Assembly: GCA_026388335.1 (NCBI GenBank)
Contig: JAPLJZ010000265.1
Location: 1 to 39,761 of the forward strand
From: Deltaproteobacteria bacterium
Lineage (GTDB): Bacteria; Desulfobacterota; Syntrophia; Syntrophales; UBA8958
DNA: 39,761 nt
Reading direction: 5' to 3'
Of the stretch, positions 1 through 39,761 are shown piece after piece; the first letter of the stretch is position 1, and every line of letters starts with the position of its first letter. Made by a program: the position numbers and the translations under genes. A model generated the notes under the pieces. That model was not told where the DNA came from and ran no database searches. It worked only from the letters and a program-made list of their open reading frames with translations.

Positions 1-1286
1 AGATGCAGTTTTGTTTCCCCTAATTCGATATTGGAGAGGGTCAGCAGGTCGTCAACCAGACGATTGAGGCGCTGAGCGTTGTTATGGATGGTTTGGAGGA
101 ATTTTTCCGCCTTTTCCCGATCATAAACGGCACCTTGCTGCAGAGTTTCAATATAACCGATGATGGCCGTGAGGGGGGTGCGAATCTCATGGGTGACATT
201 GGCCACGAAATCCATGCGCATGCGCTCGAGCTGCTTCAGGCGGGTAACATTGTGGAACATCATCAGAATTTTCTGTTCCTCACCGGGGAAGCCCTGAATG
301 GCAGTGATATTGACATCAATAATTCGTGGGTTTTCATCGCCCAGAACAATCTCCTGCAAGACCGGCTGGCCTGATTCCCGAAAGCGGACGAGGGCATCCT
401 GCAAAGCGACGCTACGGAAGGCTTCCATCGGCGTCTTGCCCAGGATGTCTTCATAGCGCTTCCCGATCATTTTTCTGAGGCTCCGGTTGAACTGATCGAT
501 GCGGTTGTCCCGGTCCAGGGTAAGGGCACCTTCCACCATGCTGGCAAAAGCCGCCTCCAGCTTGCTTTTTTCCTCTTGCGCCCGGCGAACCTTTTCATCC
601 TGCTCCTCGAGAATATGGTTGATATCCTGGGCCAGTTGCGCCAGTTCGTCTCCTGAGTCCAGCAGCATCGGTGCCGGTCGCTGACCGTCACGGAGCTTCC
701 GGGTGAACGCCGCCATCTGGCGAATGGGTGCGGTGATGTTTCTGGCGAACCAGAAGGCCAGAAACAGGGAAGGCAGGGAAATCAAAAACAGGGTCAGGTA
801 GATGGTTCGATAAAGATGTTCAATGGAATCGGATACATTTGCCAGGGAGAGGGCCAGGCGGACATAGCCCTTGATATTTTCTTTATCCCCGATGGCAATG
901 GCCGCATAGAGCATATCAGCCTGAAGGGTACGGCTGTAACGCTGGGAAACCCCTTGGCCCTTGATGCGCGCCTCCTGGATCTCGGAACGGTTGAGGTGGC
1001 TATCCATCCGTTGTTCCGACGCCTGGGAGTCCGCCAGAACCTTGCCGGCAGCGTCAATGATGGTGACCCTGGTCTCGGAACGGGAAGCAAGTTCCCTGAT
1101 CTCTCTGATCATGTCCCCCCTGGGCATGAGGGCCATGATGCGACCGTTGGCGATCATCCTTTCCGTAATTCCTGTCGTTACGGTGTCATGGATTTTCGGG
1201 GTCAGGTAAAATTCCATGACGGCGATAACCAGCACGACCAGGACCAGGTACGAGGCAAAGATCTTGTAAAAAAGGCGGCTTTTCAT
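1..1286 (-). CDS. phoR: Phosphate regulon sensor histidine kinase PhoR (partial, C-terminus beyond window)
   Basis: Membrane sensor kinase expected to phosphorylate PhoB under phosphate limitation. The reading frame is open from the ATG at 1286 to base 1 (428 codons visible). Visible order: transmembrane segment at about residues 5-27, an extracytoplasmic domain of about 130 residues, a second transmembrane segment near 163-182, a HAMP linker, a PAS domain (about 245-345), and the HisKA dimerisation helix with the phospho-acceptor motif VTHEIRTPL (His near residue 366). The ATP-binding catalytic domain lies outside the window. The start overlaps the phoU stop as ATGA, so the gene is translationally coupled and last in the visible pst-phoU series. 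phoB is not in the window. The identity as PhoR rests on domain layout plus operon position; another pst-linked kinase is the only real alternative. Confidence 0.9.
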   Translation of the reverse strand, partial: MKSRLFYKIFASYLVLVVLVIAVMEFYLTPKIHDTVTTGITERMIANGRIMALMPRGDMIREIRELASRSETRVTIIDAAGKVLADSQASEQRMDSHLNRSEIQEARIKGQGVSQRYSRTLQADMLYAAIAIGDKENIKGYVRLALSLANVSDSIEHLYRTIYLTLFLISLPSLFLAFWFARNITAPIRQMAAFTRKLRDGQRPAPMLLDSGDELAQLAQDINHILEEQDEKVRRAQEEKSKLEAAFASMVEGALTLDRDNRIDQFNRSLRKMIGKRYEDILGKTPMEAFRSVALQDALVRFRESGQPVLQEIVLGDENPRIIDVNITAIQGFPGEEQKILMMFHNVTRLKQLERMRMDFVANVTHEIRTPLTAIIGYIETLQQGAVYDREKAEKFLQTIHNNAQRLNRLVDDLLTLSNIELGETKLH

Positions 1287-1972
1287 CTGAAAACATCCTC
1301 AGGTTTTTGATGGCGGACGCTCTTGCCCGTCACCATATACACCACCATGTCGGCGATCCCTTTGGCATGATCGGAGATCCGCTCGACGGTCTTGGAGATC
1401 TGCATGATGAGCAGGGAGCGATGGATCGTCCGCGGATCTTCCATCATGAAGGTCAAGAGTTCCCGAAAGATCTGCTCGTTGAGGTTGTCCACCGTTTCGT
1501 CTTCGTCGCGGACCTTGTTGGCCAGGTCAACATCTTCATGGACGAGGGCATCCAGGCTTTCACGGATCATCTGCCGGGCGATTTCGGCCATGCGGGGAAG
1601 ATCGATATAGGGCTTCAATTGAGGTTCCTCGTTGAGGATGAGGACCTTTTCGCAGATCTTGACGGCCATGTCCCCGATCCGCTCCAGGTGGCCGTTGATC
1701 TTGATGGCCGTTGTGATGAACCGCAGGTCCCGGGCGGCCGGTTGCCGGAGAGCCAGGAGGCGGATGCATTTTTCCTCGATCTCGTAGTCGAGTTTGTCAA
1801 TGTGTATGTCGTAGGCAATGACCTTCCGGGCCAGATCGGGATCCCGCTCCACAAGCGCCTGGATGCTGTCGGCAATGGCTTTTTCTATCAATGTTCCCAG
1901 ATAGAGAAGGTTTTCCGTTACTTCTTGCAGTTCTGTTTCATATTGCCTGCTGGTATGTCGCGTTGCGTCCAT
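1283..1972 (-). CDS. phoU: Phosphate transport system regulatory protein PhoU
   Basis: Cytoplasmic helical protein that couples the PstSCAB transporter to PhoR signalling and represses the Pho regulon when phosphate is plentiful. About 229 residues, the normal size. It has the duplicated three-helix PhoU repeat, with typical metal-binding-type motifs such as RIGDMAVKI in the first half and RISDHAKGI in the second. I chose the ATG at 1972 (MDATRHTS...), preceded by GGAG, rather than an in-frame codon at 2026 that would overlap pstB. It lies 10 nt after pstB and overlaps phoR by four bases. Confidence 0.95.
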   Translation of the reverse strand: MDATRHTSRQYETELQEVTENLLYLGTLIEKAIADSIQALVERDPDLARKVIAYDIHIDKLDYEIEEKCIRLLALRQPAARDLRFITTAIKINGHLERIGDMAVKICEKVLILNEEPQLKPYIDLPRMAEIARQMIRESLDALVHEDVDLANKVRDEDETVDNLNEQIFRELLTFMMEDPRTIHRSLLIMQISKTVERISDHAKGIADMVVYMVTGKSVRHQKPEDVFR

Positions 1973-1982
1973 TTTTCTCCTT

Positions 1983-2756
1983 TTATCCGAAGCGCCCGGT
2001 GATATAATCTTCCGTCTGCTTGACATCGGGGTTGGTAAAGATCTTTTCCGTGGCGTTGTATTCGATCAGCTTTCCTATGTAAAAGAAACCGGTTTTATCG
2101 GAAATTCGGGCCGCCTGCTGCATGTTATGGGTGACGATGATGATAGTATAGGATTTTTTCAATTCGTCAATCAATTCTTCAATCTTCGCCGTGGAAATCG
2201 GATCGAGGGCCGAAGTGGGTTCGTCCATAAGCAGGATGTCGGGTTTCATGGCCAGAGCCCGGGCGATACAGAGGCGCTGCTGCTGCCCCCCGGAAAGGGT
2301 CATCGCCGATCTGCCCAGGATATCCTTGACCTCGTCCCACAGCACGGCCTGCTTGAGGCTCTGTTCCGCCAAGGCTTCTAGATCCGATTTATTTGCCGTG
2401 CCGGTGAGCCGGGGGCCATAGGTGATATTATTGAAGATGGACTTGGGAAAGGGGTTGGGTTTCTGAAAGACCATGCCGATCCGGCGGCGGACCTCCACGG
2501 GGTCTACCTCGGGGTCATAGATGTTCATCCCTTCAAAGAGAACCTCTCCTTCCACCCGCGCCCCGGCGATCAGGTCGTTCATCCGGTTGAGGAGGCGCAG
2601 GAGCGTTGATTTGCCGCAACCAGAAGGACCGATCAGGGCCGTCACCTTCCTTTTCTCAAAGTTCATGGTGATGTCTGTCAGGGCCTTGAAGGCGCCGTAA
2701 TAAAAATTGACATCCTTTGTCTTGATAATCTCGGTATCAAGATGGTTGTTTTCCAT
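1983..2756 (-). CDS. pstB: Phosphate ABC transporter ATP-binding protein PstB
   Basis: ATPase subunit that powers phosphate import through PstC/PstA at the inner membrane. The 257-residue protein has Walker [10 protein letters not shown] (residues 43-51), the ABC signature LSGGQQQR, Walker [12 protein letters not shown] and the switch histidine in VTHNMQQ. The length is that of the family. The ATG at 2756 is preceded by AAGGTGG at good spacing and starts just after the pstA stop; a GTG three codons upstream is the alternative. Middle gene of the pst operon. Confidence 0.96.
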
Positions 2757-2758
2757 GG

Positions 2759-3640
2759 TTACCACCTTTTATTCCTGCGCATGTAACTGCGGATGACAAT
2801 GGCAATCAGATCGATGCCGAGCACCAGGGCGACGAGGACCAGGACCGTGCCGTACTGGATGGGGCGGGTCTGTTCAATATGGGTTCCGGCGGTGGCCAGG
2901 ACATAAACGTGGTAGGGGAGGGCCATAACCTCGTCAAAGATGGAACCGGGAAGCTTTGCCGTGAAAAAGGCCGCCGCCGTGAACATGATGGGGGCTGTTT
3001 CCCCCGCAGCCCGGCCAATGCCAAGGATGGAGCCTGTTAATATTCCCGGGAGGGCGTTGGGTAGGACAATCTTCCAGATCGTCAGCCATTTGGAAACCCC
3101 CAGGGCCAGGGATGCCTCCCGGAATGTTTGCGGCACCCCTTTGAGGGCTTCCTCAGAGGCGCCGATGATTGTGGGCAGGATCACGATGCCGAGGGTAAGG
3201 GCGCCGGCCAGGATGGAGGAGCCGAACTTCAGAAAGACAACAAAGAAACCCAGGCCAAAAAGGCCGAAAACGACCGAAGGAACGCCAGCCAGGCAGTTTA
3301 CGCCTACCCGGATGGCCCGGACGATTTTCCCCTGTTTAGCGTATTCCGTTAAATAGATAGCCGCCACGACGCCCAGAGGTAGGGCCACGGTGATGGCACC
3401 TAAGGTCAGGTACAGAGTCCCTAGGATGGCGGGCATGATGCCGCCTTTCGTCATGGAGTCTGTAGGCGGCGAAGTCAAAAATTCCCAACTGATAACCTGG
3501 ATACCGTTCACAAGGATGTAGAAAAGAATACCACCCAAGGCTAGGGTGAGAATTATGGCCGACAGGCGGACAGCGCCGAAAAAGAGGTGTTGCTTGAGAT
3601 AGCGCCGTTTCATGGCCCCGCTTACGGTCTGCCTCGTCAT
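2759..3640 (-). CDS. pstA: Phosphate ABC transporter permease PstA
   Basis: Inner-membrane permease subunit pairing with PstC to form the phosphate channel. 293 residues with about six hydrophobic helices. The permease coupling loop is visible as [20 protein letters not shown], with [16 protein letters not shown] following, typical of PstA. The first transmembrane segment lies near residues 24-48. Its ATG overlaps the pstC stop (ATGA). An internal ATG nine codons later (MKRRYLK) could be used instead. It sits between pstC and pstB in the standard order. Confidence 0.95.
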
Positions 3641-4530
3641 AGCGTTGCCGACCCCACTTCTTTGAATTTCTGGGAAATATAATCGGCGACAAGATTGAAG
3701 GCCAGGGTCATGAGAAACAGGACGATGCCGGTGGCAAAAAGGGCGTGATAGTGGCCACTGCGGAAGGGGGCCTCTCCCATCTCTGCCGCTATGCTGGCCG
3801 GCATGGGACGGACGGAGTCGAAGATGCTTTCGGGGATGGCGGCGGCTCCTCCGGCCACCATCAGGACGACCATCGTCTCCCCGATAGCCCGGGCCATGCC
3901 GAGAATGACTGCCGTGGAAATGCCGGACAGCGCGGCGGGGACGATAATGCGGGCGATAGTTTCAAACTTCGTCGCCCCCAGGGCGTAAGAGGCTTCCTTG
4001 AATTCATTGGGGACGGCGTAGAGGGCGTCTTCGGAGATGCTGGAGATGGTGGGGACCGCCATGACGGCAAGAATCACTGAAGCGTTGATGATATTCAAAC
4101 CAGTGGGCAGATCGAAGGTCTCCTGAAGCCAGGGGGCGACAATGACCATGCCAAAGAACCCCAACACAACAGAGGGAAGGCCGGCCAGCAGTTCAATGAT
4201 CGATTTTAAGATTTCCTTGATCGCCGGGGGAGCAATTTCCGAGATATAAACCGCCGATAGTACCCCCAAGGGAACAGCGATTAGGGAAGAAAAGATGGTA
4301 ACGATCAGAGAGCCGACGATCAGGGGCCAGATCCCGTAAGACGGGGGGCTGTAAGTCGGATACCACTCCATGCCGAAAATGAAATCCCGTAAGGAGACTT
4401 CCCGGAAAACGGGGAGCCCTTCCCGGAAAAGGAAAACGACAATCAGCCCCAGAACCAAAATAGAGACCAGGGAAAGAATAAAAAAGACATTCTTTATGAT
4501 AATTTCTTTTTGATGACGGGTCATAGCCAT
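3637..4530 (-). CDS. pstC: Phosphate ABC transporter permease PstC
   Basis: Inner-membrane permease subunit of the PstSCAB high-affinity phosphate importer. 297 residues. N-terminal transmembrane segment (about 12-33), then five further helices; the ABC coupling loop reads EASYALGATKFETIARIIVP, followed by GMARAIGETMVV, both PstC hallmarks. It begins one base after the pstS stop codon, either at ATG 4530 or two codons later. It overlaps pstA by four bases. Confidence 0.95.
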   Translation of the reverse strand: MAMTRHQKEIIIKNVFFILSLVSILVLGLIVVFLFREGLPVFREVSLRDFIFGMEWYPTYSPPSYGIWPLIVGSLIVTIFSSLIAVPLGVLSAVYISEIAPPAIKEILKSIIELLAGLPSVVLGFFGMVIVAPWLQETFDLPTGLNIINASVILAVMAVPTISSISEDALYAVPNEFKEASYALGATKFETIARIIVPAALSGISTAVILGMARAIGETMVVLMVAGGAAAIPESIFDSVRPMPASIAAEMGEAPFRSGHYHALFATGIVLFLMTLAFNLVADYISQKFKEVGSATL

Positions 4531-4531
4531 T

Positions 4532-5315
4532 CTACTTTATGGGAACGAAGCCTTCCTTTTTCACGATCTCCTGCCCCTTCTTGCTGAGTAGGAATTTAAT
4601 GAATCCTTCCGTGTCTCCCTTGGGCGCTCCGTCAGTGTACATATACAGGGGTCTGGCAACGGGATACTCCTTGGAGAGGGCCGTTTTTGCCGAAGCCTGG
4701 ATGCCGTTGACGGTTACAGCCTTGACGGATTTATTGAGATAGCCGATGCCGATGTAGCCGATGGCGTATCTGTTCTTAGAGATGGCCTGAACGATAGCAC
4801 CGTTTGAGGCCTGGAGTTGGGCTTTGGGCGTCACCTTCGCGCCGTTCAGGACGAGATGGCCCCATGATTCATAGGTGCCGGAGCTGCTATCCCGGGAAAT
4901 CACCACAATGGCCAGATTTTCTCCCCCCACTTCTTTCCAGTTGGTAATCTTGCCCTGATAGATCTGGCTGGACGATCGGTACGATGGCGTCGATGGCGAC
5001 AACATGAGCTATGGGGTTGACCCCCTTACTCTTTGCCAAATCCGTTTCCTGCTTTTTCATCTCTCTTGAGGAATTGGCGATGTCCGTGGATTTGTCGACG
5101 AGGGCCTTGATGCCGTCACCGGAGCCGCCGCCGGACAGGGAAATGTTGACGTCCTTGTGGAGTTTCATATAGGCCTCCGCGGCCGCCTGAGCTATCGGCA
5201 GCACTGTTGTGGAGCCTTTGATTACCACATTGCCTCCTGCCAGGGCCGCCGGGGCGACTATCAGCAGGCACAACAGCCCATAGGCTAAAATCCTGAAAAT
5301 TCTTTCCATCTTCAT
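4532..5315 (-). pseudogene. pstS: Phosphate-binding protein PstS, interrupted by a frame change with missing codons
   Basis: Periplasmic phosphate receptor of the Pst transporter, in two frames. The N-terminal part starts at ATG 5315 behind TAAGGAG, with a signal peptide ending near ALAGG, then KGSTTVLPIAQAA and SGGGSGDGIKAL, and runs to AIDAIVPIV near 4975. The C-terminal part continues in another frame from SSQIYQGKITNWKEVGG to the stop at 4532 (GFVPIK). In intact family members about 14-16 residues (HPSNPV... type) lie between those motifs; here they are absent and the frame is off in a way that needs a loss of 3n+2 bases (about 40 nt). The break is therefore not a single-base slip. Both halves look otherwise normal, so this is either a recent deletion or an assembly/sequencing artefact. 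Confidence 0.85.
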
Positions 5316-5351
5316 TTCTCCTTACTTTTTTCCCATCATGTATTTGCGCCC

Positions 5352-5407
5352 AATATAGACGGCAAATGTTGCAGAATGATGACAGAATGATGAAAGATAC
5401 GTGAAAG
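5352..5407 (-). promoter_or_regulatory. Tandem Pho box and -10 of the pst operon
   Basis: On the minus strand four consecutive 11-bp units occur from 5407 to 5364: CTTTCACGTAT, CTTTCATCATT, CTGTCATCATT and CTGCAACATTT. They match the PhoB-binding direct-repeat pattern (CTGTCAT every 11 bp). A TATATT at 5357-5352 is placed as the -10 element, and the pstS ATG lies about 37 nt further on. PhoB~P would replace -35 recognition, so the operon should be induced by phosphate starvation. Confidence 0.85.
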
Positions 5408-5523
5408 GCGACCCATTGTCGCGACCAACGGCAGAATTCACCGGAAAGTCGCAACATAGAATTGTCATTTGATGGCGGATGAAGTATAAGGAACGTCGAT
5501 TTGTTAAATAGAGGGGTATTTCT

Positions 5524-6075
5524 ATGCAAGCCATGCCGATAAGAATCTTCCTTGTCCTGTTTATACTCGCTTTAATCTATCCATCTTCATTGATTGCAGC
5601 GACGGAGAAGAATCAGGAGAAAAAGGGCACGATCCTCGCCATGGCGAAACTCCCCCCTCAACCCGCGGCCGTAGAAACCGCCCGGGACGTTAAATTCATC
5701 GCCTATGACGACGGCACCGTCCTGGACACGAGGACGGGGCTGATGTGGGCAGCGAAGGATAATGGAAGCAACATAAAATGGGCGGACGCCAGGAGTTATT
5801 GCAAAAATTATCGCGGGGGTGGATATACGGACTGGCGAATGCCGACACAGGATGAGCTGGCGGGATTGTTTGATGAGGGTGAGAATCAGCCCTGTAACGG
5901 CAGGTGCCATATTACGCCCCTAATTGATCTTACCGACAGTTTCCTCTGGGCATCCGAAAAGCGCGGTGCCGATGTCGCCTTCTTCTCTTTCACCTTTGGC
6001 GGGCGGTACTGGAGTAAACAGTCAAGCGACGAAATCACCACCATCCGGGCGCTCCCGGTGCGTTCCGTCAAATAG
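5524..6075 (+). CDS. Exported DUF1566-domain protein (copy 1)
   Basis: 183 residues. N-terminal signal peptide or membrane anchor (hydrophobic residues about 8-25). One DUF1566 (Lcl C-terminal-like) domain from about residue 55, with the family core TGLMWAAKDNG, then ADARSYC, GGYTDWRMPTQDELAGL and the C-terminal RALPVRSVK. DUF1566 domains are found in secreted or surface proteins of many proteobacteria; no reaction is established. Start preceded by GAGGGG; a second ATG three codons in is possible. Divergent from pstS, with the Pho box between them, so phosphate control is possible but not shown. Followed after 17 nt by a paralogue. Confidence 0.8.
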   Translation: MQAMPIRIFLVLFILALIYPSSLIAATEKNQEKKGTILAMAKLPPQPAAVETARDVKFIAYDDGTVLDTRTGLMWAAKDNGSNIKWADARSYCKNYRGGGYTDWRMPTQDELAGLFDEGENQPCNGRCHITPLIDLTDSFLWASEKRGADVAFFSFTFGGRYWSKQSSDEITTIRALPVRSVK

Positions 6076-6092
6076 AGTATAAGGAGCCCGAC

Positions 6093-6575
6093 ATGAAAGT
6101 AAAGCCAGCAAGAATTACCCTTTGCCTAATATTGCTGCTTTTTTTATCCTTTCCTAGTGTGGGGTTGGCCGAAGAGATCAACAAGGATGGTCGCTTCATT
6201 GCTAATAACGACGGCACTGTTCTGGATCAGAAGTCGGGACTCATGTGGGCGGTGAAGGACAATGGGGAAGATGTCAACTGGCAAGGGGCCCAGCGCTATT
6301 GCGAGAGGTATCGCGGTGGCGGCTTCGAGGACTGGCGAATGCCGACGTTGGATGAGCTGGCGGGCTTGTATGACAATGCGAAAACTCATACGGCCGGCTG
6401 TGGACATGACGTTAATTTGACAGAATCGATTGGTCTTACTTGCGCTTGGGCTTGGACATCGGAAAAACGCGGTTCCGATGCCGCCCTCTTCTTTTTCACC
6501 GATGGCAGACGGATTTGGCGTCATCAGTCCTTCAGCTACTTATATCGGGCCCTCCCGGTGCGTTCCGGCAAATAG
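6093..6575 (+). CDS. Exported DUF1566-domain protein (copy 2)
   Basis: 160 residues with a clear signal peptide (about residues 1-26, ending GLAEE). Single DUF1566 domain with TVLDQKSGLMWAVKDNG, GGFEDWRMPTLDELAGLYD and C-terminal YRALPVRSGK. It is clearly a tandem duplicate of the preceding gene: the central blocks are nearly the same, while the linker after the signal peptide is shorter and the middle (AKTHTAGCGHDVNL) has diverged. Start has GGAG upstream. Likely cotranscribed with copy 1. Function unknown. Confidence 0.8.
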   Translation: MKVKPARITLCLILLLFLSFPSVGLAEEINKDGRFIANNDGTVLDQKSGLMWAVKDNGEDVNWQGAQRYCERYRGGGFEDWRMPTLDELAGLYDNAKTHTAGCGHDVNLTESIGLTCAWAWTSEKRGSDAALFFFTDGRRIWRHQSFSYLYRALPVRSGK

Positions 6576-6636
6576 GTTGTATCGAATAGGGACTTCACTT
6601 CAAATTACTACCAAAAAACAACACGTTTGGCATCCT

Positions 6637-7368
6637 TTAACGTCCTACTTCAATAAAATCCAGGTACGCGACCGCACTTTCCCCAGTGTTGTCCGTATCG
6701 CTCATGACGGCAAGGCCTGCAATCGCCGGGGGATCTTTGCCGAAGGCCTGCCGGTAGTCCTCAAGGACATTGACCGATTCTTCCACCCACTGGCCGACCC
6801 GCTGCTTTCCCTTTTCCAGAATGACAATGCGGGCCTTTTCCGTGTAGGGACTCGCAATAATCCGCTCGGGAAGGCTATGACCCGTCCAGACGTAGTTCAG
6901 GGTGCTGTGGGGTGGATATTTGCCGTAGATCGCCTTGGTGGCGCCGTATATCAGGCGGTCGCCCAAGGTTGCCTTGTCAGGATCATACTGAAACATGACA
7001 TAGACTCGGATGGGATAGTCGTCCCCCGTTTTTTCTTTGGGGTTTCCCATGTTCGATAGCTGCGTCACCTTCCAGCGCCAGCGGATACGGGGATGGTCAT
7101 AGATATTGAAGGTCCGGCGATAGACGAGGGCCGATGCGGAAGCCCGGCTTTCGGCCTTCAATATGGATTTTCTCCCTTCCTTGGCCAAGGTGTAGGTTGA
7201 ATGGACCTTGATCTTGGGAAAAGTTAGGGGCTCCCACTGGGAGAGGCTCTCAAAGTTCTCCCGGAAAAGAACCGTCTGTTCCGCCCCCAGCGCCGTAGTC
7301 TGAGTAAAGAGCGCCAGGATCAGCAATACCAAAACAGACCGGACGATCATAAAGCCTGCTTTTATCAT
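6637..7368 (-). CDS. DUF3047 family exported protein
   Basis: 243 residues. Signal peptide about 1-29 (hydrophobic run VLVLLILALFTQTTALGAE). The mature part has the DUF3047 signature: ENFESLSQWEPLTFPKI near the start, then LVYRRTFNIYDHPRIRWRWKV, GDDYPIRVYVMFQYD, LNYVWTG and AGLAVMSDTDNTGESAVAYLDFIEV at the end. The family is exported, probably a beta-sandwich, with no established function. The ATG overlaps the stop of the upstream arsS-like gene (ATGA), so it is the last gene of that operon. A start six codons later is possible. Confidence 0.85.
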   Translation of the reverse strand: MIKAGFMIVRSVLVLLILALFTQTTALGAEQTVLFRENFESLSQWEPLTFPKIKVHSTYTLAKEGRKSILKAESRASASALVYRRTFNIYDHPRIRWRWKVTQLSNMGNPKEKTGDDYPIRVYVMFQYDPDKATLGDRLIYGATKAIYGKYPPHSTLNYVWTGHSLPERIIASPYTEKARIVILEKGKQRVGQWVEESVNVLEDYRQAFGKDPPAIAGLAVMSDTDNTGESAVAYLDFIEVGR

Positions 7369-8312
7369 GCAATTTCACCCCGGCACGAGCTTCCTGCGTA
7401 GCAGTGGTTCCCGGTGACGACCCGGCGCGTGCCAAGCTTGGCCAGATCAAACATCATAATATGTTCCGGAGCGCCGTGATTCACCGTCATGCCCAGCATC
7501 TGGTTAAAATCGCAGTCATAGAGTTTGCCATCCCAGCCAACGGAAAGGGTGGACTTGCACATAACGCTCTCCAGTGTGGCGGGGTTGAAGGCATTAACCA
7601 GTGCCATCATGTAGTCTTCATAATTGTCGGTTCTCTGTAGATAGGTCAAATACCGGCCGATGGGCATATTCGTAATACAGAAGAGCTGGTTGAAGACAAG
7701 CCCATGCTTTTCCTTGAGGGCCTGGCGGTAGTGGTTTTCCAGATTGTTCTGCAAGCCGGGAAGATAGGCCCCGCTGGGATTGTGGACCAGATTAAGGACC
7801 AGCCCGCTGTCGGGTTGCCCATAGCCCCTTTCGTTGAGCATCCGGACGGCTTCAATAAGCCGGGAATATACGCCTTCGCCCCGTTGCCGGTTTGTCATCT
7901 TCAGATCCACATGTGGAAAGGACACCACAACTTCCACCCGATGCCGGGCATAGAGATCGAGAAAGGCCGCGTATTCCGATTCCAGAAGAATGACGCCGTT
8001 TGTCCGCACGAGCATTCGACGGCCCAACGCGGCGCATTCTTCAAGGAACCAGGGGAAATCGGGATGCATCTCCGGGGTTCCGCCCGTGATATCTATGGTG
8101 GGAATGGGGTGGCGTTGTAAAACCTGCAAACACATCTCCATCACCGGCCGGGACATGAGTTCCGGACGTTTTGGACCCGCTTCGACATGACAATGCCGGC
8201 ATTCCAGATTGCATCGGTAGCCGAGATTGATCTGGAAAATCTCGACGCCCTCCGCCGTGAACGGGACGGCCACCTTCTGCTCAAAGGAGGGATGAATACG
8301 GAGTTCATCCAT
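7365..8312 (-). CDS. arsS: ArsS-like radical SAM protein (arsenosugar biosynthesis type, DUF3641)
   Basis: 315 residues. Radical SAM motif CNLECRHCH (Cys34, 38, 41) for the [4Fe-4S]-SAM cluster, ITGGTPEMHPDF as the SAM-binding glycine-rich stretch, and the C-terminal DUF3641 with MCKSTLSVGWDGKLYDCDFNQ. This is the layout of the ArsS/TIGR04167 family, which makes (dimethylarsenosugar) carbon-arsenic bonds from SAM-derived radicals in cyanobacteria. The extreme C-terminus reads HCYAGSSCRGEIA, shorter than the usual HC-x-x-C-T-A-G-type ending I recall for the family. The next upstream gene encodes the AhpD-like partner usually found with ArsS. No arsM methyltransferase lies in the window, so the arsenic substrate is an inference. 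Confidence 0.82.
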   Translation of the reverse strand: MDELRIHPSFEQKVAVPFTAEGVEIFQINLGYRCNLECRHCHVEAGPKRPELMSRPVMEMCLQVLQRHPIPTIDITGGTPEMHPDFPWFLEECAALGRRMLVRTNGVILLESEYAAFLDLYARHRVEVVVSFPHVDLKMTNRQRGEGVYSRLIEAVRMLNERGYGQPDSGLVLNLVHNPSGAYLPGLQNNLENHYRQALKEKHGLVFNQLFCITNMPIGRYLTYLQRTDNYEDYMMALVNAFNPATLESVMCKSTLSVGWDGKLYDCDFNQMLGMTVNHGAPEHIMMFDLAKLGTRRVVTGNHCYAGSSCRGEIA

Positions 8313-8314
8313 TG

Positions 8315-8647
8315 CTACATCTCCTTATTCTTGATGATCTTGCGCATCTGGGTGGAATGGGCCAGGACAATCCCGGCAACCATGGCTGACCCGACATGAA
8401 CCGCCTCCATCATTTCCTCCTGCGAGACACCCAGAGACAGGCAGTGATTTGTGTAAGCGTCAATACAATACGGGCAATGCTGTGTTGTGGCCACGGCCAG
8501 GGCAATCAACGCCTTTTCCCTTGCCGACAGGGCGCCGTCTTTCATCGCCTCTCCATAATAATCGAAATACTTTTTGCCCAATTCCGGAGCGTATTCCCCA
8601 ATATGCGCAAAATCCGCCAAGTCTTTCTGTTCATAATAGTCAGCCAT
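8315..8647 (-). CDS. AhpD/carboxymuconolactone decarboxylase-like protein associated with ArsS
   Basis: About 110 residues, a single AhpD-like helical domain with the redox motif HCPYCIDAY, preceded by LSAREKALIALAVA. This matches the small peroxidase-like family (TIGR04169 type) that travels with ArsS radical SAM enzymes. It likely acts as a thiol-disulfide or peroxide-handling partner in the cytoplasm. Start: ATG at 8647, with a GTG one codon upstream; AGGA is at proper spacing. It overlaps the end of the Fe-S protein gene and precedes arsS by two bases, showing one transcript. Confidence 0.85.
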   Translation of the reverse strand: MADYYEQKDLADFAHIGEYAPELGKKYFDYYGEAMKDGALSAREKALIALAVATTQHCPYCIDAYTNHCLSLGVSQEEMMEAVHVGSAMVAGIVLAHSTQMRKIIKNKEM

Positions 8648-9797
8648 CACTTAATTTCCTTTCTTGTTTGGTCTTCTTTCCTGGTTTTATCAGGAAGCGC
8701 CGCCGTCTCGTTCTCAGTCTTTCGAGCATGGCCAGGGCCAAACGGTTGACCCACTGCCTGAGGGGGGAAGGCACCTTCCGGCGCGGCGTTACCCCCGGCA
8801 GGCATTCGAGAAGATGGACCGCTTCCACACCCCGCTTGAGGAAGCGGTTCTGACAGCCGATACAATACGTTACCATGGTCCGGCCCTTTCCTTCCGCAAC
8901 GATCTGGTCGAGAAAACGGTCGGCCAGCTCCGGGGATGAGGAACACAGACCGCCGCCGGCGCCGCAACAGCGAACCTCGGAAGTCTCAGTAATGGGGACA
9001 GATTTCAAATCTGTCCCCATTACTGAGACTGTAGATGCATGCAAATGATTAAACAAGCCCCTGGCAGCGCCCCTGATTCCCTCCCAACGGGAGGACGGAC
9101 AGGGGTGATGAAGATAAACGTGTTTTAAGGGGACAGATTTAAAATCTGTCCCCTTAAAACACGCCCACCGTTTCTCAAAGAGATCCGGGGGCAGCAGCTC
9201 CAGGATGAAAACGACCTGAATGCCCTCAAGATGTTGGGACAGGAGCTTGTGGCAGTTAAGGCAGCCGGTGATCATTTGTCTGACGCCGTGATCCCGAAGG
9301 CGCTTGTTGATATCCTGCAAAGCGGCCAGGGCCGTTTCCGTGTCGCCTAACCCATAAGCAGGATCGTAGCAGCAATCGAGCACCAGCCCGATGTGCTTAT
9401 GCAACCGTCTCCTCAGGGTTTTCCGGACCTCGCGGACCAGTCCCGGCCGGTTTGCGGCCAGACCGCATCCCGGCCAGAAGACCGTATCCTCACTTCCATA
9501 AAAAGAAAATGGGAACCCATGCCCGGCTTTTGCGAACCCCCGGGCGCCGTCTAACACCTTCCGGACCAGCGCCGGGACCTGCTGCTGTTGGACCAGCAGC
9601 TGCTTGGCCTCAAAAAAAGCAGCGGCCGGCGACAAATCCAAGGGACAAACAGCGTCGCACCGACGGCAGGACGTGCAATAAAAAGACACCTCCGGCCGTT
9701 CCGCAAGAATCAGGTCCGGTGTTCCGTACTCGGTAAGAAAGGGACAGACGGTGGCGCAGGCGCCACAGCCTGTACACTCTTCATTAAAATCAACCAC
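8640..9797 (-). CDS. Heterodisulfide-reductase-like (Fe-S)-binding protein with two CCG domains
   Basis: 385 residues. N-terminal pair of [4Fe-4S] motifs (CTGCGACATVCP near residues 8-19 and CTSCRRCDAVCP near 41-52), then two CCG/cysteine-rich domains with VLDCCYD plus GCLNCHK, and VRCCGAGGGLC plus YCIGCQN. This is the HdrD/GlpC-like arrangement used for electron transfer to thiol/disulfide or membrane acceptors. Two in-frame palindromic repeats lie between the CCG halves and add the peptide GTD(F/L)KSVP twice, lengthening the linker. Start ATG at 9797, four bases after the rhodanese stop. Physiological partner unknown; redox supply to the neighbouring radical SAM or sulfur enzymes is plausible. 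Confidence 0.8.
   Translation of the reverse strand: MVDFNEECTGCGACATVCPFLTEYGTPDLILAERPEVSFYCTSCRRCDAVCPLDLSPAAAFFEAKQLLVQQQQVPALVRKVLDGARGFAKAGHGFPFSFYGSEDTVFWPGCGLAANRPGLVREVRKTLRRRLHKHIGLVLDCCYDPAYGLGDTETALAALQDINKRLRDHGVRQMITGCLNCHKLLSQHLEGIQVVFILELLPPDLFEKRWACFKGTDFKSVPLKHVYLHHPCPSSRWEGIRGAARGLFNHLHASTVSVMGTDLKSVPITETSEVRCCGAGGGLCSSSPELADRFLDQIVAEGKGRTMVTYCIGCQNRFLKRGVEAVHLLECLPGVTPRRKVPSPLRQWVNRLALAMLERLRTRRRRFLIKPGKKTKQERKLSDG
8982..9030. repeat. Palindromic GGGGACAGATTT repeat, copy A
   Basis: Perfect inverted repeat: two 24-bp arms separated by one base. The inner 12 bp of the arm (GGGGACAGATTT) equals that of copy B, while the outer arm (AGTCTCAGTAAT) is different but still perfectly self-complementary. 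It lies inside the Fe-S protein gene and is read in frame as ...MGTDLKSVPI.... It resembles the REP-type palindromes scattered in many proteobacteria and mobilised by REP-associated tyrosine transposases; no such transposase is in the window. Confidence 0.9.
9119..9163. repeat. Palindromic GGGGACAGATTT repeat, copy B
   Basis: Perfect inverted repeat: two 22-bp arms with a one-base spacer. Core GGGGACAGATTT as in copy A, outer arm CGTGTTTTAA. Read in frame within the Fe-S gene as ...KGTDFKSVPLKH.... It is 88 bp from copy A. Both copies keep the host frame open. Confidence 0.9.
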
Positions 9798-9800
9798 CGG

Positions 9801-10313
9801 TTATTTTACCGTCTCAATGGGATATTCCGCCTCCGCCCAGGCCTTGATGCCGCCGGGATAACGATACACATTCTTGTAGCCGAGCTTCACGGCCCACATG
9901 GCCCCGTTATGGCTCCGGGTGCATTCCACGAACCCGCAGTAGAAAACGATGAGGCGATTCTTGTCCGGTCCCAGGAGTTTCTCCAGGTCGGCCTTGGTCT
10001 TGTTGTCTAACTTTGTCATTTCGTCCTTGGGGAACAACATCTGGACAGCCCCGGGGACATGCTGCTTCTTGTAGCTGTCTTCATAGGGCATGGTGTCGAC
10101 GATGAGCATGGGCCGCTTCTGATCGATCCAGTTCTTCAAATCTTTGGTGGCCACGACCTTGTAGCCCCCCCGCTGCACCTCCGCGGCAAAGGTTACGGCG
10201 ATCTTCTCATTATCTAGGGTCTTGGTGCCCCAGGCCGCCATGGCCCCCCCGGCCATACCGAAAACCAGCAGGACCGCAATCAAAACACTTAACAACCTTC
10301 TCTGCACTTTCAT
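9801..10313 (-). CDS. Exported rhodanese-domain protein
   Basis: 170 residues. Signal peptide about 1-27 (hydrophobic core VLIAVLLVFGMAGGAMA). Rhodanese domain from about residue 55: LIVDTMPYEDSYKKQHVPGA, then the active-site loop FYCGFVECTRSHNGA, then GYKNVYRYPGGIKAWAEA. The loop has two cysteines (CGFVEC) rather than the plain CxxxxR form, so either could carry the persulfide. It probably handles sulfane sulfur or thiol redox outside the cytoplasm. It lies 31 nt after the MauE-like gene and four bases before the Fe-S gene in one operon. Confidence 0.88.
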   Translation of the reverse strand: MKVQRRLLSVLIAVLLVFGMAGGAMAAWGTKTLDNEKIAVTFAAEVQRGGYKVVATKDLKNWIDQKRPMLIVDTMPYEDSYKKQHVPGAVQMLFPKDEMTKLDNKTKADLEKLLGPDKNRLIVFYCGFVECTRSHNGAMWAVKLGYKNVYRYPGGIKAWAEAEYPIETVK

Positions 10314-10344
10314 TTCTTCCTTCTCCTTTCCTCATTTAATAAAC

Positions 10345-10800
10345 TTAGGTTTCCCTGTGAAACCAAACAATCATTCTTGATACCATCGTAAACCACAAAC
10401 TCGCCTGTTTTTTCAGGTCATCGGCTCCAAAGCAACCGCAATCGACATTCAGATCGCCCAGGATGCCGTAACCGAGGACAAACACGAACAAGGCGAGGAG
10501 ACCGGTGATGAGATGGAGTCCCCATGGACGATCAAAGACCAGGGCCAGGCCGGCAATCGTCTCGATGAGGGGCAGACCGATGGCGACAACGGGAAGTAAT
10601 GCTTCCGGGACGAGATCATAAGCAGAGATGGTGGCGGCGAAGGCCTTGGGATCGAAAAGTTTGGTGACGCCGCCATAGATGAAGAGGGCTGCCAGGGCAA
10701 GCCGAACGATCCGGTAGGGCCAGGGATGGACCAATCCCTGCCGGAAAATGTTTCTGATCCTGTTTAAATAAATTGAGTTTCGGGAATGTTGAGTGACCAA
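10345..10800 (-). CDS. MauE/DoxX-family membrane protein
   Basis: 151 residues with about four transmembrane helices. The first holds the family motif LALAALFIYGGVTKLFDP; later GLPLIETIAGLALVF and a final segment with the cysteine pair DCGCFG, typical of MauE-like members linked to thiol-disulfide exchange. The start is TTG at 10800 behind AGGAGG. First gene of the six-gene operon, directly followed by a rhodanese, which fits a role in sulfur or disulfide handling at the membrane. Preceded by a hairpin-rich leader. Confidence 0.78.
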   Translation of the reverse strand: MVTQHSRNSIYLNRIRNIFRQGLVHPWPYRIVRLALAALFIYGGVTKLFDPKAFAATISAYDLVPEALLPVVAIGLPLIETIAGLALVFDRPWGLHLITGLLALFVFVLGYGILGDLNVDCGCFGADDLKKQASLWFTMVSRMIVWFHRET

Positions 10801-10819
10801 TTCCGCCTCCTTTTGGCAC

Positions 10820-10916
10820 CATGCCGCGTTTCCCGCGGCATGACCCTCAAGAGGCTAAGGGGTCAGAAGCGGCGAGACGGCAAGACGGCGTTGTTCGGAG
10901 AACCACCCGGGTTCTC
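10820..10916 (-). promoter_or_regulatory. Structured leader upstream of the MauE-rhodanese-arsS operon (unclassified)
   Basis: Three hairpins on the transcript strand: 10916-10898 (GAGAACC...GGTTCTC, 5-nt loop), 10865-10841 (TGACCC...GGGTCA, with an alternative inner CCTCTTGAGG stem) and 10842-10820 (CATGCCGCG...CGCGGCATG, 5-nt loop). The last lies just before AAAGGAGG of the first gene. The second and third stems share two bases and so may compete. I could not match this to a known riboswitch family. The rest of 10917-11164 shows no gene. Confidence 0.45.
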
Positions 10917-11164
10917 TGTCAGCGCCTCATATTAACGGTGTGAAGAATAACAATAAATAACTCATCGATTTCACTTTTAATCCATCCTGGCAAAGCTTAA
11001 TATTACGGTGCGCATATAAACAATCCCAGGGAACATGTCAATAATAATATGTCTCAAGGACATGGGGTACCGTGAAATGGATCACGAAAAACTCGCCCCT
11101 TGACACCCAAGGCCCTTCTTCTTATACTCCGTCCACTAACGAGGGATTGCTTGTCAAATTAAAA

Positions 11165-11845
11165 ATGAACGAAGAACGATGTCTCATCATGTTTGTCAAA
11201 TACCCGGAAAAGGGGAAGGTGAAATCCAGGCTCAGTCAATATCTGGATGAGGATATGATTGTCCGTCTCTACCGTGCCTTCATCGAGGACCTGCTGGCGA
11301 GACTGTCCGAAGGCGACTACGGGTTCTGGATCGCTTATCACCCTGCAGAAAGGAAAAAAGACTTCCCTAATGAGTTCGGGAATACTTTTTCATATCTGCC
11401 CCAGGCCGGGACAGATCTTGGTGAAAAGATGCATAACGCCTTCAGAGAATGCTTTCCGGGCGGATTCCGCTGGGTTGTCATTATTGGCAGTGACAGTCCC
11501 GATCTCCCGCCGCAAATCATCGAGGAAGCCTTCCAGGCCCTAGAGAAGGGCGGAGCCGTCATCGGTCCTGCCTGTGACGGGGGCTATTACCTGATCGGCT
11601 TTGGCAGGGAATCGTTCACTCCCGATGCCTTCACGGGAATAGCATGGGGCACGGACAGCGTCTGCAAAACGACCATGGACATCCTTGAAAGCTTAGGAAT
11701 CCGTGTCCATGTCCTTCCCGTCTGGAGAGATATTGACCTACCGGAAGATGTCGTTGCCCTGATCAATGACAGCGAGAAAACCGGATTTTCCGGCTCAAAA
11801 ACAATCGCCTGTCTGCGGGATTACGGTTTCACTAAGGGCTGCTGA
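11165..11845 (+). CDS. GT-A family glycosyltransferase (TIGR04282/DUF2064)
   Basis: 226 residues from the ATG at 11165, which sits six codons before the conserved start block LIMFVKYPEKGKVKSRL. An in-frame ATG at 11072 would add 31 residues unlike the family. No strong Shine-Dalgarno precedes either, so the start is uncertain. Motifs: VVIIGSDSPDLPPQIIEEAF (nucleotide-sugar/metal site), GPACDGGYYLIGF and WGTDSV, all typical of the TIGR04282 group. The stop overlaps the next gene's ATG by one base (TGATG). These two families are nearly always paired and are assumed to make a lipid- or cofactor-linked sugar; the product is not known. Confidence 0.85.
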   Translation: MNEERCLIMFVKYPEKGKVKSRLSQYLDEDMIVRLYRAFIEDLLARLSEGDYGFWIAYHPAERKKDFPNEFGNTFSYLPQAGTDLGEKMHNAFRECFPGGFRWVVIIGSDSPDLPPQIIEEAFQALEKGGAVIGPACDGGYYLIGFGRESFTPDAFTGIAWGTDSVCKTTMDILESLGIRVHVLPVWRDIDLPEDVVALINDSEKTGFSGSKTIACLRDYGFTKGC

Positions 11846-12531
11846 TGCCGCCCCGATTCTCCATTATCATTCCCGTCATCAATGAGGAAGCCGTCATCAA
11901 TTCGACTATTGAGCACCTTGAAACTCTCAAGGTTTCTGAATCCATGGAGATTATTGTCGTGGATGGAGACAGGTCGGGGAAAACGATCGGGGCTGTCCGA
12001 AACGGAAATGTTAAAACCGCCGTCGGTGAAAAAGGCCGGGGGAACCAGATGAACAACGGCGCCGCTATGGCCCGGGGCGACATCGTCGTCTTCCTTCATG
12101 CCGATACCCGCCTTCCCCCCAATGCACTTGCCCTTATGGAAGGAGCGTTAAGTGATCCAAACTGCCTGGCCGGCGCCTTTGATCTGGCTATCGACTCCGG
12201 CCGGCCCATTTACCGTTTGATCGCCAAAATCGCGTCTTTCCGCTCTCGGTTTACCCGTATTCCCTATGGAGATCAGGCGTTCTTCTTCCGTAGGAATTAC
12301 TTCCAAGATATTGGCGGTTTTGCAAATATTCCCCTCATGGAGGATGTAGAAATCATGTGGCGCATCAAGAAACGGGGGGAGAGGATTGCCATCATTAATC
12401 GCTCTGTTACGACATCGGCACGGCGCTGGGAAAAGGAAGGCATCCTCTTGTGTACGCTCCGAAACTGGTTATTGATATCCCTTTACTTTTCAGGAGTTTC
12501 TCCGGAGCGTCTCTCCAGATTCTACAAGTAA
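11845..12531 (+). CDS. Family 2 glycosyltransferase (TIGR04283)
   Basis: 228 residues, cytoplasmic GT-A fold. N-terminal FSIIIPVINEEAVINST, then EIIVVDGDRSG, GRGNQMNNGAAMARGD, the DXD-like FLHADTRLPP, and GDQAFFFRR...MEDVEIMWR in the acceptor region. Full family length. Starts one base inside the previous gene's stop, so the two are translationally coupled. Sugar donor and acceptor unknown. Confidence 0.88.
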   Translation: MPPRFSIIIPVINEEAVINSTIEHLETLKVSESMEIIVVDGDRSGKTIGAVRNGNVKTAVGEKGRGNQMNNGAAMARGDIVVFLHADTRLPPNALALMEGALSDPNCLAGAFDLAIDSGRPIYRLIAKIASFRSRFTRIPYGDQAFFFRRNYFQDIGGFANIPLMEDVEIMWRIKKRGERIAIINRSVTTSARRWEKEGILLCTLRNWLLISLYFSGVSPERLSRFYK

Positions 12532-12628
12532 GAAGGGTTCCTTACTATGGGCATAAACATTATCACTGTCAATGACAGGAGGTCATAACTCAAATTGAAA
12601 ATGTGACGCCCTGTTTTGTTCCGTAAAT

Positions 12629-13045
12629 TTACCTCAAAGATAATTTAACCGTCATCTTGAACCATAATGCCGCCACAATGCCGAAAATACAGTTAAGGAT
12701 AATGACGACCACCGGCGTCAGCATGCCGTAGCTGAGGCCAAGCATGCCCTTGCCCATGCCGGGAAATATCATGAAGAAAAGAAAGGTGGACGGCGGCAGG
12801 CTGAAGGCGCAACCACGAAGAAAGCTTTTCTCTTCCCAGAGAGGCAGAACCAAAAGGAGCATCCAGGCGCCTCCCCATATCATCCATTGGCAAAGCCACG
12901 TTTCCGATAAATTTGGCTTCAGCGTCACCTGCAGTATGTGCATAATCCCTGCCTTGTCCAGAACCCAGAGAATAACGCCTTCGACGAGAATTCCTACAAC
13001 GCCACCCGTAAATGCTCCACTCACCCTGCGAATCATTGATCTCAA
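12629..13045 (-). CDS. Small multi-pass membrane protein, unknown
   Basis: 138 residues, not recognised. Four hydrophobic segments at about residues 13-32, 53-68, 79-98 and 103-128; the first begins with a glycine-rich stretch (GAFTGGVVGILVEG). Basic residues at the N-terminus suggest a cytoplasmic N-end. It stands alone between the glycosyltransferase pair (convergent) and the gene-free stretch to 13369. Start at 13045 or three codons in. Confidence 0.55.
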   Translation of the reverse strand: MRSMIRRVSGAFTGGVVGILVEGVILWVLDKAGIMHILQVTLKPNLSETWLCQWMIWGGAWMLLLVLPLWEEKSFLRGCAFSLPPSTFLFFMIFPGMGKGMLGLSYGMLTPVVVIILNCIFGIVAALWFKMTVKLSLR

Positions 13046-13369
13046 TCCTCCGATTATTTGAACGACAACATGATATTCACGGCCTATTTCGCATCGCCAT
13101 CGTTTGAGTCAAGTAGACCGGTTTCCCCCCATATACAGGGTGATGTCTGTTTGCTCCGTTTACCGTCTGGTCTCCCTGTAGTGGCACAATATTTCAACCA
13201 TCTATCCGTTGGCCCCGATCCCTAACAGAGCCATATGTATATGCCACATATTGTGGGAATAACATCAATGATTACGAGTTGAAAGGGTGGATTCCCTCAA
13301 AATATCCTTATGTTTTGTTACAAGGAAGGATTCTGGTAAAATCATCGCAATCCGAACCCTGCTGTTTTG
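13046..13369. other. Gene-free stretch
   Basis: 324 bases between two minus-strand genes. No coding frame with recognisable content. A short palindrome CCACATATTGTGG occurs near 13241-13253 and could be an operator for the membrane protein gene downstream; nothing else stands out. Confidence 0.5.
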
Positions 13370-13960
13370 CTAGGTTTTTTTGGCATAACGGTCAACTGCA
13401 TAGGCAACCAGGGGAGACGCCATATAGACCATCGTGCTGTTGTCGAATCCCAGTATCGTAATAATAATCCCAACCAGGGAAATCGCCGGAATAACAAACT
13501 GGTGGTTCATCCGTCTCCGGATAGCCGATTCCGGATATTCCTTTGAGACGAGACGGTAGTTCCGGGTAGCGTAATACCACTGGATGGTGAAGATCAGTCC
13601 GAGGATCAGAAGGTTTAGCTCGAAGACCACTGTGGCAATGACATCATTAGCATAATCTCCGATGAAGCTGGTCGAGAAGGGGACAAGGGTCACAAAAAAC
13701 AGGCCGACTACATTCAGGAATAAAAGGTTCTTGTCGAGGTGATGGACCTTACTTAACTGTTCATGGTGACCCATCCAGAATGCGGCAAGGACAAAAAAAG
13801 CAATGATGTAATGGAAAAAATCCGGCAGGAGACTTGCCAGTGCGGCACCGGATGTCTGGGTAACTATTGCAGATCGGGGCAGGATCAGGCTGGTGACAAG
13901 CAGCGTCATGGCAAACGCAAATATGCCGTCGGTCAGAGACTCCAGTCTGTTTTTTCCCAT
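13370..13960 (-). CDS. TMEM175-family potassium channel-like protein (DUF1211)
   Basis: 196 residues from ATG 13960. The first helix carries the family hallmark RLESLTDGIFAFAMTLLV (FSD-like motif that lines the K+ pore in TMEM175 proteins). Roughly six transmembrane helices follow, with FWMGHHEQL after helix 3 and a late WYYATRNYRLV, both usual in the family. An upstream in-frame extension to 14086 overlaps the preceding gene and is not family-like. It starts 26 bases after the ATPase-GNAT gene and is probably cotranscribed. Bacterial members conduct K+ leak currents; the role here is unknown. Confidence 0.85.
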   Translation of the reverse strand: MGKNRLESLTDGIFAFAMTLLVTSLILPRSAIVTQTSGAALASLLPDFFHYIIAFFVLAAFWMGHHEQLSKVHHLDKNLLFLNVVGLFFVTLVPFSTSFIGDYANDVIATVVFELNLLILGLIFTIQWYYATRNYRLVSKEYPESAIRRRMNHQFVIPAISLVGIIITILGFDNSTMVYMASPLVAYAVDRYAKKT

Positions 13961-13985
13961 CAGTACGTTTTTTGTTTCAGCGGGT

Positions 13986-15521
13986 TTATTGAAAATCACG
14001 ATTGGGATCCATTTCCCGGACATAGTCTCTGATCTGACGGGCTTCCTCCGTGAAGAGAACAATCTTGTCGTAATCAACGCGGACATTGTTCAGGTACTGG
14101 AGAATCAATGCGTCCCCGACCAGGGCCAGCGGCAGGATGCCGGCGAAGAAGAAGCCCATTTTTTCAAATTCCGCCGTCATGAAAAAGGTGTGGGGATCTT
14201 GCAGGTCGAGGAAAAGCTGAATGGCGGCCACATTTTTCAGACATAGCTCGCGCAGGGTTCTCCGTATTTCATGAACGACGTTGTCACCATAGCCGATTAT
14301 ATGAATTTCCGCGCAATTTTCCGTCAAGAGGACATCGGTCCGGATCTCCGCTTCCGCGGGGAGGCGTTGCCGGAGGTCCTCGTCGGGGGTATGAAAGCGG
14401 TGGTTCAGGGCGCCGATGTTTTGATACAGACGTTCGATGATGTTCTGATGCCGCGCCGGGGGATACAGGATCAGGATCGGGGGGGCGGTGAGATACTTGA
14501 AGCTCAGGGCGACGCTAATCCTCTGGTCCTGGGACGCAATACCTTTGAAGACCCAGGTTTCGGGGCTGGAAGCAAGGAGAAGACCGCAATCGCGAATGTC
14601 GAACTGGGCCATTCCCCGCTGGGTAAATTCATGGTTGGTTACTGAGTAAACATAGAGGCCATCGAGGGGTTTCTTTTTGGGGGACTGAAACAGAAAGTCG
14701 GCGATCCTCTTCATGCAGCCTTGGCCGCGGTATTCCTGGTTTACGAAGACAAAGGTGAATTCCGCGATTCGTGATTCATCGGTGGGATAAACGAGGGCGG
14801 AGTGTCCCATGAAGATATTGTCTTCCGTCACGGCGACAGCGGAAATCATTTCGTCCGTCCCGTTGAGTTCGATAATCCGCTCCGGATAGTAAATGTGATC
14901 GTCGAAAAATGTATAGCCGTGGGATTTATAGGCACAACGGGCAATCTCCACCGCTTCGGCGGGCTCCATCCGTCGGACCGTATAAGGGATCTTTTCCGGC
15001 ACCGGCAGCGAGGGGGAGGGCATCCCTGTATCCAATACTTTTCCGGCTTCTGCTTCCGCGCGTTCCTGTGCGGACAGGTATGACTCGATACTCTTCGCCG
15101 GCAGATATTTGATCAGGTTCGTTTCTTTACCCTCCATACCGAGGTTGCGGAAATAGACCTCATCCATGTATTCCTTCATGAGGAAGACCCCTATCCCGGA
15201 GGCAGACATCTGGTCGATATTCTCTGCCGGGTGGTAATCGGGAATCTGGCCGGGATCAAAGGGCAAGCCCTTCTCTTTAATGGTGATCTTCATCCCCAGG
15301 GGCGCCCGCTCACAGATGAGGTCAAAGTTTTCCCGCTCCTGGTCGGCAAAGGCGTGGACCATGACATTGGAGATTGCCTCTTCCGCGGCCAGGTCGATTT
15401 GATAAAGATCATCGCCGGTGAACCCGATTTTCAGCGCCGTCTCCCGAATGACCATCTGGGCTAAACTCAGATAGGAAAGGTCCGAAGGCAGGGATAGACG
15501 TACGACATCATCCTTTTTCAT
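13986..15521 (-). CDS. RsbW-like ATPase fused to a GNAT acetyltransferase domain
   Basis: 511 residues. Residues about 1-140 are a GHKL ATPase of the anti-sigma/serine kinase type (N-box DLAAEEAISNVMVHAF, G-box-like KGLPFDP, and SASGIGVFLMKEYMDEV). Residues about 180-330 form a GNAT domain with the acetyl-CoA loop NQEYRGQGCMKR. A third domain of about 150 residues (after YPPARHQNIIERLYQNIG) is unassigned. No partner anti-sigma antagonist or sigma gene adjoins it. It may link ATP-dependent protein phosphorylation to acetylation. It lies four bases from the b561-like gene upstream and 26 from the channel gene downstream. Confidence 0.75.
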   Translation of the reverse strand: MKKDDVVRLSLPSDLSYLSLAQMVIRETALKIGFTGDDLYQIDLAAEEAISNVMVHAFADQERENFDLICERAPLGMKITIKEKGLPFDPGQIPDYHPAENIDQMSASGIGVFLMKEYMDEVYFRNLGMEGKETNLIKYLPAKSIESYLSAQERAEAEAGKVLDTGMPSPSLPVPEKIPYTVRRMEPAEAVEIARCAYKSHGYTFFDDHIYYPERIIELNGTDEMISAVAVTEDNIFMGHSALVYPTDESRIAEFTFVFVNQEYRGQGCMKRIADFLFQSPKKKPLDGLYVYSVTNHEFTQRGMAQFDIRDCGLLLASSPETWVFKGIASQDQRISVALSFKYLTAPPILILYPPARHQNIIERLYQNIGALNHRFHTPDEDLRQRLPAEAEIRTDVLLTENCAEIHIIGYGDNVVHEIRRTLRELCLKNVAAIQLFLDLQDPHTFFMTAEFEKMGFFFAGILPLALVGDALILQYLNNVRVDYDKIVLFTEEARQIRDYVREMDPNRDFQ

Positions 15522-15525
15522 GCGT

Positions 15526-15924
15526 TTAAATGATCCCGGCTACAAACAATCCCGACAGTGCCGATAACAGGGTCAGGATCAGGGCTGCATATCCGGTCCG
15601 TCGGTGCCAGAGGCGGAGATGCTGGATTTTTGAGCGAATTTTGAATTGCAGATACCCCAGGGTGGGTGCAGCAAGCGCGCAAAGAACGGTTGCCAGGCCC
15701 AGCCAGGCGTGGGGGACCTCGAATTGTCCGTCTCCGGATTGGTAAACCATGACGACGGCTGTCGCAAATCCGGCGCTTAGGCATACTGCCCCGGTGATTC
15801 CCGCAGGGCGATGAATCTTCAGCCACCATTGTTTCCGCCGCAGGAATCTGGCGACACCGACCACTGCGGTCATTATCAGCAATCCTGCGGTCATAAAAAA
15901 GACATGGCTATAGAAGAGAAACAT
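15526..15924 (-). CDS. Cytochrome b561-like four-helix membrane protein
   Basis: 132 residues with four transmembrane helices. Histidines fall at helix ends in the pattern SHVFFMTAG, KIHRPAG, PHAWLGLA and LWHRRTGYA, which fits bis-haem coordination as in b561/ferric-reductase-like domains. It likely passes electrons across the inner membrane. Next gene upstream encodes an exported SoxZ-like protein, a possible periplasmic partner; four bases downstream starts the ATPase-GNAT gene. Confidence 0.6.
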   Translation of the reverse strand: MFLFYSHVFFMTAGLLIMTAVVGVARFLRRKQWWLKIHRPAGITGAVCLSAGFATAVVMVYQSGDGQFEVPHAWLGLATVLCALAAPTLGYLQFKIRSKIQHLRLWHRRTGYAALILTLLSALSGLFVAGII

Positions 15925-15958
15925 TTCCGTTCACTCTTTTTGTCAGAGGTATGCTCGA

Positions 15959-16351
15959 TTATGTGGGTGTTTTGCTCGGACCCTTCCCAACGGTAATTGT
16001 TTCGGAGGTGGAACCGAACCTACTGCATGAGGCCTTGACTTCCAGGGTATCGCCGCTGACCGCATCAATCTTATAGGTATAGGTAAAGGTTTCCGACGGC
16101 TGGCTTTTGTATTCCTGGACAGCGATGACCTTTCCGTCCTTCTTGATCTCAACCTTGTTGATGTAGTGGCCCTCCGAGAAGCGCGTGTGGGTAACCGTAA
16201 CACTTAGCGTTTTGGTCGCTCCATCGTAGGCCAACAGGACCTTTTGCGGGGCATGGGCGTTGACCGCAGTCGGACAGAGAGAGGCCAGGGCGAAAACAGC
16301 GAATATCCCAACCAAAGATAAAAAGCCGGCACGTTTTACTTTTTTTGCCAT
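15959..16351 (-). CDS. Exported SoxZ/desulfoferrodoxin-like beta-sandwich protein
   Basis: 130 residues from ATG 16351, preceded by GGAGGA at ideal spacing; the frame extends upstream to 16438 but without that support. Signal peptide about 1-32 (ends VNAHAP). The mature part (KTLSVTVTHTRFSEGHYINKV, KKDGKVIAVQEY, TYTYKIDAVSGDTLEVKASC) follows the strand and motif order of SoxZ, which presents thiosulfate-oxidation intermediates, and of the desulfoferrodoxin fold. A H...HYI pattern is conserved. SoxY and other sox genes are not present, so a thiosulfate role is only suggested. Confidence 0.6.
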   Translation of the reverse strand: MAKKVKRAGFLSLVGIFAVFALASLCPTAVNAHAPQKVLLAYDGATKTLSVTVTHTRFSEGHYINKVEIKKDGKVIAVQEYKSQPSETFTYTYKIDAVSGDTLEVKASCSRFGSTSETITVGKGPSKTPT

Positions 16352-16437
16352 TGTCCATCCTCCATTTGATTTTACCGGTTTATATTTCTCGCGTTTTTTA
16401 AAGACAAAGGCTTGTTTCCGGGAGACCGGCGCCGTCA

Positions 16438-17325
16438 TTACGGTACGATGTTACTGATTTCCTTGTAATCGGTGCCCAGAATGACGGGAGTCGCCCCGCC
16501 CTGATCAACGAGGGTCCATTTCTGCCGGGAGTTATAAGTCCTTTTTTCATCAAGGGAGGTGACGGCTTCCCAGGACACGCTGAATTCCGCAATAAAATTG
16601 CCCGATTTATCGATCGTGACGGTTATGTCTTTAGCCTTGCTCATATTGGTTTTGGTCTTCTTGAGCATCCCCGCATACCAGTTCTTGAAATCATCCTGAG
16701 AGCGAATGACCATTCCGGGCATGTGCATGACCAGTCCCTTGTTTGCCAGCAAGGGCAGGTAATTGTTCACACTGGCCAGCTTGTCCAGATAGGCGTACCA
16801 CTTGTGGATAAGGCTCTTCACGTCGTTTTCGTCGAAACGCGAGAGAACGGGGGGGCTGCGGAGGTCATCCCGGGTGGGGGTGAATATCTCCAGGTAGGAG
16901 ACCTTTCCGTCGAGGGGAAGAACGGCGTAATGAACATTGGAAGGGATGATAAAGACCCCTCCCGGCCCGATATTCTGGACGTTCTTGTCGATCCTGATGA
17001 GCAGATTGCCGCTGAGTACGTATCCGGAAAGCTCGTGATAATGATACTGGGTGCTCACGTCCTTGCCCGTGCTCGTTTTGGTCGCCTCATTGAGGACGAT
17101 GGTCTGCCGGTCGTTGAAATATACTTTTCTTTTCAGATTGGCGTTTACAATCTGCCAGGGCTGATTCTCGGGAAAGACGCCGGGGTTGACGGGACGGATT
17201 TCGTTATGGATATTGTAATCTCGGGACAGTTGTTTGTCATCGGTCTTGACGACAATCTTTCCCGGGCCACAGCCCGCCAGGAAACAGATCATCAATACAA
17301 ATAATAGAGACAAACGCTTTATCAT
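16438..17325 (-). CDS. Lipoprotein with cupin and NTF2-like domains
   Basis: 295 residues. Signal peptide with lipobox LAGC (Cys19), so a lipid-anchored envelope protein. Residues about 75-150 form a cupin: YHYHELSGYVLSG supplies two metal-type histidines, and GPGGVFIIPSNVHYAV follows as the second cupin motif. Residues about 170-295 resemble an NTF2-like/SnoaL fold (DDFKNWYAGML, ...NFIAEFSVSWEAV, RQKWTLVDQGG). The pairing of a cupin with an NTF2-like domain in one lipoprotein is uncommon. Divergent from the RodZ-like gene at 17454. Confidence 0.7.
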   Translation of the reverse strand: MIKRLSLLFVLMICFLAGCGPGKIVVKTDDKQLSRDYNIHNEIRPVNPGVFPENQPWQIVNANLKRKVYFNDRQTIVLNEATKTSTGKDVSTQYHYHELSGYVLSGNLLIRIDKNVQNIGPGGVFIIPSNVHYAVLPLDGKVSYLEIFTPTRDDLRSPPVLSRFDENDVKSLIHKWYAYLDKLASVNNYLPLLANKGLVMHMPGMVIRSQDDFKNWYAGMLKKTKTNMSKAKDITVTIDKSGNFIAEFSVSWEAVTSLDEKRTYNSRQKWTLVDQGGATPVILGTDYKEISNIVP

Positions 17326-17453
17326 GATTTTATCATCCCTCCGGAAGGATGATAATGAACGGATGAACAGGTGTCAAGGAAAAAGGACAACAGGAAAGAA
17401 GGGACATTCGTATTGTCAAGGACCGGGGGGTGTGTTATGAAGGAACATCAAGG

Positions 17454-18161
17454 ATGACGGCTATGGATAAGAAAGAGAGAGAGACGCTGGGGGCCTATCT
17501 ACGCAGAGAGCGTGAAGCCCGTGAGATCAAGCTGACAGCCATTTCGAAGGCTACGAAGATCAGCTTGCCTCTCCTTGTGGCACTGGAAGCCGATGATCAG
17601 GATGCCTTCCCGGATAAAAAAGCCGTACCCGATTATCTCAAGCGCTATTGCCGTTATCTCCTCATGGATGAACAGGATGCCCTGAAACGTTTCGAGTTGC
17701 AGCCTGTCAGGCACTGCTTACCCGAAGCCATTGAAACGTGTCTTCCGGAAGTCATTGACGATCTGATGCCCCTTCCCGTTGTCGCCCCATCATATGTGCT
17801 GCCCCAGACAATTATCTCCTCAGCGAAGGAACCCAGTATTTTTCGCAAGTACCGCTTGGTTTTCATCAGTGTGGGCACCCTGGTGCTCATGTTTGTGATT
17901 TTCAGCGGGCTGCTCTTTTATTTCCATCCCCTTCGGGACAGGGCCGCCAAAACTGATGCGATCAAGGTCGAAGTTCCACGGGCGGCAGTCAAATCTCCGG
18001 CCCCGGCCGTCAGGAAAGAGAAGGTCATCGGGAACCGGGACAGCAAGCGGTATCATTTGCCGGGGATGAAATATTACCATCACATCGAGGCGCATCACCG
18101 CGTCTATTTTGATTCCGAAGCGGCAGCGATCCGGGCGGGTTACCATAAAGCCCCCAGATAA
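17454..18161 (+). CDS. RodZ-like helix-turn-helix membrane protein with C-terminal Ada-Zn/sunset-like domain
   Basis: About 235 residues. N-terminal RodZ-type HTH (GAYLRREREAREIKLTAIS...PLLVALEADD...PDYLKRYCRYL), a Pro-rich linker, one transmembrane helix (FISVGTLVLMFVIFSGLLFYF), and a C-terminal block GNRDSKRYHLPGMKYYHHI...VYFDSEAAAIRAGYHKAP. The last resembles the small Ada-zinc-like domain usually reading YHLPGCPYY; here the cysteine is methionine. RodZ proteins link MreB filaments to the membrane; without a mreB neighbour, a general envelope or regulatory role is equally possible. Start could be three codons later (17463); both have AAGGA. Confidence 0.72.
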   Translation: MTAMDKKERETLGAYLRREREAREIKLTAISKATKISLPLLVALEADDQDAFPDKKAVPDYLKRYCRYLLMDEQDALKRFELQPVRHCLPEAIETCLPEVIDDLMPLPVVAPSYVLPQTIISSAKEPSIFRKYRLVFISVGTLVLMFVIFSGLLFYFHPLRDRAAKTDAIKVEVPRAAVKSPAPAVRKEKVIGNRDSKRYHLPGMKYYHHIEAHHRVYFDSEAAAIRAGYHKAPR

Positions 18162-18165
18162 AATT

Positions 18166-18290
18166 ATTCCAATTCCAAATCAAAGATGAAATCAAGGCGG
18201 CGAGGCAGAGGCGACGCAGGCGTATTTTTATACGTCGAGGAGCCGATTGCCGATGCCAACGAAGATAGCGCTTTGATTTGGAATTGGAAT
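18166..18290. repeat. MITE-like hairpin element between convergent genes
   Basis: 125 bases bounded by perfect 19-bp inverted repeats (18166-18184 and 18272-18290; ATTCCAATTCCAAATCAAA). The interior is partly self-complementary and folds about CGTATTTTTATACG. It fills the whole gap between the RodZ-like stop (18161) and the PAAR-like stop, and its end base supplies the last base of the latter's TGA. It may now act as a bidirectional transcription terminator. No transposase gene. Confidence 0.75.
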
Positions 18291-18685
18291 CAGCTCATGA
18301 TCATGACCTTGTTCTGAGAGGGCTGGATATGCGAGCCGACGGCGTTGCCGTCGTTCTGTTTGGTGGGGTTCCCCATGAACACCGCCGGATTTCCTTCCAG
18401 TTTGACTTTGGTGCTGCCCATGATGAATTCCGCCGGTCCCATGATTTTCCCGGAAACGACGCCCTGATTGACCCCGGCCTGATCGCCGTTGGTCGGTTGA
18501 ATCTTGGACGCCTTGGTTAGAGCGGGGGCGCCGTTGATCAGGACTTTTTTCGTTGTCGGGTTCCCCATCTGGGTCATGCCGATGTTGGGGTAGGGTACCG
18601 GTACGGGCGGCGCCGGGGGCGCCGGAGTCAGGCAGACATCGGGCATGGCCATAACCTGTCCTTTTTCTATCGTGGCGGCAAACAT
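18290..18685 (-). CDS. PAAR-like DUF4150 T6SS spike-tip protein (left copy)
   Basis: 131 residues. DUF4150 motifs: MPDVCLTPAPPAPPVPVPYPN near the start, MGNPTTKKVLINGAPAL, GDQAGVNQGVVSGK and MGSTKVKLEGNPAVFMGN, and C-terminal SQNKVMIMS. Such proteins cap the VgrG trimer as the sharp tip and attach effectors. Nearly identical in layout to the right copy (30540-30935), with few substitutions. It is the last gene of the left operon, 14 nt after DUF3540, and its stop codon abuts the hairpin element. Confidence 0.88.
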   Translation of the reverse strand: MFAATIEKGQVMAMPDVCLTPAPPAPPVPVPYPNIGMTQMGNPTTKKVLINGAPALTKASKIQPTNGDQAGVNQGVVSGKIMGPAEFIMGSTKVKLEGNPAVFMGNPTKQNDGNAVGSHIQPSQNKVMIMS

Positions 18686-18698
18686 CGTTCTTCCTCCT

Positions 18699-19325
18699 CT
18701 ATCCGATATGGATTTTTTTGCCGTCCAGTTTAACCTCTTCTTCCGCGTTGAGGGAGGCGTTTTTTGCTGAAAGAAAGAAACGCTTCTTCACGATGGTCCT
18801 TATCCTTCCTGCCGTCGTATGTTCGGTGTTCTCGATCCACCGGTAGCTGTCCCTGATCCGTTCGGTGAGACGTCCGATGACGCGGTCCCAGATTTCCACC
18901 ACCGCGACGATTTTCCTGATCCGGACGTCGCACCACTGGGATAGCAGAGAAAGCCCGGTAAACCTCACCTCCCCCAGGATGCCGGTGAGAGAAATCCGGG
19001 GGGCCTCCATGGCAACTCCCTGGCTTGCCGTGAAGGTGATCTCGCCTCCTTCGATGGTACTTTTATCCGGCAGGGTGATCCTCCCCGTATCTCCCGGACT
19101 TGTCAGCACACTCAGGATGAAGGCGCACTCGCCGTTATCGGCGATGAGGACCTCGTCTCCCGTCTCGGGGGCCAGGAGGCAGCCACCGGCTCTCCGGGCG
19201 GCAACGACGGCGCCGTTTTCGAGACGGACACTGTAGCCGTCGCCGTCTTTCTCCAGCACCCGGGCATAGAGAAGCGACGCTTCCCGGGGCAGGGAATCGC
19301 GCTTGAGGGCAATGATATTATTCAT
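18699..19325 (-). CDS. DUF3540 T6SS-associated protein (left copy)
   Basis: 208 residues. N-terminal beta-rich (OB-like) part with YARVLEKDGDGYSVRLENG and PETGDEVLIAD, then a beta repeat, then helical GRLTERIRDSYRWIENTEHTTAGRIRTIVK and the closing EEEVKLDGKKIHIG. DUF3540 proteins occur beside VgrG/DUF4150 genes and probably help assemble or load the tip; direct data are lacking. Overlaps the upstream pentapeptide gene (ATGA). The right paralogue is at 29865-30521. Confidence 0.85.
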   Translation of the reverse strand: MNNIIALKRDSLPREASLLYARVLEKDGDGYSVRLENGAVVAARRAGGCLLAPETGDEVLIADNGECAFILSVLTSPGDTGRITLPDKSTIEGGEITFTASQGVAMEAPRISLTGILGEVRFTGLSLLSQWCDVRIRKIVAVVEIWDRVIGRLTERIRDSYRWIENTEHTTAGRIRTIVKKRFFLSAKNASLNAEEEVKLDGKKIHIG

Positions 19326-20404
19326 TTTTCATTTCTCCTTTTTCTTCTTCTGTCTGGGGCGGTCCAGTTTTCCGCCGCCCAGAGGTCAGGGTCGGTCTCG
19401 TAAATTGTCCCGGTATCGGCCCCACCCCAGACAGCCTCTTCCCTATGGACGCCGTGGAAATTGGCCCGGTCCAGACGGGTGTCGGAAAAGTCGGCCCCGG
19501 CAACGACGGCCCGGGAAAAATCGGTGTAAGGCAGCTCTGCCCGGCGAAAATCACATTTTTCCAGGCGGGTGTCGTCAAAAAGAGATTGTTCGATACGGGC
19601 GCGATGGAAAATTGCCCCCGTCAGACGGGCCTTGCTAAAACGGACCATAAAGAAATCTACGTCCGAGAAATCGGCCCCCGGTGCTGTGATCTCGCCAAAG
19701 GTTACATATTTACCCCTGGCTTTGGTAAACTGCGCCGCCGTAAGGTCCGTGTTGGCAAAGCTGGTCTGGGTAAGATCCAAGCCAGAGAAGTTGGCCTCTT
19801 TCATATGACACTTGTCGAATATGGTCATGAACAGGATGCAGCCGGGAAAGCGCTGCTTTTCCAGTTTACTCTCCACGAGAAGCGCCTTGGTCAGATCCGT
19901 TCTATTGAAGATGGCCCCGGAGAAATCACTGCCGCCGGCCATGAGGCGGTTCAGATTAGCTCCCGTCAAGTCCATGGCGTTCAACTTACATTCATGAAGG
20001 GAGGCGTTAATGAAGGTGGTCCCCAGGCATTTAGCGCCCGTGAGATCACAGTTGCCTGCATACATATTGCCGAGGTCCGCCCCGGAGAGATCGGCACCGA
20101 CGAGGGAAACCTTCTGCAGCGAGGCGTCGGCAAGGACGGCCTTTCCCATCTGTGCGCCGGCGAGATCGACCTCATCAAACCGGCAGCCCGTCAAATCCGC
20201 CCCTGCCAGACCGGCGCCGGTGAGATTGACCCTGATCAGGGAGCTGTTGACAAGCTTTACCCCCTCCAGGTTCGCTTTTTGAAGCCGTACCCCCTCCAGA
20301 ATAATCCCGGAGAGGTCCTGGTGGGAAAGGTTTGCGCCCGTAAGATCCGCATCGTTCAACCCGCCGTCCCTTTTTATTTTTGCAATTATCTCGTCGGTGT
20401 TCAT
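19322..20404 (-). CDS. Pentapeptide-repeat protein of the T6SS cassette (left copy)
   Basis: 360 residues almost wholly of A(D/N)LXX pentapeptides (DADLTGANLSHQDLSG..., ...GADLTGCRFDEVDLAGAQMGKAVL...), forming a right-handed quadrilateral beta helix. A short N-terminal helix (MNTDEIIAKIKRDGG) is shared with the right copy. C-terminal HREEAVWGGADTGTIYETDPD. It has about 68 more residues than the right copy, from extra repeats in the first half. The ATG overlaps the DUF2169 gene stop. Role unknown; cargo or scaffold of the spike is a fair guess. Confidence 0.85.
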   Translation of the reverse strand: MNTDEIIAKIKRDGGLNDADLTGANLSHQDLSGIILEGVRLQKANLEGVKLVNSSLIRVNLTGAGLAGADLTGCRFDEVDLAGAQMGKAVLADASLQKVSLVGADLSGADLGNMYAGNCDLTGAKCLGTTFINASLHECKLNAMDLTGANLNRLMAGGSDFSGAIFNRTDLTKALLVESKLEKQRFPGCILFMTIFDKCHMKEANFSGLDLTQTSFANTDLTAAQFTKARGKYVTFGEITAPGADFSDVDFFMVRFSKARLTGAIFHRARIEQSLFDDTRLEKCDFRRAELPYTDFSRAVVAGADFSDTRLDRANFHGVHREEAVWGGADTGTIYETDPDLWAAENWTAPDRRRKRRNEK

Positions 20405-22956
20405 GGTTCCTGCCTGAGTTTTAACAAGGTTTTCTTGATATTGGCTCGGTCAAGATTTGTCCGCTGCATTTTGGCCTGATAAAAATCCACGCCATAGAGG
20501 TTGGAAAGCTTCAGGTCCGTGCGGGTGAGCGTGGCCTTCCGCAGTGATCCCTTAAAGAGATTGACGCCCGTGAGATTGGCGTTGGTCAAGTCGGCCTTCA
20601 TAAATTTCGTCTCCTTAGCCGTTGCCAGAATCATGATGGCCCCCGTCAAATCGCACTTGCTGAAATCGGCGCGGTCCAGCGTCGCCTCCATCATCTGGGC
20701 GCGGAGTAGTCGGGCACCCTCCCAGCAGGCGTCGGTTAAATCAGCGGCATTGAAGCGGGCGTCCGTGAGGGTGGTGTCGGCGTCGGCCCGCGAACCATTG
20801 AGGAGAGAGTACCCGAATTTGGTATGCTCTCCCGTAGCCCCGCTGAGGCGCAGGCCGGCGGCGTTGGCATCCATAAAAGAACAGTGGGTAAGCTTGGCCC
20901 CGGTGAAATCCCCATCCGCCAGCTCCGCGCCCGTCAAGTCGGCGTCGGTCATATTCACCTTGGCAAAAAGGGCCTTGGGGGCCGAGATCTTCTGCGCCCT
21001 GATTCCCTCCATAACGGCCGCCTCGAATATTGCCCCGGCGGCGCTTGCCCCGGAAAGATCTGCGTCGGTGAAATCCGCGCCGGTGAAATCCGCGCCCGAA
21101 AGCTGCGCCCCGGCTAAGCGGGCCTTCGCAAAACGGCCTCCAGAGGCGTCGGCCTGCTCCAGGTTCGCCTGGGCGAGGTCGGCGCCGGTGAAATCGGCGT
21201 CTTTGAGGATTGCGTCTTTAAAAATCGCCTTGGACAGCCCGCCGTTGGTGAAGATCGCCCCGGCCAAGACAGCTGCGGTGAAATCGGCCCCGGGCATTTT
21301 CCTGGCCGTAAAATCGAGACCTGAAAGGTCCAGGCCGCCGAGGGGTTCCCCTCGCCCGTAGCGGAGCATAACCTCCTCCACGGTAAGGGCAAGGCCCGCC
21401 GGGGGAGGAGGCGGTTCCGGCGCCGGTGCGAGAGAAGGAACTTGTGCTGATTTCTCAACCTTGGTTGCCGCCTGCTTTTCCAGGTTGTCGAGGGCAGCCA
21501 GGGATTCATGAACGAGTTTTTCCGTCTCCTTGAACTGCGCCTCGATCTCCGGTTTATGGATACCCGCCTTCCGCAGCCCGGCAATGATCTCGTCGGCGGA
21601 TGGCAAAGGCGCCTCCGGCTTCGGCGCCATGATTTTCTCGACGTCGGCGGCGGTGATCCCGAATTTTTTCATGAAAGCGGCGGTCTGCTTTTCCATGGCG
21701 ACCACGGCCATCCCCAATTCGTCCAGGGACCCGGCGGCCGCCCGTTCCTCCACAGGGAGAAACTGCTTCACTACGGCGTCCGGATCGAGGCCGGCCTTCT
21801 TCAGCATCGCGGCGGTCTTGGCTTCGAACTCCTGGGTTTCCTTGAGGAGGGCCGCCAATTCGGGGTGGATATCCGGTGCTTTTGCGGGCGCTGCCACCGG
21901 GGCAGGTTCCGGCGGCGGCGCTTCGGCGGCGGCTGCCGGTGCGGCTGCCGGCGACAGTTCTTCCTGAAACATCCGACCGTATTCTTCGATGGATTTCGGC
22001 GGTTCTCTCATGGATTCCCACTGGCCGTAAAGGTGGAGGACGTCCTCATATTCCTCGTCCGCCACGGCGACGGCCCCCCGATAGAGCAGAATACCGACTT
22101 CCCGATCCGGGAAGAGCCAGAGGGTCTCCGCCCGGCAGGGGACCTCCCTGAATATCTCCTTGTCCCCCTCTTTTTGATGGACGAAGAGACGGGCCCGCAA
22201 GGCGGGCAGGGTGGACTTTAGCAACGGCTTCCGAGGATGCATATTGACGATTTCGATCTTTTCATCGCCGGTGAAGAATCCCGGGAGGCGCTGATCCTCC
22301 GGGGCGGCGTTGAACAGCTCCCAGTTCGTGTCCTTGGGGAAATGGGGCCAGTCTTCCAGCAGCCACTTGTCATCAACCTTGCCTATGTGGCGCAGCCGCT
22401 GCGGCCAGGTCATGGGGTAGGCGGAGAAGCCGGCGGGTGGCGGCCGGTCCTGGGGAGATCCGACGAGATGGCGGGGGTCCTGGACATTGGGGAGGGGCCT
22501 TTCCCCCGTTGCGTCGGGGAGAGTCCCTTTTCCCAGTGGGTTTTCCGGGAAATCCGGACCACCGAAGGTGTTGGCGTAATTAACGGCCAGGTGGGTGAAT
22601 GGTTCGGGTTTCTCGGTGCCCACGAGGCCCCAGTAGTGATTGCCGAAAACGGCCAAGGTCTTCGTCAGGCCGCCGACATGAACGGATACCTCGATGGCCC
22701 GGACCGGCTGCGGGGCGAAGGCGCTCCCATAGACGAGAAATTCCCCCCGGACCTTGGGGACGCCGAAATCGAAAATCTCCTCTTTGTCCAAGGCCGCCTC
22801 GATGACGGGCCACATATCCTGCTCGTTGAGGAGGCGGTTCGGGGCGGCCTCATCCAGGGTAAAGCAGGCACAGGCGGCTAAGCTGAGACGGCATTGACCG
22901 TCAATTTGCATACTCTTGAACATCTGGGCCAAATTTTGCGGTTTGATGATTTTCAT
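20401..22956 (-). CDS. DUF2169 T6SS effector-loading domain fused to pentapeptide repeats (left copy)
   Basis: 851 residues. Residues about 1-310: DUF2169 (FDFGVPKVRGEFLVYGSAFAP, PFTHLAVNYANTFGGPDFPENP, LFPDREVGILLYRG). Then a Pro/Ala-rich linker (about 325-360), a helical region with two DPDAV/TAADVEKIM-type segments (about 360-510), and pentapeptide repeats from about 560 to the end. DUF2169 proteins act as adaptor/chaperones that place effectors on VgrG (shown for Agrobacterium Tde2). The right copy has the same length. It follows vgrG by 18 nt and overlaps the pentapeptide gene. Confidence 0.88.
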   Translation of the reverse strand: MKIIKPQNLAQMFKSMQIDGQCRLSLAACACFTLDEAAPNRLLNEQDMWPVIEAALDKEEIFDFGVPKVRGEFLVYGSAFAPQPVRAIEVSVHVGGLTKTLAVFGNHYWGLVGTEKPEPFTHLAVNYANTFGGPDFPENPLGKGTLPDATGERPLPNVQDPRHLVGSPQDRPPPAGFSAYPMTWPQRLRHIGKVDDKWLLEDWPHFPKDTNWELFNAAPEDQRLPGFFTGDEKIEIVNMHPRKPLLKSTLPALRARLFVHQKEGDKEIFREVPCRAETLWLFPDREVGILLYRGAVAVADEEYEDVLHLYGQWESMREPPKSIEEYGRMFQEELSPAAAPAAAAEAPPPEPAPVAAPAKAPDIHPELAALLKETQEFEAKTAAMLKKAGLDPDAVVKQFLPVEERAAAGSLDELGMAVVAMEKQTAAFMKKFGITAADVEKIMAPKPEAPLPSADEIIAGLRKAGIHKPEIEAQFKETEKLVHESLAALDNLEKQAATKVEKSAQVPSLAPAPEPPPPPAGLALTVEEVMLRYGRGEPLGGLDLSGLDFTARKMPGADFTAAVLAGAIFTNGGLSKAIFKDAILKDADFTGADLAQANLEQADASGGRFAKARLAGAQLSGADFTGADFTDADLSGASAAGAIFEAAVMEGIRAQKISAPKALFAKVNMTDADLTGAELADGDFTGAKLTHCSFMDANAAGLRLSGATGEHTKFGYSLLNGSRADADTTLTDARFNAADLTDACWEGARLLRAQMMEATLDRADFSKCDLTGAIMILATAKETKFMKADLTNANLTGVNLFKGSLRKATLTRTDLKLSNLYGVDFYQAKMQRTNLDRANIKKTLLKLRQEP

Positions 22957-22974
22957 CGGTATTGTTGTCGTGCT

Positions 22975-25821
22975 TTATCCTAATTTGATGAACCCTGCCC
23001 CGTCGACCTCCAGAGGCCCTGCGTGAAAGACCCCTGCCTGGTTGAAAGTCACATTGATGCCTACATTCGAGACTTCTATACCGTTTTGGGCATTGGGACT
23101 TGCCATGATGACACTGTTTTGATCTACTTCCATCGAAGCGCCGTGCCTCATTAGAAAGTGGACGCCGTCGTTATTCACGGTAACGATTCCACCGCCGCCC
23201 TCCTTTTGCAGGATGGCCTGATCGGCGTCAATGGTCAGTTGGCCTCCATCGTTTTCGATTTTTTCAATGACAACAGATTCTCCTTCCCACATCATGATAT
23301 GGTAAGAATCCTCATTATTGATTTCAACGGATGTTGAAACACCAGTCGGCATAATTTTAAGGAATGAAGTATATTCTTCGTCGGCGCCGATGCCCATTTG
23401 GATGCCGTCGTTGTCAACAAAATTGGAATCCATCACACCGGCGTGGATTTTAATTCCCGAGTCATCCAGTTCAATCTGGGATATAGGATTGGTTAATCCC
23501 GTGTTCAGCTTTTTTATCAGATACTCCAGGGCCGCTACCTGCAGAGCCGTTCCCACCACGATGGGGGCCATGCCGACCCCCATCTGCTTCATGGCGTCAA
23601 CGCCGCTGGCCTCATCGGGAAAAACGAGAGCGCCGAGATCGCCGCCCGCGGCTGCGAGGAGCGCCGCCACCGCAGCGCCGCCAAAGACAAGGGTTTTGGC
23701 CAGGGTAGACAGTACAGCCTTCTCACCAAAGGGGAGACCGGCAGAAATTGTTATCTTTTCCGTGCCCATCAGTTCATCTTCGTCCTTGATGGTATCCTTG
23801 GTTTTTCCGAACTCAACGTGATGGCCTGCTCTGAATTCAAGATTACCGGCTAATTCAAAGGCAGTTTTGACGGCCAACGCGAATTCCGAGCTTGTGCCCA
23901 GAATGGCGTCCAGCCTGGAGCCGATGGTCACGTAGTTCTCCGAGCCGATGACGAAGGAATCCTCCTGCCCCAGGACCAGCTCATGCTTGTCCCCCGACGA
24001 CTTAACGTGCATGACGCTGCCTGGTTCTTTACCGGATTCGCCTGTGTCTCCCTTCTCTCCGGTATCCCCTGTGTTTCCCGTATCGCCCTTATCGCCTTTT
24101 TGCCCTTTAAAGGCCCCTTCCTGAGTTCCTTCTCCTCCCTGCCCCAGATAAATCCAGTTGCCCTTACTTCCAAAAGGGCTGAAAAGATACATGAATTCCT
24201 TCCCCGGGGTATCGTCCATCACAAATTGATTGCCCCCCGGGGTCTTGATTACATGCTGTTTCGGATTATTATCCGTAACCACGTTGAAGTTCTGGGAGTT
24301 GAAGACGGCGCCGCTGATGACGGGCAGATCGGGATCGCCGTCCCGGAAGGAGAGGACGACCTCGACCCCTTTGTGAAGGGGGAAGTTCATGCCGTGGGTC
24401 TTGTTGTCCGTCCCGGCATAAGGGCTCGCCATCCGCACATGATATTTGTCCGTACTCTTCCCCCATTTCTTGCTAAAGTCATCGCCCTCTTTCTCCAGAG
24501 CGAAAGGAAGGCGTACCTTATAGCGGCCGAAGGTCGCGTCGATATCAGGCGTTTCCGTCGACAGAGTCCCGTCGATAACCGCATTCATGGTCGCGTGGAT
24601 CTTCGGTTTGGGGGTCAGGCGCTGGGGGCGGTACTGCACCGCCGCCGGGATCATCGTAAAGGTGTTGTTGTACTCGAATTCCTCCTCGATTCCCGTCAGG
24701 GGCTGCTTGCCCTCATGGTCGGCATGGATGATCAGGTAATCGCCGGAAAAGGTCTGACCGGAATCCTCAATGGTAATCAATGTCCCGGGGGTCAGGCCCG
24801 GTCCCGAGGCTATCCCGTAATAAACCTTGGTCTGGCAGAAGATCTCTTCGGCCCTGATCCCGGCCAGGGTCTGTCCCTCTTCCGTGGTGCTGAAGTTCTC
24901 TCCATAGATCGTCTGGACCCTTCCTGTATTTTCGGTTTTAGGGCCCACATCCGCCGTCGCCGAGATGGTCCCCATCCCCGCCTTGTCGTAATTGTAATTC
25001 CTCAATACCACCTTCGCCGGAAAGGCCGCCTGGTGCATGATCATGGTAAATATCGTCTCCGGGGCCGGACCGGGGCCGGGGGCCCCCGCCTGCTTATACT
25101 GCAACGTCTTCTTGGCCGGGGAATGGGATACTTTCGAGTCGCTTACGATCATCTTTTCCGACTTCACGTCCTGCAAGCTTTCGTGCCAGGTCTGATCCTG
25201 CACATAATAATAATAAACGCCTTCCCTCTCCATCAGGCGCTGAAGAAAATTGAGGTCGCTCTCTTCATACTGACATACATAGGACCAGCGATTGTACCCC
25301 CCCGGCAAGGGATCATAATGGTTCCCCGTCAACTTCAGTTCATAGTCGAGAGAAGTGAAATCGTTGTCCTTCATGACGCCGTCGATGATATCGGAGAACT
25401 TCTTCCCGACATAAATATCCGAGCGCGTGTTGAGGTAAGGAAGGAACATCTTCGCCCGGAGCCTGAGTTCATACTGGGTGTAGTCGCCTACCCGCTTGAC
25501 CTGGCGAAATTCCGTGACGATGCCGTGATAATAGGCGAAATGCTCCTGGACGACGATGCATAAGACGGCCGGGCGCAGCAGCACCTCTCCGAGCAAGGAC
25601 GGTATATTGTCCGTCGGGGAACGGAGGGTGACGTAGAAGTCATAGACAAACGAGAGATTCTCGTTCCCCGTAAACGAGATCACCTCGAATACCGGCTTGA
25701 CGGTATCCTTATTGGTGTAAATGAGGCTGAAGGTAAAATAATTGCCGGCCCCCTCGGTATTGCCTTCCTCCTCGGTCTTGGCGGCGTTACCCGTCAGATT
25801 GTCCCAAGTATCCCGTTCCAT
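22975..25821 (-). CDS. vgrG: VgrG spike protein with collagen-like insert and C-terminal extension (left copy)
   Basis: 948 residues; trimeric T6SS spike (gp27/gp5-like). The gp27-like part carries NRWSYVCQYEESDLNFLQRLMEREGVYYYY-type signature; the OB/gp5 part has ATFGRYKVRLPF, FPLHKGVEVVLSFRDGDPDLPVISGAVFNSQN and GGNQFVMDD. Residues 573-599 are nine collagen-like G-X-Y triplets (GQKGDKGDTGNTGDTG...), missing in the right copy. Residues about 705-770 are hydrophobic, with GGAAVAALLAAAGGD and VVGTALQVAALEYLI, followed by a beta-helical tail. Start ATG preceded by GGGAGG. Any effector activity of the extension is not known. Confidence 0.93.
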   Translation of the reverse strand: MERDTWDNLTGNAAKTEEEGNTEGAGNYFTFSLIYTNKDTVKPVFEVISFTGNENLSFVYDFYVTLRSPTDNIPSLLGEVLLRPAVLCIVVQEHFAYYHGIVTEFRQVKRVGDYTQYELRLRAKMFLPYLNTRSDIYVGKKFSDIIDGVMKDNDFTSLDYELKLTGNHYDPLPGGYNRWSYVCQYEESDLNFLQRLMEREGVYYYYVQDQTWHESLQDVKSEKMIVSDSKVSHSPAKKTLQYKQAGAPGPGPAPETIFTMIMHQAAFPAKVVLRNYNYDKAGMGTISATADVGPKTENTGRVQTIYGENFSTTEEGQTLAGIRAEEIFCQTKVYYGIASGPGLTPGTLITIEDSGQTFSGDYLIIHADHEGKQPLTGIEEEFEYNNTFTMIPAAVQYRPQRLTPKPKIHATMNAVIDGTLSTETPDIDATFGRYKVRLPFALEKEGDDFSKKWGKSTDKYHVRMASPYAGTDNKTHGMNFPLHKGVEVVLSFRDGDPDLPVISGAVFNSQNFNVVTDNNPKQHVIKTPGGNQFVMDDTPGKEFMYLFSPFGSKGNWIYLGQGGEGTQEGAFKGQKGDKGDTGNTGDTGEKGDTGESGKEPGSVMHVKSSGDKHELVLGQEDSFVIGSENYVTIGSRLDAILGTSSEFALAVKTAFELAGNLEFRAGHHVEFGKTKDTIKDEDELMGTEKITISAGLPFGEKAVLSTLAKTLVFGGAAVAALLAAAGGDLGALVFPDEASGVDAMKQMGVGMAPIVVGTALQVAALEYLIKKLNTGLTNPISQIELDDSGIKIHAGVMDSNFVDNDGIQMGIGADEEYTSFLKIMPTGVSTSVEINNEDSYHIMMWEGESVVIEKIENDGGQLTIDADQAILQKEGGGGIVTVNNDGVHFLMRHGASMEVDQNSVIMASPNAQNGIEVSNVGINVTFNQAGVFHAGPLEVDGAGFIKLG

Positions 25822-25870
25822 AATAACCTCCCTGATTAAAGAGAACCATCACCATGATTATACAGATAAT

Positions 25871-25944
25871 TCATCCCATGATCATGACCTTACAGCGGTT
25901 ATCCGCACCCGATCCCCATTGCCTGGCTGCGCAGGAGACATCCC
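25871..25944 (-). pseudogene. Deletion scar: DUF3540 fragment joined to DUF4150 3' end
   Basis: In the gap upstream of the left vgrG, bases 25944-25893 match an internal piece of the right DUF3540 gene (GGGATGTCTCC...GGGGATCGGGTGC.GATAACCGCTG) with few differences. They run directly into 25891-25871, which are identical to the last 21 bases of the right PAAR-like gene (KVMIMG and stop). The leader that follows also matches the leader of the right vgrG. Both genes have thus been deleted here, leaving only the ends. Confidence 0.85.
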
Positions 25945-25947
25945 TTG

Positions 25948-26724
25948 CTAAGACAGGGCTACCACGTGGACCTCCGCATCTGCGGCGGCGGCATAAGGAC
26001 CAAAGAGCAGTTTATCGGGGATGCCCTGAACGCGCACGTAATAGGACATGGCGCCGTCGAGGTGATTTTGGGCGGCCCAGGTGTTAAACTCCTCTTCCCC
26101 AAGTTGGACCTTCATGCCCTTCATGGCATACTCCAGGACGGTCCGGGCAGGAATCCCGTCCGCCGGTCCGACGCCATGGACATCGATATCCGCCCCGTGG
26201 ACGCCGAACATGGCGCCGTCCCAAGGGATATCCTTCGGCGGCCCCACCTCGAACCACAGGCCGATGCCGTGCAGGGCGTGGAGATTGAGGCGGTATCCCG
26301 GGTCAAGGGGTGTAGCGGGTCGGTTGGCCAGGGCCACGATCTTTGGTCCCAGCGTTGCCGCGGCGAAGGGAATGACCTCTGCGCCCCGGAAGAGGGTGGG
26401 AAGCGTCTCCGGATCGATCGTTCCCTCCGTGGGGACAAGGAGGATCGGAAACCCCAACCCTTTTTGATGTTGAACGGCAAGGGCGAGCAGCGAAAGACCT
26501 TGCCGAACGGAAGGGGTTTGCCATGAGGCCTCCGTGCCGATAATTATCCAGAGGGCCATATCCTTGGCGGCAAGGGGTTCCAGGGCGCTGTCCCAGGCCA
26601 TCTTCTTCAGGTCGTCCAGCCAGAAATGCCCATCCACGGCGAGCCCATAAGTCTTGACTACGCTCATCATCTTTTGGACCTTTTCCTGGTCCTTGTCCAA
26701 GGCGCTGATCCAGATCTTTTTCAT
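25948..26724 (-). CDS. Unrecognised protein of the T6SS operon, N-terminus TIR-like
   Basis: 258 residues, cytoplasmic by appearance (no signal or membrane segment). Residues 1-101 read like a TIR fold: strand KIWISAL, helix, GLAVDGHFWLDDL (BB-loop-like), LAAKDMALWIIIGTEASW, then helix and FPILLVPTEG. The Glu expected for NADase activity is not evident at the WxxxE-like position. The C-terminal 150 residues (GLWFEVGPPKDIPWDGAMFG, VRVQGIPDKLLFGPYAAAADAEVHVV) match nothing I know. Strong GGAGGT start site. It lies between the sheath gene and the scar, and could be cargo or regulator. Confidence 0.6.
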   Translation of the reverse strand: MKKIWISALDKDQEKVQKMMSVVKTYGLAVDGHFWLDDLKKMAWDSALEPLAAKDMALWIIIGTEASWQTPSVRQGLSLLALAVQHQKGLGFPILLVPTEGTIDPETLPTLFRGAEVIPFAAATLGPKIVALANRPATPLDPGYRLNLHALHGIGLWFEVGPPKDIPWDGAMFGVHGADIDVHGVGPADGIPARTVLEYAMKGMKVQLGEEEFNTWAAQNHLDGAMSYYVRVQGIPDKLLFGPYAAAADAEVHVVALS

Positions 26725-26767
26725 GTTGAGACCTCCTTATTATAAAATTCCAATACTATGCCGGCCC

Positions 26768-28378
26768 TTACCAGGAAAAGGTGAAGGCCAGTTTCCTGGA
26801 ATCCGGGGACACCGCCTTCGGGGGAGTGAGGGCAATATCCAGGGGCAGCGGCGCCTCTTCCTCCTGCTTGTGACCTTCAGGGTAGGGGCCGACGGTTACC
26901 CACAGGTCGCCCGGCGGTTCCTGTTCCGTTGCATCAAAAAAGGCCATCAGGGCCTCGGTGACGAAACTCACCGGTTCCGTTTCCCTGTCGCTTTCCTCAT
27001 AGGCATCCCGCAGCCTGATCAGAAAACCTATAATTCGGGAAAGGAACATCTGGGAAAGGAGGGATTCGCCGGAGGCGACAGCCGCCTTGGGTATGAAGGC
27101 CATGTCCTGCCCCGAGGCCCCTGACAGGGGCGTGACGCCGATTTCCACAAACTGCCGGATTCGGTCGTCCGGAAAAATCGTCTCCGTGGCCGAGGCTGTT
27201 TCATCCCCTTGGTCAGACACGGCAAGATCCTTCATGCGTACGCGCATATAGTCGGTCAGGCGCGAGGGCCAGCCAAACTGGTTGACGCTCTGCGCGGCCA
27301 GAGTTCCCAGTGCCCAGACCGGGCTGATCCACAGGGGTTCCGTCTCCGTGAAGGCGACGGAACGGGGTCGGTTGTTTTCTCCATAGGGGGCGCGGGTAAG
27401 AAAACGGTTGCAGGTCAGGGTCAGCCATTGTCCCGACGGTTGTTCCCTCAGTTTGCGCCATTTGGCATAGACGGCGTCGTCGAGATGGTTTTTGAGATAG
27501 GGCAGGCGGTGCAGCTCCCGCCAGTTGACCAGATGGAAAAAAGCGGGGGAGATCCATGCCGCCGTCGGGGTGAGTAGTGTTGCCGCAAAGACGGCGATTT
27601 TTCCCAGCGTCTCGACGCCGCCGGGGGTGTTGTCCAGGGGCAGGTCGATGAGGATGAGGTCGGGGGTATCCGCAGCAAGTTCGAGTGCCAGGTATTCCAG
27701 GGTCGCAGTAAGGCTCTCCGCCGAGGCCGGGACGATTTTCAATACGATCTTTCCCCCTTCCTTAACATCGCCCCGGCGGACGAGGCATTCCACTCCCCGC
27801 CAGGCCGCCTCGAAGGCCCGGAATTCTTCGTTGTTAAAGATACAGTCGATATTTGCCGACAAGAGGTCATCAATCTTCCTTTTCCAGTCCGCGGGACCTC
27901 CAGCGTTCCTTGGCCCTCCCTGATCTGACGCGACGGGCATGGCCACCATGGAGAGAATGTCGTCGACGGCGCTGTCGTGGCGGACTGCCTGTTGTGCAGA
28001 CGCCGTGGGGATGGAAAGGTCCAGGAGAAGATGTGGCCAGGCGGATTGTACCTGGGCGGCGATATCAGCTGGGGTGGCGCCGCTGGTGTGGCCCTTGGCG
28101 ATGAATTCCCCGGCGTCGCAGAGATCCTTGAGATAGGGTGTAGTCTGGATCAGGCCGTCCGGGGTGAGATCTCTTAACCCGGACGGTTGCAGGGTCAGAC
28201 CCCCGGGCGGGCAGATGTCCGTAGGCGCCGGAATCCAGAGCCGGGGAGACAGTTGACCAAAAGCCTCTTGGAGGGTTGGGGTTTCTACGGGGACGATGTT
28301 TACGGAAAATCCCGTCTCCGGTACGGGGCTGAAGGGACCTAATGCGAGAATAGTGTAGGGCGGGGGGATTGTCTTCAT
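26768..28378 (-). CDS. Fused TssB-TssC T6SS contractile sheath protein
   Basis: 536 residues. The first about 125 residues have TssB features: PPYTILALGPFSP, then VETPTLQEAFGQLSPRL and LRDLTPDGLIQTTPYLKDL. From about 135 the TssC/VipB core follows: FRAFEAAWRGVECLVRR, DLILIDLP, ISPAFFHLVNWRELHRL, YAKWRKLREQPSG, LTLTCNRFLTRAPYG and NQFGWPSRL. TssB and TssC are normally separate genes whose products build the sheath around Hcp. No other core T6SS gene is in the window. It begins 11 nt after the receptor-channel gene, so both share a transcript. Confidence 0.82.
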   Translation of the reverse strand: MKTIPPPYTILALGPFSPVPETGFSVNIVPVETPTLQEAFGQLSPRLWIPAPTDICPPGGLTLQPSGLRDLTPDGLIQTTPYLKDLCDAGEFIAKGHTSGATPADIAAQVQSAWPHLLLDLSIPTASAQQAVRHDSAVDDILSMVAMPVASDQGGPRNAGGPADWKRKIDDLLSANIDCIFNNEEFRAFEAAWRGVECLVRRGDVKEGGKIVLKIVPASAESLTATLEYLALELAADTPDLILIDLPLDNTPGGVETLGKIAVFAATLLTPTAAWISPAFFHLVNWRELHRLPYLKNHLDDAVYAKWRKLREQPSGQWLTLTCNRFLTRAPYGENNRPRSVAFTETEPLWISPVWALGTLAAQSVNQFGWPSRLTDYMRVRMKDLAVSDQGDETASATETIFPDDRIRQFVEIGVTPLSGASGQDMAFIPKAAVASGESLLSQMFLSRIIGFLIRLRDAYEESDRETEPVSFVTEALMAFFDATEQEPPGDLWVTVGPYPEGHKQEEEAPLPLDIALTPPKAVSPDSRKLAFTFSW

Positions 28379-28389
28379 GGTTTTTGTCC

Positions 28390-29553
28390 TTATTCGTCAC
28401 TTGTCACGGGTTTATGTTTCTTTTCCCTGCCGATGACAATGTGCCTTGCTTCGAAATTACTGTCCAGACCATAACGGCTCAGGATGGATTCCCATACCGG
28501 TTCATCGATAATCTTCAGCAGCGATATGTTGATCGGTTTGCGCAGGGGGCTGTTGTGGGGCATGCCAAAGGCAATCACGATCTCTTTCAGGCTGGTCGGG
28601 TGCACGCTTATGATTCCCCGGTATTTTCCCTCTGCGTAATATTGCAGCGTCGCCTCATCGTAAATGAAGCCGTCTATTTTTCTACTGACGAGTGCCGCTA
28701 AGACTTCCTCTTCACCCTTGAGAAACATCGTCCGGCTGCCAATTTTCTCGACAATGGAAGCAGGCACCGACCCTGCTTCCGTTCCCAAGTGCATTCTTCT
28801 CATCTTATCGACGCCGAATTTCGTTTCACTGAGATGATGCGTCGTAAGGGAAGAGCTCAGGGACGCAATAAAGGCACTTAAAGCCAGGGCACAGATCAGC
28901 ATCCAAAAGAGCCCCAGTACCCGGCCGCTAACAGATTTCAAGCTGACGCCGAAACAGACACCTGACGTCATGGTCGACCCCACCCAGTAAATGCCGGAAC
29001 CAATACCCCGGATCAGCCCTTCTCCAAAGTGCTCGGGGTTGCTCTTCCGCTCGATTCGCCAAAAGATAAATCCGAGTAAAAACAATATCATCAGCAGGAT
29101 AGCGATAATCTTCAAAGTGCCCCAGGAAACGAATATCTTCAGGGCTGCCAGCCAGGGGTGGTCTTCCGTATCGTGAAGGGTTGCCACGGCTACGCGGGTG
29201 CTGGCAATAGGCACTGTAAACTCAAAAAGCTGTTCACGCTGTGAGGTAATGATAACGGCGTCGGCCGATAAATCTATAGAGCCGTTTTGAAGTGAATTCA
29301 AGACTTCTTCCTGAGTCATCTCCTTCAGGGAATAATCCAGTTTCAAGTCCCGGGCGATTTGGCGCCAGAGATCAACCGTTAATCCGGCCCATTCCCCTTG
29401 CTCATTCTTGAATGTATAAGGCGGATCATCGGCAATGCCAACGACGAGCTTTTTCCCCGCTGCCGACGCAGGCGTCCACCCGGCATCCATGATCAAAACG
29501 CCCGTCTGCATAACCACGAAACACAGGATCGGTATCAAGACACGCTTTAACAT
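28390..29553 (-). CDS. Prokaryotic ionotropic glutamate receptor-like ligand-gated channel
   Basis: 387 residues. Signal peptide about 1-32; ligand-binding lobe 1 (LVVGIADDPPYTFKN...GLTVDLWRQIA...DLSADAVIITSQRE), membrane helix M1 (about 146-166), pore loop GSGIYWVGSTMTSGVCFG (about 185-202), M2 (about 212-235, CALALSAFIASLSSSLT) and lobe 2 (FLKGEEEVLAALVSRKIDGFIYDEATLQYY). This is GluR0 architecture, but the TVGYGD potassium filter is replaced by a SGVCFG-like sequence. Ligand and ion are unknown. First gene of the left T6SS operon behind a good sigma-70 promoter. Confidence 0.87.
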   Translation of the reverse strand: MLKRVLIPILCFVVMQTGVLIMDAGWTPASAAGKKLVVGIADDPPYTFKNEQGEWAGLTVDLWRQIARDLKLDYSLKEMTQEEVLNSLQNGSIDLSADAVIITSQREQLFEFTVPIASTRVAVATLHDTEDHPWLAALKIFVSWGTLKIIAILLMILFLLGFIFWRIERKSNPEHFGEGLIRGIGSGIYWVGSTMTSGVCFGVSLKSVSGRVLGLFWMLICALALSAFIASLSSSLTTHHLSETKFGVDKMRRMHLGTEAGSVPASIVEKIGSRTMFLKGEEEVLAALVSRKIDGFIYDEATLQYYAEGKYRGIISVHPTSLKEIVIAFGMPHNSPLRKPINISLLKIIDEPVWESILSRYGLDSNFEARHIVIGREKKHKPVTSDE

Positions 29554-29586
29554 CGGTCACCCTTTCACCGGAAAATGCACCTTTCT

Positions 29587-29608
29587 CCATCCCCTTCGAG
29601 GGGGATGG
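29587..29608 (-). other. 5' leader hairpin of the receptor-sheath operon
   Basis: Perfect 8-bp stem (CCATCCCC/GGGGATGG) with a six-base loop, about 17-38 nt downstream of the predicted start of transcription. It could stabilise the 5' end or be a small repetitive palindrome. Confidence 0.5.
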
Positions 29609-29631
29609 TAGAGTAGGGGATGAGTTTAGAA

Positions 29632-29660
29632 AACATACGATGGACCGCCCGATGTGTCAA
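29632..29660 (-). promoter_or_regulatory. Sigma-70 promoter of the left T6SS operon
   Basis: Minus strand: TTGACA (29660-29655), 17-bp spacer, TATGTT (29637-29632). Consensus -35, good -10, about 80 bases before the receptor-like gene's ATG. Confidence 0.75.
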
Positions 29661-29725
29661 TGAGATATTGACTGTTAAATATGAAGTGTGGCGCCATGCT
29701 TATATTGCCGTGGACTGAAATAATT

Positions 29726-29754
29726 TTGACATGAGGGGCGAATTTCTTTATACT
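29726..29754 (+). promoter_or_regulatory. Sigma-70 promoter of the right T6SS operon
   Basis: TTGACA (29726-29731), 17-bp spacer, TATACT (29749-29754). Predicted start near 29761, giving a leader of about 100 bases before the DUF3540 ATG with GAGGTG as Shine-Dalgarno. It faces away from the left operon promoter; the two -35 boxes are about 65 bp apart. The rest of the 29554-29864 gap shows no gene. Confidence 0.78.
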
Positions 29755-29864
29755 CCCCGTGCTTTTGGAGGCTGAACATCATCTACCTCTCCAGGTCATC
29801 CAGAAATCATGAGATGTGCCGATGAGACAAGGGTAATCTTTTTACATGAAAATGAGGTGTCACC

Positions 29865-30521
29865 ATGACAAATGTTGCCGTATTGAGAAAGAATGTGCCC
29901 GATTGGCCTGTGTCCCTGGCCTATGGTTTGGTAATGGAGTGGGAGGAGGACCGTTATCGGATCGAGACCGACGACGGGACATCACTCTGGGTGCGCAAGG
30001 CGGAGGGATGTCTCCTCCAGCCGGACATTGGGGATCGGGTGCTGATAACCGCTGATGCCGCCGTAGGCGGCTACATCCTTATGGTTCTGGATAAAGTCGG
30101 GGCATGTTATGAGATGGTATTTCCTGGGGAGGCCAGCCTGCGGACGGAAACGGGACCGCTAAAGCTTCAGGCAGATAACGTTATTGTTCGCGGCGACAAA
30201 AGCGTTGCCCTGGAAGCGCCGGAGATTGAAATTACCGGTATCTCCGGAAAGGTCCGCTTTGCGGCCTGCTCCCTCCTGGCAAACATCATGGAGGTGCGGA
30301 GCAAAAAGGCCGTCCAGGTTATCGATATCCTTGACAGCATAGTCGGCAGAGTCACGGAGCGGGTCCGGGACAGTTTCCGCTGGATCGAAAATTTGGAACA
30401 GATCAGGGCTGGCAGAATCCGGACAATAGTTAAGGATCGCTTCTCCGTCAAGGCGGGCCATGCCTCCCTGATCTCGGAAGAGGAAGTTACCATCGACGGT
30501 AAGAAGATACACATCGGTTAG
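29865..30521 (+). CDS. DUF3540 T6SS-associated protein (right copy)
   Basis: 218 residues. Same layout as the left copy: WEEDRYRIETDDGTSLWVRK, LLQPDIGDRVLITADAA, a central beta repeat, then GRVTERVRDSFRWIENLEQIRAGRIRTIVKDRF and EEEVTIDGKKIHIG. The N-terminal half has diverged strongly from the left copy while the last 90 residues are close. First gene of the right operon; DUF4150 follows after 18 nt. A 52-bp piece of this gene's equivalent survives in the scar at 25893-25944. Confidence 0.85.
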   Translation: MTNVAVLRKNVPDWPVSLAYGLVMEWEEDRYRIETDDGTSLWVRKAEGCLLQPDIGDRVLITADAAVGGYILMVLDKVGACYEMVFPGEASLRTETGPLKLQADNVIVRGDKSVALEAPEIEITGISGKVRFAACSLLANIMEVRSKKAVQVIDILDSIVGRVTERVRDSFRWIENLEQIRAGRIRTIVKDRFSVKAGHASLISEEEVTIDGKKIHIG

Positions 30522-30539
30522 CATAGGAGAGATCATATC

Positions 30540-30935
30540 ATGTTTGCCGTTACCAAAGAAAATGGGCAGCTCATGGCCATGCCTGATGTCTGCCTGACTC
30601 CGGCCCCGCCGGCCCCGCCCATTCCGACTCCCTACCCCAACGTCGGCATGCCCCAGATGGGCAACCCGGTCACGACCAAGGTTCTGATCAATGGTATGCC
30701 CGCGCTGACGAAGGCCTCGAAGATATCACCGACAAACGGTGACCAGGGAGGCGTCAACCAGGGCGTTGTTTCCGGCAAGATCATGGGGCCCGCCGAATTC
30801 CTGATGGGGAGTACAAAGGTGAAATTGGAAGGCAATCCGGCCGTGTTCCTCGGCAATATGACCAAACAGAACGACGGCAACGCCGTAGGTTCCGTACTGG
30901 CGCCGAGCCAGAACAAGGTCATGATCATGGGATGA
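30540..30935 (+). CDS. PAAR-like DUF4150 T6SS spike-tip protein (right copy)
   Basis: 131 residues, the same length as the left copy. Motifs MPDVCLTPAPPAPPIPTPYPN, MGNPVTTKVLINGMPALTKASK, GDQGGVNQGVVSGKIMGPAEF and MTKQNDGNAVGS, with end SQNKVMIMG. Likely caps the right-operon VgrG, whose gene starts 51 nt downstream. The strong conservation between copies, in contrast to DUF3540, suggests selection on a shared tip. Confidence 0.88.
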   Translation: MFAVTKENGQLMAMPDVCLTPAPPAPPIPTPYPNVGMPQMGNPVTTKVLINGMPALTKASKISPTNGDQGGVNQGVVSGKIMGPAEFLMGSTKVKLEGNPAVFLGNMTKQNDGNAVGSVLAPSQNKVMIMG

Positions 30936-30986
30936 ATTGGATGTATTTATAATCACGACGAAGGTCATCTTTGTTAGGGAGATTAT

Positions 30987-33695
30987 ATGGGACAGAATAC
31001 GTGGAACAATTTGATGGACGATGGCGGTGTTCCGGACAATTATTTTACCTTCAGCTTCATTTACAACGACAAGGATACTGTCAAGCCGGAATTCGAGGTG
31101 ATCAAGTTTGCGGGGGATGAAAATCTTTCCTTTGTTTATGATTTTTATATCACTCTCCGTTCCACGACGGACAATATACCCGCCTTGCTCGGGGAGGTGC
31201 TGCTGCGGCCTGCCGTTTTATGCATGGTTGTCCAGAAGCATTTTTCCTACTATCACGGCATCGTCACGGAGTTTCGTCAGATCCAGCGGGTGGGCGATTA
31301 CACTCAGTATGAGCTCCGGCTTCGCTCGAAGATGTTTCTTCTTTACCTCAATACACGCTCGGACATTTATGTTGGGAAGCCGTTTGGTGCTATCATCGAT
31401 GGCGTCATGAAGGATAACGGCTTTACTTCTCTCGACTATGAGCTGAAATTAACGGGTACCCATTATGATCCTTTGCCGGGGGGATATAATCGCTGGTCCT
31501 ATGTGTGCCAGTATGAGGAGAGCGACCTCAATTTTCTTCAGCGCCTGATGGAGCGGGAAGGGGTCTATTATTATTTTGAGCAGGACCAGACCTGGCATGA
31601 TAGTTTGCAGGATGTGATGCCGGAAAAGATGGTAATCACGGATACGCGCTTGTCCCATCCCCCGGCGACGAAGACGTTGCAGTATAAGTCTGTGGGCGCT
31701 CCCGGCTCCGGCCCGGCGCCGGAGACGATATTTACCATGATCATGCACCAGGCAGCCTTTCCGGCGAAGGTTATCTTGAGGAATTACAATTACAACACGG
31801 CGGGGATGGGGACCATGTCGGCATCGGCGGATGTGGGCTCTGCGACCGATGTAGCGGGCAGGGTGCAGACCATCTATGGGGAGAATTTCAGCACTGCCGA
31901 GGAAGGTCAGACTCTGGCCGGGATCAGGGCCGAAGAGATATTCTGTCAGACCAAGGTTTATTACGGCATGGCTTCAGGACCGAGCCTGATCCCCGGAACT
32001 TTGATTACCATTGACGATCCCGGTCAGACCTTTTCCGGTGATTACCTGATCATCCATGCCGCACATGAGGGTCAGCAACCGCTGACGGGGGTTGAGGAGG
32101 AATTTCAATATAACAATACCTTTACGATGATTCCGGCAGCGGTGCAGTTCCGATCCCAGCGCCTGACGCCCAAGCCAAAGATACACGCGACTATGAATGC
32201 GGTTATCGACGGGGATTTATCGACGGAGACGCCGGACATCGATCCGACCTTGGGCCGCTACAAGGTGAGGCTTCCCTTTGCGCCGGAGGAGGGGGGCGAC
32301 GATTTCAGCAATAAGTGGGGGAAGAGTACGAGTTCTTATCATGTGCGGATGGCGAGCCCTTTCGCCGGGACGAGCGACAAGACTCACGGCATGAATTTCC
32401 CGCTGCACAAGGGGGCGGAGGTTGTCCTCTCCTTCCGGGACGGCGACCCCGATCTGCCCGTCATCAGCGGCGCCGTCTTCAACTCCCAGGACTTCAACGT
32501 GGTTACGGATAAAAATCCTAAACAGCACGTAATCAAGACCCCCGGGGGCAATCAATTTGTCATGGACGATACCACGGGGGAGGAATACATCTATCTCTTC
32601 AGCCCCTTCGGAAAGCAGGGCCATGGTATCTATATAGGCAAGGGGGGAGAGGATGAAGGGGCGTTTCACGTCAAGTCGTCGGGTAACAAGCATGAAGTGG
32701 TCATGGGACAGGAAGACTCAATCGTTATCGGTTCGGAGAACTATGTGACCATCGGTTCCAAGGCGGAATTCATGCTGGGCACGGCCTCGGAATTCACTAT
32801 GGCCATGAAGAGCGCCTTCGAATGGGCAGGGACCATCGAGTGCAAAGCCGGCCATCATGTCGAATTCGGTAAGACCAAGGAGACCATCAAGGATAAAGAC
32901 GATCTGCTGGGCACGGAAGAAGTAGTGATTTCCGCCGGTCTTCTTCCTGTGGATAAGGCTGTGCTGACCACGTTACAGAAAACCATGGTCTTTGGCGGTG
33001 CCGCCGTAGGGGCCCTGCTGGCTGCGGCCGGCGGTGATATCGCCAGTGCCGCTTTCCCCGATGAGGAAAGCGGAGTTGCGGCCATGAAACAGATGGGGGT
33101 CAGCATGGCGCCCATCGCGGTGGGAGCGGCTGCGCAGGTGGCCGCTCTGGCGTATCTGGTTAATAAGCTGAACACCGAACTCACAAATGCTATCAGCAAA
33201 ATTGAGATGAATGACACGGGAATCAAAGTTTACGCCAGCCCCATCAGTGCTCAGCTTGTATACAATAACGGCATCCAGTTGCTGATCGGCGCCACGATGG
33301 GGACCCCGACATCTTCCATCAAGATGACCCCGGGACTCAACGAAAGCATCACTATTCAAAAGGAGCAGGCCGGGGGCAAGATTACCGTTGATGCCCAGGG
33401 GGTGGCCATTGAGCAGCAACCCGCAGCCACCAGCAGCGTCAAGGTCACCAGTGCCAGTGTGGCTATTGAAAAGACCGGGGGTGGAAAAATTACCTTAGCG
33501 GCTGCCAATGCCACCATGGAGCAACAGCCGAACGGCGGAAAAGTCGTGGCCACGGCCAACGATATCACGATCCAGCAGGGTACCGATTCTATAAGTATAA
33601 GTGGGGCGTCCGGTATCAAGCTTAGTTTCGCGGGCGGAAACCTGCACGCCGGTCCCCTCGCCATCAACCCCGCCGGTATCATCCAATTGGGATAA
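30987..33695 (+). CDS. vgrG: VgrG spike protein (right copy)
   Basis: 902 residues. gp27-like and gp5-like parts match the left copy closely (SDLNFLQRLMEREGVYYYF, TLGRYKVRLPFAPEE, FPLHKGAEVVLSFRDGDPDLPVISGAVFNSQ). No collagen-like insert: GGEDEGAFHVKSSGNKHEVV runs straight on. Hydrophobic segment at about 665-728 (GGAAVGALLAAAGGD, AVGAAAQVAALAYLVNKL). The tail (about 770-902) is a series of short beta repeats rich in (V/I)xxxxxxxxIEQQP-like units that differs from the left tail. Start ATG preceded by AGGGAG. Confidence 0.93.
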   Translation: MGQNTWNNLMDDGGVPDNYFTFSFIYNDKDTVKPEFEVIKFAGDENLSFVYDFYITLRSTTDNIPALLGEVLLRPAVLCMVVQKHFSYYHGIVTEFRQIQRVGDYTQYELRLRSKMFLLYLNTRSDIYVGKPFGAIIDGVMKDNGFTSLDYELKLTGTHYDPLPGGYNRWSYVCQYEESDLNFLQRLMEREGVYYYFEQDQTWHDSLQDVMPEKMVITDTRLSHPPATKTLQYKSVGAPGSGPAPETIFTMIMHQAAFPAKVILRNYNYNTAGMGTMSASADVGSATDVAGRVQTIYGENFSTAEEGQTLAGIRAEEIFCQTKVYYGMASGPSLIPGTLITIDDPGQTFSGDYLIIHAAHEGQQPLTGVEEEFQYNNTFTMIPAAVQFRSQRLTPKPKIHATMNAVIDGDLSTETPDIDPTLGRYKVRLPFAPEEGGDDFSNKWGKSTSSYHVRMASPFAGTSDKTHGMNFPLHKGAEVVLSFRDGDPDLPVISGAVFNSQDFNVVTDKNPKQHVIKTPGGNQFVMDDTTGEEYIYLFSPFGKQGHGIYIGKGGEDEGAFHVKSSGNKHEVVMGQEDSIVIGSENYVTIGSKAEFMLGTASEFTMAMKSAFEWAGTIECKAGHHVEFGKTKETIKDKDDLLGTEEVVISAGLLPVDKAVLTTLQKTMVFGGAAVGALLAAAGGDIASAAFPDEESGVAAMKQMGVSMAPIAVGAAAQVAALAYLVNKLNTELTNAISKIEMNDTGIKVYASPISAQLVYNNGIQLLIGATMGTPTSSIKMTPGLNESITIQKEQAGGKITVDAQGVAIEQQPAATSSVKVTSASVAIEKTGGGKITLAAANATMEQQPNGGKVVATANDITIQQGTDSISISGASGIKLSFAGGNLHAGPLAINPAGIIQLG

Positions 33696-33710
33696 GGGAC
33701 GTCCATAGAC

Positions 33711-36266
33711 ATGAAGATTATCAAACCGCAAAATCTTGGTCTCCTTTTCAAAAGCTGCTTTATTGATAAAAGAGCCTGCCTTTCCATCGCTGCCTGCGCC
33801 TGTTTCACCCTGGATACATCCCTTTCCGACCGTTTGCTTACGGAGCCGGAGATGTGGCCCATCATCGGGGCGGCCTTAGATGAAGACGAAATCTTTGACT
33901 TCGGCGTTCCCAAGGTCCGCGGGGAATTTCTCGTCTATGGTTCCGGCTTTGCACCAAAGCCTGTTCATGGCTTGGAAGTCCATGTTCGCGTCGGTAACTT
34001 ATCCAAGACCCTGGCCATTTTCGGCAACTACCACTGGAGCCTGGCAGGGGCGCAGAACCCCGAACCTTTCACACATATGCCCATTAATTATGGAAATGCC
34101 TTCGGCGGTCCGAACCTGCCAGAGAATCCCCTTGGGAAAGGTATGGAACATGATGGCACGGGGAAAACCCCAATCCCCAATGTCCAGGATCCCCGTCATC
34201 TCATGGGGTCTCCCGGCGACAGACCCAAACCGGCCGGTTTCACCGCCTACCTGCTGACATGGCCCCAGCGGCTTGGCTACTTGGGTAAGGTGGATCAAAA
34301 GTGGTTACTTGAAGACTGGCCCCATTTCCCCAGGGATACGGATTGGGAATACTTCAACACCGCCCCGGAGGATCAGCGCCTCGCCGGGTTCTTCAACGGT
34401 GAAGAGAAGGTGGAAATCCGCAACATGCATCCCCGGAAGCCGGTAATCCAATCAACCCTCCCGGCCTTGCGGGGTCGTCTCTTCGTTAACCAGAAAGAGC
34501 AGGACAGGGTGATATTCAAGGAGGTCCCCTGCCGGGCGGAGACGCTTTGGCTCTTTCCCGACCGGGAGATTGGCATTCTCCTCTACCGCGGCACTGTCGC
34601 CGTGGCAGAGGATGAGTATGAAGATGTGCTTCATTTTTATGCCCAATGGGAATCCCTCACAGATCAACCGAAATCCATTGAAGAGTATCGCCGGATGTTT
34701 GAGGAAAACCTGACCCCGACGGAAGCGAAGGCGGAAGCAGCGCCGGTGGAAACGCCGCTGGAATCAAAACCGGCCCCTGTACCGGCGCCGCCTGAGGCCC
34801 CGGACATCAAACCGGAATTGGCTTCTCTGCTCAAAGAAGCCCAGGAATTTGAAGCCAAAACCACGGCAATGCTGAAGCAGGCGGGCCTCGACCCGGATGC
34901 CGTGGTCAAGCAGTTTCCCCCTGTCGAAGCAAGGGCGGCGACAGGGTCCCTTGCCGACCTTGGAATGGCTGTTGCCGCCCTGGAAAAGCAGACCGCTGAG
35001 TTCATGAAAAAATTCGGCCTTACCGCCGCCGCCGTCGAGAAGATCATGGCGCCGAAGCCAGAGGCGCCTTTGAAATCTGCCGACGAGATCATCGCCGAAC
35101 TCAGGAAGGGAGGCTTTCATAAGCCGGAAATCGAGGCCCAACTCAAGGAAACGGAAAGGCTTGTTCAGGAATCCCTGACCTCCCTCGACAACCTTGAGAA
35201 GCAGGCGGCGGCCGAGGCCGCGCAAGCAGCTCAAGCCCCTCCCCCCGAACCGCCGATCCCTCCCCAGGCAGAGGCAGCCGTGACCCTGGAGTACGTCCTG
35301 GCAAAGTACTGGCAGGGAGAACCTTTGTGCAACCTTGACCTGACGGGGCTTGACTTTTCCGGTCAGGTGATGCCGGGGGCTGACTTTTCGAACTCTATCC
35401 TGGAGCGGGCCATCTTTAAGAAGTCAAAACTCACGGGCGCCCGTTTTACCGGCGCCTTGATGACGGAAACCGATTTCAGCGAAGCCGTCATGGATGATGC
35501 CTTGCTTAATCATGCCAGTTCCGGGAAAGCAAAGTTTGTGAAGGCTTCTATGCAAAGGGCCGATCTGACCGAAGGTGATTTTACTGCGTCCGACTTCACC
35601 GCTGTAAATCTTATGGAAGCCACGATGACTGAAACCATATTCGAAAAGGCAATCATGACGGAAGCGGAATGCATAAAAGCGAAGGCCCCCAGATCCCTGT
35701 TTGCCGGGGCTGATCTCAGGGAATCCAAGTTCGATGAAGCAGATCTCAGCGAAGCGGATCTCACGGGAGCGCAGATATCGCATGCGTCGTTTTTCCATGT
35801 CCGCGCCGACGGAATCAGGCTTTTTGGCGTCAAGGGAGATTCACCGTCATTTAGCGTCTCTTCCCTGAAAAAATCGCGGGCCGATAAAGATACAGAGATT
35901 ACGAACGGGCGCTTTTACCAAGCTGATCTGACAGACACCTCCTGGGAAGGGGTGAAGCTGGTCCGGGCACAAATGTACGAGGCAAAGCTGGATCGGGCGG
36001 ATTTTACCGGGGCGGATCTGTCCGGTGCCATTTTAATCAGGGCCGTTGCCAGAGAAGCCAAATTCGCCAAGGCAAATCTCGAAGGGGCAAATCTCGGGGG
36101 GATCAATCTCTTCAAAGGCTCTCTGCGCAAAGCAAACCTGATGTGGACGGACCTTAAGTTATCGAACCTTTACGGCGTTGATTTTTACCAGGCGAAGCTC
36201 AACAGAGCGAATCTTAAAGAGGCAAATATCAAAAGAACCCTGCTGTCATTGAATAAGGATGTATGA
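33711..36266 (+). CDS. DUF2169 domain fused to pentapeptide repeats (right copy)
   Basis: 851 residues, equal in length to the left copy. DUF2169 about 1-310 (FDFGVPKVRGEFLVYGSGFAP, PFTHMPINYGNAFGGPNLPENP, LFPDREIGILLYRG), Pro/Ala-rich linker about 330-355, helical region (LDPDAVVKQFPPVEARA, LTAAAVEKIMAPKPEAP), pentapeptide repeats from about 540 (NLDLTGLDFSGQVMPGADFS...). The repeat region has drifted more than the DUF2169 part. Predicted adaptor that delivers cargo to VgrG. Starts 16 nt after vgrG; overlaps the next gene (ATGA). Confidence 0.88.
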   Translation: MKIIKPQNLGLLFKSCFIDKRACLSIAACACFTLDTSLSDRLLTEPEMWPIIGAALDEDEIFDFGVPKVRGEFLVYGSGFAPKPVHGLEVHVRVGNLSKTLAIFGNYHWSLAGAQNPEPFTHMPINYGNAFGGPNLPENPLGKGMEHDGTGKTPIPNVQDPRHLMGSPGDRPKPAGFTAYLLTWPQRLGYLGKVDQKWLLEDWPHFPRDTDWEYFNTAPEDQRLAGFFNGEEKVEIRNMHPRKPVIQSTLPALRGRLFVNQKEQDRVIFKEVPCRAETLWLFPDREIGILLYRGTVAVAEDEYEDVLHFYAQWESLTDQPKSIEEYRRMFEENLTPTEAKAEAAPVETPLESKPAPVPAPPEAPDIKPELASLLKEAQEFEAKTTAMLKQAGLDPDAVVKQFPPVEARAATGSLADLGMAVAALEKQTAEFMKKFGLTAAAVEKIMAPKPEAPLKSADEIIAELRKGGFHKPEIEAQLKETERLVQESLTSLDNLEKQAAAEAAQAAQAPPPEPPIPPQAEAAVTLEYVLAKYWQGEPLCNLDLTGLDFSGQVMPGADFSNSILERAIFKKSKLTGARFTGALMTETDFSEAVMDDALLNHASSGKAKFVKASMQRADLTEGDFTASDFTAVNLMEATMTETIFEKAIMTEAECIKAKAPRSLFAGADLRESKFDEADLSEADLTGAQISHASFFHVRADGIRLFGVKGDSPSFSVSSLKKSRADKDTEITNGRFYQADLTDTSWEGVKLVRAQMYEAKLDRADFTGADLSGAILIRAVAREAKFAKANLEGANLGGINLFKGSLRKANLMWTDLKLSNLYGVDFYQAKLNRANLKEANIKRTLLSLNKDV

Positions 36267-37141
36267 ACACACAAGAATGTCTTGAAAAGATCAAAAAAGA
36301 TGGGGGAATCAAAGACGCCGACCTGACGGGCCTTGATTTTTCCGGATGCGAAATTGCCGAGGCCTTTTTCGAAAATGTTTCGCTTCGCGGCTGCATCTTT
36401 GCCGGCGCGACACTTTCCCGGGTTACGCTGTACCACTGTCTGCTAACCGGGACTGATTTCACGGGGGCAAATCTAAGCCGCATGATCGCCGGCGCATCCG
36501 ATATGACCACCGCCATTTTTCATCAAACCGATCTGACGAAAGCCTATTTCATGGAAACAAAGCTGGCCGGGCAGAAGTTTTTGAATTGTAACCTCAAAAT
36601 GATCATTCTGGAGAAGGCGGATCTCAAAGCCGCCGATTTTTCCCGTGCCGATATCACCCAGGCGAGCTTTGCCGGGGCGAATTTGACCGGGGCAATCTTC
36701 CAGGAGGCCCACGGTAAATATGTAAATTTTGTCGGCGCCAAGGCAGACAAGGCGGACTTCCATAGGGCAAACCTGCCTATGTCCAATTTCACGGAAGCGA
36801 AACTCAAAGTATCCAACTTTGCGGACGCCTCCCTCGCCCAATCCCTTTTTATTAAAGGGGATTGTACAGGGGCACAATTCGTGCGAGCCCGTTTGCCTTA
36901 CACCAATTTCTCTCACGCCATAGTAAAAGAAGCAGATTTTTCCCAGGCAGAGCTGACGTACGCGGACATGCATGCCGTCCTGATGCATGAAGCCAGGTGG
37001 GATGGGGCCGATACGAGTTCGATCTACAAAACGGATAAAGATCTCCTCGAAGCGGAACAATGGGAAGCAGGAGCTAAACTTAAAGAGATGAACGGAAGAG
37101 AGAGGTTATTGCCCGACAATGTCATTAATCGCATGCCATGA
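36263..37141 (+). CDS. Pentapeptide-repeat protein (right copy)
   Basis: 292 residues. N-terminal helix MNTQECLEKIKKDGGIKDADLTG as in the left copy, followed by pentapeptides (GADFTGANLSRMIAGASDM, ADLKAADFSRADITQASFAGANL). C-terminal half aligns with the left copy (HEARWDGADTSSIYKTDKDLLEAEQW); the first half lacks about 68 residues. Last gene of the right operon; no clear terminator after it. Confidence 0.85.
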   Translation: MNTQECLEKIKKDGGIKDADLTGLDFSGCEIAEAFFENVSLRGCIFAGATLSRVTLYHCLLTGTDFTGANLSRMIAGASDMTTAIFHQTDLTKAYFMETKLAGQKFLNCNLKMIILEKADLKAADFSRADITQASFAGANLTGAIFQEAHGKYVNFVGAKADKADFHRANLPMSNFTEAKLKVSNFADASLAQSLFIKGDCTGAQFVRARLPYTNFSHAIVKEADFSQAELTYADMHAVLMHEARWDGADTSSIYKTDKDLLEAEQWEAGAKLKEMNGRERLLPDNVINRMP

Positions 37142-37668
37142 ACTCACCCCTGACGGAGGATGACCCGGATCGTCCCGGTGCCCCCAGCCTCCCCTTTCCG
37201 CTTGGCCCTGGTGGTGTGTGGCGATCTCCCCCGGTCCCAGCTTGGCAATGCGATAAGGGGCAATGATCAAGACAAGACAGCAGACAGTTTGAGACGGAAT
37301 TATTTGCCACCTTTCTCTTGGAAGCCAGCAAGACTCTATAGTGAAATAGAGGTGTTGGCTGGAAATCACAACATCTACTTGCCCATGCTCTTGAACTTTT
37401 CTGGCGGGCATCAATAATATTTATCGAAGTCGAGAACTTGGGGAGAAGCGATTGTGTAGCAGCTTTGAACGAGTAATGATCAGACAAGTGGGCCATATGA
37501 CGTTCTCCTCGCTATTGCAGAATGGTCTGTTCACATATTGCCGATCCCGCAATAAATCTTTATCTGGACCTTGTTATCATCCCCCTCCCTTCTCCTCAGT
37601 GGTATTATAGTACCTTGATCCGGTAAACTGACCTTATGAAAACTGTCTCAACAAGTCCTGCTACGGGT
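37142..37668. other. Gene-free stretch between T6SS island and sigma-like/DUF3883 gene
   Basis: 527 bases. Short open frames exist on both strands, but none has a ribosome binding site with recognisable protein content. The first 100 bases are GC-rich and the rest is AT-richer, which may mark a junction. I see no transposase remnant or terminal repeats that I can name. Confidence 0.5.
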
Positions 37669-39264
37669 TCACTCTGTTGCGGGACATTCAGGCAGCATTT
37701 CCAAGCGCCAGATCAGCGGGAAAGCACGGATGCGGCCATTCTCGGCCATCGCGTATGGGTCGTTGATCTTCGCTATCTGCGGGTTGGAACTAATGCATTC
37801 AGTGACGATATAGAGCCAGTAGCTTGTTCTCTGCTCTTCCGCCGCCTTCCACTCATTTCCTGAGATGTCGATGTTTGGGAACATTTTCCCCTCCGTTCCC
37901 TTGACCTCTATCTTGACTGGCTGGCCTGACGCAGCCACATACTCTATGTCCCATCCCGGTGTAATGCCCTCTCTCGACACCCAGCAGAGGCTTTGGTACT
38001 CCTCCTCGGACAGGGTCCCGAGCAGATGCTTTATGACGAATGCCTCGGCGCGCAGTCCGACGATCCTCGCCCTAGCTGACAGCCTTCGGCCGGCATCCAC
38101 CTGTGCCCTGCCCGCCGCCGTCATGCCCTGGAGCTCTTTACCACCCTCAGAACCGCTAGCCGATTCAGCCAGCAGTGCCCTTACGTCCATGGTTTTGACC
38201 AACTCCCGCGCCGCCCGCTGATAGAACGGTTTGTTCTTTACAAGGAGCCTGCTATCACTGACCACAGTCGGCGTGATCTTGTCGATGCCTGAGAACATGC
38301 CACGAGGATCTGCCGCAGGGTGGGGAGTATGTGGAACATCGACAAAGGTCCGCTCTTTTGCTGTCTGTTCTTCTGCCGGGACAAGGCTTTCAAACTTGGT
38401 AATCGGAGCGAGACGTTCGCTCTCGTCACACTGTTCACTGTTATGGGCACGCATTGCAAACAAAGAGGCCCTTATCTTGTCGGTGGCAAAAGCCAGGAAA
38501 TCAGTTTGATTGTATGAGTAACAATCCATAGCTTCAAGTAGGGCTATGAAGCCGTCCTGTCGTTTGTCATCGTCTCCCCCTCCGGGGCATATCTTGACCA
38601 TGATCGGAGCATATTCCCTGCATATGTTCTCACGAATTTTATTGATGACTCTCTGCTGGTCCTTTATCAATGCCAGAGAATCCAGGGCATCCTCTGGCGA
38701 AGCATCAAAAGAAGATGCCAGTTCTTGCTTTTTTTCATCACCAGCGGCATGCCGGAGCTCATCAAGGGCCGCGGACACATCAGAATAAATCTGCCAAGTG
38801 TCCTCTCTGGCCAACCCAGCTTCCCTTAAGTAGTTCGCTATTGCCCTAACATGGTGAGGATCTGCGGGTGATTTCCGGTATGCACTCATTATGCGAATGA
38901 AGTTAGGATCACTGGCTGCGTTGCTGCCATCCTTCTCCTTGATTGTCTTAAATCCTTCCGCAACGGCAAGCGGCATGCGAAACAGTATCTCATGAACAGC
39001 ACGCTCCCTTTCTAGGATGCGCTCCATCAATTCATTTATGCGGGCTTCCGGCGAGGGATGGCCAGGTGGGCGAGGCCAGACCTTGTGGGGCTCCGTTTCT
39101 ACAATGACCACATTGGAAGCAATGAGGGTTTCCAGCAGATCATCGAGCTGTTCGACTGTGAGATCTTCTGTGGGAAGGGCGTCGTTGATGTCTTCGTCTG
39201 TTATGTAGCCGCGTGATCTGCCTTTACCGGTAAGGCTTTCCAGAATGTACTGGTAAGAATCCAT
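37669..39264 (-). CDS. Degenerate sigma-70-like protein fused to a DUF3883 nuclease-like domain
   Basis: 531 residues from ATG 39264 (GGAGG 11 nt upstream; an in-frame GTG at 39282 would put the GGAGG inside the gene). Residues 3-56 follow sigma-70 region 1.1 (LTGKGRSRGYITDEDINDALP). Residues 76-108 resemble region 1.2 (ERILERERAVHEILFRMP). Residues 206-272 follow region 2: QDGFIALLEAMDCYSYNQ and DFLAFATDKIRASL align with QEGNIGLMKAV and KFSTYATWWIRQAI of E. coli RpoD, but the WW melting pair is DK. No regions 3 or 4. Residues 402-500 are DUF3883 (AEAFVIKHL, GWDIEYVA, KIEVKGTEG), a PD-(D/E)XK-like fold found in defence proteins. Single gene, function unknown. Confidence 0.72.
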   Translation of the reverse strand: MDSYQYILESLTGKGRSRGYITDEDINDALPTEDLTVEQLDDLLETLIASNVVIVETEPHKVWPRPPGHPSPEARINELMERILERERAVHEILFRMPLAVAEGFKTIKEKDGSNAASDPNFIRIMSAYRKSPADPHHVRAIANYLREAGLAREDTWQIYSDVSAALDELRHAAGDEKKQELASSFDASPEDALDSLALIKDQQRVINKIRENICREYAPIMVKICPGGGDDDKRQDGFIALLEAMDCYSYNQTDFLAFATDKIRASLFAMRAHNSEQCDESERLAPITKFESLVPAEEQTAKERTFVDVPHTPHPAADPRGMFSGIDKITPTVVSDSRLLVKNKPFYQRAARELVKTMDVRALLAESASGSEGGKELQGMTAAGRAQVDAGRRLSARARIVGLRAEAFVIKHLLGTLSEEEYQSLCWVSREGITPGWDIEYVAASGQPVKIEVKGTEGKMFPNIDISGNEWKAAEEQRTSYWLYIVTECISSNPQIAKINDPYAMAENGRIRAFPLIWRLEMLPECPATE

Positions 39265-39301
39265 AGCTGAACGGACCTCCACAGAAAGACATAGCTGAAC
39301 G
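39262..39301. repeat. Direct repeat CATAGCTGAACG at the start of the sigma-like/DUF3883 gene
   Basis: Two identical 12-bp copies at 39262-39273 and 39290-39301, 28 bp apart, span the start codon and Shine-Dalgarno. They may be an operator or an autoregulatory binding site. The rest of 39302-39628 holds no recognisable gene; an inverted CTTGACAG/CTGTCAAG with a 22-base loop lies near 39550-39587. Confidence 0.45.
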
Positions 39302-39628
39302 TGACTATGGTTGTTCTTGTCGCTGGCGAGCAGGAAATAAAATCATAAGAGATGAGATCAAGTCAATTCGTGTAGGGGATAGAACTCATCTACGTGTCTC
39401 TCCTGCTGAGGATGTTCCGTACATTAACTCTAAGCAAAACACAATAGATTGTTCATGATCCAAGTCCTTGTGTCTTTCGACCCGTACTCATTGATCTGGT
39501 ACAATCAGCTATGGTGAAGCTTTGTATTTGGAAGGCAGCATCGTTGCCCTTGACAGGGTAAAATACACCTTGATGCACTGTCAAGATTTTGGGGGAAAGC
39601 TCAGTCCGTTCTAAATTTTTTTGTTGCA

Positions 39629-39761
39629 CTAATACAGAATCCCCTTGAAAAACAGCCTGACGTCCTTTTCCGGATCATGCTCAACCATGCTTTTCGTGTT
39701 AAAAATCATGGTGGTGCGGGCTTTCTCGTCATACGAAGGCCAAGCAGGAAGATCATCGGTA
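39629..39761 (-). CDS. Carboxylesterase type B, C-terminal fragment (runs off window)
   Basis: The last 43 codons before a TAG stop read LPAWPSYDEKARTTMIFNTK...MVEHDPEKDVRL, the usual ending of type B carboxylesterases/p-nitrobenzyl esterases (WPxYD...TMIF...DP). The catalytic part is beyond the right edge, so activity cannot be judged. No clear terminator follows. Confidence 0.7.
   Translation of the reverse strand, partial: TDDLPAWPSYDEKARTTMIFNTKSMVEHDPEKDVRLFFKGILY

Follow-up and report, generated by a model that had tools for sequence, protein, structure and literature searches.

Does a ligand-gated channel take part in the use of a T6SS? The question is raised by a window of 39,761 nt (the whole stretch of DNA analyzed) from a bacterium of the order Syntrophales, in which a gene for a glutamate-receptor-like channel was annotated in a first pass as the first gene of a T6SS operon, a link of which no description was known. 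Our own literature text search for T6SS and ionotropic glutamate receptor (iGluR) likewise found no paper describing one. What bacterial iGluRs do for the cell is little understood, and a channel in an operon with weapon parts provides a rare concrete setting in which the role of such a protein could be tested. The genes and sites at the center of the question are as follows.

29726..29754 (+), divergent promoter-like TTGACA-N17-TATACT for spike module 2 (largely conserved)
29632..29660 (−), promoter-like TTGACA-N17-TATGTT ahead of the channel gene (kept in three species)
28390..29553 (−), iGluR-type ligand-gated channel, 387 aa (Pfam SBP_bac_3 and Lig_chan, hydropathy, conservation in relatives)
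28948..28968 (−), TSGVCFG codons (residues 196–202), aligned with the site where other bacterial iGluRs have the K+ filter TVGYGD
28379..28389 (−), 11-nt gap between channel and sheath-fusion genes (length conserved, sequence nearly so)
26768..28378 (−), TssB-TssC-like single-chain sheath protein, 536 aa (Pfam VipB, L053 homologue, AF2 model)
25948..26724 (−), HYP258, 258 aa, matching no known family and third in the unit (conserved beside the sheath fusion)

Identity of the Channel

The channel gene runs from an ATG at 29553 to the end of its stop codon at 28390. Its product was matched by SBP_bac_3 (1.5e-22, split over residues 36–362 with the membrane part inside) and by Lig_chan (1.1e-8; 35.4 bits against a cut-off of 30.8; residues 152–244), both above the Pfam cut-offs. 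The layout consisted of a signal peptide (~1–32), S1 (~36–130), M1 (~146–167), a pore loop (~186–205), M3 (~207–236) and S2 (~249–362). Hydropathy peaks were found only at 1–27, 134–170, and 203–238, that is, a signal segment, M1 and M3 with the loop between, and no M4; a cytoplasmic domain of notable size was not present. S1 and S2 each matched 2pyy, the ligand domain of a bacterial iGluR homologue, separately, and alignment showed R106 as the S1 Arg and D299 as the S2 Asp, the key amino-acid ligand residues of prokaryotic iGluRs (PMC2950845). A profile of the channel subfamily gave one end-to-end alignment with AMPA receptors (19–364, E 3.5e-18) and likewise with kainate receptors; from this comparison of the one subfamily, no closer kinship with the animal proteins is claimed. 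The AF2 model of the channel (pLDDT 37, from three near-identical sequences) was not used. The domain matches, layout and ligand residues thus bear out the proposed glutamate-receptor-like identity: judged by its sequence, the product of 28390–29553 is a prokaryotic iGluR-type channel with an amino-acid-binding domain split around M1–pore loop–M3, for which conduction is predicted. The second Lig_chan match in the same genome (contig C232) was shown to be an RCK K+ channel with Ion_trans_2 and TrkA_N, and no iGluR.

Pore Signature and Channel Subfamily

At the K+ filter position the channel has TSGVCFG, whereas T[TS]VGYGD or STVGYGD was found in L102, L104–L110, and L112–L114. The alignments showed no TVGYGD-type filter, by which Group 1 is recognized, and a pore region unlike known filters, as in Group 2; the filter sequence gives no selectivity prediction. 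Since non-K+ pores of bacterial iGluRs were recognized as 'Group 2' as early as 2010 (Ger et al., 2010, PMC2950845), the channel is no new kind. Its subfamily appears to fit this type by its pore features.

At the position of the TVGYGD filter, members of the subfamily carry G-x-C, mostly as SGVC, and pore loop and M3 are well conserved among them. The window channel and its nearest relatives formed one clade with 100/100 support, which occurs in Syntrophorhabdaceae and Syntrophales. These relatives (40–53% identity) were found in family f74 (with G303 and G327 = L063), in 10 of 39 genomes, and also in G108, a genome from another family of the window's order. Outside the Syntrophus-type lineage they stood alone beside unrelated genes in all loci examined. 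No description of the G-x-C signature or its clade was found in the literature searched.

Plasmid-borne candidates for channel relatives were set aside, showing only 28–29% identity and other filters. A tandem pair of subfamily iGluR genes was observed in G467 (L133:8333-10680), with the S2 Asp lost in both copies. A third iGluR type without GYG (family f79: G300, G369, and G410) was detected at L140:6550-8682, immediately following a gene that carries a TVGFGE motif like those of K+ channels.

The Sheath Fusion and HYP258

The neighboring gene starts with an ATG at 28378. Its product was matched by VipB of Pfam (1e-34), with no match to VipB_2, and scored far under the TssC equivalog cut-off (TIGR03355; 97.9 vs. 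271.5 bits), which separates it from canonical orthologues. The homologue in L053 matched both TssB and TssC models, the former (TIGR03358) over L053 residues 23–115 at 5.1e-5, below the curated cut-off. An AlphaFold2 model built from 15 sequences (pLDDT 76, pTM 0.79) had a sheath-like fold over residues 1–527; it aligned with VipB chains (5mxn) over 161–525 (Z 18.6) and, from residue 4 on, with 8kee_C, representing the single-chain sheaths of phages and injection systems (Z 18.3). The VipB match, the TssB match in L053 and the model alignments together identify the product of 26768–28378 as a single-chain TssB-TssC homologue. It is an accessory fusion of the two and distinct from the main TssC.

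The canonical T6SS cluster of the window genome was located on contig C74 (TssA, C, E, F, G, a TssH-type ATPase, and TssK). Because the main TssC and the core lie there, the supposed T6SS operon is an accessory operon; the channel is its first gene, with a sheath-type neighbor, as had been proposed.

HYP258 had no match in Pfam, NCBIfam, or PHROG; homologues (38–46%) recur in T6SS-type loci L065–L069. Further downstream, a 295-aa weak-cupin protein (16438-17325, −) has homologues (~34%) in L060, L062, L064, and L070, which adjoin the sheath fusion downstream or lie close by on that side, and is a possible unrecognized T6SS accessory protein. An anti-phage reading was discarded, as PADLOC gave no match for the channel, the sheath fusion or HYP258.

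Conservation in Close Relatives and Transcription

The pair of channel and sheath fusion was also present in two congeneric genomes, G005 and G006, with 90% protein identity for the channel and 85% for the fusion in each, and with gene order and open frames kept. Values of dN/dS were 0.07–0.17 for the channel, 0.25–0.46 for the sheath fusion and 0.15–0.17 for HYP258; strong purifying selection thus acts on the channel. A fourth contig, G113:C382 (= L057, JAPLJQ010000363), carried the 3′ part of the channel gene, the fusion, HYP258, and the next genes in order (80–92%). However, G113 was assigned to a different family of the window's order and has 7% contamination, and L057 is therefore regarded as a misbinned or transferred contig and no independent case.

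All three genomes of the genus with the pair hold T6SS core genes. The five other genomes of the genus lacked both channel and sheath fusion, and an intact-looking T6SS core was found in only one of these five; among them, G002 has a T6SS core in spite of lacking the channel, and in G007 TssK is split over two frames. Loss of the core in G006, where TssC and TssF are missing, was considered; it was weakened by the presence of TssK 263 bases from a contig end.

The 11-nt distance between the channel and sheath genes, given in the first-pass annotation, was confirmed to the exact coordinate, and so was a consensus promoter ahead of the channel. The −35/−10 pair TTGACA-N17-TATGTT (29660–29632) lies 79 nt ahead of the channel ATG and is the sole minus-strand promoter-like site in 26500–30000, a region in which about two such sites, both strands together, are expected by chance. 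In G005 and G006 the 11-nt gap, both promoter hexamers and the 17-nt spacer are all kept, and the divergent promoter of the adjoining operon is retained in this intergenic block as well. Conservation of the channel promoter and gap in two relatives is beyond chance. A terminator or promoter between the genes had been named as evidence that would speak against the proposed link; a sequence scan detected no terminator-like site there, and the only minus-strand promoter-like site was the one upstream of the channel. With the channel proximal to the promoter, the two genes are likely co-transcribed, in line with the original proposal. In G006, an insert of ~150 bp (L050:9880-10027) was observed between promoter and channel gene; it contains CCCTCTTT/AAAGAGGG inverted repeats and resembles a small mobile or REP element.

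Spike Modules Flanking the Unit

Two spike modules were identified by domain matches, with protein naming after PMC13373197.

18290..18685 (−), PAAR-like protein, module 1
18699..19325 (−), DUF3540 protein (TvpC type), module 1
19322..20404 (−), pentapeptide protein (TvpB type), module 1
20401..22956 (−), DUF2169 + pentapeptide protein (TvpAB type), module 1
22975..25821 (−), VgrG, module 1 (Pfam/NCBIfam; absent at the same site in relatives)
29865..30521 (+), DUF3540 protein (TvpC type), module 2 (transcribed away from the channel gene; also kept in relatives)
30540..30935 (+), PAAR-like protein, module 2
30987..33695 (+), VgrG, module 2
33711..36266 (+), DUF2169 + pentapeptide protein (TvpAB type), module 2
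36263..37141 (+), pentapeptide protein (TvpB type), module 2

Both modules match class III Tvp systems (DUF2169 + pentapeptide, pentapeptide, DUF3540, PAAR-like, and VgrG), which load VgrG-PAAR spikes in Serratia (PMC13373197). The modules at 18290–25945 and 29865–37141 are diverged copies (PAAR 85%, VgrG 67%, TvpAB 63%, TvpC 45%, and TvpB 44%). Module 1 (18290–25945, 7.6 kb) was absent from the same site in G005, G006, and L057, in which sheath fusion and HYP258 are followed by a gene matching 17430–18161. The shared unit is therefore channel–TssBC fusion–HYP258, back to back with the spike operon. Module 1 would be either a recent gain in the window genome or a loss in the relatives, and its VgrG (22975..25821) is possibly read on from the channel operon, in the window genome only.

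No RNA family was found in the window. Elsewhere in it, 37669-39282 (−) encodes a sigma-70 region 1.1 domain joined to a NO VEIN C-terminal (TmtA/PDC-S36-like) domain, and a TMEM175-type K+ channel gene (13370-14086, −) overlaps 13986-15521 (−), the product of which combines an RsbW-like ATPase domain with an acetyltransferase-like part.

Wider Distribution of the Pairing

A genome scan for the sheath fusion yielded 17 loci. In four of them the fusion directly follows tssH; elsewhere it adjoins VgrG/Tvp genes or HYP258 homologues. The channel profile had no match in 13 more distant sheath-fusion loci or in L053, several of these loci ending at contig ends, and the idea of the channel as a standing part of sheath-fusion loci was rejected on this search (0/13 other loci). 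In a sample of 395 genomes of the phylum, Lig_chan matches were present in 33, none of them near a sheath gene except in the window's own genome; long sheath-fusion matches occurred in about 17 of the 395, most of which also had a canonical TssC. The expectation that the pairing is conserved in relatives thus held for G005 and G006, but not for the distant sheath-fusion loci, nor for the relatives of the channel, which stand alone. The pairing of channel and T6SS is a lineage-restricted new combination of known parts and is not general. Its simplest and most likely history would be a single recruitment, in one Syntrophus-type ancestor, of a channel gene that had stood alone. Since Syntrophus aciditrophicus was reported to have no T6SS (PMC10580878), the best-known cultured strain of the genus is unfit as a test host.

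Possible Role of the Channel

We see an about even chance that an iGluR-type channel with a non-K+ filter was recruited in one Syntrophus-type lineage as the leading gene of a T6SS accessory unit, with which it shares a transcript. A stand-alone copy would have been placed ahead of the TssBC fusion and HYP258, and the unit would be expressed from a promoter back to back with that of the VgrG/Tvp spike operon. A small periplasmic ligand, an amino acid or the like, would close the S1/S2 clamshell and thereby open the inner-membrane pore, and a cation flow or a change of membrane potential would be available during expression of the genes for the accessory sheath and spike; the shared promoter would put the channel in the membrane while these parts are made. 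We infer co-transcription, the ligand, amino-acid gating, conductance and any effect of the channel on the T6SS, and functional coupling would be plausible. If true, this would be, to our knowledge, the first ligand-gated ion channel controlling a secretion system. The more specific version, in which the channel senses amino acids released by neighbors or damaged kin and its ion flow is itself the trigger for deploying the accessory sheath and spike, is considered unlikely.

Almost as likely as recruitment with T6SS relevance, and quite possible in its own right, is that an orphan channel gene landed as a passenger between promoter and sheath fusion in the ancestor of a few species, is co-transcribed, and contributes to general amino-acid or ion physiology while playing no part in T6SS. 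Conservation is limited to one clade (three species and one possibly misbinned contig), so that shared history alone could hold the genes together. The unrelated neighbors of the other subfamily channels examined, the 0/13 count among other sheath-fusion loci and the T6SS core of G002 without a channel all agree with such a landing. On the other hand, gap, promoter and gene order persisted through the gain or loss of a neighboring 7.6-kb module, and the five congeners without the sheath fusion are also without the channel, both of which speak against a passenger.

Recruitment as a sensor that does not conduct ions is rather improbable. Here the protein would bind an amino acid and act by contact with the sheath fusion or the membrane complex, its pore being closed or vestigial. 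That the pore loop resembles none of the filters whose selectivity is known, that the G467 tandem pair has even lost the S2 ligand residue, and that the sheath fusion is the only partner conserved directly beside the channel would be consistent with this. But the pore loop and M3 are conserved across the subfamily, as expected if the pore matters, and a sizeable cytoplasmic domain to signal through is missing.

Comparison with Known Systems

Recruitment of a channel to the accessory unit, as preferred here, would join parts with known counterparts. The channel resembles Group 2 prokaryotic iGluRs (PMC2950845) in its S1-M1-P-M3-S2 layout, its Arg/Asp ligand residues and a pore unlike the K+ filter, and differs from them in forming its own G-x-C clade and in its T6SS neighborhood in one lineage. 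GluR0 of Synechocystis (Slr1257; ligand domain PDB 1ii5) and other GYG-type 'Group 1' iGluRs have the same clamshell and channel layout, whereas their K+ filter TVGYGD is absent from the window channel. The channel's neighbor gene shares the VipB domain and sheath fold of the T6SS sheath TssB/TssC (VipA/VipB), but the fusion is one chain instead of two and is additional to the canonical set. Finally, TvpAB, TvpB, TvpC, PAAR-like protein, and VgrG of the class III Tvp modules of Serratia marcescens (PMC13373197) occur twice in the window, which differs from that system in having two diverged copies that flank the channel/sheath-fusion unit.
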